Assembly: GCA_021650895.1 (NCBI GenBank)
Contig: CP091278.1
Coordinates: 525,659-589,658, forward strand
Length of the DNA stretch: 64,000 nucleotides
Source: Candidatus Jettenia sp.
GTDB taxonomy: Bacteria; Planctomycetota; Brocadiia; Brocadiales; Brocadiaceae
Reading direction: 5' to 3'
Numbering within the stretch: position 1 is the stretch's first letter; the number at the start of each line of letters is the position of its first letter. Below are positions 1 through 64,000 of the stretch, piece after piece. The notes beneath the pieces are model-generated. The model was given only the letters and a program-made list of their open reading frames with translations, ran no database searches and had not been told where the DNA came from. A program made the translations under genes and the position numbers.

Positions 1-1190
1 AATTGCTCATATCCGTCAATTCCTAACAACCAAAAAGATTTTTCATCAAACCTCCCTGCCCTTCTCTTAAAATCGCCTCTATTGAATATAACTGCGCCAG
101 TTGCCAGGAGTGATTGGTATGAATTAAAATTTTTCTCATCTGATAATATAATAGCATATCCATCATCTGCATCGCCAATATTAGGCATATTGCCATGGAC
201 ATCCATCATTGAAGCAATATACTCCATCATTCTTTCAATATGGTCCCAGTATTTTTGCGGAAAAATTATATCGTTTTTTTTGCTTAAGAGCCCTGCCAAA
301 AGAAAAAAATCCAGTACAAATTGCTGATAAGAAATTGCCTGTTCTTTATTAACACCATCATCGTAATTCTGTTTCCCTATTTCATCTACAAGTATTTTAT
401 AGCTTTTATCTCGCCATATCTTCGATTCCCTCTCAAATGGCCATATGATACTTGCAATAAATAATCCCGATGCTTCACCTATTAAGTGATTGTTTGCTGA
501 CGAATATTGTGAAAGATTTTTATCTATGAATTTACAATGTTTAAAAATACAATCAATCCATCTTTCCCTCAGACCGGTCTCTATTTCTCCTAAAAAATTC
601 CATATCCAGCTCCAGGAAATAAGACGTATAGCAAGTTCCAGAGAACTCGTCCAGTTTACCCCTTTAAGGTAAGGATTGCTCTCAATCCAGCTACTTATCT
701 GCGAACAAACTTCTTCCTTATATAGTACATCCCCGGTTAAGTAATATATCTTTGCAAGTGTAATGAGATGTTGATGTCTATTCACTTCCCAGATGTATTT
801 GATATTCCCTATACGGTTAAAGTCTTTAAAATCAATATCTTTGTAAAAAATAATTGATGATTCCTTCTTGTTCTTATAGTCGTAATGCCAGTTAATTTCT
901 TTCCCAAAGAATTCCTTATCAAATGAAAAAAAAGAGAATTTATGTTCTAAAAGTATCTTCCCTTTATTCTGATCCAGTAAATTGTTCTCTTTTATAAATG
1001 AAATAATTTTCTCTCTATCCTTTAAATTTGTATACCGATGTATATTTAACGTTACTTCAGGAATATCTATCCTTATAGCGTTAAAGTATTTTTTCTCAGC
1101 AATCTTTTTGATTTCCTCTTTTATTCGATATCCTATTTCCAATGGAGACATCAATGTCAGTCTATTAATATACCAGTTAATTTTGCTCAT
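1..1190 (-). CDS. Heparinase II/III family protein, partial (3' end outside window)
   Basis: The minus strand is open from an ATG at 1190 to the window edge (about 396 residues, no stop). The N-terminus MSKINWYINRL and the following alpha-helical stretch (for example WEVNRHQHLITLAKIYYL, then SSLELAIRLISW, then NNHLIGEASGLF) resemble the N-terminal alpha/alpha toroid of heparinase II/III-type polysaccharide lyases. The C-terminal catalytic beta-sandwich would lie beyond position 1. The start overlaps the stop of the upstream gene by 14 nt (ATGAGCAAAATTAA), so the two are probably translationally coupled. No signal peptide is obvious, unlike its neighbour. By analogy it acts on, or modifies, a uronic-acid-containing polysaccharide made by this locus. 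The family is reasonably supported; the substrate is unknown. Confidence 0.75.
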   Translation of the reverse strand, partial: MSKINWYINRLTLMSPLEIGYRIKEEIKKIAEKKYFNAIRIDIPEVTLNIHRYTNLKDREKIISFIKENNLLDQNKGKILLEHKFSFFSFDKEFFGKEINWHYDYKNKKESSIIFYKDIDFKDFNRIGNIKYIWEVNRHQHLITLAKIYYLTGDVLYKEEVCSQISSWIESNPYLKGVNWTSSLELAIRLISWSWIWNFLGEIETGLRERWIDCIFKHCKFIDKNLSQYSSANNHLIGEASGLFIASIIWPFERESKIWRDKSYKILVDEIGKQNYDDGVNKEQAISYQQFVLDFFLLAGLLSKKNDIIFPQKYWDHIERMMEYIASMMDVHGNMPNIGDADDGYAIILSDEKNFNSYQSLLATGAVIFNRGDFKRRAGRFDEKSFWLLGIDGYEQ

Positions 1191-3171
1191 GACTTGCGAT
1201 TTTAATCACCTTTAATTCATTGTCTTTATAAATCACTTCCCAATTTTCTATACGCACCCCATTCAGAATCTTTTTGACTACTGGTGGATTGGCTTTACTT
1301 TTTTCTCCTGGTATTAAAACATTTAAGTAATGGGTTTCTTTCTGAGGGGGGTTTTCTCTTAATTCAACCCGCCAGGAGCCAGACCATTTTTCTACATCAT
1401 CTTTCTTTGTTGTATCAGGCGGGTAATTTATTCCATTCACCTCAAATTCACGACCTTTACCACCCACGAGCCGAATATCAAAATCATCAGGTTGTACAAC
1501 ATAACACCAGAGTTTCCCACCATCGTTAACAATTGTTATAAGATTATCCTCTATCTTTGGCTTATTTATTGAATGGAGCAGCCATGTCTTCGCATACTCT
1601 TGCTTTGTTGAAATAACCTTATCAAATACCACGATAATTGGATGTTTCCAATTCTCAATTCTTTTAAGAAATACAAAGTATCTCTTAAATTGCCCGCATT
1701 TATGTGGACTATATGCACGGGTGGCATCACCTACTGCAAGGGCATAGTCTTCGTTATCTTCCAATAGCTGTGAATCTGTAACATGAAATGCCTTCCTTTT
1801 CAAGTCCTCTACATTATAAGGTTGTTCATGATGCCATTGACTGAACCGTTGACCACCATCATTAGACTTTACTTTATCCCATGTGGTAATTATTTCATTT
1901 GGATCATATATCAGGACAGTATTGTGTGCTATGGACCGGATATAGTAATTAAACCAGTGGGGGGAACCATACCAATCGTAATATCCACTATCAATAGCAA
2001 GATCTCCCTTGTACCAGATTTCAAAGCTATTTGCATCACGGTGGGAATGGTTGAAGAAGTATATAGGGGTACACTTAAATAGTGCTATAACATTATCTCC
2101 TTTCCATCCTTCACGGAATACATACGCCCCTACCCTCTCAAATGCTTTGACTAGCGGTAGATTTTCAAAGGAAACAGGCTTTACCGTATCATCCTTCCAC
2201 AACAAGTCATACACTAGCTCGTCAATTCCGGGCCACCCTTTTCTTTCTTTTTCAAGCTTATTAGCACTATATTTTGCATAACCGTTCCTGTATTCACTGG
2301 CTATTTTTTCAAAAATCGCCCTGTGTATCCATCCTGTACCTCTTGCATGATTGTCGCCTGTACCCCAGCATGTCAGGTCATCTCTTAATCCATACAGTAA
2401 AAAATAAAAGGTATTCTCTAACCATTTATTTTTTCGAAATAAATCTTCTCCTGTAGCATTCCTCCATACATCAAAACACTCACATGTCCAAAAAATATAA
2501 TACCTACTGTATTCCCACCACATATGAAAACCACCGTCTTGTTCGGCAAGATATTTGTAGAAAGGCAGAAAACCTTCTTTCATGTTTTTTTCAATGACTC
2601 GGAATATTTCTTTGCAGGCAGGTTCTTCGTGATAAATTGCTAGTAAACCTATAAGCGCACTAATGTTCGCACAAAAATGGTGCCCACCGCCAAAATTATT
2701 CGTCTTTAGATATTTATTATCATCTAACCATTGAATATGATTGATAATTTTTGCCTGAATTCTTTTCTTTTCAATATCGTCAAGTTTGTCAAAGCATAAA
2801 TCATAATAATAAGCATATGCTTGCAATCTTGTTCTTATTTGTTGGTCGTCTTTAGTATCCTCAGCATTATTTAAAGCATCTATGAGTTTTTTTGCTTTTT
2901 TGAAATACTTTTCATTCTTTTCTAAAAAATACAGACAACAATACAGTCTTACAAATTCCCTTTCCCTGCCTTTTTTATTTACAATATCTTTTTCCCTCTT
3001 TGGTATATAAAACTTAGCTTCCTTTTTTAAAGATTTTACAAAGATATCTTTTGTTTGTGGTATTTTCGATATAAGGCGGGGATGTGTCTGTTCTATTTCT
3101 GCGGCGTAGCAGAATCCAGATAATAAAAGACAAATTATCGAAACACATAAAATATCTCCCATACGAATCAT
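1177..3171 (-). CDS. Secreted heparinase II/III-like protein
   Basis: 664 residues with an N-terminal signal peptide (hydrophobic ILCVSIICLLLSGFCYA, likely cleaved before AEIEQ). Residues ~40-330 form the helical toroid and ~340-600 a heparinase II/III-like beta-sandwich, with the characteristic NHSHRDANSFEIWYKG and IAHNTVLIYDPNE segments. Proteins of this family cleave uronic-acid-containing glycans by beta-elimination and occur in polysaccharide synthesis loci, where they trim or edit the polymer. It is last but one in a co-directional polysaccharide operon and overlaps the next lyase-like gene. Export implies action in the periplasm, paryphoplasm or outside. The exact substrate cannot be read from sequence. 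Confidence 0.8.
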   Translation of the reverse strand: MIRMGDILCVSIICLLLSGFCYAAEIEQTHPRLISKIPQTKDIFVKSLKKEAKFYIPKREKDIVNKKGREREFVRLYCCLYFLEKNEKYFKKAKKLIDALNNAEDTKDDQQIRTRLQAYAYYYDLCFDKLDDIEKKRIQAKIINHIQWLDDNKYLKTNNFGGGHHFCANISALIGLLAIYHEEPACKEIFRVIEKNMKEGFLPFYKYLAEQDGGFHMWWEYSRYYIFWTCECFDVWRNATGEDLFRKNKWLENTFYFLLYGLRDDLTCWGTGDNHARGTGWIHRAIFEKIASEYRNGYAKYSANKLEKERKGWPGIDELVYDLLWKDDTVKPVSFENLPLVKAFERVGAYVFREGWKGDNVIALFKCTPIYFFNHSHRDANSFEIWYKGDLAIDSGYYDWYGSPHWFNYYIRSIAHNTVLIYDPNEIITTWDKVKSNDGGQRFSQWHHEQPYNVEDLKRKAFHVTDSQLLEDNEDYALAVGDATRAYSPHKCGQFKRYFVFLKRIENWKHPIIVVFDKVISTKQEYAKTWLLHSINKPKIEDNLITIVNDGGKLWCYVVQPDDFDIRLVGGKGREFEVNGINYPPDTTKKDDVEKWSGSWRVELRENPPQKETHYLNVLIPGEKSKANPPVVKKILNGVRIENWEVIYKDNELKVIKIASHEQN

Positions 3172-3193
3172 ATTACAAGGATGGCCTTTATAC

Positions 3194-4255
3194 TCAATTC
3201 AAAATCTCCTGGTAAACATTATCCAGTTGCTTTATCGTTTTATTCATTTCATACCGTTCTTTTATTATTTTTAATGCCTTTTCTCCCATGTTTTTCCTTA
3301 ATTCAACCGAATTAGCTAGTTGAAGAATTCTTTCTTTTAAGGCTTCCCTATCACCGGGCCTAACGATAAATCCATTATTACCGTCTTCTATAATCTCACT
3401 TATTCCACCTGCAGGAGTAGAAACAACAGGCAAACCATAACTTGCCGCCTCAAGAACTGACATAGGTAATCCTTCGTTATATGAAGGGAGAACATAAATA
3501 TCCGCCTTTTTGAAATACTTATCTTTATTTTTAATCCAACCAGGAATTTCGAAGAATTTTATAAGGCCTTTTTTAATGACTAATTCCCTTATTTTGTTTA
3601 TGTCACCATCACCGCAAAGGGTAAATATGATACCCCTTTTTTTTGATATTAAGTAATCTGCGATTTCTACTAAATCATATACCCCTTTTCTCTTCTCTAA
3701 CCTTCCCATGAAAAGTATGTTTACATTATTTTTATCTGTATACTCACGACAATAATTTGGCAGTCCAACAGAATTTGAAACTACCTTTATTTTCTGTTTA
3801 TCACTTATAATCTTTTCAAAATCCTCACTCCAACTTGAAGAAAGTGCAATTATTATATCAGCTAAATACATAATATTTCGAATGAACATCTTTTTAATAA
3901 GACTGCTTTCTTTATGATAAAAAATATTAAACTCCGCACCATGGATATGAAAAATAACTTTTTTTCTTAACAACTTAGAAAATAAAACAAAACAACTTTT
4001 TCTATAAAAACTCGCCCTAGAAGCGCTATGTATATGGATGATATCTACCTTTGAGGATAAGCTACGATAAAAGAAACGTACTAAGGATTTGACAAATTGG
4101 AAAAGTTTTTTTATTTTACTGCCATCAACATAACTAGAGATATAAACTATATTGTATTTCTCGGATAAATATGAATCGAAATAAACATTAATTACAGAAG
4201 CAATACCACCTTTGGCTTCTCTTCCTGGACCGATCATAAGTATACGTTTTTTCAT
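3194..4255 (-). CDS. Glycosyltransferase family 4 protein
   Basis: 353 residues with a GT-B fold. The N-terminus has the acceptor-domain pattern MIGPGREAKGGIASVINVY. The C-terminal donor domain has NILFMGRLEKRKGVYDLVEI, then the family E-x7-E region around PSYNEGLPMSVLEAASYGLP and VVSTPAGGISEII. GT4 enzymes are retaining transferases using nucleotide sugars. No signal peptide, so it works on the cytoplasmic face on a lipid-linked repeat unit. It lies 5 nt downstream of the CapK-like gene and is co-directional with the whole locus. The sugar specificity is not predictable. Confidence 0.9.
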   Translation of the reverse strand: MKKRILMIGPGREAKGGIASVINVYFDSYLSEKYNIVYISSYVDGSKIKKLFQFVKSLVRFFYRSLSSKVDIIHIHSASRASFYRKSCFVLFSKLLRKKVIFHIHGAEFNIFYHKESSLIKKMFIRNIMYLADIIIALSSSWSEDFEKIISDKQKIKVVSNSVGLPNYCREYTDKNNVNILFMGRLEKRKGVYDLVEIADYLISKKRGIIFTLCGDGDINKIRELVIKKGLIKFFEIPGWIKNKDKYFKKADIYVLPSYNEGLPMSVLEAASYGLPVVSTPAGGISEIIEDGNNGFIVRPGDREALKERILQLANSVELRKNMGEKALKIIKERYEMNKTIKQLDNVYQEILN

Positions 4256-4260
4256 TGGTC

Positions 4261-5562
4261 TTAATTTATTTCTTGAATTACTGCCTGAAATTTCCCTAAA
4301 GAAGAACGCTCAATATAAGGTACTTTTTTCATGATATAACGTATATTTGGTGATATATGGGTTTTTAGACGTTCTTGTAAAACCGCAAGGTCGTTTTTAT
4401 TAAATGATGCCTGAGTTACTATCCGAACCTCTATTTCATCAATCTTTTTCTGAATATACTGAATCTCAATGAGGTTATCTATGCCCCATGGAATATGATT
4501 TAATATAGACACCTTCCTTTGTTCCGGAGTGATGATAAAACTTGCCTCCCTGCCATGCATCCTCTTTATTCTCTTAAAGTGTCGCTTACACGAACAAATA
4601 TCTGTACCATCCTCCAGTTCAATAATATCGCCCAGACGATAGCGTATCAGTGGCATTACATAGTTATTCAATGAAGTTCCAACAATTTCATAAGTACCAT
4701 TGTCCCTGGGTATATACTCTATAATACTGTAATCAGACATCTCATGATAATTACCGTGTTCACAGTGCCCGATGGCTGCCACCCTTTCAGCACTGCCATA
4801 CCAATCATAAACCTTACAGTGAAATGCACTTTCTATCTCGTTTTTTTGATACTCAAGCAGCATCTCTGAAGAGGTGAATACGCAGGAAAATTTTAAATCG
4901 ATTCCGTATCTTTTACAAAAATTGGCAAGCAGGTATGCTGAGGATGGATAGGCGTAGAGATCGTATGGATTATATTTCTTTATCTCTTCCACATAAAGCT
5001 TCATATTTTCATCAGAGAGATGATAGGATGACATTATGAGTTCTTTGGTAAAACAGTTGTACTTCCAGAACGGAGGTCTTGTTCTCGTTGATGGAAAGAT
5101 CAAGTCTCCCCTTAAGGTAACTCTTTTTGAATTATAGGGTTTACCAGCCCATTGATATTGACGCCATATTGTAGCATTTTCAAAATTAATACAACGCATA
5201 TCCCTTAAAAATACTCCAGGGGTTCCTGTAGATCCACTGGTTAGACCCTTAGAAATCAACCCTTTGTAATTCTTGTTTTTAAAATCTTTGAAATTATCTC
5301 GAACGATTTGCTTATTTATTATTGGTAATTTAATTAAATCTTCGGTAGTTTTAATATCTTGCGGAGTTAATCTTCTTTCTTGAAATATCTTTCTATAGAA
5401 AGGCACACGCTCATAAGCAATTTTGACAGATCCCCTTAATTTTTCACTTTGGTATTCTTTTAACTCATAGTGAGAGTATTTTTCTATTTTTTTAAGCTCT
5501 ATAAGATATTTTTTAAATAACAAGCCTGAGCGTAAATAATACTTAAAGAAATTTTTAATCAT
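4261..5562 (-). CDS. CapK/PaaK-like adenylate-forming enzyme
   Basis: About 433 residues from the ATG at 5562. A longer reading from a TTG at 5613 is possible but would overlap the upstream gene. The motif TSGSTGTPGVFLRD is the AMP-binding P-loop of the phenylacetate-CoA ligase-like branch of ANL enzymes. YDWYGSAERVAAIGHCEHG and PLIRYRLGDIIEL are later adenylation-domain motifs. Relatives named CapK are often found in capsule or O-antigen loci, where their acyl substrate is unknown. They may activate an acid for transfer to a sugar. It sits between two GT4 genes in one operon. The enzyme class is confident; the role is inference. Confidence 0.8.
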   Translation of the reverse strand: MIKNFFKYYLRSGLLFKKYLIELKKIEKYSHYELKEYQSEKLRGSVKIAYERVPFYRKIFQERRLTPQDIKTTEDLIKLPIINKQIVRDNFKDFKNKNYKGLISKGLTSGSTGTPGVFLRDMRCINFENATIWRQYQWAGKPYNSKRVTLRGDLIFPSTRTRPPFWKYNCFTKELIMSSYHLSDENMKLYVEEIKKYNPYDLYAYPSSAYLLANFCKRYGIDLKFSCVFTSSEMLLEYQKNEIESAFHCKVYDWYGSAERVAAIGHCEHGNYHEMSDYSIIEYIPRDNGTYEIVGTSLNNYVMPLIRYRLGDIIELEDGTDICSCKRHFKRIKRMHGREASFIITPEQRKVSILNHIPWGIDNLIEIQYIQKKIDEIEVRIVTQASFNKNDLAVLQERLKTHISPNIRYIMKKVPYIERSSLGKFQAVIQEIN

Positions 5563-5584
5563 ATTAACGAAAGCAATCCTAGAT

Positions 5585-6769
5585 TTAACACGATTTACTA
5601 TTAATATATTCAAATGCTTTTTGAAAAGATCTTATAGACTCGTCGATAAAGGTTTTTTTCGAGAAAAGTTTTTCTACTTTCCGCCTTCCATTTATACCAA
5701 ATTCTTTACGTTTTTCCTTATCTTGTAAAAGTTCAAGAGTTCTTTTACAATATTCATCTATGCAATTATCTTTTACACAAAATCCATTAATACCAACATC
5801 GACAATTTCTCTAATTGGTGGTATATCACTGGCAATAACCGGTTTGTACATTATAAAAGATTCTATAATAACGTTTGGTAATCCTTCGAAAGATGACGGC
5901 AAATACGTAATTTCTGAAGCATCGATTATTTTGGGTATATCAATTCTGTATCCTGCAAAAATAACTCTTTCTTCTAAGCCATATTTTTTTATTAATGCTA
6001 AAAGACTTTCCTTATATGCTTTATCATGTGAGCTTCCAACTAATAATAAAACAATCTGTTTATCGATTAATTTATATAGCATTTCCAAAAGAATAAATTG
6101 TTGTTTAGATTTATCTATTCTTGCAATACAAGAAATAAATATAACCTCAGTTGGAAGTCGAAACTCATTAATTAGATCTTCTTTGCTTTTTGTTGAATTT
6201 GGTTCTGGAAACTTATCAATGTCAAGTCCATTATAAACAACATAACTATTACCTTTGATAAGTTTTTTTGTTTTAAGGTGGTCTTCAACTGGTTTTGACA
6301 CAGGAATATAATAATCAGTTGAATACTTCCAAAAAAACCATTTTATCATTTTATATTTACGTTTTTTATGAAAGGTAAAATTAAGTTCTTTTCGAATGAC
6401 CTTAATTCCTGTTAATTTTGCTGCTAATTCAACATAATAACCAAGAGGACTGAAGAATTGAGTTACCACATCAATTTTATAGGTCTTTAATATCTTTTTA
6501 AGTAAAAAATAATTTTTTATAAAATTGAATTTAGTAATATCCGCCACTATGATATTGGCATTTGATTTTCTTAAATAGGTTACATATATTGGTTCTTTAT
6601 CGCGGTTTTCTTCATTTATACATCGTGTGTATTTTGATCCCGTCGGTGGAACAAGCCAGAAGACATTAAAGTATTTACGCAAAGGTTCATCTAACCATAA
6701 ATATCTTTGTTCAATAGAACACCATGCATCTGTAACAAATCCAGGGTAAATTAAGATATTTTTTGTCAT
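5585..6769 (-). CDS. Glycosyltransferase family 4 protein
   Basis: 394 residues. The C-terminal donor-binding domain has ISCIARIDKSKQQFILLEML, VILPS-like and EGLPNVIIESFIMYKPVIAS segments typical of GT4. The N-terminal domain begins LIYPGFVTDAWCSIEQRYLWL, an acceptor-domain start. No membrane segment. It is likely a cytoplasmic transferase adding one sugar of the polysaccharide repeat unit. The gene is 24 nt downstream of the methyltransferase and precedes the CapK-like gene by about 22 nt, in a single minus-strand operon. Donor and linkage are unknown. Confidence 0.88.
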   Translation of the reverse strand: MTKNILIYPGFVTDAWCSIEQRYLWLDEPLRKYFNVFWLVPPTGSKYTRCINEENRDKEPIYVTYLRKSNANIIVADITKFNFIKNYFLLKKILKTYKIDVVTQFFSPLGYYVELAAKLTGIKVIRKELNFTFHKKRKYKMIKWFFWKYSTDYYIPVSKPVEDHLKTKKLIKGNSYVVYNGLDIDKFPEPNSTKSKEDLINEFRLPTEVIFISCIARIDKSKQQFILLEMLYKLIDKQIVLLLVGSSHDKAYKESLLALIKKYGLEERVIFAGYRIDIPKIIDASEITYLPSSFEGLPNVIIESFIMYKPVIASDIPPIREIVDVGINGFCVKDNCIDEYCKRTLELLQDKEKRKEFGINGRRKVEKLFSKKTFIDESIRSFQKAFEYINSKSC

Positions 6770-6793
6770 TTTCTTTTTAATTTGCTTTATTGT

Positions 6794-7684
6794 TTAAGAA
6801 TTTTTTATTCCCGTAGCAACCATAGTAATCCCAACCGTTCTGTCAAAAATACCATCAAATATCAAAGATCCAAAACATTTTAGCATTTTCTTAACCTTAG
6901 GTTTTACATTACTAAATTCACCGACAGCAAAAGGTTTTTCAAATACTTTGATGTCGGAGAAACCTGCTTTAATTAATGCCTTTTCAATTGTTGAAGGATT
7001 CCAGAAAGTTATATGGATTGGTGGACGGTTTAATCTTCCTTTCGAATTCTGGTAATATATGCTGTTAAAGTTTGGAGTAGACAAAAATAACTCTCCTCCA
7101 AGTTTTAATGTATGTTTAACAGAAAGTAAAAAATCCATTATGTTTTGAACATGTTCGATTACTTCAAAAGCAGTTACAAAATTAAAAAAATCCAAGAATT
7201 CTTGTTTTTGTTTTAACACGGTATCGATCGTCCCTGCATTTGCTTTTAAGCCCAATTCTCTGCGTATAAATGCAACAGCATTTTCAGAAACATCGATTCC
7301 ATGTACATCAAAACCACGTTGAAGTGCTTGTAATAAGAAAGCACCGCCACCGCAACCTATATCGAGTATTTTATTTCTGTCTCCCGAAACAACTTTAGAA
7401 AAGAATTTCCTGGGGCCATAGGGTAAATGGACTCTTTCTCCTCGACCAATGCGGCGTGCTATCTCGAATTTAATATGATAATCACCTCCTTCAGCATATT
7501 CAGCATTGTAATTACTCTGTATTGAATATGCATAACCTGAAATCAAACCGCATCTTTTACACTTGAGCAATTCGTATTCAGCCTCTTTCTCTACCGAACC
7601 AAACTCAGTTCCATCACATAATTGGCATACGTTATTAACTAAGTCTATTTGTTTTTCCATATTCTTAAAGTTTATAACCTTCAA
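6794..7684 (-). CDS. Class I SAM-dependent methyltransferase with zinc-ribbon head
   Basis: 296 residues. Residues ~20-50 hold a CQLCDG/CKRCGL pair, a small zinc ribbon seen at the front of Methyltransf_23-type enzymes in polysaccharide loci. The SAM-binding motif I is ILDIGCGGGAFLLQALQRG and an acidic motif II follows (VHGIDVSENAV). Later motifs include FNFVTAFEVIEHVQN and GGELFLSTPNF. It probably methylates a sugar or nucleotide sugar. The start overlaps the upstream glycosyltransferase by 20 nt; a second ATG at 7660 would leave a 4-nt gap and is an alternative start. Confidence 0.88.
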   Translation of the reverse strand: MKVINFKNMEKQIDLVNNVCQLCDGTEFGSVEKEAEYELLKCKRCGLISGYAYSIQSNYNAEYAEGGDYHIKFEIARRIGRGERVHLPYGPRKFFSKVVSGDRNKILDIGCGGGAFLLQALQRGFDVHGIDVSENAVAFIRRELGLKANAGTIDTVLKQKQEFLDFFNFVTAFEVIEHVQNIMDFLLSVKHTLKLGGELFLSTPNFNSIYYQNSKGRLNRPPIHITFWNPSTIEKALIKAGFSDIKVFEKPFAVGEFSNVKPKVKKMLKCFGSLIFDGIFDRTVGITMVATGIKNS

Positions 7685-8885
7685 TTAATGTTTTAATTTC
7701 TTCTATAATATCTGTCCAATTATACAATTCTCTGACCTTTCGCCAGTTATCCAATCTTAGATAATTGTGCCTATTATCGATAAAATATTCTATTTTTTCA
7801 CAAAGAGCCTCTAGGTTCGTATCTTTTGTTAAAAGCTCAGGATGAAACTTATTAGCTATCTCTGGATTTGCTCCAGCAGGTGTGGCGATTTCAGGTAAAT
7901 TAGATGCTAAGGCCTCCAAAGATACGATTCCAAATCCTTCTAATTCTTCTGTCGGTAAAATAAAACAGTTGGAAAGCTGATAATGCTCAATGAGTTCTGC
8001 ATCAGGAATAAAACCTAATAATGCTATCTCATCTGTTAACCCCAATGAAAATATCATTCTTTTTAACGGATTCATCAAAGGTCCCTTACCTGCAATTAAC
8101 ACCTTGATTTTCTTCTCCGGGCGTTTTGTCCTGAAAAGATTCACTGCATGAATTAAGTTGTCTATACCCATTCTCCAACTGAGTCGGCGAACTGTTAAAA
8201 AAACAGTTTCATTCTGACCTATTCCATATTTTGTTCTCAGGAATTGTTTCTTAGCCAAATCAACCGGCATAAATCTATCATCAACCCCTATTCTACTTAC
8301 AAAGATTTTATTTTTATCAATCGTTGGAAATATTTTAAGCAAAGTATCTTTCACATAGTTGCTCATAACAATAATTTTATCTGATTTAGATAAAGCTTTT
8401 TTTTCTAATACATAGCTAACTATAACCTTTAAAGGATAAATTAATAATTGAAATAGTTGTTGTTTACTAAAATTTCTCAATCTTAAAATTTTAAAACAAT
8501 CGTAAGAGTACTCATATGTAATTGGTGCATGTAAGGTATGGAAAATCTTAACATCTTTCGGAAGTTGGCTATAAACAAGCCCAAAAGCAATATGTGGATT
8601 TAATATGTCAAACTTGAACTTTTTGTGAATTTTTAAAAAATAATTGGTAGTTTCTTTTTTCATTTTATAGCGTAGCGGACCGGATGCTATTGAGTTAGTA
8701 TATATACAATGTACATTAACACCTTCATGTTTATGGATACCAGCTAAGTTACGGTTATTAGTGGCAGAAATAATGTGTACCTCCTCATTATTTTTTACCA
8801 ATGCTTTGGAAAATTCTCTTATATAAGCCCAGTTTCCACCACCACCGTAAGGTTGGTAGCCAATATCAATAATTGCCCATTTCAT
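7665..8885 (-). CDS. Glycosyltransferase family 4 protein
   Basis: 406 residues with a clean GT-B layout: the glycine-rich N-terminal acceptor loop IGYQPYGGGGNWAYIREFSK, a helical linker, then FLTVRRLSWRMGIDNLIHAV and ELEGFGIVSLEALASNLPEI, which contain the nucleotide-sugar-binding E-x7-E pattern. It is a retaining transferase of the exopolysaccharide operon, acting in the cytoplasm. A 95-nt gap separates it from the frameshifted FkbM gene upstream, and its 3' end overlaps the methyltransferase gene. Confidence 0.9.
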   Translation of the reverse strand: MKWAIIDIGYQPYGGGGNWAYIREFSKALVKNNEEVHIISATNNRNLAGIHKHEGVNVHCIYTNSIASGPLRYKMKKETTNYFLKIHKKFKFDILNPHIAFGLVYSQLPKDVKIFHTLHAPITYEYSYDCFKILRLRNFSKQQLFQLLIYPLKVIVSYVLEKKALSKSDKIIVMSNYVKDTLLKIFPTIDKNKIFVSRIGVDDRFMPVDLAKKQFLRTKYGIGQNETVFLTVRRLSWRMGIDNLIHAVNLFRTKRPEKKIKVLIAGKGPLMNPLKRMIFSLGLTDEIALLGFIPDAELIEHYQLSNCFILPTEELEGFGIVSLEALASNLPEIATPAGANPEIANKFHPELLTKDTNLEALCEKIEYFIDNRHNYLRLDNWRKVRELYNWTDIIEEIKTLIEGYKL

Positions 8886-8980
8886 AATATTACCTATTTA
8901 GAACCTGTATCCTTGTGTACCCTATTAAAAGATGTATAAGCCATGTTTGATCTGGCTTCCAATAAATCAATACCTTTGTA

Positions 8981-9917
8981 TTATCTCCGATGTATTCCTT
9001 TTAAAACAAACCATCCCCTTCGTTTAAAACGATCGATTGCTCGTTTGGAGTCTAAAGTTGCAAGGTAATCTGATCCATATCTATTTTTTTTTAAATGCGC
9101 TGTTTCCCGGGAGAGTGGAACTAAACAAGGTCCAGGGAGTTTTGTAAGAAGTGTAAATAGCGTAAAGCCATAATCCTGTAATATCTTATGAACATTACTG
9201 GGATATAAATTCCAATCTTCAAAAACGATATCTCTGATACGACGCTCACCCAGTAATTTTATCGCTCCTTTAAATACATTTAGTTCATGCCCTTCAACAT
9301 CAATTTTGCATAAACCGATAGTTACTTTCTCTCCAAGAATATTATCCAAGGTTTTTAATTGGACTTTGGCTACCTTATTATTGTTGATTGCCTCATCTGG
9401 GGAAATTATTTTTGATTCACCACGGTTTTTGATACCTATGTCCAAAAAAGCTTCGCCGTCTTGATTGCTTAAAGCGATATTGTGCAGCTCTATTGCTGAG
9501 TATTCACAGCTTCTGTTCAGCATAGTAGTATTATAAAATAACTCAGGAAACAATTCTGGATGTGGTTCAAAGGAAATTACCTTGCCATTCTTACCAGCCA
9601 TGTAACGCATAAGGCATGTCATTTGGCCCATATTTGCCCCAATATCAAGTGCTATTTCTGACTTATCCATTAATCGGCAAATGGCTTCAGTGACAATAAG
9701 GCCTGCAATTCCATGATTCCAAATGCAGGAGCCAACAATATCGGTAATTCTGACTCTGATATGCCCCCCAAGGAAGTGTTGCCAATCCGAGATTGTCTTT
9801 TGGTTTCGAGAATACCCGTTTGAAAAATACCCGTTTAATTCTAGTAAAAAGTTGTTGTGGCCTAAACAGATACTCTGGCATCGTAAAAAACTGTAATAAG
9901 ACCTTAGGTATGTTCAT
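8981..9917 (-). CDS. FkbM family methyltransferase, interrupted by a one-base frameshift in a G6 run
   Basis: Two open segments join into one FkbM methyltransferase of about 311 residues. The first (ATG at 9917) encodes MNIPKVLLQFFTMPEYLFRP up to ATLPWG. The second supplies IRVRITDIVGSCIWNHGIAG, then ALDIGANMGQMTCLMRYMAG (SAM motif I) and VISFEPHPELF. The frames meet at a run of six G on the minus strand (six C at 9764-9769). With five G the reading runs straight through as PWGHIRVRITD. The shorter ORF beginning at the internal ATG at 9670 would lack the N-terminal third. Either an assembly indel, a real pseudogene or phase-variable slippage explains this. It would methylate a sugar hydroxyl in the polysaccharide. 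Confidence 0.75.
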
Positions 9918-9983
9918 AATTGAAGTTTCCCTATCTTCTATTCTGTTAGTATTTATTCATTTAGCATTACACATTGATATTCG

Positions 9984-10230
9984 AAACTATAGTACTTCAA
10001 TGATGAAACCAAACATATCCTCAACAGAGGAAAGACTACCCCACCAGTCATTGCGAGGGTTTTTTCCGAAGCAATCTCTTCTGAAACTTGTAAAGGATTA
10101 GGATTGCTTCGGACAAGACCCTCGCAATGACACTTTTAGAGATTTCGTAACGTTCCCTATACCAGCATACAACCAAAGACTCATGCATCACATTTTGTTC
10201 GGTTTCATCTATTGGATGCTATAACTATAG
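9984..10230. repeat. MITE-like element, ATGAAACC family, with GAAGCAATC palindrome core
   Basis: The ends form imperfect terminal inverted repeats: ACTATAG with ATGATGAAACC on the left, and the reverse complement GGTTTCAT with CTATAG on the right. The core (10048-10131) is a large palindrome running from CATTGCGAGGGT through GAAGCAATC and back. Related copies lie at 21.57, 22.9 and 24.13 kb. Between it and the polymerase gene, 10254-10327 holds a second palindrome of C-rich and G-rich arms (CACCCCTAA... to ...GGGTTTGGGGTGTG). No gene was seen in 9918-10437. Confidence 0.7.
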
Positions 10231-10437
10231 ATAACTTAAATAGAAATGCTCCATTTACCCACCCCTAAATCCCATCCCAAGAGGGGACTTCTCCAATTCC
10301 CCTCTTGAGAGGGGTTTGGGGTGTGTTCATGGCATAACGAAAAACTTTGAATCTCCTATACATTACATGAGATTGTAAATCAGGATATACCATAATTCTG
10401 ATGAATTTATCTATACATAAATGACTTTCTCAATATT

Positions 10438-11877
10438 TCAGCTAAAATACAATTTATTTGATACTATCCCTTCTTCAACCTTTTCTTTTATAGTACCTGC
10501 AAATAAGTACATTACTGTCGAGAAGCATATAACTCCTTTTGTAAAAGTAAAACCTGTTGTAGTTATACTACTGATCCATAGAGACCACACAAAGGCCATT
10601 ATTCCTACTACGATTCCGACCTGGTTATGCTTTACAATCACCATTTTCCTTGTTTTGATAAAAAGGAAATATAATACATAAGAAAGCCAAATCATTCCCA
10701 ATATTCCAAATGAAAGCAGCCATGTTAGGATACCGCTATCATTTGTTTGTAATATTGAGGCTCTCTCTGGCTTTTTTAAAGTTCTAAAATCAAATAATTT
10801 CGGAGCATCATCAGCGTGAACAAATCCTGGTCCAATAATTAAATGCTGCTTTATTATATCCATTCGCTTTTTGTTTTCTTCAAATCTGTACGCAAAATTA
10901 CCGGTGTAGTTTCCTACTTCATCTGAAATTGATGTTATTCTATTTTTGACTGTTAAAATCGTCCTATTACTAAACAGGATAATAGTAAATAAAAATACTG
11001 CAATAAAAAGCAGCAAAGTTATATGTTTAACCGATTGTATACCATGAACTACCAACAGGGGTAAAGCAAGAATTAATGCAAGACATATCCAATATGATCT
11101 GGTAAAAGATAAAAGGATAGCAAAACCTGTCAAAAATGATATTGTTAATAAAATCCAACTTTCAAATACTTTATCACGAAAAAATAACATCCAGAATGCA
11201 AGAGAAAATGAGGCTAACACATAAATGTCCGAAGGTAAATAGACCCTCATAACAGAGGCGTTTCCGATTTCTTGATCAATAATTCTCGTATATCCCAGAA
11301 AACGATAGTTCCCAAAAATATTTTGTAAAATAACAAGGATGGACTGAATGACCGCGATAATAAAGATAAACCGTAAAATTCTTTGTCTATCGTGATCAGT
11401 ATCAAATAATTTCAACACAAAAAGTCCCGTAAAAAAACATAAGTAGTTTCGTCCACTTTTGAAACAATTTATAAATGGCAATTGAAATCTTATCGATGTG
11501 AAGATTATTTGAAAAATTGTCGCGAATAAAATAAAAATGAATATCTTTGTTACTATCTCATTATTCTTATTATTCTCTACACTATCTGGATGTTTGATAA
11601 AATATAATAAGAAAGATATTACCAACAAAACATCAATGAGCTTGAATGCATTTGGAATCCTTACAAATTCTTCTGGATCAATATATCCTAAAAAACGAAC
11701 ACTGGTTAATAGTAAAAAATATACATGATATATTGGTTTTTTAAAGACTAAGCCTATATAAAGGAAGCCTGCACCTATTGATAAAGCCAGGTACACATTT
11801 CTTAAAAATATACCCGATGCTACACAAGCAATTAGCCCAGCTATTACTATGTTGCGAGATTTTGTTATGCTTAACAT
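10438..11877 (-). CDS. O-antigen ligase/polymerase-like membrane protein (Wzy type)
   Basis: 479 residues with about 11-12 hydrophobic segments spread along the chain (for example IVIAGLIACVASGIFLRNVY and ILLTISFLTGFAILLSF). A large hydrophilic loop lies at ~300-370 and includes RMDIIKQHLIIGPGFVHADD, like the periplasmic loop of Wzy/WaaL proteins. The short FTRSYWICLALILAL segment resembles the conserved region preceding that loop. In a Wzx/Wzy locus it would polymerise lipid-linked repeat units outside the inner membrane. Its start overlaps the stop of the upstream glycosyltransferase by 7 nt. Confidence 0.82.
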   Translation of the reverse strand: MLSITKSRNIVIAGLIACVASGIFLRNVYLALSIGAGFLYIGLVFKKPIYHVYFLLLTSVRFLGYIDPEEFVRIPNAFKLIDVLLVISFLLYFIKHPDSVENNKNNEIVTKIFIFILFATIFQIIFTSIRFQLPFINCFKSGRNYLCFFTGLFVLKLFDTDHDRQRILRFIFIIAVIQSILVILQNIFGNYRFLGYTRIIDQEIGNASVMRVYLPSDIYVLASFSLAFWMLFFRDKVFESWILLTISFLTGFAILLSFTRSYWICLALILALPLLVVHGIQSVKHITLLLFIAVFLFTIILFSNRTILTVKNRITSISDEVGNYTGNFAYRFEENKKRMDIIKQHLIIGPGFVHADDAPKLFDFRTLKKPERASILQTNDSGILTWLLSFGILGMIWLSYVLYFLFIKTRKMVIVKHNQVGIVVGIMAFVWSLWISSITTTGFTFTKGVICFSTVMYLFAGTIKEKVEEGIVSNKLYFS

Positions 11878-13004
11878 AGTGAAGTATTTTTATAGATTTT
11901 TGATTCTATTCTAACGCCTGTAGCTTTGTATATCTCATTCAATAAATTCTTAATTTGTTCTCTCATATCAAATTTCTGCACGTATACTCTTGCTTTTTGG
12001 GAATGCGATTCATAATTATTTAAAATCCACAATATTTTTTCTGTCCATGACGTAATATCATAATAGTCGTTAATAACATATTCTGACGATGATACTGTCT
12101 CGGGGAGTCCGCCTCTATTCGATACTAAAACAGGAATTCCTAAAGCTTGGGCTTCTACGGATACCCTACCAAAAGCCTCTTCCCATACGGAAGGTACGAG
12201 TAATATTTTCGCTGTTTTATAAAGCGTTATAGGATCTTTAACAAATTCGTGATAGGTGATATTACCAACGATGGTATTAGCGTACGATTTACCCACCATT
12301 AAAAACCTATAATCAGGCATTGCTGCAGCAATCCTTTTAAATATACTTACCCCCTTTACTTCAACATCTCCTACCATCATGATATTAGGCCTTAATTCTT
12401 TTTTAGGTAATTCAACATGTAAGAAAGATTGAATATCGATCATTGGATAAACCACAACAGCTTTTCGTTTAAATTTCTGTTGAATCCTATAAGCAATGAA
12501 TTCAGAATTTGCCACTAATAATTTGGCATTATGTATAGCTTTTCTGTTTTCCAGGCAATAATATGCAAAAAAAGGCATATCCAATAAATATTTAATAAGA
12601 AACGAAATTCTTTTCTTTATATTCTTGTTATAGCATCTATATAAATTTAGATTAATTTCATCACGAATAAAAAACACAGAAGGACCGCTAAAACTATTAA
12701 TTGCCATTGAGGCTGCCCTATTATAACTAAATAAAATATTCGCTGAACATTTCTTAAAAAATCTTTTAATACGTAGTGAATTTATTACATAATTCAAGTA
12801 AGTAAATTTAGAATTGTGAAACATTTTGATTTTTACATTGTTTTTATAGTTAAACTTACTTAAACTCCTATCAAGGTTCTCCGTAAATCCCGAAACTATC
12901 CACACATCTAAATTATTCAAACTATTCAACATTAAGTTAGTACTAATTTCTGCTCCTCCAAATCGATATAAGACAACTTCTCCAAAAACTAGTAATTTGA
13001 CCAT
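11871..13004 (-). CDS. Glycosyltransferase family 4 protein
   Basis: 377 residues from the ATG at 13004, which shares its A with the TAA stop of the acetyltransferase gene (TAATG), so coupling is likely. A GTG at 13013 is less plausible. The N-terminus [20 protein letters not shown] is a GT-B acceptor domain. NIMMVGDVEVKGVSIFKRIA, LVPSVWEEAFGRVSVEAQAL and VLVSNRGGLPETV are donor-domain motifs. It is one of five GT4 enzymes in this operon and presumably adds one sugar. Specificity is unknown. Confidence 0.88.
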   Translation of the reverse strand: MVKLLVFGEVVLYRFGGAEISTNLMLNSLNNLDVWIVSGFTENLDRSLSKFNYKNNVKIKMFHNSKFTYLNYVINSLRIKRFFKKCSANILFSYNRAASMAINSFSGPSVFFIRDEINLNLYRCYNKNIKKRISFLIKYLLDMPFFAYYCLENRKAIHNAKLLVANSEFIAYRIQQKFKRKAVVVYPMIDIQSFLHVELPKKELRPNIMMVGDVEVKGVSIFKRIAAAMPDYRFLMVGKSYANTIVGNITYHEFVKDPITLYKTAKILLVPSVWEEAFGRVSVEAQALGIPVLVSNRGGLPETVSSSEYVINDYYDITSWTEKILWILNNYESHSQKARVYVQKFDMREQIKNLLNEIYKATGVRIESKIYKNTSLC

Positions 13005-13570
13005 TAAAGCCACTTGATTCCTTTTCTTTTCATGCCTTTTAAGGTATATTTGATATTTTGAGTGCGATCTCGAATAATCTTTGCTGGATTTCCACCTACG
13101 ACTTTAAAGGGTGGTACATCTTTTGTGACGACCGCACCGGCAGCAATAACTGCTCCCCTTCCGATTGTTACTCCTTGCAAGACAGTAGCATTTGTTGCTA
13201 CCCATACATCATTTTCAATAATTATCGGAGAAAATACTGTTTTGTATTCTGGATCATCAACTTCATGATATTGAGAAATAAAAAAACTAAATCCGGAAAT
13301 GTTAACATTATCACCTATCTCAATCCCACCTCTATTCAAAAACACATTGTTAGGCCCAATAATCGAATTACTTCCTATTTTAAATCTTGAAATATCAGCG
13401 AATTTATTGCCTGCCCAAATTATTGTATCTTTACCAATTATCATATGTAAAATATGTTTATAAACATACATTCTCAATGCATCAAAAATAATATATTTAT
13501 TGATAGAAAGAAGAGCTAATTTTGCTCTTTTAATAATCTTTTTAAGAGCACGTTTACCTACATCTAACAT
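13004..13570 (-). CDS. Left-handed beta-helix acyltransferase
   Basis: 188 residues with hexapeptide repeats (I-G-x4 type): [72 protein letters not shown] and [13 protein letters not shown]. The last two are the signature of the maltose/serine O-acetyltransferase-like family. A His in [12 protein letters not shown] is a candidate catalytic residue. It probably O-acetylates a sugar of the repeat unit. It lies 2 nt from the flippase gene and is coupled to the next glycosyltransferase. Confidence 0.88.
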
Positions 13571-13572
13571 AA

Positions 13573-15087
13573 CTAGAACCCCATAATTCTTTTAAACCCA
13601 TTTTTAAATATCTTATCTTGCAGATAATCAATTTCTAAATGCAATAAACAGTGCCTTTTGATAACTAAAATTAAACACACATATAAAATAAAGGAAGTTG
13701 AAATACCTAAAATCATAAATCCAAAACTTTTTTGAAAGTTAAAGGGAAAAATACTATTCATGATAATGAAGTTTACCGTAATTAAGGAACAGATAATAAT
13801 TGAAGGGAAAAAAACTTTCAGATAAGACAAGATGGATTTTTTTAAAACTGACAACAGGATGGTCAACATAAAAATCCAAAGTGCCGTTGCGGCAAATACT
13901 ACAACAAATGACATTCCCATTGCACCCCATCGCGGAATAACAAAAATACCACCAAATAGGAGAATTAATGCTTGTAATACCTGGACTGCAACTTCACGAT
14001 ATACTACCCCCTTTGCTTTTAAAACATCACCTAAATAGGTTGATATTGACATTATTGCACCCGCAATAATAAGGATCCTAAAAGGTATAATCGTAGATCT
14101 CCATTTTTCACCATAAACAAACAAGATTAAATCTTCTGAATAGATATAGAGCATTAGGAATAATGGAAATACGATTAAGGATGTCGCTTGAGTAGCTTTG
14201 AACAGTTTACTTGTAATTTGATCACTACTATCTTGTATACGAGAAAATGCAGGCAATAAAACCCTACTAATATTCCTGCTGATTTGACTAACAGGAACCC
14301 TCATGATTTTATATGCCCTTGTATAAAAACCAAGTTCAATAGCGGAAGTTAATTTTCCTAACAAAAAATAGTCAATATTTCCTGAAATATAGTTAAATAT
14401 TTGTTGAACCATGACGCCAAATCCCACGTGGTATAGATCTTTTAATGCATTAATATTAAATTTTTTTAAAAAAAACTCCTGATGCCGGTTAGCATAATAC
14501 ATATTCATAATGACTCTTGCCAAACACCCTGACAAATATCCAAAGACAAGACTCAGAGCGCCAAACTTTAAATAAACAAATATAGTAGATAAAAGACCTG
14601 AAACGAATACAGAAAACATTTCTGCTTTACCAAGTTCTTTAAATTTTAATTCGCGTAAGAGTCTGACTGAAGAAATTACTTCAAAGCAAATAATAAATAA
14701 GGCGATCGTTTGCCACCTTAACAATAAGGTCAGCGAAGGCATGTTAAAATAATGTTCAATCAATGGTGCATTGAAAAAAATAATTAAACCAAGAACCATG
14801 CTGATGAATAAATTCAGATAAAAAACAATACTAAAATGTTCTTCACGTGCTTCTTTAATTTGTATCAACGCAACAGAAAATCTTCTGAGAGTTAAATACG
14901 ATGCTAATTCTATTATAAGAAAGGAGACACCATACATTCCAAAATCTTTCGGTAAAAGAAGCCGTGCGAGCACTATCTCAAATCCAAAAGTTATTAATTG
15001 TGAGGAAATATGGAAACCAGTGTTTGTTAATATTTTAAATTTAATATTCACAATTTTATTTTTATAATAGCGATTGGTATTGTCCAA
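13573..15087 (-). CDS. Polysaccharide flippase (Wzx/WzxC-like, MOP superfamily)
   Basis: 504 residues with about 14 hydrophobic segments. The N-terminal part (FQ-type start replaced by [20 protein letters not shown], then [20 protein letters not shown]) matches the RfbX/WzxC lipopolysaccharide exporter group. [21 protein letters not shown] and [17 protein letters not shown] are conserved loop motifs. It would flip undecaprenyl-linked repeat units across the inner membrane. Upstream there is only a MITE (15100-15388) before the sulfotransferase gene. Confidence 0.9.
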
Positions 15088-15099
15088 TAGAAAGATGTC

Positions 15100-15388
15100 T
15101 AGAAGCTATCCCCAAACCTATTTCTGTACGGAAACCTCTCTATCTTCAAATGATTCTAGGTATTACCAGTGAGGTTTTTAGATAACTCCAGACCTGGTGG
15201 CACGGACAAACGGGTTTGTCCGTGCTTATTTACCTACGTACATGGATATGGATTCCAAAACACTGACAAACAAACTTTGTCAGTGCTACCCCAGGAACCG
15301 GCTTACAGAGTATGAAAAATGCTCTCCTTATACCTACTATGCCTCACATGATTCTAGATACTAAAGTAAGGTTTTGGGATGACCTCTA
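15100..15388. mobile_element. 289-bp TA-type MITE, copy 1
   Basis: The ends are near-perfect inverted repeats: TAGAAGCTATCCCCAAACCT on the left and AGGTTTTGGGATGACCTCTA on the right. The element begins and ends with TA, as expected for Tc1/mariner/IS630-type duplication. Inside are two hairpins, one built on CACGGACAAAC/GTTTGTCCGTG and one on CACTGACAAAC/GTTTGTCAGTG. A second copy in opposite orientation lies at 29983-30273. There is no coding capacity. The terminal TAG on the minus strand forms the stop codon of the sulfotransferase gene. Confidence 0.85.
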
Positions 15389-16168
15389 GTCATTTGAGTT
15401 CCCTAAGCAATTCACCTTGAAAAACAATTCATCTTCTGAATCAAAATAATTTTTTGAGTCTCCAATATTTCCGGCGTTAGGCCGAACAGAACTATTTGCA
15501 ACATATTTTACAAGGCCTATTTTGTGGAGACGTCTTATTAACTTGTGCAAAAATATATTTTGTGGAATTTTCGGTTTAACAATTACTGTCGGTAGTGTTT
15601 CTTTGAGAAAATCTATGAGGTTTGCTATAGTACATTCAAAGTTTGTTTTTAAGTCTTCAAATCTTACCTGTAAGACATTTGGCTCTTTAAACCAGGAAGA
15701 AAGATGGTAACTCCAATACCGAACCCGATTTTCATCTATAAAACAGGCATTCCTTGTTGGTACAAAATGATCGTTTTTCGAGCATAAAAATTCCTTGAAA
15801 CTACCCTTATATTCTAAAAACCGATAAAGAGAAACCAACACATCCATACCATCTCTATATACATATACTTTGTAAGAGTATTTAAAAATATCAGCCACCA
15901 GTTTTTCGTATTTATTTTTTGGTTTGCATATTTTCATCTCTTCTGGTAGCAAATGACTTTTAATTATAATGGTATTATTACTATACAAAGCATCGGAGAA
16001 TATTTTATAGATGTGTTCTTTCTCTCGTAAAAGAGAACCGATGTTAAAATCTACAGGTAAATGTTTATGAGCTGGAAATATTGCATTCTTAACATTGGTA
16101 CGGATCGAATCGATTAAAAAGTGAGTTCCTGACCGCCTATGAGAACTCACTAATATCCACTTACCCAC
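15386..16168 (-). CDS. Sulfotransferase domain protein
   Basis: 260 residues from a GTG start with a good ribosome binding site (AAGGAG, 6 nt upstream). The N-terminus KWILVSSHRRSGTHFLIDSI is a PAPS 5'-phosphosulfate-binding loop (RRSGTHFL), and VYVYRDGMDVLVSLYRFLEY is the 3'-phosphate-binding strand-helix. The fold is a P-loop sulfotransferase transferring sulfate from PAPS to a hydroxyl or amine. In a polysaccharide operon this implies a sulfated polymer. The stop codon coincides with the terminal repeat of the adjacent MITE, so the native C-terminus may have been altered. Confidence 0.82.
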   Translation of the reverse strand: MGKWILVSSHRRSGTHFLIDSIRTNVKNAIFPAHKHLPVDFNIGSLLREKEHIYKIFSDALYSNNTIIIKSHLLPEEMKICKPKNKYEKLVADIFKYSYKVYVYRDGMDVLVSLYRFLEYKGSFKEFLCSKNDHFVPTRNACFIDENRVRYWSYHLSSWFKEPNVLQVRFEDLKTNFECTIANLIDFLKETLPTVIVKPKIPQNIFLHKLIRRLHKIGLVKYVANSSVRPNAGNIGDSKNYFDSEDELFFKVNCLGNSND

Positions 16169-16314
16169 TTTAGTCTCCTTAAATTTGGGAATACAGAAAC
16201 AATTTTATGTTTTTTTCTTTTCTCTTGTTCTGTATATCGGATTTTATTCCACAATCTCTTCTATTGCCTAAAATCGAGGAAAGGCTTCGGAGTTAGAAGT
16301 AATAAGGACGCCCC

Positions 16315-18108
16315 TTATACCCTCTTATAAATTATTCTTGGAATCGCAAAGGTTCGGTTATTGAAAATAACGCCGACCAGATTAGCATTCTTTTGCTCTA
16401 AAGGTGTAATTAACGACTTTAAAGCATGCCGCCGGGTTTTTCCTTCGCTTACAACAAGAACAATTCCATCTACATACGACGATAGTATGCATGTATCTTT
16501 CACATTTCTTAAGTTTGCATAATCAACAAGGATTATGTCGTACTTTTCTTTCGCTGAATTGATTACATTCAGCATCCTGGAGGGATTGCCCGCAGTCACT
16601 GGGTTGAGGGTTACTCTCTCTGATAATAAGGTAGCTAGTTTAGGATTTGTGCGTTTACTTTTCTTATCAGGAAAGGCTTCTCCATCAAGTACGTCCCCAT
16701 TACCCCTCACTTCATCAGACATTGTAAAGAGATCTCCATCCATCGTCAGATTGTGTGAGTTTCCTCCGGCAGTTAAGACCGACAGGTTATTATGTATGTG
16801 TTGCAACGCTTTTTCAAAAGATATGGTTCCCCTAAGGACACTCGTTAAACCGGGATTATCAGGGATATGAAACGTCCTGTGTACCGTTGAAGTATGTATA
16901 TTGGCATCGATGATAAGGACCTTATGACCTGCTTTTTTCGATAAGAAATTACCAAGATTCGCAATGATTGTTGTAGGGTCTTCCGATGGCGAAGCGGCTG
17001 TTATTAAAAGGGATTTTAGATTTTTATCCCTCATGAAAAGATATATTTTATCAGAAAGATCTTTATAAGATTGGGTGTAAGGGGTTATTTTTATCGTATC
17101 TTTCACTAATTTTTTACTCTTAAAACCCTTCCGGGGGATAAAGCCCAGGACAGGTACGTTGAGAAATTTTTCCACCTCCTGCGGTGACTTAAACGTACAG
17201 TTGATGTATTCAAATCCGAAAGAGAGCATAATGCCTAAAACGATGCTCATACCTAATGCGAGTATAAGGGTAAGGTGTTTGTTCGTTCCTACGGGCACAA
17301 ATGGCGTTCTTGCCTGCTCGACGATTTTTATGGTTGCCGGGCCAATTGATTCCATGTATGGAAGCAGCGAACCACTCAGGTTGTGCGTCATCTTATCGAT
17401 ATTGTCTTTTAACTGTAATACGATTTGATGTTTTTCTCCGTATTTTAATTGGAGTTCGGTAAGTTGCTGCTCAAGATCACAAATGATATACGATCGGCTT
17501 ACTACATTAGCGATCGATGCCGCCTCTTGCGGACTAAAGTCACTTACGGTTATGGTAAATATATCCGTATCCCTTACGGGTGTAACTTCTATCTTGCTTC
17601 TTAAATCCTCTATTGTTCTCCATAAAAGGAACTCTTCCTGTTGTTCGGCTGACAGGCTTTTTGATTTTGCCAATTTCTGCTGCTGCAGGTTTATGAACCA
17701 TTGTGGTTTTTTGTCTTCAAGCCATTGGCTTACCTGGAATTTTTTATTCTCAAACCATTGTCTTAAAGGAGAATAGAATCCTTTCTCATAATCGATTGGA
17801 CGCTCATGGAGTTTAAGTGTCTTGATGGCGCGCTCCAGTACATGGGAAGAGGTGACAATCTCTGCCTGGGTAAGGGCTATGTAAGATTGAGAATGGTTAT
17901 AGCTCAAGTCCCTGTAATAGGGTGAATCGATTTGCTTCTCACCGGAGATGAGCATTTTCGTGTTTGCCTTATAAATCGGGGTTTTGAATTCAAGGCCAAG
18001 AAAGACAATGGTCATAATGGTAGCAAAGGTTGTTATGATAACAGCCTTGTGCCGAAATACGATCGCCAGATAGTCTCGCAGGGTGTTTTCGGATGAATCT
18101 ATACTCAT
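16315..18108 (-). CDS. Wzz/Wzc-type polysaccharide co-polymerase with degenerate BY-kinase domain
   Basis: 597 residues. A Wzz domain (TM1 ~20-40, TM2 ~280-305) is followed by a cytoplasmic CpsD/CapB-like domain. The Walker A position reads SPSEDPTT where active tyrosine kinases have PGEGKST, so the catalytic Lys is gone. The A' motif KVLIIDANIHTSTV is partly kept. There is no tyrosine cluster at the C-terminus (ends IIYKRV). It probably sets chain length or organises the export machine without kinase activity. A ~55-residue low-similarity insert (LFTMSDEVRGNGDVLDGEAF region) interrupts the ATPase domain. Confidence 0.85.
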   Translation of the reverse strand: MSIDSSENTLRDYLAIVFRHKAVIITTFATIMTIVFLGLEFKTPIYKANTKMLISGEKQIDSPYYRDLSYNHSQSYIALTQAEIVTSSHVLERAIKTLKLHERPIDYEKGFYSPLRQWFENKKFQVSQWLEDKKPQWFINLQQQKLAKSKSLSAEQQEEFLLWRTIEDLRSKIEVTPVRDTDIFTITVSDFSPQEAASIANVVSRSYIICDLEQQLTELQLKYGEKHQIVLQLKDNIDKMTHNLSGSLLPYMESIGPATIKIVEQARTPFVPVGTNKHLTLILALGMSIVLGIMLSFGFEYINCTFKSPQEVEKFLNVPVLGFIPRKGFKSKKLVKDTIKITPYTQSYKDLSDKIYLFMRDKNLKSLLITAASPSEDPTTIIANLGNFLSKKAGHKVLIIDANIHTSTVHRTFHIPDNPGLTSVLRGTISFEKALQHIHNNLSVLTAGGNSHNLTMDGDLFTMSDEVRGNGDVLDGEAFPDKKSKRTNPKLATLLSERVTLNPVTAGNPSRMLNVINSAKEKYDIILVDYANLRNVKDTCILSSYVDGIVLVVSEGKTRRHALKSLITPLEQKNANLVGVIFNNRTFAIPRIIYKRV

Positions 18109-18407
18109 AAAAAATTGCTCATTAGTAATAAGTTATAGGACACAGAAGAACGCTGATAGACGCTGATAAAATAAAAATTACATCACACAGAGGCACAGAG
18201 ACACAAAGAGACAGAAGATGTGAAGATGGGATGTTGAGAAGTTGAGATATATATGATATTCCCAACTTCCCATCTTCTCAATTTCTCAACTTCTTTTTCT
18301 CGTTGTGGCTCCGTGTCTTTGTGTGAGAAAACGGTTGAAACGGTTCAGGCAACCCTAAAGGGTCGCCCTACTTTTCACTTTTCACATTTCCCTTTTCACG
18401 CATCATT
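18109..18407. repeat. Non-coding gap with an imperfect long palindrome
   Basis: Between the Wzc-type and Wza-type genes. At ~18182-18326 an arm with CACACAGAGGCACAGAGACA pairs with a later arm containing GGCTCCGTGTCTTTGTGTGA, and an inner pair AGAAGTTGAGA/TCTCAACTTCT is separated by a short AT-rich centre. It looks like another MITE-like element. No promoter or gene is evident. Confidence 0.5.
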
Positions 18408-19259
18408 TTATAATACTCCTTCCAGGATAACGACTATATCTTCTGGCTCTAAACGGATATCCTTATCAACCTTACCACCCACAGCACCTTTCATGTCTAC
18501 TTTGATACTCTGGTATCCTGTTTTGCCTGGAATTGTCCGGAGGATTTTCACCCTGTCCGGGGAGCCATATTTCGCAAAACCTCCGGAAAGGGATATGGCT
18601 TTGAGTACGGTCATGTTATCTTCCAGGGTAAATTTGCCAGGGTTTTCAACTTCTCCATATACGAAAAAACTACTGCTGCGCTCTACGATTACTATATCAT
18701 CATTCTCAATCGGCATATCGGCATTCAGATTACTTTCCGCTTTATTTTTCAGGTCTATAGCAATTTCTTTGTATCCGGGTTTATCTTTTAATCTTCGTTT
18801 GAGTTTTACCTTGCCATATATGCCATCCGGTGTGATACCTTCAGCCGATGAAATGGCCTTTATTACCGTCATATTTTCTTCCAGATCGTATTTCCCCGGA
18901 GCGTTAACTTCACCGTACACAAAGAATCTCATGCTTTTGTAGCTTGATAGTGTTACGGATACTACGGCATACTTTATGTAACTAACGGAAAGTCTTTTTG
19001 TTATTTCCTTTTCGATTTCTGAAAGATTCATACCTTTTACATTCAGGACTCCTATATAGGGGAAAGATATTGTACCATCATGCGCAACAGGAGTTACCGT
19101 CTTCAGGTTATCGTGCCCAAGTACATTTATCTCCAGCACATCGTTGACATTGACGGTATATTGCTCTGCAGATTCATCGGAGTAGACTGGTATTGATACT
19201 ATGGAGACACTAAAAAACACGCATAAACTGAGAAAGATACTTTTCAATTTTTTCCTCAT
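18408..19259 (-). CDS. Wza-type polysaccharide export protein (SLBB domains)
   Basis: About 283 residues from the ATG at 19259; an upstream ATG at 19283 would place eight residues before the signal peptide. The signal peptide is hydrophobic (SIFLSLCVFFSVSIVSIPVY), cleaved near YSDES. Residues ~30-110 form the polysaccharide export (PES) domain (YTVNVNDVLEINVLGHDNLK). Two SLBB repeats follow, each starting with FVYGEV(N/E)xPGKxxLE and followed by MTVxKAIS. It would form the outer-membrane or periplasmic export channel partner of the Wzz/Wzc protein just downstream. No lipobox cysteine was seen. Confidence 0.88.
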   Translation of the reverse strand: MRKKLKSIFLSLCVFFSVSIVSIPVYSDESAEQYTVNVNDVLEINVLGHDNLKTVTPVAHDGTISFPYIGVLNVKGMNLSEIEKEITKRLSVSYIKYAVVSVTLSSYKSMRFFVYGEVNAPGKYDLEENMTVIKAISSAEGITPDGIYGKVKLKRRLKDKPGYKEIAIDLKNKAESNLNADMPIENDDIVIVERSSSFFVYGEVENPGKFTLEDNMTVLKAISLSGGFAKYGSPDRVKILRTIPGKTGYQSIKVDMKGAVGGKVDKDIRLEPEDIVVILEGVL

Positions 19260-19283
19260 AGAGAAGAGTTCAAAAATCAACAT

Positions 19284-20047
19284 ACAACATGTTACACAAT
19301 ATCTGAGGCTATTCCAAAACGGATGGAGTATCTTAATCCCCCTTGGTCCCCCTTTAGAAAAGGGGGAAAATTATCTTGGTCCCTTTTAGGAAAAGGAGAA
19401 AATTGTCTTGGTCCCTTTAGGAAAGGGGGAAAATTGCCTTAGTTCTCCTTTAGGAATTTATCCTTACCCACATCTTTAAAACACCAATTTATTTTCTTTG
19501 AGACAGGATGAACAAGATAAAAATAATAATCCTGTTCATCCTGTCTCAAAAAATTCTTTTGTGGTTTGTTATTCTTCACCGTTTCCATATTTTAGCTTGA
19601 TGCATATACCCTTTTACCCACCCCTAACCCCCATACGCATCAAGCTAAGAGTATTATTCCCTAAGAGAGGAGGATGTGTGTCCATTTTTCCTCCCTAATC
19701 CCCCTGTTTCCCCCTTTAGAAAAGGGTGATTTCCCTATTTTCCCCCTTTTCTAAAGGGGGACTAAGGGGGATTAAAGGATGTGTATGGTATTTCTTCCAT
19801 CTCCACACCCCTCAATCTCTTCTTGTTAGAGGGGAAGCCTTGATGTTTTTACCTCTATCAACTCTTAGCTTGATGCGTATGGCTTTTTACCCACCCCTAA
19901 CCCCTCCCAAGAGGGGAATAAAAAGTCCCCTCCTGGGAGGGGTTAGGGGGTGGGTTCATTCCCCTGTAGAGACGCAAGGTTTTGCGTCTTACATACAGAC
20001 GCAAAACCTTGCGTCTCTACGTGTTGATTTCCCGCTCTTCAAGGGCA
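19284..20047. repeat. Repeat-filled gap without genes
   Basis: It holds several elements. There are C-rich/G-rich fragments of the CCCCCTTTAGAAAAGGGGG family at ~19335-19450 and ~19690-19775. A partial end of the 9-bp-TSD element (TTATCCTTACCCACATCTTT) lies at ~19456. An 18-bp hairpin pairs TTTGAGACAGGATGAACA (19497-19514) with its complement (19533-19550). A palindrome of CCCCTCCCAAGAGGGGA type spans ~19886-19955. A short inverted pair of AGACGCAA(G/A) motifs is at ~19970-20020. ORFs predicted here are artefacts of the repeats. Confidence 0.65.
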
Positions 20048-21454
20048 TCATCTTGCCCCTATTCCAAATAATACTACCGGCAAGGTTCTCAGGAGTATCT
20101 TACAATCGAGCCAGAGCGACCAATTGTCAATGTAATTCAGGTCTAGCCGCATCCATTCATTGAAATCGGATATCTTGTTTCTTCCATATACCTGCCAAAG
20201 GCAGGTTAATCCTGGTCGCATGCTGAGTCGTCTTCTCTGCCAGGGCTCATATTGACTTACTTCCTCCGGAACGGGAGGTCTTGGCCCTATTAAACTCATA
20301 TCACCTTTCAATACACTCCATAATTGTGGTAATTCATCTATGCTGTATTTCCGTAAGAATTTCCCGACATTCGTCAATCTGGGGTCATTTTCCATCTTGA
20401 AAACAGGTCCGCTCATCTCGTTATATGCGAGGAGGTCTTTCAGCATACTTTCGGCGTTTTCAACCATGGTCCTAAACTTGTATACCATAAACTTTCTTCC
20501 ATTTCTGCTGCACCTTTGCTGCTGAAAGAATATGCGGCCTTTTGATGTTGCCTTTACGGCAATGGCTGCTATTGCAAAAACAGGCGCTGACAGGATGAGC
20601 GCCCAGGAAGAAATGATTATATCGAATAACCGTTTTATATAAAGGTGCAGGATCTTATCCGGTGTACTTTCGAACGTAAGTAACGGTAAGGTATCTACCG
20701 TGCTATATCTTGCCTTCGATAGTTTCAGCTCAAATAAATCCACCGCCACGCTTACCTTTATCCCTTCAGTCTCGCATTCAAACATTACCCTTTCAATCGA
20801 ATTTAACCAGGAACGCGGTACAATAAAGAGTACTTCATCTATGACATGATTATGGATTATATCGGTTATATGATCGAAGGAGCCTATCACCTTATGTCCG
20901 CAAATTACGGTATTTATCTTCACGGGATCTTTATCCACAAGACCGCTGATTTTAATTCCCCATTCCGGATGATTGTTAATTGACTCTATAAAATGCTGAG
21001 CACGCGCGCCGGTGCCAACGATTAAGATATTTCTCGTATTCATCCCTCTCCTGCGATGATACCGGAAGAATTGTATAATGAGGATTTTCTCAATACTGAT
21101 AAACACTACGGCAAAGAGGAATGCATACGCTATGTGCAGTCTGCTCACGGAATCCATCTTTGTGATGAAAATAAAACTTCCAAAAAGACTGCCACCTAAA
21201 AGAGCCGATTCGATCACAATAAACAAAACTTCTGATATAGGTTTTGTCCGTAAGGAGCTATACATTCCAAAATAGTACAGAAGGATTCCCCAAATAATAA
21301 GCAGCGCCGGTAAAAGGACCCCATAGGTTCTCAGGAGATGAAAATGATACGACTGGTGTTGTACGATAAGACCCAGAAAGAACGCTGCAAATACGACACA
21401 CAGGTCCAGGACTATCATAAGACCTCTAAAAATTGCATGGTGTTCTTTTAACAT
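20048..21454 (-). CDS. Undecaprenyl-phosphate sugar phosphotransferase (exopolysaccharide initiating enzyme)
   Basis: 468 residues. Four N-terminal membrane helices (~10-115) and a Rossmann-like CoA-binding region (NILIVGTGARAQHFIESINN) are followed by another membrane segment. The C-terminal bacterial sugar transferase domain includes KRLFDIIISSWALI, YKFRTMVENAE, KYSIDELPQLWSVLKGDMSL, GPRPPVPEEV and RPGLTCLWQVYGRN. This is the polyprenyl glycosylphosphotransferase layout (WbaP/WcaJ type) that loads the first sugar phosphate on undecaprenyl phosphate. Its presence makes the locus a complete Wzx/Wzy assembly system. Confidence 0.93.
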   Translation of the reverse strand: MLKEHHAIFRGLMIVLDLCVVFAAFFLGLIVQHQSYHFHLLRTYGVLLPALLIIWGILLYYFGMYSSLRTKPISEVLFIVIESALLGGSLFGSFIFITKMDSVSRLHIAYAFLFAVVFISIEKILIIQFFRYHRRRGMNTRNILIVGTGARAQHFIESINNHPEWGIKISGLVDKDPVKINTVICGHKVIGSFDHITDIIHNHVIDEVLFIVPRSWLNSIERVMFECETEGIKVSVAVDLFELKLSKARYSTVDTLPLLTFESTPDKILHLYIKRLFDIIISSWALILSAPVFAIAAIAVKATSKGRIFFQQQRCSRNGRKFMVYKFRTMVENAESMLKDLLAYNEMSGPVFKMENDPRLTNVGKFLRKYSIDELPQLWSVLKGDMSLIGPRPPVPEEVSQYEPWQRRRLSMRPGLTCLWQVYGRNKISDFNEWMRLDLNYIDNWSLWLDCKILLRTLPVVLFGIGAR

Positions 21455-21531
21455 GGCTTTGTTAAGGGTTAAAGGTTTATGGAATTATTTATTATCCAGT
21501 ATTCTTTATATATTTTGATCTTCAACATAAT

Positions 21532-21791
21532 TACGTAGGGCGAGGCTTTAGCCTTGCACAAATGCTTCAAGGATAAAACCGAACATATCCTCAACAGAGG
21601 AAAGACTACCCCGCCGGTCATTGCGAGGGTATTGTCCGAAGCAATCTTTTACATGTTTCAGAAGAGATTGCTTCGGGAAAACCCGCGCAATGACATTTTT
21701 TTGAGATCATTACAGGATCAATTCATACTGCCTCTATCAGCGCCATGCTTCCGCCGTGCAAAGGTGCAACCCTAAAGGGTTGCCCTACGTA
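21532..21791. repeat. 260-bp mosaic repeat with TACGTAGGGC ends
   Basis: The ends TACGTAGGGC and GCCCTACGTA are perfect inverted repeats. The left part contains GGCTTTAGCC and the right part CCCTAAAGGG, the two small palindromes that sit side by side in the shorter copies at 26.07, 28.1, 31.63 and 41.38 kb. Between them lie the conserved CCGAACATATCCTCAACAG segment and the GCGAGGGT...GAAGCAATC palindrome. The copy therefore looks like a small repeat opened up by another one. No gene in 21455-21807. Confidence 0.7.
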
Positions 21792-21807
21792 TTTCTGAAA
21801 TATACTA

Positions 21808-22668
21808 TCAATCTTTAACCAGAATAGCCTTCCTTATATACGCTTGTACTTTATCCTTACTCTCTTGTTCCATATCCTGAAACTGTATTCCGGCATATGC
21901 TTTATGGCCATTCATTATTTCCCTGATACACTGCCCCTGTGCTTTAACCGTTTCAGAGCTATCGTCCAGGCTAAACTCGAAATTGTGAAGTCCCTGCCCT
22001 TCTATATTGGCACATCTGATTATCTCTCCGTTCTTCGTATCGATGGCTGTGAGAATTTCCGCAAAAACACCACCCTCGCTCAGGTTAATAATATTCGCCT
22101 TGCATGAGATTGTGCTATTGCCTGTATGGTACTGGAATATTGCCTGAAAAAATGTATGGATTCGGGGATAACATCTTTTCATAATACTGCTGTTTATAAT
22201 CCTTTTTTTTCCGATATCTTTTTTAAAGGATAAAATAACCTTATCGCAATCTGTTTCATGATAGATTTTTACAAAATCTGCATTTCCAGAAATCCTTAAC
22301 ATCTTCTGTATGTCTGGTCCAACATTGAACAACCTGATTTGCATACCACGGGAAACAACGTTTTTGAAGATCTGAATCCCCAGTCCATCAATTTTTCTTA
22401 CCTGCCTCAGATCGATAAGCAGGTTATACCGCCCTTCATCCAGGCAGGTATATAAATACCACTCCAGCTCAAAAACTTCCTGGCCAATTATTTCACCGAA
22501 GATTTCAAGCGCTTGTATTGCAGACTCACCAGTATATGAGGGATGAGATATAATTTTCATTACGGTACAGGTAATTATCTCTTTGATTTTTTGTTTTTCT
22601 CTAGAAAGTTGTACATGACACATAGGAAAAATTGTGCCAACGATTGTGATTATTTGAATTAATGTCAT
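21808..22668 (-). CDS. STAS-PilZ domain protein
   Basis: 286 residues if started at 22668; an ATG at 22560 gives 250 residues and removes a non-conserved leader. Residues ~40-150 resemble a STAS anti-sigma-antagonist domain (YNLLIDLRQVRKIDGLGIQI, where S/T of the phosphorylation site is G). Residues ~170-280 resemble PilZ (IINLSEGGVFAEI, then AYAGIQF), which in other proteins binds c-di-GMP with an upstream RxxxR; here RCYPRIHTF offers a partial match. It lies at the promoter-proximal end of the polysaccharide locus, so a c-di-GMP-linked regulatory role is plausible but inferred. Confidence 0.7.
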   Translation of the reverse strand: MTLIQIITIVGTIFPMCHVQLSREKQKIKEIITCTVMKIISHPSYTGESAIQALEIFGEIIGQEVFELEWYLYTCLDEGRYNLLIDLRQVRKIDGLGIQIFKNVVSRGMQIRLFNVGPDIQKMLRISGNADFVKIYHETDCDKVILSFKKDIGKKRIINSSIMKRCYPRIHTFFQAIFQYHTGNSTISCKANIINLSEGGVFAEILTAIDTKNGEIIRCANIEGQGLHNFEFSLDDSSETVKAQGQCIREIMNGHKAYAGIQFQDMEQESKDKVQAYIRKAILVKD

Positions 22669-22741
22669 AAATACTTATAATATATAACTATAAAGGAAAA
22701 GATACTATGCGTTAAACATACGGGTAAGCAATAGCCCCTAT

Positions 22742-22860
22742 GTTAGGACTCTAACACCTGTAAACAAAACACAGAAAAAATGAATTATGTAACTCTTTTT
22801 AATAACTGGCTTTATATCAATAACTAAAAATCTAACAGGATAGTGTTAGATTTCTAACAT
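22742..22860. promoter_or_regulatory. Cluster of TGTTAGA/TCTAACA inverted motifs
   Basis: Upstream of the STAS-PilZ gene (start 22668) are several copies of one short motif. TGTTAG-GACT-CTAACA is at 22743-22758. A 10-bp hairpin AAATCTAACA / TGTTAGATTT with a six-base loop is at 22828-22853. A further TCTAACA is at 22854-22860. Spaced inverted half-sites of this kind are typical of operators, though an RNA hairpin is also possible. No regulator is assigned. Confidence 0.4.
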
Positions 22861-22896
22861 ATTTCATAAATATCAGATATCATCGGGACTTAGGTG

Positions 22897-23033
22897 GTTA
22901 TAGTAATCCAGAAATGAAACCGAACACAATAAATCAGGTGTGATTCCATCAGCACGGACAAACCAGTTTGTCCGTACCACCCTATCTTTATAATGTCCGG
23001 TTTCATCCTTTGAAACTATAACTTTGATTAATT
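22897..23033. repeat. MITE-like element, ATGAAACC family, with GGACAAAC hairpin core
   Basis: The ends GTTATAGTAATCCAGAAATG on the left and the reverse complement of GTTATAGTTTCAAAGGATG on the right form an imperfect ~30-bp terminal inverted repeat. The core (22952-22983) is the CACGGACAAAC...GTTTGTCCGT hairpin that also occurs inside the 289-bp MITE. A larger unflanked version of the same hairpin pair is at 23271-23412. Confidence 0.65.
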
Positions 23034-23691
23034 TGTACCTGACATCCGAGAGGTTTTCTTTTAAGATGAGCAGAAGAACGAGAGATACCTTTATCAAAAT
23101 TATGGTATATCCTCTTAAGGTAACGCATATGGGAATGAACCCACCCCTAACCCCTCCCAAGAGGGGAATAAACACACCCCTCTCAAGCGGGAAGTATAAG
23201 AGTCCCCCCTCGGGCTTATCTTTACCTAAAAGTCAGAGAGATAAATTTGAGTATTACGATAAGACTAAACAGGGTGGCACGGACAAACCATGTCCCCGTG
23301 CGTCTTGAAGGGGGACATGGTTTGTCCGTGTTGTTCGAATACATCCGTGGATAGGGAATATACCACACTGACAAACAGAGTTTGTCAGTGCCACCCAGGA
23401 AGAGGCTTACAGAGGATAAAAATTTCTCTAGAGACGCCCCCCGACGAGACATCTCTTCATGGTATTCTAAAGATGTGGGTAAGGATAAGCCACTCGGGAG
23501 GGGATTGAGGGGCATATGCATCAAGCTAAAATAAGTAAATGGTGAAGAATAACATAATCCCCCTTAATCCCCCTTTAGAAAAGGGGGAAATGGTGAATGC
23601 TTTAGAAAAGGGGGAAATATTTGATATTTTTGATCAGGCAAACTTTTCTCAAGAGAAAATCCTTCCTTCTTTCTTTCCCCCCTTTTTTAAA
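23034..23691. repeat. Repeat-dense gap without a supported gene
   Basis: The segment contains a CCCCTCCCAAGAGGGG palindrome (~23137-23190), the double hairpin of GGACAAAC and TGACAAAC type (23271-23412), a right-end fragment of the 9-bp-TSD element (AAAGATGTGGGTAAGGATAAG, ~23470-23490), and CCCTTTAGAAAAGGGGG units (~23555-23625). Short ORFs on both strands follow repeat boundaries and have no recognisable protein family. Confidence 0.6.
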
Positions 23692-23959
23692 CTTATCCTT
23701 ACCCACAAGTTAGGTAGAGATCGAAGGTAGAAGCAAGGTAAACCACGAAGTACACGAAGAAAGAAGAACGTAGAGAAGTAAGATTTTGCGAAAGATGGAG
23801 AGACGCAAGATTTTGCGTCTTTACAATTGAGGTAGGGGTGTGTTGCTTCGCCTCAAGAAGGGATCGATCATAAAAAGAATTTATTGAGATTTGGAACTCT
23901 CTTATTCTTCGTGTACTTCGTGCTCTTTGTGGTATTTAAAGATGTGGGTAAGGACAAGC
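23692..23959. mobile_element. 268-bp MITE with 9-bp target duplication, copy 1
   Basis: The terminal inverted repeats are CTTATCCTTACCCACA on the left and TGTGGGTAAGGACAAG on the right. The flanks TTTTTTAAA (23683-23691) and TTTTTTAAA (23960-23968) are an exact 9-bp target duplication. The target lies inside a CCCCCC...GGGGGG repeat. An internal inverted pair has CACGAAGTACACGAAGAA and its complement. It is homologous to 34348-34587, which lacks about 28 bp near the centre. There is no coding capacity. Confidence 0.85.
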
Positions 23960-24133
23960 TTTTTTAAAGGGGGGATTAGGGGAATTAGAGGGGAATATGG
24001 ACACACATTGCTCTTTTTCCTGGGAGATACCTCCTTTTTCATGAAATACGATTCTTAGCTTGACGCATATGGGATTGAGGGGTGGGTAAAAAGAGCAATC
24101 GTTGGGTTTTATCTTTTAAAACCCAACCTGATT

Positions 24134-24410
24134 TATAGCATCCAGTAAATGAAACCGAACAGCATATGGAGAAATTTGATGCTTTGGTTGTATGCAGGTG
24201 TATGGAATCCTCAAACATGCCATTGCGAGGAGTGACGCGGTTGCGAGGCGAAAGCTGAGGCAAACTCAGAGATTCCTTGCTGATACGCTCGAAACAGGCT
24301 CCACAATCTCTGCCTTTGGGATTGCTTCGGAAAAGACCCTCGCAAGACAGGCAGAGTAGTCTTTCTTCTGTTGATGATATGTTTGGTTTCATCCTTTTGG
24401 ATACTAAATA
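24134..24410. repeat. MITE-like element, ATGAAACC family, copy with GAAGCAATC core
   Basis: Left end TATAGCATCCAGTAAATGAA and right end TTCATCCTTTTGGATACTA are imperfect inverted repeats matching the elements at 9984 and 22897. The core contains parts of the CATTGCGAGG and GATTGCTTCGG palindrome. Translated fragments of it resemble those near 10 kb only because the DNA is repeated. Confidence 0.6.
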
Positions 24411-24434
24411 TATAATATATAGGAATTTCAAAGT

Positions 24435-24503
24435 TAGCCACGAATAGACACGAATACCTATGAAAATAAAAGATTTGTGCTCATTCGTGTTCATTCGTGG
24501 CTT
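24435..24503. repeat. ATTCGTGGCT inverted repeat, copy 1
   Basis: Left arm TAGCCACGAATAGACACGAA and right arm TTCGTGTTCATTCGTGGCTT surround ~25 bp. The same arms occur at 40393-40573 within the hydrogenase operon. The remaining sequence to 24775 carries no feature that I can name. Confidence 0.65.
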
Positions 24504-24775
24504 AAAAAAGCCACTGAAGGCCTGATTTAACATTCTGGATGCTATAACCTCTTCAAAAATCAATCACTATCTCCCGATACATATGAAAACCTCTTGAATG
24601 TCAGTTGTCCGGTAACAAGGTATTTTTTCAAAAAAACTGACGTGATATCAAGAAACAATATTGCAAGTTTACCTTTGTTATAGTATAGTAATTGCCCGGT
24701 AAATTTTTAGAGCATTGTGCCCCCTTTTGTCTGTGGAAAAGGAGTAAGAAAAGGATAGTCTTCTTGTATTCTGCT

Positions 24776-25951
24776 ATGGTTAACCTGATTCTCCTTTCTA
24801 TTTGCATTTCCTCAGCAATCATCTGGCTTGTCCTTCTGCTTTTGCCTGTACGCTGGAGGATGTCTGAACGGTGGGAGGCTGCCAATGACCTGCATACATC
24901 AATATCCAAATGGCCCAGCTTATCAGTTATTGTACCGGCACGCAACGAACGGGCGTCTCTTCCTCTGACATTACCCTCCTGGCTGGAACAAGACTATCAG
25001 GCATCCGAAATCGTAATCATCGATGATCAATCAAATGACGGCACAGCGAAATATGCAAGCGATAGTGCAGCTCGATCCAATCGTATGGTACGCATTCTCA
25101 ATGGCTCCACACCCCCACCCGGCTGGACCGGCAAGCTATGGGCGCTTGAACAAGGCGTCAGATCATCATCGGGTGAATGGCTCCTGTTTACTGACGCTGA
25201 TATTCTCCATCGTCCCAACCTATGGCGGGGACTCATGGCAAAGGCTCTGACTGAACAACGGGCAATGGTCTCATTAATGGCGCTGCTTGATACAACAGGG
25301 ATGTGGGCCCGTTTATTAATTCCAGCCTTTGTTTATTTCTTCCATCTCTTGTATCCCTTCGGAAAGGTAAAAGACCCTCATTCCAGCATATCGGCAGCAG
25401 CGGGTGGCTGCATACTCATCTCCCGCCATGCCCTGGATAAAATCGGCGGTATAGCCGGGTATTGTAATGCCTGGATAGATGACATCGCACTTGCCAAACA
25501 AATAAAACGAGCAGGATTTTCAGTCTCTCTTGCATTAACACGTTCAGCAATAAGCATCCGCCCTTATCGCCAACTTCAAGATGTCTGGAGGATGGTTGCA
25601 CGCACTGCCTTCTCGCAGTTGCGGCGCTCATGGTTATCCCTCATGGGAACCGTGCTGGGATTAACCGTCATTTTCCTGGCACCCATAGGAGGTATATTTA
25701 GATTCTTTACCGGCACTGTCTCTTCATGGACGGCCATACTCTCATGCATCACACTCCTGATGATGGCAACCACGTACACCCCAACACTTCGTTTTTTTAA
25801 TCTGAGCTTATACCGGGCGTTTATCTTGCCATTTACCGGGGCGCTCTATGTAGCAATGACAATATCCTCCGCTATCAATCACCTTCTGGGTCAATATGAA
25901 TGGAGAGGTGCTCGCACTGAGATTGTCACCAATGATCACGACGCGAAATAA
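24776..25951 (+). CDS. hpnB: HpnB-like glycosyltransferase family 2 membrane protein
   Basis: 391 residues from the ATG at 24776 (an upstream ATG at 24692 adds 28 unlike residues). There is one N-terminal membrane helix and two to three at the C-terminus (~290-380). The GT2 domain has LSVIVPARNERASLPLTL, EIVIIDDQSNDGTAKYA, PPPGWTGKLWALEQG, LLFTDADILHRP (DxD-like) and CNAWIDDIALAKQIKRAGF. PPPGWTGKLWA and the AAAGGC segment are characteristic of the hopanoid-associated HpnB group. No other hopanoid genes are in the window, so involvement in hopanoid head-group synthesis is inference from the family. Confidence 0.8.
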   Translation: MVNLILLSICISSAIIWLVLLLLPVRWRMSERWEAANDLHTSISKWPSLSVIVPARNERASLPLTLPSWLEQDYQASEIVIIDDQSNDGTAKYASDSAARSNRMVRILNGSTPPPGWTGKLWALEQGVRSSSGEWLLFTDADILHRPNLWRGLMAKALTEQRAMVSLMALLDTTGMWARLLIPAFVYFFHLLYPFGKVKDPHSSISAAAGGCILISRHALDKIGGIAGYCNAWIDDIALAKQIKRAGFSVSLALTRSAISIRPYRQLQDVWRMVARTAFSQLRRSWLSLMGTVLGLTVIFLAPIGGIFRFFTGTVSSWTAILSCITLLMMATTYTPTLRFFNLSLYRAFILPFTGALYVAMTISSAINHLLGQYEWRGARTEIVTNDHDAK

Positions 25952-26753
25952 TAACAAATCTTCACGGAATTTTCCTTAATTCCTGTTTTCATTTTTCATG
26001 CTTTTTTATTGACATATAGTAATGCCTTTGCTAATCTAACCACCGAAAATTGCTGGTCATTAGTAGGGCAAGTAGGGCAAGGCTTTAGCCTTGCTTCCCC
26101 AGCCTGAACGTACACGGGGAATAGCAACCCTAAAGGGTTGCCCTGCGGAATTGCGATGGTAGAGACTCAAGATGTTGCGAAAGCTGTAGAGACGCAGGAT
26201 TTTGCGTCTCTACAGGGGAATGAACCAGCCCCTAATCCCCCCTGACCCCCCTTTAAAAAAGAGGGGAAAGAGGGATAAGTTTAGAAAAGGGGGGAAAGAA
26301 GGAAGGGTTTTCTCTTGAGAAAAGTTTGCCTGATCAACAATATCAGGCATTTCCCTCTTTTCTAAAGGGAGACTAAGGGGGGATTATGCATTTCCTCTTT
26401 TCTAAAGCTGATCAAAAATATCAAACATTTCTCCCTTTTCTAAAGAGGGACTATGCGTCTCCCCCTTTTCTAAAGGGGGATTATGTTATTCTTCACCGTT
26501 TCCATATTTTAGCTGATGCATATGGGGAATGAACCCACCCCTAACCCCTCCCAGGAGGGGAATAAAAAAGTCCCCTCCCGGGAGGGGATTTAGGGGTGGG
26601 TAAAAAGAAAAGTCGTTGAGTTGTGTCTTTTAAAACCTAACCTGATTTCTTTTTCTTGTCTAATCCCGTAGGGATATCATGATTATAGAATATAATAAGT
26701 TTTTTATCCCCTGACGTGTCTTTTCTGAAGCATGAGAAAGGGCTTAATACACT
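25952..26753. repeat. Repeat-filled gap, including one arm (26186-26607) of a ~400-bp inverted repeat
   Basis: 26061-26150 is a GGCTTTAGCC/CCCTAAAGGG double palindrome. 26186-26607 is a composite of AGACGCA(G/A)GATTTTGCGTCT, several CCCTTTTCTAAAGGGGG units, TTGATCA/CTGATCAA-containing spacers and a CCCCTCCCAGGAGGGG palindrome. The whole composite recurs in opposite orientation at 28729-29132, on the other side of two genes. No gene was seen. Confidence 0.75.
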
Positions 26754-27572
26754 ATGATATACTTTTTATTAGCAATAAGTCTTGTTCTTGTTATTTTATT
26801 GAGTTTTACGATTTCCGGGTTGTGGGCAAAGTATGCGAATACTAAAATGATTGCGGTATTTCTCTTTCCGGGTATTGTGGTTCATGAGCTCAGCCATGCG
26901 CTCCTCTGTCTTGCTACAGGAACAACTATCAAAGAACTGAATTTATTTTCATCGAACGGCGGGGGAATCAAATACGACAAGCCTAAGGTATCTGGCGTAT
27001 TTGATTTTATCATTACCTCAGCGCCCATATTCGGTTGCGCCTTTTTCATCTTCTTTATTCCAAAGATACTTTCAAACCCTATCCATTTCAGTAATACATT
27101 TCCTTCTGAATCACACGCTACTCTGAGTGGATTTTTTGCTTTAATTCAGCATCTTTACGATGCGGTGTTAGCTAATCTGAATACCTTCAGAAACCAATTT
27201 CAGATAAAAAATATCTATCATAGTATCTTTTTATTAGCTATTATTATTTTTGCCGTTTCAATAGCGCCTCAAAAACAGGATATAAAATACCTTATCATAG
27301 GATTTGGGATTCTTTCAGGAATCTTCTTTTACCTGGAGAAATTTGGTATACATCTAGCTCAAAATGCCTGGTGGAATTTTTGTCTGAAGGAGTTGTGGGT
27401 AATTACTGCCCTTACTATTTCTGTGCTGATACCCTTGCTTCTCATTACGTTAATTATTATGGGATTTGGTAAAGGATACGCTTTAACTTTTGGGCGTAAG
27501 GGCTCTGGTAAAGGAGCCGGTAAGGGTACAAATAAAAATACGAGGAGCGCTGGCAAACATGATACCAGGTAA
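26754..27572 (+). CDS. Multi-pass membrane protein with M50-like HExxH motif
   Basis: 272 residues, about five to six hydrophobic segments. VVHELSHALLCLATGTTIKE carries HELSH, an HExxH zinc-site candidate in a membrane helix followed by a GTT turn, as in site-2/M50-type metallopeptidases. A distal Asp ligand (NPxDG-type) was not found, so peptidase activity is uncertain. The C-terminal ~30 residues are basic and Gly-rich (GKGAGKGTNKNTR). The gene overlaps the start of the alkyltransferase gene by 14 nt, so the two are probably cotranscribed. Confidence 0.6.
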   Translation: MIYFLLAISLVLVILLSFTISGLWAKYANTKMIAVFLFPGIVVHELSHALLCLATGTTIKELNLFSSNGGGIKYDKPKVSGVFDFIITSAPIFGCAFFIFFIPKILSNPIHFSNTFPSESHATLSGFFALIQHLYDAVLANLNTFRNQFQIKNIYHSIFLLAIIIFAVSIAPQKQDIKYLIIGFGILSGIFFYLEKFGIHLAQNAWWNFCLKELWVITALTISVLIPLLLITLIIMGFGKGYALTFGRKGSGKGAGKGTNKNTRSAGKHDTR

Positions 27573-28083
27573 ACCAGAAATATTGTATTTCAGCAGCTTT
27601 CAAGCATCGGTTGGCTATGTATACATCGCAAAAAGCATAAGAGGAGTTTGCCGGATATCGTTTCCCTGCTCCACTGAAGAAGAGTTTCTTTATCCATTTC
27701 TCAAAAACCCATCTGCAAAAATTCAGAGAAACAATCCAATCCTCACGTATGAAATAGCTATTTTAAGGGAGTATTTTGAGGGTAAACAGATAACCTTTGA
27801 TTTCCAGTTGGATGTAAGCCAGGGCACGATATTCCAAAGAAAGGTATGGAGCAAATTACAGGAAATCCCTTATGGGCAGTGCCAGTCCTACAAATGGGTT
27901 GCGGAGCAAATTGGATCTCCGAAAGCTGCAAGGGCAGTAGGTCTTGCCAATAACAAAAACCCTTTACCCCCTGTAATTCCCTGTCACAGGGTTATCGGAT
28001 CCAATGGAAGTTTAACCGGATATGCTGCTGGACTCCACATCAAAAAGCAGTTATTGGAAATGGAATATAACGCAGTAACATAG
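27559..28083 (+). CDS. ogt: Methylated-DNA--protein-cysteine methyltransferase
   Basis: 174 residues from the ATG at 27559. The active-site motif PVIPCHRVIGSNGSLTGYAA contains the acceptor Cys, and FQRKVWSKLQEIPYGQCQSY plus WVAEQIGSPKAARAVGLANN are the DNA-binding helices. It removes O6-alkyl groups from guanine by transferring them irreversibly to Cys. The reading extends upstream in frame to 27490, but those residues overlap the membrane protein gene and do not fit the family. The product acts alone in the cytoplasm on DNA. Confidence 0.93.
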   Translation: MIPGKPEILYFSSFQASVGYVYIAKSIRGVCRISFPCSTEEEFLYPFLKNPSAKIQRNNPILTYEIAILREYFEGKQITFDFQLDVSQGTIFQRKVWSKLQEIPYGQCQSYKWVAEQIGSPKAARAVGLANNKNPLPPVIPCHRVIGSNGSLTGYAAGLHIKKQLLEMEYNAVT

Positions 28084-28095
28084 AAAAAACAGAGA

Positions 28096-28275
28096 TGTAG
28101 GGCGAGGCTTTAGCCTTGCCTCCCCGCCTGAATACCTGCATGAGGATAGCAACCCTAAAGAGTCTGTGCAAAAAGTATGACTATTTTTAATCACGATACA
28201 TTATATAGTATTTTCTCATTTAGATATGACCTCGCTTAGGACTTTTTGCACAAGCTCTAAAGGGTTGCCCTGCGG
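28096..28275. repeat. GGCTTTAGCC/CCCTAAAGGG double-palindrome repeat, disrupted
   Basis: The repeat starts TGTAGGGCGAGGCTTTAGCC and ends GGGTTGCCCTGCGG, as in the copies at ~26061, 31634 and 41379. Here the right palindrome is split by a 96-bp insertion (28161-28256), leaving CTAAAG on both sides. Confidence 0.85.
28161..28256. mobile_element. 96-bp MITE with 6-bp target duplication nested in another repeat
   Basis: The ends AGTCTGTGCAAAAAGT and ACTTTTTGCACAAGCT are ~16-bp imperfect inverted repeats. CTAAAG occurs immediately before (28155-28160) and after (28257-28262), an exact 6-bp duplication of the interrupted CCCTAAAGGG palindrome. The interior is AT-rich and non-coding. Removing the element and one CTAAAG restores the uninterrupted repeat seen elsewhere. 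Confidence 0.85.
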
Positions 28276-28352
28276 AATTGAAATTCCTTAATGTTAAATC
28301 AGGCCTTCGGCGACTTTTATAACAGTAGTGGCAAGGCACGCCTTGCCACTAC

Positions 28353-28536
28353 TACACTGTCAACTTAATTTACTATAATAGACTCTCTCGTATGTGTCAT
28401 TGCGAGGGGTATTTTCCCGAAGCAATCTCTTTTAAAATATCCAGGGGATTGCTTCGGACAATACCCTCGCAATGACACAGCCCCATGCAGTTGAACCGAT
28501 ACAAACCATATTATCATGAATTATATTGACAGTGTA
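28353..28536. mobile_element. 184-bp MITE (TACACTGTCAA ends), copy 1
   Basis: The termini TACACTGTCAA and TTGACAGTGTA are perfect inverted repeats. The core is the CATTGCGAGG...GAAGCAATC...GATTGCTTCGG...CCTCGCAATG palindrome. An inverted copy of the same length (184 bp) is at 46361-46544. Both copies include the same arms (GACTCTCTCGTATGTGTCAT and GCAGTTGAACCGATACAA). There is no coding capacity. TA at each end suggests a TA target, typical of IS630/Tc1-type families. Confidence 0.85.
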
Positions 28537-28728
28537 CTACATAGTTAGTTTAAAATTCCTATACATTCTACGAGAACTATTATTGGCCCGAAGGGCTGGG
28601 GGTCTCTTGCCAGGACTGAAGGCCCTGAAAATAAGGGATAACACAAGAACAGCCCCAATGGGGTGAAAGATAGCGTTAGCAATGAAGTTCCTTGGATACA
28701 AAATCCTTAGCTTGATGCATATGCCGAT

Positions 28729-29132
28729 TTACCCACCCCTCAATCCCCTCCCGAGAGGGGACTTTTTTATTCCCCTCCTGGGAGGGGTTAGGGGTGGGTT
28801 CATTCCCCATATGCATCAAGCTAAAATGTGGAAACGGTGAAGAATAACATAATCCCCCTTAATCCCCCTTTAGAAAAAGGGGTGACGCATAGTCCCTCTT
28901 TAGAAAAGGGGGAAATGTTTGATATTTTTGATCAGCTTTAGAAAAGGGGGAAATGTATAATCCCCCCTTAGTCTCCCTTTAGAAAAGAGGGAAATGCCTG
29001 ATATTGTTGATCAGGCAAACTTTTCTCAAGAAAACCCTTCCTTCCTTCTTTCCCCCCTTTTCTAAAGGGGGGTTAGGGGGGATTAGAGGTTGGTTCATTC
29101 CCCTGGAGAGACGCAAGATTTTGCGTCTTTAC
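28729..29132. repeat. ~400-bp inverted repeat, arm 2
   Basis: Reverse-orientation counterpart of 26186-26607 with the same order of sub-units read backwards: C-rich palindrome, CATATGCATCAAGCTAAAA, CCCTTTAGAAAAGGGGG units, the TTGATCAGGC spacer, then AGACGCAAGATTTTGCGTCT. It flanks the 26754-28083 gene pair together with arm 1. The rest of 28537-29176 shows no gene. Confidence 0.75.
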
Positions 29133-29176
29133 AATTATGAATTTGAATTACAGAGATATTTCATGTAACATTACCA

Positions 29177-29208
29177 TTACCTTAGTTGCAACTATGGTAA
29201 CTTTTTTT
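29177..29208 (+). terminator. Hairpin plus T-run in the cold-shock gene leader
   Basis: TTACCTTAGTTGCAACTATG with GTAA completes a stem (TTACC/GGTAA and AGTT/AACT) followed by CTTTTTTT. It sits 33 nt upstream of the cold-shock ORF. It could terminate upstream transcripts or act as a leader element of the cold-shock mRNA. The shape is clear; function is inferred. Confidence 0.5.
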
Positions 29209-29240
29209 CTCATTTTTACCCGATAAAAGGAGAATGTAAC

Positions 29241-29441
29241 ATGGCAAGCGGAACAGTAAAATGGTTTAACGAAAAGAAGGGATTTGGTTTTATTACCCAG
29301 GATAACGGAGAAGACGTTTTTGTGCATCAGACGGATATTGAGAGTCAGGGATTTAGAACCCTCGCCGAAGGAGAGAAGGTGGAGTTTGAAGTGGTGAAAG
29401 ACCAAAAGGGCTACAGGGCAAAAAAAGTTGTTAAAAAATAA
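29241..29441 (+). CDS. Cold-shock protein (CspA family)
   Basis: 66 residues, the standard length of a single cold-shock domain. RNP1 is KGFGFITQ and RNP2 is DVFVHQTDI, both intact. [20 protein letters not shown] is the classic N-terminus. It is preceded by AAAAGGAG, nine nt from the ATG. Such proteins bind single-stranded RNA/DNA and melt mRNA structure. It stands alone, convergent with the small membrane protein gene downstream. A hairpin with a T-run lies in its leader. Confidence 0.97.
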
Positions 29442-29617
29442 CGATCTTTTCTTCTTTGAAAATCATCTTTGATGATGGCTCCATTATTTTGAAATATCTC
29501 ATAGGGTATCTCTGCGAGTTCGCTATGAACGGATCCAGGTTACAAACCTGAACCTGACAGCGTTCATTGCTGAACAAAAAAGATGAAATTTCCTATACAT
29601 GAAATTAGGGAAAAATG

Positions 29618-29992
29618 TTATCCCGCAATACGGTATATGAATTGTAAAAATCCATGTCTCATAACCCACCCAAATATCTCATACACACCCACTCCTGCAA
29701 AGAATATGATTGCAGCAATTATTATTGTTATCATCGTACGAAAAAGTCTTTTTCTTCTCCTCATTCTCATGTAACTACCCAGCAATACAACGATGAGATG
29801 AATCGCCAGGGTAATACCGGATGAAATAAAACCTAAACGTTGCATTTCGTGATTGGTTAATACCATACCTAAAATGATTAACAGCACTTCAAATGTATAA
29901 AGCAGCTTCAGCCAATGCCTGAATAGCAGGTTAAGAATACTGCCGGGAACAGCAACTATTACCAATCCCCAGAAGATTTGACTAGAGGTCAT
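29618..29992 (-). CDS. Small multi-pass membrane protein, unknown function
   Basis: 124 residues with four hydrophobic segments (~5-20, 30-47, 55-75, 88-108), separated by short basic loops (MRMRRRKRLFRTM). I recognise no family. The ATG (29992) lies inside the terminal inverted repeat of the 291-bp MITE at 29983-30273, so the first residues (MTSS) are element-derived or the original start was lost. A real, possibly 5'-truncated gene is likely given the consistent membrane topology, but this is not certain. Confidence 0.55.
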   Translation of the reverse strand: MTSSQIFWGLVIVAVPGSILNLLFRHWLKLLYTFEVLLIILGMVLTNHEMQRLGFISSGITLAIHLIVVLLGSYMRMRRRKRLFRTMITIIIAAIIFFAGVGVYEIFGWVMRHGFLQFIYRIAG

Positions 29993-30273
29993 CCCAAAAC
30001 CTCAATTTAGTATCTAGAATCATTTGAGACATAGTGGGTATAAGGAGAGAATTTTTCATACTCTGTAAGCCGGTACCTAGGGTGGCACTGACAAACTTTG
30101 TTTGTCAGTGCTTTATAATCCATATCCACGACGCAGGTAAATAAGCACGGACAAACTTCGTTTGTCCGTGGCACCCGGTCTGGGGAGTTATCTAAAAACC
30201 TCACTGTTAGTATTTAGAATCATTTGAAGATAGAGAGGTTCCCGTACAGAAATAGGTTTTGGGATAGCTTCTA
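29983..30273. mobile_element. 291-bp TA-type MITE, copy 2
   Basis: Inverted copy of the element at 15100-15388: ends TAGAGGTCATCCCAAAACCT and AGGTTTTGGGATAGCTTCTA, TA at each border, and the same two internal hairpins (TGACAAAC...GTTTGTCA and CGGACAAAC...GTTTGTCCG). On one side it supplies the start codon of the 29618-29992 ORF. On the other it truncates the patatin-like pseudogene. Confidence 0.87.
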
Positions 30274-31486
30274 AGCCTTGTCATCCAGGCTATGCTCTTA
30301 CTCTGCTTGTAATATTTATCTGCAAGTCCTTCCAGCATTTTTCCTATTACCTGACTAGATCGGGACAAAGAGGTAAGTAATGTTTTGTGATTAGGTTCCC
30401 GATTTACTTCGTAGCCATCGCGAAGATAACTGAGTAACTTCTTTTCATTAAGACACGACCGTAAAATAGCCTGTAGTTTGGGATTGATTGGTGACCCGCA
30501 CTCCGCCTCGATTAATTTTTGTAAATATTTCTCAGCCTTATCCATCGAGTTGGCGCCTGCCAATGCATCGGCTAGCAGCTTGCAAATCTCCTGATGGTCC
30601 CGGGGCTTAAGTTCTTCAGCAATGATGGTCTCCTGTGCTTCTTCAAGGAGTCTCTTTCTATCATCATTATGTTGGTCGCCAGGCAGTAATGTCGTGATGA
30701 GGCGTTCAGCACTATCAAGCCGGCCCCACAACATATCATTCTGCCGCCAGAATCGTTCAAAAAAAGCACCGAAATTAGCGAATGCCGTACCGGCCAGTTT
30801 ACTGCGTCCATTTTGTTTTTTTCGTTCATCCTCTTCGTCTATCAAACTCTTTGCATCTTCAGGACTGATACGAATAATTTCCACAGTATCAGTCTCACCG
30901 GCCTCTGTACAATAAAGGATAGGAAATGTAATCATATCATAATCATCATAATACTTATAATAATGCCAAAGATATTGCCGGGCTACCTGTTGGGGTGAAC
31001 CTTCAGGAAAACTACCTGGATTAAGAGTTTCCTTGCAAATCCCGGAAGATTCTTGCATGACACTTTTAAGCTGTTCCTTTAACGTATTCGCAATTTCTTG
31101 TAACGTTTCTGCTCTTTTCCTTATAAAATGTCTACCACAAACCGCGTACAGATAGGATCGTTATCTTTTACCTCCTTCTTAGTTCCGTTTCTTTGCAGCA
31201 TCTGACCTAATTTTCGGTAGACATGCTCCGTTCCTGTCAATTCATGATCAGCAAGTAATGCACGATCCCGATTATCGGGCTCCGGTGCTGTCGCACGCAC
31301 AAGCCGATAAAGCTCTTGAATTACACCATGTATATAGATCGCCAACGATACACCGCCGTACATAACTACAGCAAAACGTACCTCCTGGCTAGGCTCATAG
31401 TCTGGAGCAACAGTAGATGATTTTGGTAGTGAGGTCTGCTGCAAAGGAATGGTCGCCATAAAGACTCCTATTTGAGAACTTCTCAA
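30207..31486 (-). pseudogene. Patatin-like protein (DUF3376 type), remnant
   Basis: The 5' piece (31486-31121) encodes SQEVRFAVVMYGGVSLAIYI, the start of a patatin-like phospholipase, and ends at RFVVDIL followed by a stop, exactly before the expected GTSAGG nucleophile region. The second piece (open from ~31116; first ATG 31058, to 30207) encodes the C-terminal DUF3376-like part (DDYDMITFPILYCTEAGETD, then FGAFFERFWRQNDMLWGRLD). The catalytic Ser-Asp core is missing by an internal deletion plus frame change. The final ~20 codons are read from the 291-bp MITE. It cannot encode an active lipase. Confidence 0.85.
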
Positions 31487-31633
31487 ACAAATCTATACAT
31501 AACGTTCTTCTTTAGCTGGCATGAATAAATTGTTGACTCTATTGAAAGGTTATTTCTTTATCATAATCATATATTGTTTTCATCCAGGAAACAACATACT
31601 TTTATTGCGTTTAACGTTGTGAAATTTTAATTC

Positions 31634-31710
31634 TGTAGGGCAACCCTTTAGGGTTGCTATCCCCGTGTAGCTATTCAGGCGGGGAGGCAAGGCTAAAGCC
31701 TCGCCCTACA
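31634..31710. repeat. GGCTTTAGCC/CCCTAAAGGG double-palindrome repeat
   Basis: Intact copy in reverse orientation: GTAGGGCAACCCTTTAGGGT, a ~25-bp spacer, then GGCAAGGCTAAAGCCTCGCC and CTAC. The surrounding non-coding gap (31487-31799) also carries ATACCTTTATCAGAATTATG immediately at the hypF start; a close match occurs at ~23080. Confidence 0.75.
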
Positions 31711-31799
31711 TCTTGCATAAAAGATAAAAGTCGCTGAAGGCTTAGTTTAAATCCTGGAATTTATAACAACTCTGTGATATAGATACCTTTATCAGAATT

Positions 31800-34220
31800 A
31801 TGGTAAATCATACAAAGATTCACATAACAGGCATTGTACAGGGCGTGGGATTTCGCCCTTTTATTTACAACCTTGCCCATAAATACAACCTCAAAGGCTT
31901 TTGTCTGAATGATTCACACGGTCTTCTCATAGAAGTACAGGGAGAAATGATTGATACATTCATTCAGGAAATAAAAGCGTGTCCACCTCCCCTTTCAAGG
32001 ATTGAAAAGTTTACTGTCCATACCATTCATAGTAAAAAAGTTTACAAAGATTTTATTATACGGGAGAGCTTATCCTGCAAAGGGAGTTTTACCCTGATCT
32101 CACCCGATATTGCCACCTGCCAGGATTGCTTAAGAGAACTCTTTGATCCCAATGACAGGCGATACTGTTATCCTTTTATAAACTGTACTAACTGTGGACC
32201 AAGGTATTCTATCATCGAGGATGTTCCTTACGATCGTTTCAGGACAACTATGGCTCCATTCAGGATGTGCGCAGCATGTGAGCGGGAATACCACGATACC
32301 GCGAATCGCCGTTTCCATGCACAACCCAATGCTTGTTCCATATGCGGACCAAAGGTATGGCTGGAGCGTGGAAGGCAGGAGATGGAAGAGAGAGACACGG
32401 ATAAATATAAATCCCAAAATCATACATCAGAAATCCTGACAAATTTCGATGCTATTCAAAAATCAATCGTCCTCCTGAAAAGTGGGGCTATACTTGCCAT
32501 AAAAGGACTTGGCGGTTTCCATCTTGTATGCAATGCTGTAAATCACGATGCAGTAAAAAGACTGAGAGAAAGGAAAAGAAGGTCAAATAAACCGTTTGCC
32601 CTCATGGCTCCCAATGTTAAGTCCATAAAAAGTTTTTGTTCTGTCTCAGAAAATGAGAGAGAAGTTCTGGAAGGAAGGATCCGCCCTATCGTAATTCTAA
32701 AAAAAGATCTACCGAGCGCAATTTCAAAGGAGGTTGCCCCTCATAATAAAAACCTTGGGGTAATGCTCCCCTACTCCCCCCTTCATCACCTTCTTTTCGG
32801 TTCCGAAGAAATAAAATTTATTGCCCTTGTGACGACGAGTGGAAATCTATCTGAGGAACCTATAGTAATCTCAAATGATGAAGCCCTTGAAAAACTTTCT
32901 TCCATCGCTGATTTTTTTCTTCTCCACGATAGGGATATCTATATGAGGGTAGATGATTCTGTTGTGAGGGAGAAGAAGTCGGGAGAAATTGCAAACGTAT
33001 CAATTGAGATTCCTCATGGAAAATCTGAAACACAAAAACCCAAATTCCAGACTCAGGTTATCCGACGGGCAAGGGGATTTGTTCCAGAACCTATTGATCC
33101 TGGAGAAGAATTAGGAGAAATACTGGCCTTCGGCGCCGAGCTGAAAAGCACCTTTTGCCTTACAAAGGGTAAAAAGGCCATACTGAGCCAGCACATAGGA
33201 GACCTTCAAAATTATGATACTTTAGAATTCTTCAAGGAAAGCCTTAAGAATCTTAAAAATTCTTTTCGCGTGTCCCCTCAGATAATTGCCCACGACCTTC
33301 ATCCCGATTATCTAAGCACAAGGTTTGCCCTGGAGTATGCAGCACAAATGAATATACCTCATACAAGGATCATACCCGTTCAACACCATCATGCCCATAT
33401 AGTAAGTTGCATGGCAGAGCACCATCTTAACCAGGAAGTAATAGGAGTTGCATTTGACGGTACAGGATATGGTTTGGACGGGAATATATGGGGAGGAGAG
33501 TTCCTGATTGTCAGCAAAGGGAATTTTATACGGAAGGCTCATTTTGAGTATATTCCTATGCCTGGTAGTGATAAGGCCATAAAAGAGCCGTGGAGAATGG
33601 CAACTGCTTATCTATACCATACCTTTGGTGACCGGATGTTTAAAACCATACCATCTTTTTTTAAAAGATTTAATACAAGGGATATTGATATCATTGCTAC
33701 GATGATAAAGAAGCGGCTTCATTGTCCTTTGACCTCCAGCGTTGGACGTCTTTTTGATGCACTATCTTCTCTGCTCCAGATACGAGATAGAATAACATTT
33801 GAAGGTGAGGCTGCTATAGAATTAGAAATGATGGCTGATTGTTGTGACGAAAAGGAGATGAAATCATATCCATTTCGAGTTATGTGTGGAGAGCCTGGTA
33901 TCATAGATATAAAACCTCTTATAAAATCATGTATAGAAGATTTGAATAACGGGGTAGGAGTTCCCCTGATATCTTTCAACTTTCACTATACTTTGGCGAA
34001 GGTCATCGTAAAGATCTCAAACATTTTGAAAGAAGAACACGGAGTAAGGGATGTTGTCCTGAGTGGTGGAGTATTTCAGAATAAGCTTTTATTAGATTTA
34101 ACAGAAGAATGTCTTAGAAAAGAAGGTTTTATCGTATGGTCGCATGAGCAAATTCCTGCGAATGATGGCGGCGTTTCTCTTGGTCAGGCAGTTGTGGCGT
34201 GGGAGAAACTAAGAAGATAA
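31800..34220 (+). CDS. hypF: Carbamoyltransferase HypF (hydrogenase cyanide-ligand synthesis)
   Basis: 806 residues with the usual four parts. Acylphosphatase-like domain ~1-90 (ITGIVQGVGFRPFIYNLA). Two zinc fingers ~105-190 (CQDC, CTNCGPRYS, CAACEREYHD, CSICG). YrdC-like adenylation domain ~215-395 (GLGGFHLVCNA). Kae1-like carbamoyltransferase ~440-800 (VQHHHAHIVSCMAEH, GVAFDGTGYGLDGNIWGGE, VLSGGVFQNKLLL). HypF makes carbamoyl-AMP and moves the carbamoyl group to the HypE C-terminal cysteine, the source of the CN ligands of the NiFe site. It heads the hyp/hydrogenase block but is separated from hypC by a 660-bp gap with a MITE. Confidence 0.97.
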   Translation: MVNHTKIHITGIVQGVGFRPFIYNLAHKYNLKGFCLNDSHGLLIEVQGEMIDTFIQEIKACPPPLSRIEKFTVHTIHSKKVYKDFIIRESLSCKGSFTLISPDIATCQDCLRELFDPNDRRYCYPFINCTNCGPRYSIIEDVPYDRFRTTMAPFRMCAACEREYHDTANRRFHAQPNACSICGPKVWLERGRQEMEERDTDKYKSQNHTSEILTNFDAIQKSIVLLKSGAILAIKGLGGFHLVCNAVNHDAVKRLRERKRRSNKPFALMAPNVKSIKSFCSVSENEREVLEGRIRPIVILKKDLPSAISKEVAPHNKNLGVMLPYSPLHHLLFGSEEIKFIALVTTSGNLSEEPIVISNDEALEKLSSIADFFLLHDRDIYMRVDDSVVREKKSGEIANVSIEIPHGKSETQKPKFQTQVIRRARGFVPEPIDPGEELGEILAFGAELKSTFCLTKGKKAILSQHIGDLQNYDTLEFFKESLKNLKNSFRVSPQIIAHDLHPDYLSTRFALEYAAQMNIPHTRIIPVQHHHAHIVSCMAEHHLNQEVIGVAFDGTGYGLDGNIWGGEFLIVSKGNFIRKAHFEYIPMPGSDKAIKEPWRMATAYLYHTFGDRMFKTIPSFFKRFNTRDIDIIATMIKKRLHCPLTSSVGRLFDALSSLLQIRDRITFEGEAAIELEMMADCCDEKEMKSYPFRVMCGEPGIIDIKPLIKSCIEDLNNGVGVPLISFNFHYTLAKVIVKISNILKEEHGVRDVVLSGGVFQNKLLLDLTEECLRKEGFIVWSHEQIPANDGGVSLGQAVVAWEKLRR

Positions 34221-34347
34221 TTACTCAAAATAAGATGAAAACTTGACCTGTGAGCTGTCCAAAAAGGTTATCTTTTAATGGCCATTGCGGGCAAGCCTAA
34301 TACCAGAGCAAAGAAGAAGTAATCCCCCTTGATCCCCCTTTAGAAAA

Positions 34348-34587
34348 CTTATCCTTACCCACAAGTTAGGGAGGGAGCGAAGGTAGAGGCAAGGTAAACC
34401 ACGAAGTACACGAAGAAAGAAGGACGTAGAGAAGCAAGATTTTGCGCCTTTACAATTGAGGTAGGGGTGTATTGCTTCGCCTCAAGAAGGGGTCGATCAT
34501 AAAAAGAATTTATTGAGATTTGGAACTCTCTTATTCTTCGTGTACTTCGTGCTCTTTGTGGTATTTAAAGATGTGGGTAAGGACAAG
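34348..34587. mobile_element. 240-bp MITE with 9-bp target duplication, copy 2
   Basis: Ends CTTATCCTTACCCACA and TGTGGGTAAGGACAAG, flanked by TTTAGAAAA at 34339-34347 and again at 34588-34596. The target is a CCCCCTTTAGAAAAGGGGG palindrome, restored on excision. It matches 23692-23959 apart from a ~28-bp internal deletion. It lies in the hypF-hypC gap (34221-34928), which otherwise has no gene. Confidence 0.87.
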
Positions 34588-34928
34588 TTTAGAAAAGGGG
34601 GAAATCCCCTATTCCCCCCTTTGACAAGGCTTCCCGAGTTCCCTTTTCCTAAAATATCCGCCCATTTTCCCCTTTCCTGAACATCAACATAATTTTCCCC
34701 CTGGACTGTCCTTATCCATACCATTCTTACGATTCAACAGTATTTTGAGTAACTATCTAAAAAGGAATAGCTTGTATCATAAAGAGCAGAAAGGGTGAAA
34801 AGATTTTTATAAAATATGCTAATTTTTATAGTAATCATGGTTATAATCAAAGAACATACAGTATGGTAAGAAATAACAGATAAATGAGATATTCCTCAAG
34901 CCTCCTTAACAGAAAAGGAATCAACGTC

Positions 34929-35153
34929 ATGTGTCTTGGAATACCAGGAAGGATATTAGAAATCACAGGCGCAATGGCAAAGATTGATGTTGCGGGTACC
35001 AGGAAGGAAGCGAGCCTCATGCTGATGGAGAATGTTAGTGTGGGTGACTACGTAATTGTTCATGCAGGTTTTGCCATACAGAAGGTAAATGAGAAAGAGG
35101 CCTCGGAAACATTAAAGATCGTGAAAGACATCATTGGAGATGTGTCTTCATGA
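34929..35153 (+). CDS. hypC: Hydrogenase assembly chaperone HypC
   Basis: 74 residues from the ATG at 34929. This start is chosen because the family requires Cys as residue 2 (MCLGIPGRI), which binds the Fe(CN)2CO precursor with HypD. A longer reading from 34884 would bury it. The body has the OB-fold pattern VGDYVIVHAGFAIQKVNEKE. The stop overlaps the hypD start (ATGA), indicating coupling. It passes the iron-ligand unit from HypD to the hydrogenase large subunit precursor. Confidence 0.95.
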   Translation: MCLGIPGRILEITGAMAKIDVAGTRKEASLMLMENVSVGDYVIVHAGFAIQKVNEKEASETLKIVKDIIGDVSS

Positions 35154-36256
35154 AGTATATCGACGAATTCAGGCAAAGGGAAGCTGCCCAGGGGATACTG
35201 AAAAAGATCTATGCCCTATCAGGAAAAAAGGTTAATATCATGGAGATCTGTGGTACTCATACCCATGCTATATCAAAGTATGGTATAAGGAATTCGCTCC
35301 CCTCCCATATTCGCCTTATATCGGGACCTGGCTGCCCGGTATGTGTTACCTCAGCAGGGGATATAAACAGGATCATTGAATTTTGTAAAAGAGAGAAGAA
35401 TACCATTGTTGCTACCTTCGGTGATATGATGAGGGTTCCGGGAACGGAATCATCCCTTCAGGAACAAAAGGCTATGGGTAAAGATATTCGGGTGGTCTAT
35501 TCTCCATTAGGCGCCCTTGATATAGCTCTTGCAAATCCCGGAAAGGAAATAATCCTTTATGCAGTAGGCTTTGAGACCACGGTTCCGACCGTTGCAGCTA
35601 CCATCCTCCTGGCAAAAGAAAAAGGTATACAGAATTTTTCCGCCTTCACCCTTCATAAACTTACCCCTCCTGCTATGAAAGCTCTTCTGGATAGTGGTGA
35701 ACTTGATCTTCATGGTTTTCTCTGTCCTGGCCATGTAACTGCTATTATAGGGGCCAATGCTTACAAATTTCTCGCAGAAGAGTACCAAGCCCCTTGTGTA
35801 GTAGCTGGTTTTGAACCACTCGATGCCATTCACGGATTGTATATGCTGATAAAGCAACTCAAAGAGGATAGAGTTGAAATAGAGATACAATACAAAAGGG
35901 TTGTAACCTGGGAGGGTAATACAAGGGCGCAGAGGATATTGGAACAGGTTTTTGAGATATGCGATAGCAATTGGAGAGGAATTGGAAAGATACCTATGAG
36001 TGGACTCAGATTAAAGAACGAATTTGCCGATTTTGATGCAGAGAAGAAATTCGTTATCGAAGCCGGTATAGATGAGGAACCACAAGGGTGTGCTTGCGGT
36101 GATGTACTAAAAGGACTTCTCACCCCGAATCAATGTCCTCTTTTTGGTAAGATTTGTACCCCGGAATCACCCGTGGGTCCATGCATGGTGTCCTTTGAGG
36201 GAACATGTGCGGCTTATTATACCTATGGAATCTCTCAACCCATTTTGACAGGATGA
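35150..36256 (+). CDS. hypD: Hydrogenase maturation protein HypD
   Basis: 368 residues. Conserved motifs in order: EICGTHTHAISKYGIR, ISGPGCPVCVT (redox CxxC), YAVGFETTVPT, and the C-terminal [4Fe-4S] region with CACGDVLKG, CPLFGKICTPESPVGPC and GTCAAYY. HypD holds the Fe(CN)2CO unit while CN and CO are added, working with HypC and HypE. The length and all cysteine motifs are normal. It starts 4 nt before the end of hypC. Confidence 0.97.
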   Translation: MKYIDEFRQREAAQGILKKIYALSGKKVNIMEICGTHTHAISKYGIRNSLPSHIRLISGPGCPVCVTSAGDINRIIEFCKREKNTIVATFGDMMRVPGTESSLQEQKAMGKDIRVVYSPLGALDIALANPGKEIILYAVGFETTVPTVAATILLAKEKGIQNFSAFTLHKLTPPAMKALLDSGELDLHGFLCPGHVTAIIGANAYKFLAEEYQAPCVVAGFEPLDAIHGLYMLIKQLKEDRVEIEIQYKRVVTWEGNTRAQRILEQVFEICDSNWRGIGKIPMSGLRLKNEFADFDAEKKFVIEAGIDEEPQGCACGDVLKGLLTPNQCPLFGKICTPESPVGPCMVSFEGTCAAYYTYGISQPILTG

Positions 36257-36285
36257 ACAGGATACTACAGGAAAAACAATAGATT

Positions 36286-37296
36286 ATGAGGCAAGAAAGA
36301 ATCCTTTTATCACACGGAAGTGGCGGAAAGTTAAGTTATCAACTCATCCATGAGATATTTCTGAAGGCATTTCATAATGAATTTTTATCGCCACTAAACG
36401 ATCAAGCCATCTTCAATCTTCCTACTTCCAGGCTTGCTTTTACCACGGATTCTTACGTGGTAAACCCTATCTTTTTCCCCGGAGGAAATATTGGCAAACT
36501 TTCGGTATGCGGCACGATAAATGACCTTGCCGTAGGAGGAGCTGAACCTCTTTACTTAAGCGCATCTTTTATTATAGAAGAAGGTATCTTAATAGAAGAA
36601 CTAAGGATGGTGGTAGACTCCATGGCCCAAACTGCCAATCATGCAAAGGTTAAAATAATTACCGGAGATACGAAGGTCGTGGAAAGAGGTAAAGGAGATA
36701 AGCTGTTTATAAATACCAGTGGAATCGGCATAGTAAAAGACGGTATACATCTCTCACCCCTTCTCATAAGACCTGGTGATGTAATACTGGTGTCAGGACA
36801 TCTGGGCGATCATGGAATAGCTATCATGTGCCACAGGGAAGGTATTCAAATGGAATCCCCGGTTCAGAGTGATTGTGCAGCTCTCCATGAACTTGTTCAG
36901 GATGTTATATCCCGATCGCACGGAATCCGGGCAATGAGGGATCCCACCAGGGGTGGATTGGCTACCACCTTGAATGAACTGGCTGCATCTTCCGGATGCG
37001 GAATGATAATAAAAGAAGAGGATATCCCCATAAAAGAGGAAGTAAAAGGGGCTTGTGAGATATTGGGCTTTGACCCACTCTATCTCGCAAACGAAGGAAA
37101 ACTCATCGCAATAGTATCGAAAGACTCAGCCGGCACGGTGCTGGAAGCTATGAGAAAAAACCCGCTTGGGAAAGATGCTTCTATTATAGGTACTGTAGTA
37201 GGTGAGCCACGAGGCAAGGTACTCCTTGAGACCTCCATAGGCAACAGGAGAATATTGGATATGCTTTCCGGAGAACAACTTCCCAGGATATGCTGA
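36286..37296 (+). CDS. hypE: Hydrogenase maturation protein HypE
   Basis: 336 residues, AIR-synthase-like ATPase. LSHGSGGKLSYQLIHEIF is the N-terminal signature, RDPTRGGLATTLNEL and GFDPLYLANEGK are domain motifs, and the chain ends in PRIC, where the terminal Cys accepts the carbamoyl group from HypF and is dehydrated to thiocyanate. It follows hypD by 29 nt. A complete HypF-C-D-E set is therefore present; HypB is not in the window. Confidence 0.97.
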   Translation: MRQERILLSHGSGGKLSYQLIHEIFLKAFHNEFLSPLNDQAIFNLPTSRLAFTTDSYVVNPIFFPGGNIGKLSVCGTINDLAVGGAEPLYLSASFIIEEGILIEELRMVVDSMAQTANHAKVKIITGDTKVVERGKGDKLFINTSGIGIVKDGIHLSPLLIRPGDVILVSGHLGDHGIAIMCHREGIQMESPVQSDCAALHELVQDVISRSHGIRAMRDPTRGGLATTLNELAASSGCGMIIKEEDIPIKEEVKGACEILGFDPLYLANEGKLIAIVSKDSAGTVLEAMRKNPLGKDASIIGTVVGEPRGKVLLETSIGNRRILDMLSGEQLPRIC

Positions 37297-37442
37297 ACGT
37301 TTGCTATCATGAGTCAATAATTTTTGCAATTCAAACTTGAATGAAAAAGATGTTCGTTGTATTATAAACCTACCGTTTTTGTCCAATGTATACGGGAAAA
37401 TCAAACCACACATTTTAAAAAAGAAAAGGAGAAAAAGGTCGT

Positions 37443-37874
37443 ATGAGGCATGGGATATGCGGAGTTTTTATGTTATTTGTTACCTTACTATTCTGTAGTT
37501 CTCTCTATGCTAATGCTATAACACAACCGGCTGACAAGGGTGAAAAGGGATCTGATTGGTCTTACAGTTCAGTTGATAAGAAAACCCTCTATGTTGCTCA
37601 TTGGACGCATACCCCTGAGAATTGCCCTGGCAGAACCAGCGAGGGCGCAAAGATGCTGAGCATGTTCTGGGAGGGAAGAAAAAAGGCTGAAGAAAAGGGA
37701 ATAAGGATACTGGGGGCTTATGTCACCGTTACAGAGCATGACTATTTTATTATTTTTGAAGCAAGTGACTATAGTACCGCAGTAGAATTTTTTCTTCCAC
37801 TTGTACCTAGCCAAACAGGAAAAATTGTGCCTGTACTTACGATGGATGATTGGTTAAAGATAATGCCAAAGTAA
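37443..37874 (+). CDS. Exported small protein of unknown function
   Basis: 143 residues with a signal peptide (FMLFVTLLFCSSLYANA, cleaved around ANA). The mature part has a beta-alpha pattern reminiscent of small ferredoxin-fold stress/DUF3303-like proteins (TLYVAHWTHTPENCPGR... WEGRKKAEEKGIRILGAYVT... DYSTAVEFFLPLVP), but I cannot name the family with confidence. A clear ribosome binding site (AAGGAG) precedes it. It sits between hypE and the hydrogenase genes, in the same direction, so it may be cotranscribed. Confidence 0.7.
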   Translation: MRHGICGVFMLFVTLLFCSSLYANAITQPADKGEKGSDWSYSSVDKKTLYVAHWTHTPENCPGRTSEGAKMLSMFWEGRKKAEEKGIRILGAYVTVTEHDYFIIFEASDYSTAVEFFLPLVPSQTGKIVPVLTMDDWLKIMPK

Positions 37875-37917
37875 GGATTTCAGGTGATATTTTTGACAAA
37901 AACAAAAGGTGGTGTTT

Positions 37918-39069
37918 ATGATAGAACCATCGTTACAATGCGGAGATTATATTGTTCTGGAACGGAATCATTTCCAGAAATTACTTGATGCTTTAATCAG
38001 GAGTGGCTACCAGATTATAGGTCCCACACCTGGAGAAGGATCTATCATATATGGCAAGCTTAGCTCCGTTTCTGATCTGCCGATTGGGTGGACTGATGAG
38101 CAGGAAGGTGGTGTGTATCGTCTCAAAAAACGAGATGATAAAGCGCTCTTTGGATATGGAGTAGGTCCGCATTCCTGGAAAAATTTTCTCTTTCCATCAG
38201 TACAGCGCTTATGGCAGGCAAAACGCGATGGTAACGGCTTTCAAATTACAGAGGAAGATGCGGAAATACCAAAATTCGCCTTTATTGGCGCCCGCTCTTG
38301 CGATATACATGCTATCTCAATTCAAGATAAAACCTTTCTCCAGGGAAAATTTGTTGATCCTAATTATCAATCACGTCGGAAAGATATCTTTCTTGCTGCT
38401 ATCAATTGTGGAAAAGCCGGGGGTACCTGTTTCTGTGTATCAATGGGCACAGGACCCAGGGCAGACTCAGGTTTTGATATTGCCATGACGGAGATTTTAA
38501 AAAACGGCCGACATTATTTTTTAACGGAGATAGGAACAGAACGAGGCGCCGAAATCTTCCGGGAAATCCCATATAGAAAGGCAGATGAAGAAGAAAAACA
38601 CACTGCCAATACCGTTGTGGAAAAGACCGCCAGTCAAATGGGAAGATCATTGGATACCCATAACATTAAAGAGATACTCTATAGAAACTATGAGCATCCA
38701 CGTTGGGATGATGTTGCTCAGCGATGTCTGGCCTGCGCCAATTGTACCCTTGTGTGCCCTACGTGTTTCTGTGCGGCTGTTGAAGATGGAACAGATGTGA
38801 CCGGGGATTATGCCGAGCGTTGGAGGAAGTTGGATTCCTGCTTCAACCTGGATCATTCATATATTCACGGAGGGAGCATCAGGTCTTCGATAAAGTCCCG
38901 CTATCGTCAATGGCTGACGCACAAAATTGCAACATGGATTGATCAGTTCGGTACAACAGGTTGTGTCGGTTGCGGACGGTGTATTACATGGTGCCCTGTT
39001 GCAATTGATATTACAGAAGAAGCGCGGGCAATTCGTGAAAGTGATCAGGCTAATCAGCAATCACCTTAG
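37918..39069 (+). CDS. hydB: Group 3b hydrogenase iron-sulfur subunit (sulfhydrogenase beta, HydB)
   Basis: 383 residues from the ATG at 37918, chosen because AAAGGTGG lies 7 nt upstream (a GTG at 37909 overlaps that site). The C-terminal half has two [4Fe-4S] ferredoxin motifs, [16 protein letters not shown] and [23 protein letters not shown] (~165-170) is a further Cys group typical of the AsrA/HydB family. With HydG it passes electrons between the NiFe dimer and NAD(P)H or a sulfur acceptor. It heads a gene set hydB - cNMP protein - hydG - hydD - hydA. Confidence 0.9.
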
Positions 39070-39084
39070 CGAAGGAGAAAATGT

Positions 39085-39546
39085 ATGCAGACACTCGAAC
39101 AACCTTTATCAGAGCATCCGTTTCTCAAAGGACTCGATCCTCACCATATTACTTTTATTGCAGAATGTGCATCAACCATTCACTTTCATGATGGACAACC
39201 TATTTTCCGTGAAGGTGAAGCAGCAAACTATTTCTATATCATTCGCCAGGGTAAAGTAGCCATTGAACTATTTGTGCCGGAACGTGGTCCCATTATGATA
39301 CAAACGGTCGGAGATGGTGATGTTTTGGGTTGGTCATGGTTACTACCACCCCATCAATGGCGATTTGATGCACGGGCTGTTAAACCAACTGATGCGATTG
39401 TCCTTGATGGAAGATGCTTACGTTCCAAATGTGAACAAGATCATGATTTGGGCTATGAGTTGCTTAAGCGTTTTGCTGCTGTCATTGCATCGCGGTTAGA
39501 ATCAACCAGATTGCAGATTCTTGATGTCTATAGCATTCGCACATAA
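39085..39546 (+). CDS. Cyclic nucleotide-binding domain protein without DNA-binding domain
   Basis: 153 residues. One Crp-like beta-roll: DHITFIAECAST-type entry, IFREGEAANYFYIIRQGKVA, and a C-terminal helix (VLDGRCLRSKCEQDHDLGYE). It stops before a helix-turn-helix, so it is not a Crp/Fnr transcription factor by itself. Similar short cNMP-domain proteins are often embedded in group 3b hydrogenase operons. The canonical phosphate-binding arginine (RxA) is replaced by WRFDARA, possibly functional. It lies between hydB and hydG, with 15-nt and 10-nt gaps, and has a GAAGGAG site. Confidence 0.85.
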   Translation: MQTLEQPLSEHPFLKGLDPHHITFIAECASTIHFHDGQPIFREGEAANYFYIIRQGKVAIELFVPERGPIMIQTVGDGDVLGWSWLLPPHQWRFDARAVKPTDAIVLDGRCLRSKCEQDHDLGYELLKRFAAVIASRLESTRLQILDVYSIRT

Positions 39547-39556
39547 GAGGTGAACG

Positions 39557-40396
39557 ATGCGAAAGAATATTCCAGAGCCAATGTCTCCAAGCCCATTCCG
39601 CATACAACGGATGCAGAAAGAAACATACGACACGTTTACTATCGATCTTAAACCAGTAAATGGTACTGGTGATGTATCATTTGCTGCCGGACAGTTCAAT
39701 ATGCTGTATGTATTTGGAGTTGGTGAAGCCCCTATTTCCCTAAGTGGTGACCCTATCAATCCTCACCTGTATAAGCATACGGTACGTGAAGTAGGAGTAG
39801 TAACGAGGGCTATGCGCAAATTGAAACAAGGCGCGGTATTGGGAGTAAGAGGCCCGTTTGGGAGTCATTGGCCCGTAGAGAAGGCAATAGGAAAAGATGT
39901 TGTTATGGTAGCAGGAGGAATTGGATTAGCGCCACTCCGCCCTGCGATGTACCATCTTATCTCGCAACGTAATCAGTATGGAAAAATTGTCCTCCTCTAT
40001 GGCGCCAGAACACCGGAAGATATACTTTACAAACATGATTTGGAACAATGGCGGGGACGTTTTGATGTCGAAGTACAGGTTACCGTTGATAATGCCGATG
40101 GAAGTTGGCGTGGAGATGTCGGTGTCGTTACTACACTCATACGCAGAGCACAATTTAATCCTTCGCGTACTATTGCCATGATTTGCGGCCCTGAGGTAAT
40201 GATGCGATTCACCATAGCAGAGTTGCAAAATTGTGGCACTGGAGATGACAATATCTATATTTCGATGGAACGCAATATGAGATGTGGAATTGGTTTTTGC
40301 GGCCATTGTCAGTTTGGACCTGTCTTCGTATGCAAAGACGGTCCTGTATTCAACTACGGTTGTATTAAAAACTTTTTTGGAAAACGGGAGATTTAG
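39557..40396 (+). CDS. hydG: Group 3b hydrogenase FAD/NAD(P)-binding subunit (HydG)
   Basis: 279 residues. Ferredoxin-NADP reductase fold: FAD domain ~15-105 (FAAGQFNMLYVFGVGEAPIS), NAD(P) domain ~110-235 (VMVAGGIGLAPLRPAMYHL), and C-terminal [2Fe-2S] site CGIGFCGHCQFGPVFVC. It exchanges electrons with NAD(P)H on one side and HydB on the other. The stop codon TAG at 40394 lies at the edge of a repeat (ATTTAGCCACGAA) that occurs elsewhere, so the C-terminal end may be borrowed, but all motifs are intact. Confidence 0.92.
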   Translation: MRKNIPEPMSPSPFRIQRMQKETYDTFTIDLKPVNGTGDVSFAAGQFNMLYVFGVGEAPISLSGDPINPHLYKHTVREVGVVTRAMRKLKQGAVLGVRGPFGSHWPVEKAIGKDVVMVAGGIGLAPLRPAMYHLISQRNQYGKIVLLYGARTPEDILYKHDLEQWRGRFDVEVQVTVDNADGSWRGDVGVVTTLIRRAQFNPSRTIAMICGPEVMMRFTIAELQNCGTGDDNIYISMERNMRCGIGFCGHCQFGPVFVCKDGPVFNYGCIKNFFGKREI

Positions 40397-40573
40397 CCAC
40401 GAATGGACACGAATTTACACGAATAAAGGAATTTCAAAGTTTTTCATTATTTAATAAGAGAAAAGTGCATGAGAAATAGTTAGTGAAAAAAGAGTATATA
40501 TTTTTATACCCATTTTTTTATCTTCAAGTTTTTATTTGTCATTCGTGACAATTCGTGTCCATTCGTGGCTAAA
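40393..40573. repeat. ATTCGTGGCT inverted repeat inside the hydrogenase operon, copy 2
   Basis: Left arm TTAGCCACGAATGGACACGA and right arm TCGTGTCCATTCGTGGCTAA surround ~130 bp of AT-rich spacer. Same family as 24435-24503. It fills most of the hydG-hydD gap (40397-40589) and covers the hydG stop codon. Confidence 0.75.
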
Positions 40574-40589
40574 CTCATATAAATTTACT

Positions 40590-41378
40590 ATGGTTCAAAA
40601 ACGAAAACCAAAACTTGCCGTCTGGAAATTTGCATCCTGTGATGGCTGTCAGCTAACGATTCTGGACTGCGAGGATGAATTACTTACTCTAACGGATAAG
40701 GTCGATATCTCGGTCTTTCTTGAAGCTTCCCGTACCGTAAAGAAAGGCCCCTATGATATCTCCCTTGCTGAAGGGTCTATCACCACCCAGCATGATGCCG
40801 AACGCATTAAAAAGATTCGCAAGGTATCCAAACTCCTTATAGGGCTTGGCGCTTGTGCTTCAGCAGGTGGTATTCAATCATTACGCAACTTCACGAACGT
40901 GAAAGATTTTATTTCAGCCGTATATCCTTCTCCGGAATATATTGAAACACTTGATACATCAACACCGTTTTCCCGGCATGTCCATGTTGATTATGAGCTG
41001 CAGGGCTGCCCGATTAATAAACACCAGCTTCTCGATGTCATCAGCGCCTTCCTGCACGGACGGAAACCGAATACGACATCATATAGTGTTTGTATTGAAT
41101 GTAAGCGGCGTGGAAATGTTTGCGTAATGGTTGCACATGGCATCCCATGCATGGGGCCAGTAACCCATGCAGGATGTAGCGCACTCTGTCCAACCTATAA
41201 CCGGGGCTGCTATGGCTGCTACGGTCCTAAGGAAACACCTAATACAGCCTCTTTAAGTAATTGGTTTAAACGCCTTGGGGTAAATGAGGCCGATCTCGTA
41301 CGATACTTTCGCAGCTACTACGGCAATTCAGAACATTTTTATAAAGAGAGCAAAGTCCATATGAAAAAACGGAGTTGA
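40590..41378 (+). CDS. hydD: Group 3b NiFe hydrogenase small subunit (HydD)
   Basis: 262 residues from the ATG at 40590. The reading extends upstream to 40536 through the repeat and is not part of the family. [16 protein letters not shown] is the proximal cluster start, [14 protein letters not shown] and the [13 protein letters not shown] segment continue that cluster's ligands. Later Cys groups [11 protein letters not shown] and [16 protein letters not shown] would ligate additional [4Fe-4S] clusters. There is no Tat signal, as expected for a cytoplasmic group 3 enzyme. It pairs with HydA. Confidence 0.93.
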
Positions 41379-41445
41379 TGTAGGGCAAGGCTTTAGCCTT
41401 GCAGAAGGCAACCCTAAAGGGTTACCCTGCGGAATTGAAATTCCT
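41379..41445. repeat. GGCTTTAGCC/CCCTAAAGGG double-palindrome repeat between hydD and hydA
   Basis: It begins right after the hydD stop codon with TGTAGGGCAAGGCTTTAGCC and ends TACCCTGCGGAATTGAAATT. It is a shortened copy of the family at 26061, 28096 and 31634. A hairpin forming here could affect expression of the two hydrogenase subunits. Confidence 0.75.
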
Positions 41446-41469
41446 CTCTATCCAAATGAAAATTCCTCC

Positions 41470-42774
41470 ATGAAGAATGATAAGGTTAACACCAAAACGA
41501 TCAAGGTAGATTACCTGGCCCGTGTTGAGGGTGAAGGGGCTCTGTATGTAAAGATAAAAGGTAATACCGTAACAGATGTTAAATTCAAAATCTTTGAGCC
41601 TCCCCGCTTCTTTGAGGCGTTTTTACGGGGACGCAGTTTTTGTGAAGCGCCGGATATCACCGCCCGTATATGCGGTATTTGCCCGGTTGCTTACCAGATG
41701 AGCTCATCACATGCAATGGAAGATGCATTTGGTATCAGGGTTGATGGACAGCTTCGCGCACTACGCAGGCTTCTGTATTGTGGAGAGTGGATAGAGAGCC
41801 ACGCCCTCCATGTATATCTGTTACATGCGCCTGACTTTTTCGGCTATGATGATGCAATTCAAATGGCAAAAGACTATCCCGACATTGTTCAACGTGGACT
41901 GCAGTTAAAAAAAACAGGTAATGAAGTTGTTATCCTTATAGGTGGTAGAGAAATTCATCCCATAAATGTGCGAGTCGGAGGGTTTTACAAAGCATTAACG
42001 AAACAGGAACTAAATTCTCTAACGGAAAAGCTAAAAAGGGCAAGGGATATTGCCCTGGAAGCAGTAAGCTGGACGGCTAAATTTGATTACCCGGATTTTG
42101 AACAAGATTATGAATTTGTCGCCCTTCGGCATCCTGATGAGTATCCATTCAATGAAGGCAAACTTATTTCAAATAAAGGATTAGATATTTTTGTGCATGA
42201 ATATGATAATCATTTTATCGAAGAACAGGTAGCGTATACGAATGCGCTTCATTCTAAACTGAAAGAGCGTGGCGCATATTTTGTCGGTCCTCTCGCCAGA
42301 TTTAATCTGAATTTCGACCGGCTTTCTCCTTTGGCAAAAGAAGCAGCACATTCCGCAGGACTCTCGCCTGTTTGCCGGAATCCATTTAAAAGCATTATCG
42401 TGCGAAGTGTGGAGATGGTTTATGCCTGTGATGAGGCCCTCCGTATCATCGGCCAATACGAAAAACCTGAAATACCTGCAATACCCTTTCAACCAACTGC
42501 CGGTACCGGATACGGTTGTACTGAAGCGCCACGAGGCATTCTCTATCATCGTTACCGTGTTGATGACAATGGTAGAATCCTTGATGCTAAAATAGTCCCA
42601 CCAACATCACAAAATCAAAAGACCATTGAAAACGATCTTTGGCAATTTATCCCCAAATATCTGGACCTCCCTTCTGAGGAGCTCAAATATGATTGTGAAA
42701 AGGCAATACGCAACTATGATCCCTGTATCTCATGCGCTACCCATTTCTTAAAGTTCAATATTGATCGTGAATAA
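41470..42774 (+). CDS. hydA: Group 3b NiFe hydrogenase large subunit (HydA)
   Basis: 434 residues. L1 motif [20 protein letters not shown] and C-terminal L2 motif DPCISCATH supply the four Cys that hold the NiFe centre. The N-terminus [14 protein letters not shown] and [17 protein letters not shown] are large-subunit signatures. The residues after the final His (FLKFNIDRE) would be the peptide removed by the maturation protease encoded next. The pattern and subunit set point to group 3b, which is cytoplasmic, bidirectional and NAD(P)-linked. The product oxidises H2 or releases it depending on redox state. Confidence 0.93.
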
Positions 42775-43273
42775 GAATAAGATTACTCAAACTAGCTGCG
42801 CAAATACACTCCCCATTCTCATTATTGGCATCGGCAATACATATCGCGGAGATGACGCCGTAGGACTTGTTATTGCCCAACATCTCAAGAAACAAGTACC
42901 CGATTATGTTTCTGTTATTGAAGAAAGCGGCAATGGCGTAGCTTTCATGGAATCATGGAAAGATGCTGATACCGTTATCCTCATCGATGCAGTCCATTCT
43001 GGAACAAAACCAGGGACTATCCATCGATTTAATGCATCTGCGCATCCTCTGCCCTCAAAATTTTTTCGTTACTCCACACACACCTTCGGTGTTGCTGAAA
43101 TCATAGAGCTTGCGCGCACTCTCAATCAGTTGCCATCACATCTTATTGTTTATGGTATTGAAGGAAAGCGCTTTGAGGCAGGCATTGGGATTTCTCCCGA
43201 AGTAAATAAAGCGGTGCAAGAAGTTGTAAACCGATTGCGACAAGACATTCATTCTTTTCTCAAGATATCTTAG
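42761..43273 (+). CDS. Hydrogenase maturation protease (HyaD/HycI-like)
   Basis: About 170 residues from a TTG overlapping the hydA 3' end by 14 nt; the first ~17 residues are not conserved and a GTG at 42767 is an alternative start. The core [20 protein letters not shown] has the first nickel-sensing Asp, IDAVHSG the second and [10 protein letters not shown] the His. It cleaves the C-terminal peptide of the large subunit after nickel insertion. Position right after hydA fits that job. Confidence 0.9.
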
Positions 43274-43278
43274 AATAT

Positions 43279-43545
43279 ATGCACGAGTTTTCTCTTATGA
43301 AAAGTCTTATTGATACATTATCATCAATAGCGCGTGAAGAGCATGCAAGCAAAATAATTAGCCTTACGGTTAAGCTTGGCGCGCTGTCTCACATTTCACC
43401 GGATCACTTTCGTGAGCACTTTATCCATGCTTCACGAGGAACAGTTGCCGAAGGAGCCCGGTTAACTATCGAAGTCATGACTGATACAACCCATCCGCAA
43501 TCTCAGGATGTCCTGCTTGAAAACATCGAAATTATGAACAGCTAA
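43279..43545 (+). CDS. hypA: Shortened HypA-like nickel metallochaperone lacking the zinc finger
   Basis: 88 residues. The N-terminus MHEFSLMKSLIDTLSSIARE has the nickel-binding Met1-His2-Glu3, and LTVKLGALSHISPDHFREHF matches the rest of the N-terminal HypA domain. Normal HypA (~113 residues) then has two CxxC pairs for zinc; here none is present and the chain goes straight to DVLLENIEI, which matches the usual last strand. Nickel binding is plausible but the zinc-dependent docking would be altered. It closes the hydrogenase gene set, 5 nt after the protease gene. Confidence 0.85.
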   Translation: MHEFSLMKSLIDTLSSIAREEHASKIISLTVKLGALSHISPDHFREHFIHASRGTVAEGARLTIEVMTDTTHPQSQDVLLENIEIMNS

Positions 43546-43585
43546 AATACAAGGTTATGCTTTTTGTTTCCCTAAGATGGCAAGT

Positions 43586-44392
43586 CTATAATTTGAAATT
43601 ATTCGGTGGAAGATATTCATTACGCATATAGTGCAATAATTTTATGATAATCTCAAACCCTTCGGATAGGGAACACAAGGTATCATCCAACTCGTGTTGT
43701 CTTGCCATGTCATGTTCAGAAGCCAGGCCAAAATATGTTTTCCCAAAATTTACATAATAACGACTATCTATAAGAGTCTTCTTATATCTAAATTTATGCT
43801 CTATATACTCAGGAAACATACCGGTAAAGAATAAAGCATAATTACCAATATGACAATAAATATAAAATTTACGGATATCATTGGAATATCGAATCTCTTC
43901 GACCATATCGATGATGTATTGATATTGCTTTTCATCATACTTCTGTATTTTGTAGAATCGAGATGTCCGCAGAAATACCGCAAGCATGTTTGCAAGATAG
44001 TTCGATACATCGATACTATTGAGCAATTTTACAATTTTACTTTTATTCCATGGATAGGTAGGCACCGAACTATTTAATTCAGCAACAACATCATTAATAA
44101 AATCCTCATCTTCCTTTTTTAACTTAAATACCCTTCTTACGAGTAAGGTAAACAAAAAATAAGGTGACATATGAAAGATTTTATTTCCTTCACGTATTAC
44201 CCTCTCGAAAACACGGTCATTATCAACCATCTGGGTAATAATATCGGCATCTCCCTTTATTTGGCTTGCTATGAGCTCGTAATCGCATCTCTTCGTTACA
44301 TAGCTCTCAATAAGAAACAACAAATCACTATCTGAGAGATGATTAAGGTTATAAGCATGTAACTCATTATTTTTTTCTTCTTCGTAATTCAT
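43586..44392 (-). CDS. Conserved-looking protein of unknown function
   Basis: 268 residues, soluble, charged and helix-rich, with aromatic clusters (YPWNKSKIVKLLNSIDVSNY, FYIYCHIGNYALFFTGMFPE). No signal peptide, membrane segment or catalytic motif was recognised. The body sequence is compositionally normal and the gene converges with hypA across a 40-bp gap. It is monocistronic, followed upstream by two strong inverted repeats. I cannot assign a function. Confidence 0.7.
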   Translation of the reverse strand: MNYEEEKNNELHAYNLNHLSDSDLLFLIESYVTKRCDYELIASQIKGDADIITQMVDNDRVFERVIREGNKIFHMSPYFLFTLLVRRVFKLKKEDEDFINDVVAELNSSVPTYPWNKSKIVKLLNSIDVSNYLANMLAVFLRTSRFYKIQKYDEKQYQYIIDMVEEIRYSNDIRKFYIYCHIGNYALFFTGMFPEYIEHKFRYKKTLIDSRYYVNFGKTYFGLASEHDMARQHELDDTLCSLSEGFEIIIKLLHYMRNEYLPPNNFKL

Positions 44393-44458
44393 TGCATACT
44401 ACTCATCATGAAAAATAGGTGATTGACATAGTAACGATTGCCCCACCAAAATACAAAG

Positions 44459-44524
44459 AAAACGAAAATAGCCTGGTATACCTATGATCATACAATCCTA
44501 GATATACCAGGCTATTTTCGTTTT
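44459..44524. repeat. Perfect 22-bp inverted repeat with 22-nt loop
   Basis: AAAACGAAAATAGCCTGGTA with TA completes the left arm and the right arm is its exact complement (44503-44524). It lies in the gap between the 268-residue protein and cobJ. It could be a terminator for the cobalamin genes (about 270 bp downstream of cobJ) or a small mobile repeat. No T-run follows on the relevant strand. Confidence 0.75.
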
Positions 44525-44614
44525 ACCCACTTCCTCATACGGTTCGTTATTTCATAAACTCTTGAAACCTGAAGAAAAATATACGATTAATAATTCAACA
44601 AATATTGCCATTTT

Positions 44615-44734
44615 GAGTTGGGAAGTGATTATAAATATACATGTATTCAAGTACATCAACGTACCTTGAAGGTACATTACTCATACTTTTTTCTTTTGGG
44701 GAACGTTTAACCCCAACTATTCACTTCCCAACTC
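44615..44734. repeat. 120-bp palindrome with 14-bp ends
   Basis: GAGTTGGGAAGTGA at the left and TCACTTCCCAACTC at the right are exact inverted repeats. A smaller palindrome GTACCTTGAAGGTAC lies between, and a second G-rich/C-rich pair (TTGGGGAACG/TTAACCCC) is near the right end. MITE-like; no gene. Confidence 0.65.
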
Positions 44735-44795
44735 TAACACTATTATATCACAAAATCCATAATTTTCAATTTGGAGAGATAATATAACTGTATTT

Positions 44796-45512
44796 TTAAA
44801 AGAGATAGCCTCTTTTTGTTATCATATAGTCGCGATATAAAAATGTAGTTGAATTACCAATGACAATGATAGTCGTCATATCAATCGGATGAGAGGTCAT
44901 TTTATCAAGCGTTGTAACAACGATAGTTTCTCCTTCCCTCGTTACATCCTTCACAATGCCGACCGGAGTATGAGGAGATTTATATTCAAGAATAATTTCA
45001 GCAGTTTTTTCAATTTGCCAATCTCTTTGTGAACTTTTGGGATTATAGAGCACTATAACAAAATCTGCTTCAGCAGCAGATTTTACACGCCTTTCTATAA
45101 CCTCCCAGGGTGTTAGTAAATCACTAAGGCTGATAACAACATAATCATGCATGAGCGGCGCACCGAGGGCAGCTGCGGCAGCATTTGCGGCGGGGATGCC
45201 CGGAACAATTTCAACCGATACAGGTATATTTTCTTTACTGATCATTTCCAGTACAAGTCCTGCCATACCATAAACGCCAGGATCGCCGCTGCTTATAATA
45301 GACACCTTTTTCCCGGTCTGTGCCTCTTGAATCGCCGATTTTACACGATCAATCTCCTTCCGCATGGTTGAGGCAATAATATGTTTATTTTCTATGATAT
45401 CCCGTATGAGATCGATATAAAGTGTATAACCAATAATGGTATCGGAATCTTTTAATGCATCTAGCGCCCTCTGGCTAATCTCATATTTTGATCCAGGACC
45501 TATACCTACCAC
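44796..45512 (-). CDS. cobJ: Precorrin-3B/cobalt-precorrin-3 C17-methyltransferase
   Basis: 238 residues from a GTG at 45512. The frame continues upstream through PGKLYVV, so the real start may be a few codons earlier inside the end of cbiG. SAM methyltransferase of the tetrapyrrole family: VGIGPGSKYEISQRALDALK, SSGDPGVYGMAGLVLEM, and EIVPGIPAANAAAAALGAPL. It methylates C17 and contracts the corrin ring. It overlaps the cbiG C-terminal ORF by 7 nt. No other cobalamin genes occur in the window, so this is a fragment of a dispersed pathway. Confidence 0.93.
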   Translation of the reverse strand: MVGIGPGSKYEISQRALDALKDSDTIIGYTLYIDLIRDIIENKHIIASTMRKEIDRVKSAIQEAQTGKKVSIISSGDPGVYGMAGLVLEMISKENIPVSVEIVPGIPAANAAAAALGAPLMHDYVVISLSDLLTPWEVIERRVKSAAEADFVIVLYNPKSSQRDWQIEKTAEIILEYKSPHTPVGIVKDVTREGETIVVTTLDKMTSHPIDMTTIIVIGNSTTFLYRDYMITKRGYLF

Positions 45513-46069
45513 ATAAAGTTTTCCCGGGCGATGGCTATGGTCATCCCTGGATATTTCTGTTTTGTCAGAATTAATTGTGTTTTCCTCCCAGCAATAAGTG
45601 CAGCGGGTTCACATACCCCCCACACGCCTATTTTCTCTTTAACAAAATCGGATTTGCTATATTCTTTCATACAGGTTGCAATTTCACATGCAGAGATAAC
45701 CCTTAATGGAATACCAAGTTCCTCTGATGCTTGCAATAAACCTGGTTCTTCAGATTTAATATCGATAGTAGAGAGTAATCTAACTTGCTCTATCTCAAGA
45801 TTTACTTTTTGAAGCGCATGAATAATAGATTCCTTAACAATTTCCGGCGAAATGCCTCTTTTACAACCGATACCAATGATAAGGTCTTTCTGCGCATCGG
45901 TACCTGTTGTGATTACTGCATCCGTATGTAATATGGCAGCAACCTGGTAAGCCAATTGATTTGCTCCTCCTTCATGACCGGAAAGCATACTGATAACAAA
46001 ACGTCCTACATCATCAATTACTACTATGGCAGGGTCTGTATATTTATCTTTTACATAAGGCGCAATCAT
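45506..46069 (-). CDS. cbiG: CbiG C-terminal part (cobalt-precorrin 5A hydrolase), separated by frameshift
   Basis: 187 residues beginning IAPYVKDKYTDPAIVVID, DVGRFVISMLSGHEGGANQL (the conserved SGHxGGAN motif), then the CbiG_C domain (IGIGCKRGISPEIVKESIIH, LRVISACEIATCMKEY). In typical CbiG these residues continue directly from GIVVR, which is the end of the upstream ORF. The ATG overlaps that ORF's stop (ATGA), so translation could restart here. It opens the lactone ring of cobalt-precorrin-5A with loss of acetaldehyde. Ends within the start of cobJ. Confidence 0.88.
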   Translation of the reverse strand: MIAPYVKDKYTDPAIVVIDDVGRFVISMLSGHEGGANQLAYQVAAILHTDAVITTGTDAQKDLIIGIGCKRGISPEIVKESIIHALQKVNLEIEQVRLLSTIDIKSEEPGLLQASEELGIPLRVISACEIATCMKEYSKSDFVKEKIGVWGVCEPAALIAGRKTQLILTKQKYPGMTIAIARENFMW

Positions 46070-46317
46070 CGTACCACAATTCCAATGGCCATAACGAATA
46101 TAAAGCCATCATATTCTTTGAAAATCCGATTGACTAATTGATGAAGTGGTTCAGAAAAAGAGGTGATGCTATAGACAGATATGTTACACTCCATAAGAGG
46201 ATTTCTTTCTGTTATCTTTTTCAATACATAGACCGAAGGAGTAGGTTTAAAATTTTTCCCTATCCTTTGTGCAATCTGCAGTCCTTGTTGCGTTAAGGCG
46301 ATAATAGCTATATTCAA
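46066..46317 (-). CDS. cbiG: CbiG N-terminal part, stops at the conserved GIVVR motif
   Basis: 83 residues: MNIAIIALTQQGLQIAQRIG, then YDGFIFVMAIGIVVR followed by TGA. In an uninterrupted CbiG the next residues would be MIAPYVKDKY, which lie in the -1 frame immediately overlapping. So a one-base frame change splits the gene in its most conserved segment. Three explanations remain: assembly error, a recent null mutation, or two peptides made by stop-start coupling. Confidence 0.8.
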   Translation of the reverse strand: MNIAIIALTQQGLQIAQRIGKNFKPTPSVYVLKKITERNPLMECNISVYSITSFSEPLHQLVNRIFKEYDGFIFVMAIGIVVR

Positions 46318-46360
46318 GAGCTTCCCCCGTATTTTCTATGGCAAGATGGCAGACAGGTAG

Positions 46361-46544
46361 TACACTGTCAATATAATTCATGATAATACGATTTGTATCG
46401 GTTCAACTGCATGGGGCTGTGTCATTGCGAGGGTAGTGTCCGAAGCAATCCCTTGGATATTTCAAAAGAGATTGCTTCGGGAAAATACCCCTCGCAATGA
46501 CACATACGAGAGAGTCTATTATAATAAATTAAGTTGACAGTGTA
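46361..46544. mobile_element. 184-bp MITE (TACACTGTCAA ends), copy 2
   Basis: Inverted copy of 28353-28536 with identical length and ends TACACTGTCAA...TTGACAGTGTA, the same flanking arms around the palindromic GAAGCAATC core, and no ORF. It lies between cbiG and dnaJ, four bases from a second small element. Confidence 0.87.
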
Positions 46545-46548
46545 CTAG

Positions 46549-55818: not shown

Positions 55819-58251
55819 TTATCTGCCATTATAGCCTGGGTAGAAATCTGGTCCCTGGATATTGTCCCATTGTGCTCCAATATCTATCCACTCGACAAAC
55901 AGGTATCTCTCATCCTGGGTCAGGAATTTGTCATGCATTACTCGTCCTTCCACTGGGAATACCTTCTCCTTCGGCTCAAACTGGCTTAACTTCTCTTCAT
56001 ACAACCTCCATATCAACAAGCTGTTAATCGCTGCTGACGGATTGACATACTTACCACCAAGATTCACATCCTTACCCCTCTGTGGCTCTAACAAACTATT
56101 GTATGCACGGCTAAAGGCCGCTACCCCATCAACACTCGCTAACTCTGCCCCTCCACTTAAATCCGGAGGATTGCTTGCATTGTGACAGTTTGCACACTTT
56201 GCATCAAGTATCGGCTGTATATCCCTTCGGAAATCCACAGTCCTTCTCTTCTCATCCGTTAACCCTTCTACCGGCTGAGATGTTGTTCCTGATGGGCCTC
56301 CATAGTATACATCCGATGGTACCACAACGTCCTCACCATGCTTTACACCCTGATAAATCCCCTGCTTATCAAACCTTAAATGCCCAAAGGCAAACGGTGA
56401 ATCATAATGGCTTCTGTCATCATACCACCAATTGTATAATGCCTTCGTATGCTGATTCTGGAATGCCCTTCCCCGATATGATCCATCATGGCATCCACTG
56501 CAAATCCTACCATGATATGGCCTCAAATATGCCCACATCAGTGCTGTCTGCACTGCCATACCCCTCTCATCCAAATTCTGAATGTAGTACGGAGTATCTG
56601 CCGTCTGAGAAGTTACCACTGAACCATCATCCTCTACATACTGATACCCAATGATCCGCCTCTGCTGGAATGCGGTTCCTGAGTTGCTGCTTGACCTGTC
56701 TCCACCCAACAGATGCTTTCCGGCTCCTACCTTGAACCTCCCTGCCTCCGGCTCAACGCATGGTACACCTTCTACGATTCTCACTGCCTTTACATCACCC
56801 GGCTTCGTTGCCTTTGCCCTCTGACTTGGATACGGACCTACTGGCACATCGGTCAGGGTTGTATCAAAACAAATCCATGTACCCCATGAGTGGGGATAAC
56901 CTTCTACCTTCACCTGGTCAAATGGCTGATAGGTAACGGTTGTTACACCAAAGTCCTTACCTGCCGTAAAGGTGTTGATCCACCTCGGCTTGTACTTTAT
57001 ATACACAGGCGCTGGCTGATGATCGTTCCACTCAGGATCATTGTGGACTACCTCGCCGGCTCTCCCGTTCTTACAATCAAACCAGTAGATGCCAAAGTCA
57101 CCTCTCTGGGCATAGGATACTAACATCCTATCATCAGGAAGTGGATACGGACTCCGGTACAATCCACCTTCATCCTTGCTCAACCTCTCATAGGTCTTGT
57201 TGAATGGAGCATCCCAGCTTACCGCTGCCAACTGACCTACACCCCAATTCATATAAGGCGACTCTACAAACACCAGCTTCCTGTCTCCGAACGTTACCTT
57301 CGACTGTGACCTGCCGCTTGATCCACCAATCTCCCCATCACAGTTCCCGTAAATCGGCCTCGGATATGCACCATCCCAGTTATCCACGCAGAGCATTACC
57401 CTACCTTTTCCCTCTGCCCTTGTACCATTCGCCTGCACGCTTGAGAAAAGGATGTTTCCATCCGGCGTTAACCATGGATCAAAGTTCGAACTCAGGTTGT
57501 AGGTTATCTGATCTATCGTTGTGTTTAAACTCGGAAACTCTATACCGGAAAGAACGTGTCCCGTAATTCTTTCGGTTACATGACCGCCCTGCGTATCCAA
57601 CCTGAACAGGTTGTATACATAGGGATTATGAAGCTCATCCCTTACACCATCCGGAGAACCTGCAAATATAATAAACCCGGTCTTCTCTACCGTACCCCTT
57701 TCTTTCCAGTCTCCTTCAAAATACCTGTCACGCCATATAACACGACCCTTTCCTTCCTCTATACTGCCAGCAGCATAGTAGATAGGAGCACGGCAGGTAC
57801 CTTTATAATCCGTCATCTGCCTGAGACCGCTTCCATCAATGTTCATCTCCCATATCTGACATCCACCACCCTTCTTGTGGATACCAGCAAAGGTAAATTT
57901 CTTCCCATCCCAATAGGTGCAGGGATCAAAGGCTGTCGCAAAATCATTCGTCAGCACCTTTAATTCCTTCGAATTTAAATCAAATAGTACGATCCGGCTT
58001 CCCTCGGGAACATAATGAGGATAGTTCTGATACGGGTCGCCCTTCTCCGTCCTCGGTGACTGGGTAAATAATATCGTATTCACCGGACCTTGTACTTCCT
58101 TTGACATACCACTGTAATCTGTCCATAAGGCCTTTCCTTGCTTCGAACCGCCAACCATTACCTGGTTGCCCGTCGCAAAGATGTCCCCACAGACCAACGC
58201 ACCAGCCACCATTGCCGATGCCATCGCTATTCCTATTCTCTTCTTACTCAT
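55819..58251 (-). CDS. hzsA: Hydrazine synthase large (alpha) subunit
   Basis: 810 residues from the ATG at 58251, chosen because AAAGGAGAAGG precedes it; a GTG at 58272 would read through that site. Signal peptide MSKKRIGIAMASAMVAGALV, cleaved near IFA-TG. The N-terminal half is a propeller-like region with ordered WTDYSG, RIVLFDLNSKELKV and YFEGDWK segments. Two heme sites are CSGCH (C584-H588) and CANCH (C686-H690). Length, heme placement and gene order match the alpha subunit of anammox hydrazine synthase (kuste2861 type). It carries the active-site hemes that condense NO-derived hydroxylamine and ammonia. Symbol naming follows hzsCBA; authors differ. Confidence 0.93.
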   Translation of the reverse strand: MSKKRIGIAMASAMVAGALVCGDIFATGNQVMVGGSKQGKALWTDYSGMSKEVQGPVNTILFTQSPRTEKGDPYQNYPHYVPEGSRIVLFDLNSKELKVLTNDFATAFDPCTYWDGKKFTFAGIHKKGGGCQIWEMNIDGSGLRQMTDYKGTCRAPIYYAAGSIEEGKGRVIWRDRYFEGDWKERGTVEKTGFIIFAGSPDGVRDELHNPYVYNLFRLDTQGGHVTERITGHVLSGIEFPSLNTTIDQITYNLSSNFDPWLTPDGNILFSSVQANGTRAEGKGRVMLCVDNWDGAYPRPIYGNCDGEIGGSSGRSQSKVTFGDRKLVFVESPYMNWGVGQLAAVSWDAPFNKTYERLSKDEGGLYRSPYPLPDDRMLVSYAQRGDFGIYWFDCKNGRAGEVVHNDPEWNDHQPAPVYIKYKPRWINTFTAGKDFGVTTVTYQPFDQVKVEGYPHSWGTWICFDTTLTDVPVGPYPSQRAKATKPGDVKAVRIVEGVPCVEPEAGRFKVGAGKHLLGGDRSSSNSGTAFQQRRIIGYQYVEDDGSVVTSQTADTPYYIQNLDERGMAVQTALMWAYLRPYHGRICSGCHDGSYRGRAFQNQHTKALYNWWYDDRSHYDSPFAFGHLRFDKQGIYQGVKHGEDVVVPSDVYYGGPSGTTSQPVEGLTDEKRRTVDFRRDIQPILDAKCANCHNASNPPDLSGGAELASVDGVAAFSRAYNSLLEPQRGKDVNLGGKYVNPSAAINSLLIWRLYEEKLSQFEPKEKVFPVEGRVMHDKFLTQDERYLFVEWIDIGAQWDNIQGPDFYPGYNGR

Positions 58252-58327
58252 CTGTTGGCCTTCTCCTTTCACTCTTTTTGAAATTATTTCCCTGTAAATC
58301 TATTCGCATCCCTTTCACTTCAGGTCC

Positions 58328-59353
58328 TTATAAAGCCTTCATGAATTCGACTAAATCTTCCAACTCCTGTTGACTCAGATGCGATGTCCTGCCGTGCATA
58401 TCTTTCTCTGTCACGCTATTGTTGATCGTATCCATCAACGTCCTTGCACTTCCATCATGGAAATAAGTCCCTGATGCATAAATGTCCCTCAAGGTCGGCG
58501 TATCAAACTCTTTTACCAGGTCTAACCCTATGATCGGGGTATCACTCTCTTCCCCATATGGATCCTCGCCAGCCTCCAATGCCTTCATGTTATAGACCTT
58601 ACCCGGTGTTGACCTGAACCCCTTTACTCCTACCCTGCCGGTTCCTACATCATGCGTCTGTGCATCACTATAGAGTGCCTTCGGATCGCTTGACTCACCA
58701 GGATGACATTCTACACATCCTATCTTCGGATCATTAAACAGCTTCTCACCCCTCTTCTGTGCCTCGGTCAAACTACCATCCGCATTCCTGAATGGACTTC
58801 CCGTAAACTCCAGTGACCGAATGTAACAGATGATTGACTCTAATCGCTCCGGTGAAAAGTTCTCACTCCTGAACACAAACCCAGGGTCTCTACCACATAC
58901 CCTATCGAGTGAACTTGTTGCCCCTACGATCTCATCCGGATGTCCCGTAAATCCCTCATGTCTGAAGGGTGGCAAATACCTACCACCACGGATATACTTC
59001 GTATTCTTCCAGCTTCCCCAACCTTCGTCTCCCAAATCCCAGATGAGTCCGGTTGTCTGACCTCTCTCATAATGACAACTCGCACATGCATACTCGCCCT
59101 GTAACCCCCATGAGGCATCGTTAAACAGGAACTGGCCGTACCTGACCAATTCACTCTTATAGGGTGAGTGCTTTACCCGATAATGCACCTCAGGCACCGT
59201 TAATGGCTCACCTCTGGGAAGTGGCTCCCACTCCGGCCCCGTCTGTATCGTCGCTATTACCTGTGGCGTCCCCGCCATTACCTCACCGGCTGTTACTACC
59301 CCCACTATCCCAAGGGCTGCAACTAATCCGATCTTTATCATTCCTTTTCTCAT
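58328..59353 (-). CDS. hzsB: Hydrazine synthase diheme (MauG/peroxidase-like) subunit
   Basis: 341 residues with a signal peptide (IGLVAALGIVGVVTAGEVMA, cleaved before GTPQV). Two heme sites: CASCH (C90-H94) and CVECH (C213-H217), in a CCP/MauG-like layout, with EFDTPTLRDIYASGTYFHDG near the C-terminus as in that superfamily. In hydrazine synthase this subunit (kuste2860 type, called gamma in the structural work) reduces NO to hydroxylamine. Strong Shine-Dalgarno AAGGAGG. Separated from hzsC by 63 nt and from hzsA by 76 nt. Confidence 0.92.
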   Translation of the reverse strand: MRKGMIKIGLVAALGIVGVVTAGEVMAGTPQVIATIQTGPEWEPLPRGEPLTVPEVHYRVKHSPYKSELVRYGQFLFNDASWGLQGEYACASCHYERGQTTGLIWDLGDEGWGSWKNTKYIRGGRYLPPFRHEGFTGHPDEIVGATSSLDRVCGRDPGFVFRSENFSPERLESIICYIRSLEFTGSPFRNADGSLTEAQKRGEKLFNDPKIGCVECHPGESSDPKALYSDAQTHDVGTGRVGVKGFRSTPGKVYNMKALEAGEDPYGEESDTPIIGLDLVKEFDTPTLRDIYASGTYFHDGSARTLMDTINNSVTEKDMHGRTSHLSQQELEDLVEFMKAL

Positions 59354-59416
59354 CTTATCACTTCCTCCTTAATATTCTGTCCTGAATTCCTCTTACCTTA
59401 TCACACTCTACAACCA

Positions 59417-60550
59417 TTAATCCACCGGCGTCTTGATTACCGATATGTTATTGGAAAAATAGTTGGCTGCATAGCAAAACTTCCCATCAGGAGACAAACA
59501 TACGGAACTAGGCCCAAGACCTACAGGCACTCTGGCCACTAAATAATCCCTTACTAATCCAAGATCATCCCTGAGATAATCAAGCTCTGCCTGGGAATTT
59601 CCCCGAACAATGCTTAGCGCCTTGTTCATATCCAATATCGTTACCCTATGCATCCCTCTTACCCCAACATACACATATCTTCCCTGAGGATCCATCGCCA
59701 GCCCATACGGATTCCCATCGTAGTTATTGAGCTCATCAAGGGGCAACCGTGCTACCTTACCACCTGGCTTGGTCTCTAACACCGCTATGTTGTTCGTAAA
59801 TACCTGTCCATTCTCTGCCTCGCATACCGGCAACCAGTTCTTCGGTGTTTCATACGTCACCACAATATACTGACCATCAGGAGTATAGACAACATCCCTT
59901 AAATTGGAACTCTCACGGATAACCCTCTTCTCGGTTACCTTCCCGCTTGCCACATCAATAAAATTCACGCTCCTGTTAATGGAACCAACCGAATCATTGA
60001 TTACTGCCAGTGTCTTTCCATCGGGCGATATATCTAATGTCCTTGGACCATAATCACTCGTATAGATAGACCGAATCTTCTCCATCCTTCCCGTATCGAT
60101 CACGTCAACCGTGTTCCACATGTTTCCGGAACATGCAACGTAAGCCGTCTTGCCGTCCTTCGAAATCTTTATACCGCTTGGCCAGTCGCCAACCTTGATC
60201 TCTTTGACAACCTGCTTCCTCGCTATATCGATCACCGATACGCTGTCGCTCTCTGCATTACATACATACAAAAACGAACCATCAGGAGTCGGCGCAGCTG
60301 CCTCAGGCTGTACCTGAACCGCAACCTCTCCAACAACCTTCCGGCTCTTGGTATCAACAAATGTAACGCTATGCCCTGACTGGTTCACCACAAATAACGT
60401 ATTCCCATCCGGTGACGTCGTGACAAAAAAAGGCGATGGCAAATCTGTCTTCACATGCGTCCCCTGTATGTACCCCGCACTGGCTACTCCTCCACCTACC
60501 ATCACCGATACCCCTATCACCAACGCACCTATCAAACCTCTTCCTTTCAT
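59417..60550 (-). CDS. hzsC: Hydrazine synthase beta-propeller subunit
   Basis: 377 residues, signal peptide (IGALVIGVSVMVGGGVASA) then a seven-blade propeller of YVTN/cytochrome cd1-like repeats: SPDGNTLFVVNQSGHSVTFV, TPDGSFLYVCNAESDSVSVI, SKDGKTAYVACSGNMWNTVD and LSPDGKFCYAANYFSNNISV. No heme motif, as known for the beta-type subunit of hydrazine synthase. A perfect AGGAGGT site precedes the ATG by 6-7 nt. First gene of the three-gene operon. The product probably organises the dimer of trimers and may carry a regulatory role. Confidence 0.92.
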   Translation of the reverse strand: MKGRGLIGALVIGVSVMVGGGVASAGYIQGTHVKTDLPSPFFVTTSPDGNTLFVVNQSGHSVTFVDTKSRKVVGEVAVQVQPEAAAPTPDGSFLYVCNAESDSVSVIDIARKQVVKEIKVGDWPSGIKISKDGKTAYVACSGNMWNTVDVIDTGRMEKIRSIYTSDYGPRTLDISPDGKTLAVINDSVGSINRSVNFIDVASGKVTEKRVIRESSNLRDVVYTPDGQYIVVTYETPKNWLPVCEAENGQVFTNNIAVLETKPGGKVARLPLDELNNYDGNPYGLAMDPQGRYVYVGVRGMHRVTILDMNKALSIVRGNSQAELDYLRDDLGLVRDYLVARVPVGLGPSSVCLSPDGKFCYAANYFSNNISVIKTPVD

Positions 60551-60600
60551 CCGCTACCTCCTAATACAGTTAAGCTATAGCTACAAAATATAAAATACAA

Positions 60601-61146
60601 CTACTTACTAACATGTGGACAAGTACCAGATTTAGTACAAACTATTTCAAGAGGTACACCACAAGTTTCACAATCGCCAGATTTCTCAATTTGAGGTGCA
60701 TATCTTCCTTTAATAGTCGTGAAACCTTTACCTGGCTCTGGGTTTTCTTTACCACATTTAGAACATTTAAATAAAGTCCTTGACCAAACCTTTTTACTGG
60801 TAATATCATCACCACATTCATCGCAAGCACCAGGAGCAGGTAAACACACACCATATTTCTTACAATTGGTATTAACGCAACTGTATGCAATTTTTTGGCA
60901 TGCCCAACATGTTGGTAGATCAGTATGCGTCTTATCTCCTTCAGCACGGTGCTTTGCAAAATCCCAAATATACCCTATTTCGGAACACTCATTAAACTCC
61001 CGAACATCTTTGCACGCATCACACCAGTATGCTTCTAAGATCTGTCTTTTATCACAAGGTTTATCCCATGCGGCAAAAACAGATTGAGTTATAGAAACAA
61101 ATATACATAACATACCAGTTGCAAAATAAAGGCCCTTCTTAACCAT
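60601..61146 (-). CDS. Secreted cysteine-rich protein directly upstream of hydrazine synthase
   Basis: 181 residues with a signal peptide (YFATGMLCIFVSITQSVFA, cleaved before AWDKP). The mature chain has about 22 Cys, many as CxxC or CxxxC pairs: CDACKD, CWACQK, CVNTNCKKYGVC, CDECGDD, CSKCGK, CETCGVP and CTKSGTC. They look like stacked zinc-ribbon/rubredoxin knuckles rather than hemes, since no CxxCH exists. GAAAGGGGAT precedes the ATG. The gene is 50 nt upstream of hzsC and co-directional, so it may help assemble or protect the synthase (for example metal or disulfide handling). I recognise no family. Confidence 0.85.
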   Translation of the reverse strand: MVKKGLYFATGMLCIFVSITQSVFAAWDKPCDKRQILEAYWCDACKDVREFNECSEIGYIWDFAKHRAEGDKTHTDLPTCWACQKIAYSCVNTNCKKYGVCLPAPGACDECGDDITSKKVWSRTLFKCSKCGKENPEPGKGFTTIKGRYAPQIEKSGDCETCGVPLEIVCTKSGTCPHVSK

Positions 61147-61205
61147 AATTCATCCCCTTTCATAAATAAAACTATCAAAAGATAAATGGACAATCACTTG
61201 AAGCG

Positions 61206-61223
61206 TAGCATAATCTATACCAA
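61206..61223 (-). promoter_or_regulatory. Candidate sigma54 promoter (GG-N10-GC) upstream of the Cys-rich gene
   Basis: On the minus strand TTGGTATAGATTATGCTA has GG and GC separated by ten bases, the hallmark -24/-12 spacing, but only partial match elsewhere to TGGCAC-N5-TTGC. Its predicted start would be ~50 nt before the Cys-rich ORF. Its neighbour upstream encodes a sigma54 activator, which supports but does not prove it. Confidence 0.35.
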
Positions 61224-61439
61224 ATAAAAACATATAAGCTAACACTACATAAACTACCCATTTTGAACATATTAGAACTATATGTTATCTTATATTATAT
61301 ACTTTCTTAGCCTGAAAATATGGCTGTAATCATCCAATATATTAGGATTGATTTCTAATATTCAGTATCTAATAAAGTTCTTATTTGGAATTCTACAGTT
61401 TCAAAGAGCAGTTACCAAAATGGTTGTTATCAACCATTA

Positions 61440-62834
61440 CTAATTTGACAAACCGTACTTTTGTAATCTATACCGGAATGTTCCTCTTGTTAACCCTAAT
61501 AGTTTAGCAGCTTTTGTCTTATTATTTTTACTCTTTTCAAGTGCCTGCGTTACTAATTGTTTTTCTAAAGCATCCAGAGATAAACCATGAGGAGGAATAT
61601 CAAATTGAACAGTGGTATTATCTGATGTTTGGAACTTATCTTTTGCAGGGAAATATGACCCTCTAATAAGAGATGTTGGTAGATGTTCAGGCATGATTAC
61701 ATTACTTTTACAGAGAATCACCGCTCTTTCAATAGCATTTTGCAATTCTCTAATATTACCTTCCCATTTATGCTGGATAAGGAGTTTTTCTACTTCTTTA
61801 CTTAGAGAAATCGGCGCTTTCCCCATTTTTATTGAAAAACGTCTCAAAAAGTGTTTGCTTAATGGAATAATATCTTCGGTTCTTTCTCTTAATGGTAATA
61901 AGGTAATTGGAAAGACGCTTATTCGATAATATAAATCCTCTCGAAATTTACCGAGCCGCACCAAATCCTCCAGGTTTTTATTGGTAGCACAAATAATCCG
62001 AATATCAACTTTAATTGTCTCGGTACCGCCAAGGCGTTCTAATTCTTTAGACTCAATAATACGCAATACTTTCGCCTGGATGGCTGCACTCATTTCCGAT
62101 ATTTCATCCAAAAAGAAAGTGCCGCCGGCAGCTAGCTCAAAACGCCCCTTTTTAGTCTTTTCAGCACTGGTGAATGCACCCTTCTCATATCCGAATAATT
62201 CACTCTCAAGTAAATTTTCAGGTATCGCAGCGCAATTCAACGTAATGAGAGGTCCTCCGGCTCTGTTACTATTGTAGTGAATTGCACGTGCAATTAACTC
62301 TTTTCCCGTGCCACTTTCTCCGGTAATTAATACTGTTGAATCAGTCTTGGATACTTCTCCAACCAGCCTCAAAGCATCAGTAACTGCTGGAGAATTACCA
62401 ATGATATTTGAGAAATTATATTGAGACTCGAGTGCCTGACGTAAGTTTTTATTCTCAATAGCTAAACTACTCATACGCAAGGCCCTCTTTACCGCGAGCT
62501 TAAGTATCTCATTCTCAAAAGGAGTTGTAAGATAATCAAACACTCCTTCTTTCATTACATCAATTACTGATTCTACGGAACCGTATGCGGATAAAACGAT
62601 GATAGGAAGGTCAGGTGTTTTGCTTTTAATTGCTCTTAAAAACTCAAGCCTTCCCACTTCTTGTACTTTCAGATCTGTAATTAATAGATGAAAACGCTCT
62701 TTGTCTAAATAATCCATAGTTGTTACATAATCACTTGAAGTAACAACTTTTACATCTCTCATTTCATCAAAGACCATGGCAAGCACTCTTCTCATACGCT
62801 CTTCGTCATCTGCAATTAAAATTCTGTAAGTCAT
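61440..62834 (-). CDS. Sigma54-dependent response regulator (NtrC family)
   Basis: 464 residues. Receiver domain ~1-118 (ILIADDEERMRRVLAMVFDE, phosphoacceptor Asp in LLITDLKV, Ser/Lys switch IIVLSAYGS and FDYLTTPF, where the usual Lys is Thr). AAA+ domain ~140-370 with Walker A GESGTGKE, GAFTSAEK (sigma54 contact), Walker B FFLDEISEM and RIICATNK. A Fis-type helix-turn-helix closes the chain (AKLLGLTRGTFRYRLQKYGL). The conserved receiver Lys being replaced by Thr in PF context is unusual. It lies 290 bp upstream of the Cys-rich gene, in the same direction as hzs. Confidence 0.93.
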   Translation of the reverse strand: MTYRILIADDEERMRRVLAMVFDEMRDVKVVTSSDYVTTMDYLDKERFHLLITDLKVQEVGRLEFLRAIKSKTPDLPIIVLSAYGSVESVIDVMKEGVFDYLTTPFENEILKLAVKRALRMSSLAIENKNLRQALESQYNFSNIIGNSPAVTDALRLVGEVSKTDSTVLITGESGTGKELIARAIHYNSNRAGGPLITLNCAAIPENLLESELFGYEKGAFTSAEKTKKGRFELAAGGTFFLDEISEMSAAIQAKVLRIIESKELERLGGTETIKVDIRIICATNKNLEDLVRLGKFREDLYYRISVFPITLLPLRERTEDIIPLSKHFLRRFSIKMGKAPISLSKEVEKLLIQHKWEGNIRELQNAIERAVILCKSNVIMPEHLPTSLIRGSYFPAKDKFQTSDNTTVQFDIPPHGLSLDALEKQLVTQALEKSKNNKTKAAKLLGLTRGTFRYRLQKYGLSN

Positions 62835-62942
62835 AATTACACCCTTATAAAAGCACTTGACGTACTTTAAAACTTATTTTAGACTTAACAGCTATAGCTT
62901 GCTATTCATACGAACTTTATGGATATATTACTAAATCTGTAA

Positions 62943-63791
62943 TCATAAAGCCCAAACAAGAAGTGCTGAGAACATAAGGCCTGTCACTATAAGTCCGGTA
63001 ATCAAAATGGGAACCGCAAAAAGCCTGGTTAGAAAACTTACAAAAAGGGATGACGGGGCCACCTTTAAATTCTCTAATTGCTGCTGTTTTTCAAGTCTGT
63101 TAAACTGGTTTAAGCGTTCATGTTTAAATTCTTCTTCAGTTATTTTCCCGGTAAAAATAGATTCATCAACTGGCATTTTTTCAGGAAGCAAGTGAGTATG
63201 GAAAAAGTGAATAGTGAAAATAAATCCAGCAGCGAGGATAGCTTCGTATCGATGAATAATCAGCGCTATACTGGGAAGGTCTATAATACTTGCAACAGAA
63301 ACAGGGATAATTTTGGTGAATTGCACTGGGAACCAAAGAATTAACCCAGTAACAGCCATCACAAGCGTACCCCACATAAGCGACAGATATTCAAACTTCT
63401 CCCAGTATATCCATCTATCAAAATTCGGGCGCTTGCCAAGACCGAGAAACCACTTTACATCTCCAATGATATCAAAGATATCTCTTGGCTGTATAAGCAA
63501 GGAGTTTGGCCCCCAAAAGAAACCTTTTTTCTTTTGGACAGAAACGTTATAAAAAAGATAGATAAAATGGATAAATGCTGCAAAAAATGTAACCAAAGCA
63601 CAAATCCTATGGATGAATCCCGCTGTTGGATATCCTCCTAATAGCTCATATAGCCATCTTGCCCAATCATAGCCTCTAAATGCCAGAGGCATTCCTGTCA
63701 AAACAAGGCCAAAGAAACTAATAATAATTAAAAAATGGCAAAATCTATGTAAAAGACCAAATCGTAAATAATTAATGTTGCTCTTCATCAT
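62943..63791 (-). CDS. Membrane cytochrome b (thiosulfate reductase/formate dehydrogenase gamma-like)
   Basis: 282 residues from the ATG at 63791 (AAAGGGG site; a TTG at 63827 lies inside the previous gene). Four to five membrane helices carry paired His ligands: LLHRFCHFLIIISFFGLVL, FIHRICALVTFFAAFIHFIY, and LIIHRYEAILAAGFIFTIHF. This is a diheme cytochrome b fold that shuttles quinol electrons to a periplasmic or anammoxosomal partner. The upstream partial gene overlaps its start. In anammox models membrane cytochromes feed electrons to hydrazine synthesis, and the gene order fits that, as inference. Confidence 0.87.
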   Translation of the reverse strand: MMKSNINYLRFGLLHRFCHFLIIISFFGLVLTGMPLAFRGYDWARWLYELLGGYPTAGFIHRICALVTFFAAFIHFIYLFYNVSVQKKKGFFWGPNSLLIQPRDIFDIIGDVKWFLGLGKRPNFDRWIYWEKFEYLSLMWGTLVMAVTGLILWFPVQFTKIIPVSVASIIDLPSIALIIHRYEAILAAGFIFTIHFFHTHLLPEKMPVDESIFTGKITEEEFKHERLNQFNRLEKQQQLENLKVAPSSLFVSFLTRLFAVPILITGLIVTGLMFSALLVWAL

Positions 63792-64000
63792 GCCCCTTTC
63801 TCTTGCATTCGTCTCTAACAGTTGCAAACCAAGTCAGTAAGGAATGGAGTCCGAAAGAAGAAAATGTAAACGCCAATATCCCTACGTACATCACAAACAC
63901 TATACATAAAATTGTTTGTGGATTCATAAGAACTTTTTTAAAATTTTCCGGATCATTACGCGCGTTCTTTAATGCTACCATCAGTTTCGTATAATAATTT
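63772..64000 (-). CDS. C-terminal end of a membrane protein, partial (5' end outside window)
   Basis: The frame is open at the window edge (continuing upstream of the ATG at 63981). The visible ~75 residues have one membrane helix (TILCIVFVMYVGILAFTFSS) and end KGHDEEQH. It could be the anchor end of a multiheme cytochrome partner of the cytochrome b, with which it overlaps by ~20 nt, but no heme motif is in the visible part. Confidence 0.6.
   Translation of the reverse strand, partial: NYYTKLMVALKNARNDPENFKKVLMNPQTILCIVFVMYVGILAFTFSSFGLHSLLTWFATVRDECKRKGHDEEQH

What the first reader, a model, noticed from the sequence alone, without database searches (positions are those of the whole stretch)
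55819..60550. Complete hydrazine synthase operon (hzsC-hzsB-hzsA)
Three consecutive secreted proteins match the propeller, diheme and large subunits, each with its own strong ribosome binding site and correct heme counts (0, 2, 2). This enzyme makes hydrazine and is diagnostic of anammox. Sequence shows the motifs and order; the family identity is established knowledge of Kuenenia kuste2859-2861.
Basis: partly seen in the sequence, partly recalled or inferred. Interest (0 to 1): 0.85.

Follow-up and report, generated by a model that had tools for sequence, protein, structure and literature searches.

The report
Duplicated hydrazine synthase operon, anammox bacterium
These are the genes for hydrazine synthase, the signature enzyme of anammox bacteria, complete and with every checked active-site residue; the operon is one of two almost identical copies in the genome, which seem to have been kept identical by recombination across the whole family and to be switched on by two different regulators.

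Summary
The observation and the reading are right. On the minus strand lie the beta-propeller, diheme and large subunits of hydrazine synthase (HZS). They match the three chains of the Kuenenia HZS crystal structure end to end. Every active-site residue I checked is conserved: alpha C303, H587, Y591, H689, H772; gamma C102, C105, H106, H144, C165, D168. HzsA matches occur only in the anammox order. One correction: hzsA starts at the ATG at 58251, not the GTG at 58272. The enzyme is well known.

Beyond the finding, this is one of two copies in a complete Jettenia genome: a 4.9-kb cassette, 99.96% identical, running from the first ribosome-binding site to the 3' stem-loop. In seven near-complete family genomes the two copies differ at 0-0.9% of four-fold sites, against 43-62% between genomes, and the flanking genes are shared across genera. 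This fits an old duplication homogenised by gene conversion. Flanks are swapped in some genomes, which indicates crossing-over between copies. Each locus has its own sigma-54-type promoter, dyads and adjacent NtrC-type activator gene. The identical copies, and their loss from short-read bins, were already published; I found no paper on the concerted evolution or the two promoters.

The parts
59417..60550 (-). HZS beta subunit (seven-bladed propeller, no heme; kuste2859 orthologue; hzsC or hzsB depending on the paper)
   Evidence: E 1.1e-202 to 5C2V chain B; loop 245-260 conserved; SD AGGAGG before the ATG
58328..59353 (-). HZS gamma subunit (diheme, CCP/MauG-like; kuste2860 orthologue)
   Evidence: E 2.9e-198 to 5C2V chain C; C102, C105, H106, H144, C165, D168 conserved
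55819..58251 (-). hzsA, HZS alpha subunit (start re-assigned to the ATG at 58251; kuste2861 orthologue)
   Evidence: E 0, 1599 bits to 5C2V chain A; Pfam HZS_alpha; C303, H587, Y591, H689, H772 conserved; stop upstream of this ATG in Kuenenia relatives
55669..60563 (-). Cassette repeated elsewhere in the genome at G000:C1:1876315-1881210 (4,896 aligned bases, 1 mismatch, 1 indel)
   Evidence: block edges compared in seven genomes
55695..55734 (-). 3' stem-loop (AAGAGCTGGGT...ACCCAGCTCTT) inside the cassette, probable transcript end
   Evidence: fold of the 3' region; same hairpin in seven Brocadiaceae genomes with a U-A to C-G pair change
60601..61146 (-). Secreted Cys-rich protein of unknown function (kuste2858 orthologue), 50 bp upstream of the operon
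   Evidence: no Pfam match
61207..61223 (-). Sigma-54 type -24/-12 element TTGGTATAGATTATGCT upstream of the kuste2858 orthologue and the operon
   Evidence: aligned in 7 of 7 Brocadiaceae genomes; 1 match in the window against 0.01 expected
61321..61336 (-). Dyad TGGATGATTACAGCCA, candidate activator site
61421..61436 (-). Dyad TGGTTGATAACAACCA, candidate activator site
61440..62834 (-). NtrC-type sigma-54 response regulator (kuste2857 orthologue), variant GAFTSA loop
   Evidence: Pfam Sigma54_activat 7.5e-71, Response_reg, HTH_8; motif check
62943..63827 (-). Membrane cytochrome b (kuste2856-type) of the electron transfer module; the multiheme and small cytochromes follow beyond the window edge
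54576..55601 (-). Downstream flank of this locus: DUF1573 protein
53204..54559 (-). Downstream flank of this locus: secreted protein with a C-terminal cytochrome c554 domain

Best explanation
This is a complete, functional-looking hydrazine synthase operon of a Candidatus Jettenia anammox bacterium. By established knowledge of the orthologous enzyme, heme gamma-I reduces NO to hydroxylamine, which passes through a tunnel gated by the propeller subunit to the tyrosine-ligated, zinc-bordered heme alpha-I, where it condenses with ammonium to hydrazine. The operon is one of two loci formed by an old duplication of an RBS-to-terminator cassette in the ancestor of the family. Recombination between the copies (gene conversion, sometimes crossing-over) has kept them identical, while each locus keeps its own sigma-54 promoter and adjacent NtrC-type activator. 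Shown: identity, residues, duplication, shared flanks, synonymous homogeneity, conserved promoter-like elements. Inferred: catalysis, gene conversion as the process, promoter use.
For: Full-length matches to 5C2V chains. All checked ligands conserved. HzsA confined to the anammox order. Second copy 99.96% identical over 4,896 bp. Pairs 99.7-100% identical over about 4.8-4.95 kb in seven genomes, with edges 13-23 bp before the first ATG in six of seven and 108-185 bp after the hzsA stop. Four-fold sites differ by 0-0.9% within and 43-62% between genomes; each genome's two copies pair in the tree. Flanking genes orthologous across genera, with downstream flanks exchanged between genomes. Sigma-54-like sites in 7 of 7 locus-A and 6 of 6 locus-B leaders; one rpoN in the genome.
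Against: No activity, expression or binding data. The second copy carries a 1-base insertion in a homopolymer that breaks hzsA; it could be a sequencing error or a real defect. The promoter patterns were tuned on the aligned sites, so the shuffle figures are optimistic; with the published consensus alone, 8-65 of 500 shuffles reach the score at locus A and 0-37 of 500 at locus B. The locus-A activator has GAFTSA instead of GAFTGA. In Kuenenia (G020) the locus-B regulator no longer lies beside hzs.
Confidence: 0.9

Rival explanations
1. A related heme complex of the HZS-like clades I-IV (non-anammox homologues) with another function.
For: Such homologues exist in other Planctomycetota and Desulfobacterota (PMC12758564); parts of the diheme and propeller subunits match generic CCP/MauG and lactonase-type families.
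Against: The homologues lack Tyr591, Ser590, Cys303 and His772 equivalents, have Trp at the gamma His144 position and fused beta-gamma subunits (PMC12758564). Here all those residues are present, the subunits are separate and identity to the Kuenenia enzyme is about 79-85%.
Confidence: 0.01
2. The two copies are identical because each genome duplicated the operon recently and independently, not by gene conversion.
For: Near-zero divergence within genomes is also what a recent duplication gives; Kuenenia carries an extra partial copy, so duplication does recur (PMC5854607).
Against: The same flanking genes border the copies in several genera, and the upstream edge lies 13-23 bp before the ATG in six of seven genomes. 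Independent insertions would have to hit the same two sites each time.
Confidence: 0.08
3. The second copy is an assembly artefact of a 4.9-kb repeat.
For: Genomes come from enrichments, and the Jettenia relative G016 has a contig ending inside the repeat neighbourhood.
Against: Single-contig genomes G000, G004, G020 and G022 each hold copies in distinct, unrelated flanks; 17 of 17 fragmented drafts with the kuste2858 gene break within 1.5 kb of it, as a true repeat would cause; PMC5854607 and PMC7648391 found two copies with long reads.
Confidence: 0.03
4. The two loci are a simple gene-dose device with no separate regulation; the promoter-like elements are incidental or not used differently.
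For: Gene dose was proposed in PMC5854607; [quoted passage not shown]
Against: The GG-N10-GC elements and dyads are aligned across genera in otherwise little-conserved leaders, upstream of the operon and beside sigma-54 activator genes at both loci.
Confidence: 0.3

Closest known systems
Hydrazine synthase of Kuenenia stuttgartiensis (kuste2859-2861; PDB 5C2V/5C2W)
   Same: Three subunits in the same order, same heme motifs, all checked active-site ligands, same upstream module kuste2854-2858
   Different: About 79-85% amino-acid identity; alpha Y588 is D here (CHYGSY to CHDGSY); downstream flanks differ
Two-copy hzs of K. stuttgartiensis MBR1 and Ca. Brocadia H1_AMX1 (PMC5854607, PMC7648391)
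   Same: Two practically identical hzs clusters per genome
   Different: Here the edges, shared flanks, flank exchange and synonymous homogeneity were measured across several genera, and promoters were compared
NtrC-type sigma-54 control modules
   Same: Activator gene beside the target, GG-N10-GC promoter element and upstream dyads
   Different: Two different modules each drive a copy of the same operon; one activator has GAFTSA; none tested experimentally

Membership tests
Hydrazine synthase (HZS) | Three subunits homologous along their length to the solved enzyme, beta-gamma-alpha gene order | tested here: met
Hydrazine synthase (HZS) | Heme alpha-I site: CXXCH His587 (zinc), Cys303 (zinc), Tyr591 (iron) | tested here: met
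   residue roles from PMC12758564 and PMC12607021
Hydrazine synthase (HZS) | Heme alpha-II bis-His site including His772 | tested here: met
Hydrazine synthase (HZS) | Heme gamma-I: Cys102, Cys105, His106, third thioether Cys165, His144, Asp168 | tested here: met
Hydrazine synthase (HZS) | Propeller loop 245-260 near the tunnel with Mg-binding Glu | tested here: inconclusive
   loop sequence conserved; the exact Glu number was not given in the text read
Hydrazine synthase (HZS) | Restricted to anammox bacteria | tested here: met
   18 of 294 phylum genomes, all in the anammox order
Hydrazine synthase (HZS) | Makes hydrazine from NO and ammonium | not testable with these tools
   needs the purified complex
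Concerted evolution by gene conversion | Paralogues at loci shared across lineages, more alike within than between genomes at synonymous sites | tested here: met
Sigma-54 promoter with NtrC-type activator | GG-N10-GC element, upstream dyads, adjacent activator gene, rpoN in genome | tested here: met
Sigma-54 promoter with NtrC-type activator | Transcription start at the site and dependence on the activator | not testable with these tools
   needs start-site mapping and binding assays

The most novel reading that the evidence does not exclude
The key catabolic operon of a whole bacterial family is kept as two sequence-identical copies by continuing gene conversion since before its genera split, with conversion confined to an RBS-to-terminator cassette, so that one protein complex is placed under two independently evolving sigma-54 switches (kuste2857-type and a separate kinase-regulator pair). 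The copies also act as recombination sites that swap the flanks.
Probability: 0.55. Interest if true: 0.5.

Novelty: new member of a known kind. Interest (0 to 1): 0.35.

Why it matters
The operon is the accepted marker of anammox and the enzyme is known, so the finding as given is ordinary. What adds value is a testable account of why anammox genomes carry two identical hzs copies: either dose or two separately controlled promoters. Because the copies differ only in their leaders, leader-specific probes can measure each one, which transcriptomics could not (PMC7438415). It also explains at family scale why hzs is often missing from otherwise complete draft genomes.

Tried and rejected
A strict sigma-54 consensus search in the window found nothing near the operon; the weaker locus-A element only appeared in the cross-species alignment. 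A first tree and four-fold count mis-set the codons of the Kuenenia-like rows because of a stop before the true hzsA start and was redone. A first locus-B pattern had the wrong spacing and found 0 of 6; corrected. The AlphaFold model of the Cys-rich neighbour is poor (mean pLDDT 45.7), so no fold search was made. An unoccupied second site was sought in outgroups through the locus-B regulator and the c554 protein: in the one outgroup with a close regulator relative (G035) the two genes are on different contigs, so the empty site was not shown. Rfam gave nothing in 50-64 kb.

Full report
What is there. The minus strand of 55819-60550 holds three intact ORFs: 377 aa without heme motif, 341 aa with two CXXCH motifs, and 817 aa with two. 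phmmer against solved structures returns the three chains of Kuenenia stuttgartiensis hydrazine synthase 5C2V as best match for each, along the whole mature protein (E 1.1e-202, 2.9e-198 and 0). Pfam finds HZS_alpha in the large subunit. hzsA should start at the ATG at 58251: AAGGAG stands at the proper distance before it, and Kuenenia relatives have a stop codon between the GTG and this start.

Active site. Numbered as in the Kuenenia protein, alpha C303, H587, Y591, H689 and H772 are conserved, as are gamma C102, C105, H106, H144, C165 and D168. These are the residues described for the zinc and tyrosine-ligated heme alpha-I, the bis-His heme alpha-II and the heme gamma-I site (PMC12758564; PMC12607021). 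The non-anammox homologues described in PMC12758564 lack several of them. HzsA matches at E <= 1e-20 occur in 18 of 294 sampled genomes of the phylum, all in the anammox order.

Organism and neighbourhood. The window lies in a complete, single-contig 3.82-Mb genome. Its HzsA is 97% identical to that of Candidatus Jettenia ecosi, whose genome is in the same genus by the tool's kinship. The genes upstream (small cytochrome, multiheme cytochrome, cytochrome b, sigma-54 regulator, Cys-rich protein) correspond to kuste2854-2858, the electron transfer module and regulator of the Kuenenia hzs cluster (PMC12053348; PMC6423088).

A second copy. The genome holds a second hzs operon at 1.88 Mb: 4,896 aligned bases with one mismatch and one single-base indel in a homopolymer, which breaks hzsA of that copy into two frames. 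Whether that indel is real cannot be told without reads. The repeat covers window 55669-60563, from the first ribosome-binding site to just past the 3' stem-loop. Two identical copies were reported before for Kuenenia MBR1 (PMC5854607), Brocadia H1_AMX1 (PMC7648391) and Brocadiaceae at large (PMC12758564).

Concerted evolution. In seven near-complete family genomes the copies are 99.7-100% identical over about 4.8-4.95 kb. The block begins 13-23 bp before the first matched codon of the propeller gene in six of seven (96 bp in G024) and ends 108-185 bp after hzsA. Four-fold degenerate sites differ by 0-0.9% within genomes and 43-62% between them, and the tree joins the two copies of each genome (for this genome the frameshifted second hzsA was left out of the count). 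Yet both loci have the same flanking genes across genera: cytochrome module, regulator and Cys-rich gene upstream, or a kinase-regulator pair upstream; DUF1573-c554-galT-glgA downstream, or octaheme HAO-like protein-trpB-trpA-HAO-like protein downstream. So the duplication is most simply older than these genera and the copies have been homogenised. Single-copy outgroups (L015, L018, L022) have the cytochrome module upstream and the HAO-trp group downstream. G004 and G006 have this arrangement plus kinase-regulator-hzs-DUF1573; G000, G010 and G022 have the downstream flanks exchanged. On the tree this needs about three exchanges by parsimony (counted by hand), which suggests crossing-over between copies. 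Inversion through inverted copies explains an exchange, but same-strand copies in G000, G010 and G022 need further rearrangement, and an inversion error in an assembly cannot be excluded in single cases.

Draft genomes. Of 17 fragmented family genomes that hold the Cys-rich gene, all end the contig within 1.5 kb downstream of it, 14 within 240 bp; several drafts lack hzsA although rated 99% complete, and the J. ecosi, B. sapporoensis and K. hertensis contigs are 4.87-4.89 kb, the size of the cassette. Loss of the hzs contig in binning was noted for one Brocadia genome (PMC7648391); this shows it across the family.

Regulation. Aligned leaders show a GG-N10-GC element at each locus: TTGGTAT-N4-TDTGCT before the Cys-rich gene in 7 of 7 genomes at locus A, and GGYAY-N5-TTGC between the regulator gene and hzs in 6 of 6 at locus B. 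In this genome they lie at window 61207-61223 and at L026 11412-11426. Dyads lie upstream: TGGNTGATNACARCCA twice at locus A and TGACCATNNATRGTC twice at locus B, each with about 0.01 or fewer expected by chance. One rpoN is present. The locus-A regulator has receiver, sigma-54 activator and Fis-type domains; the locus-B regulator has GAFTGA, the locus-A one GAFTSA. The patterns were shaped on the sites, so chance figures are optimistic; scored by the published consensus alone the sites are only moderately rare. I found no paper on hzs promoters or gene conversion in anammox; the library holds open-licence papers only.

Cys-rich neighbour. The kuste2858 orthologue is secreted-looking, has 14 cysteines invariant from Scalindua to Jettenia, and strong matches only in the anammox order. 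It is in the proteome table of PMC6423088 as an unknown protein. A role in HZS maturation is a guess; the structure model was too poor to help.

Verdict. The finding is confirmed and the enzyme is known. The duplicated, homogenised cassette with two sigma-54-type leaders is the part worth following.

Noticed in passing
L026:8050-8120 (G000:C1 about 1878055): The second hzsA copy has one extra T in a homopolymer that splits the frame; error or real defect unknown.
   Followed up: partly
window 60601-61146: Secreted Cys-rich kuste2858 orthologue, conserved and confined to anammox bacteria, no known family; a candidate HZS maturation or zinc factor.
   Followed up: partly
window 61440-62834: The sigma-54 regulator next to this operon has GAFTSA in place of GAFTGA.
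   Followed up: partly
window 31800-42774: [NiFe] hydrogenase large-subunit homologue with hypF and hypD and a ferredoxin-type subunit, perhaps the type 3b hydrogenase reported in Kuenenia MBR1.
   Followed up: no
window 1177-21454: Exopolysaccharide cluster: several glycosyltransferases, flippase, O-antigen ligase-like and sugar transferase genes.
   Followed up: no
L026:155-6070: At the second hzs locus two octaheme HAO-like genes flank trpB and trpA, an order kept in Brocadiaceae and largely in outgroups.
   Followed up: partly
window 55695-55734: 3' stem-loop of the operon conserved in seven family genomes with a compensatory pair change.
   Followed up: partly

Follow-up and report, generated by a model that had tools for sequence, protein, structure and literature searches.

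An exported cysteine-rich protein encoded directly upstream of hzsC in anammox bacteria: a candidate factor for hydrazine synthase assembly

Directly in front of the hydrazine synthase (HZS) genes of a Candidatus Jettenia genome we found a gene for a small exported protein whose cysteines are arranged as in zinc ribbons, and this position is kept at every resolved main hzs locus examined in the anammox order Brocadiales. Our preferred reading, held tentatively, is that the protein is a dedicated assembly or maturation factor of HZS. It would be exported to the anammoxosome, the compartment of HZS, would hold structural zinc in its knuckles, and would act in trans and in substoichiometric amounts. 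By binding newly exported HZS subunits it could help haem attachment or assembly, whichever of the hzs gene copies the subunits came from, and it may have been recruited from an older exported zinc-ribbon family of Planctomycetota. HZS is unique to anammox and slow in vitro (PMC7438415). The papers cited here do not explain how its unusual haems are assembled: in alpha-I the CxxCH histidine carries a zinc and a Tyr is a ligand, and gamma-I has a third covalent bond. An accessory gene with a single locus, held in place ahead of hzs in five families of anammox bacteria, offers a concrete candidate that can be tested. It is possible, if rather doubtful, that the factor is required for active HZS, is the first functional example of a new family of exported zinc-ribbon chaperones, and is the part that has been missing for reconstitution of HZS in foreign hosts.

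The gene and its locus

The window analysed here is the whole stretch of DNA, 64,000 nucleotides in length. The features that concern us all lie on the minus strand:

55819..58272, minus strand: hzsA (HZS-alpha), by curated NCBIfam model NF052339
58328..59353, minus strand: hzsB (HZS-gamma), by curated NCBIfam model NF052341
59417..60550, minus strand: hzsC (HZS-beta), by curated NCBIfam model NF052340
60551..60600, minus strand: spacer of 50 nt from the Cys-rich gene to hzsC, inside which the sequence common to the second hzs copy begins
60601..61146, minus strand: exported multi-zinc-ribbon protein of 181 aa (orthologue of kuste2858 / KsCSTR_28180), from an ATG-started ORF and its orthologues
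60613..60828, minus strand: C-terminal double zinc ribbon of the Cys-rich protein, from alignments, AlphaFold2 model and structural matches
61075..61146, minus strand: signal peptide, residues 1-24, cleavage near VFA/A as read from the sequence, with a hydrophobic region variable in the alignment
61207..61223, minus strand: predicted sigma-54 (-24/-12) promoter TTGGTATAGATTATGCT, 61-77 nt before the start codon, from cross-genome conservation
61440..62834, minus strand: sigma-54 response regulator (kuste2857 type), from family searches and locus comparison
62943..63827, minus strand: membrane cytochrome b of an electron-transfer module (kuste2856 type), from family searches and locus comparison

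The order is thus the Cys-rich gene (61146 to 60601, 181 codons), 50 nt, hzsC, hzsB and hzsA. The first-pass annotation had placed a protein of 181 residues 50 nt before hzsC in the same direction, which agrees with this minus-strand ORF; the plus-strand frame at 60601-61146 is full of stops. The signal peptide that it had claimed is visible in the protein sequence and is of Sec type (MVKKGLYFATGMLCIFVSITQSVFA, followed by AW), and its count of about 22 cysteines has to be lowered to 18, of which 17 are in the mature part. The haem-binding CxxCH of c-type cytochromes is absent, again as claimed, and so are the four CxxCxGxG repeats of the DnaJ zinc-centre chaperones.

The gene had also been called undescribed-looking, but as a locus it is described: kuste2858 / KsCSTR_28180 is listed as an "unknown protein" in the hzs cluster kuste2854-2861, published earlier (PMC6423088, PMC12053348). 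The Kuenenia gene is the same gene in the same place, and the window protein has 58-59% identity to Kuenenia-type orthologues. In the open literature it appears only as unknown, and we came across nothing there on its family, occurrence, cysteines, promoter or relatives; what is new here is the distribution, the single-copy linkage, the cysteine conservation, the sigma-54-type promoter and the wider Planctomycetota family. In Kuenenia proteomes kuste2858 has an intensity of 1.4e5 versus 1.8e7 for HzsC, about 1/100 (PMC6423088), and because of this ratio we describe the protein as substoichiometric, although poor detection of a small Cys-rich protein could be part of the reason for the low value. 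We found no report in the open literature of its co-purification with HZS.

Distribution and linkage to hzs

One copy of the Cys-rich gene is present in the window genome. Orthologues with 58-98% identity occur in 25 of 33 genomes of the family, and a profile search extended this to 49 of 62 Brocadiales genomes from all five families. Linkage was scored genome by genome by comparing the coordinates of the gene with those of hzsC. In the 32 genomes having both on one contig, the Cys-rich gene was directly upstream in 32/32, and in the other 17/17 the contig stops 39-240 nt downstream of it. The question of whether homologues always precede hzsC can therefore be answered with yes for all resolved main loci, the rest ending at a contig edge, and no orthologue away from hzs was found among the 49 genomes. 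This linkage is one of our reasons for favouring an assembly factor. Of the 13 Brocadiales genomes without the gene, some have no hzsC, and the others contain hzs solely as unresolved repeats or as second copies, which accounts for these apparent absences. In 13 other genomes of the same class the gene was found in 0/13, and a plasmid collection gave no match to the protein.

The tree places an old duplication of the gene in family f4. Four f4 genomes (L079, L081, L080, L078) still carry a tandem pair from it, and other f4 genomes retain one of the two types. The apparent second, truncated copy in G016 breaks off exactly where its contig does and probably arose in assembly.

Conserved cysteines and predicted fold

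Among 25 Brocadiaceae sequences, 16 of the 17 mature cysteines are invariant, compared with 73 of the 157 mature columns overall (hypergeometric p = 2e-5). The cysteines are the most conserved residues of the protein, 11 of them being invariant across the order, and dN/dS values of 0.007-0.07 in eight pairs indicate strong purifying selection. With orthologues in 49/62 genomes of the order, such dN/dS values and cysteines over-represented among invariant columns, this is a real gene and not a chance ORF.

CxxC motifs are found at 42-45, 108-111, 128-131 and 159-162, and pairs at the spacing of the zinc ribbon superfamily are kept across 38 sequences with few Asp/His/Gly swaps. At position 162, f2, f5 and one f4 sequence have Asp in place of Cys, and in f3 Cys131 gives way to a C-x2-GH arrangement. 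Because single Cys-to-Asp or Cys-to-His swaps would orphan a disulfide partner, the cysteines are more probably metal ligands, and the sequences point to stacked metal knuckles and not to disulfides; the first-pass annotation had proposed such knuckles, and the ribbon-spaced pairs and the swaps speak for it. The C-terminal double ribbon would consist of CDECG (108-111), CSKCG (128-131), CETCG (159-162), C170 and the C176-P-H178 tail.

An AlphaFold2 model built on the order-wide alignment reached pLDDT 84 and pTM 0.74, an earlier run on a shallow alignment having been poor (pLDDT 55). The closest structural match of the C-terminal half was the zinc knuckle of methionyl-tRNA synthetase (MetRS), a weak one with Z 5.5 over 42 residues; other small zinc domains also align with this half, and these weak fold matches prove no function. 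The weakness of these matches and the many functions that zinc ribbons serve count against the preferred reading. Foldseek with the predicted structure gave no match at E 0.001, and PDB sequence searches gave nothing significant. In Pfam and NCBIfam no named family was reached at any curated cut-off, in agreement with the earlier annotation, which had recognised none; the best hints were zinc ribbons. LysW (PF21344), the double zinc ribbon PF07191 and the MetRS zinc knuckle have a CxxC...CxxC arrangement in common with the Cys-rich protein, but their matches are below curated cut-offs and those proteins are cytoplasmic, whereas the Cys-rich protein is exported. Membership of the LysW, Zn_ribbon_6 or IS1595 ribbons was rejected (17.0 bits versus a Pfam gathering cut-off of 27 for LysW, 15.7 versus 25.4 for IS1595). 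A GxCPxCGxxL-like turn is common to the protein and HMBD (PF19335; CopA), with Z 2.4 for the LpCopA HMBD and weak Pfam matches in two outgroup proteins; however, the Cys-rich protein is without YTCPMHP, is below the cut-off and has several more knuckles.

Relatives in other Planctomycetota

Outside Brocadiales, distant exported homologues turned up when 392 Planctomycetota were searched with a profile. Once these had been added to the alignment (A4), matches at E 1e-6 or better came from about 12 of the roughly 355 genomes outside the order, several of which, e.g. G131, G093 and G257, had not been used for building the profile. These zinc-ribbon proteins (G118, G153, G228, G093, G257, G131 and others) likewise have a signal peptide, C-x2-C knuckles, C.K..Y.C, G.C..C and a terminal C-x2-SG-x2-PH, with minor variants. 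Thirteen invariant positions of A4 are common to them and Brocadiales, ten being Cys. We define the family by the signal peptide, the conserved Cys set and the terminal C-x2-SG-x2-PH, all of which the window protein has. The relatives differ from it in not being near hzs, in an identity of 22-30%, in often being present in several copies (1-4) per genome, and at Cys101 and Cys176, which are invariant in anammox and not in the relatives. In a quick tree with long outgroup branches, the Brocadiales proteins are separated from them as a single group (SH-aLRT 98). The Cys-rich protein is thus the branch found in anammox bacteria of an exported zinc-ribbon family that occurs here and there among other Planctomycetota.

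Since the relatives outside anammox get by without HZS, the ancestral function is not HZS-specific, which counts against the preferred reading. Planctomycetota genomes with hzsA-like matches (G115, G213, G225, G234, G345, G366, G371) differ from those with strong zinc-ribbon matches, so that no ancestral pairing of the two was seen. The proposal of an HZS-related role is qualified in one respect, as distant homologues do exist in non-anammox Planctomycetota away from hzs; it stands in another, as they have no known function and fall outside the Brocadiales group. One non-anammox planctomycete (L124, G153:C177) has three successive exported zinc-ribbon genes, and at L133 (G228:C45) a larger protein carries the domain at its C-terminal end, a fusion that may point to a general function of the family.

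The same relatives, in 1-4 copies and without hzs, would suit a general exported stress or scavenging protein, buffering metal, NO or hydrazine, that became linked to hzs without any contact with HZS. We consider this unlikely given the strict and ancient linkage in five families, the single Brocadiales group in the tree, the two extra invariant cysteines peculiar to anammox and the low abundance of kuste2858.

Zinc and haem sites of HZS

The zinc at haem alpha-I of HZS is held by His587 and Cys303 (PMC12607021, PMC12758564). A multi-knuckle protein that adjoins a zinc-containing enzyme (PMC12607021, PMC12758564) could be a metallochaperone delivering zinc to this site, and metallation was among the roles suggested at first. 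The equivalent of alpha-Cys303, Cys311 in the window hzsA, is however replaced by Tyr in G022 (one Brocadiaceae) and both f2, and by Glu in all seven f4 examined; its loss in Scalinduaceae was already remarked (PMC12758564). Every lineage with the replacement retains the Cys-rich protein, and in some f4 it is duplicated. The zinc-donor role is weakened because the ligand varies while the protein persists, and zinc delivery as first stated is not supported, though this is not decisive, since a zinc site might still be possible with Glu or Tyr. In complete Cys4 ribbons the zinc is usually structural, which also counts against a donor, and we regard delivery as quite improbable.

Gamma-Cys165 (window Cys153), the third attachment of haem gamma-I, is invariant in every sequence examined. 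This is compatible with a role in haem maturation but is not evidence for one, because clade I homologues outside anammox also have the Cys (PMC12758564).

The CxxCG knuckles resemble rubredoxin loops and the neighbouring genes form an electron-transfer module, which would fit an iron protein of rubredoxin type that carries electrons to HZS or serves as its redox partner. With an abundance about 1/100 of HZS, Cys-to-Asp/His swaps, and searches of Pfam, NCBIfam and PDB sequences that gave no rubredoxin, such a carrier is very unlikely.

Predicted promoter and possible sigma-54 regulation

Besides the ribosome-binding site, one conserved block was present in 23/23 Brocadiaceae upstream regions, TTGGTAY-N5-RTGCT with minor variants. 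It has the -24/-12 sigma-54 form and begins 76-103 nt before the start codon. Where the regulator is adjacent, the predicted site scores at least 6.2, a score reached in about 0.5% of shuffled regions, in 11/13 f4 loci and 1/1 f5 locus; nine f2 and f3 loci, without the regulator in the cluster, all score below 6.2. A predicted sigma-54-type promoter thus accompanies the adjacent sigma-54 regulator. It was revealed solely by comparison across genomes, a plain pattern search of the window having found 43 sites versus 56 expected by chance, with no excess. The promoter suggests that the neighbouring regulator controls hzs transcription, and the site together with the joint down-regulation of the kuste2858-type gene and hzs under hydrazine stress (PMC12053348) argues for co-regulation.

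In f2 (L075, L076) and f3 loci (L084-L088, L090, L093) a cytochrome b gene precedes the Cys-rich gene, with no sigma-54 regulator between them and no conserved promoter.

Having locus and promoter in common with this regulator, and many thiols, the protein might instead be a sensor or regulator, informing the operon's sigma-54 system of the NO, hydrazine or metal state in the anammoxosome. It is exported, however, while the regulator is cytoplasmic, and f2 and f3 keep it without that regulator in the locus, so a sensor seems more improbable still than an electron carrier.

Two hzs copies and proposed action in trans

In five complete or near-complete genomes compared, near-identical hzsCBA copies are 99.5-100% identical over about 4.8-4.9 kb; identical copies were published before (PMC12758564, PMC5854607). 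The identity starts in the spacer beside the Cys-rich gene, therefore only one copy has this gene at its head. In G045 (f4, Scalinduaceae-type) an intact Cys-rich gene adjoins an hzs copy broken by frameshifts and stops (L082, G045:C26), and the intact hzsC is at another site, downstream of the second regulator and without the gene (L152, G045:C22). The second copies without the gene and the intact gene of G045 beside a broken copy are our reasons for proposing action in trans, for which the G045 gene would have been kept unless assembly errors are involved.

That the protein is a small structural subunit of HZS or of the electron-transfer complex, as the first gene of the operon might be, deserves hardly any credence because kuste2858 is at about 1/100 of HzsC by label-free proteomics (PMC6423088), second hzs copies are without the gene, and HZS as published is built from two copies each of three subunits (PMC7438415).

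The second hzs copy has in most genomes its own sigma-54 regulator upstream, about 40% identical to the first; this different regulator precedes the second hzsC at L100, L102, L106, L108, L109, L110, L144, L147, L150, L152 and L153. In the Brocadiaceae genomes examined, sigma-54-like sites lie 180-320 nt upstream of the second hzsC; a GGAGGTG resembling a ribosome-binding site lies about 130 nt upstream of this gene, and there is no Cys-rich ORF. In the window's own genome (C1, L100) the second copy, near 1876468-1881197, has hzsA split by one inserted base, a surplus T near 1878052. The repeat is near-identical apart from this insertion, which is either a real frameshift or an assembly error.
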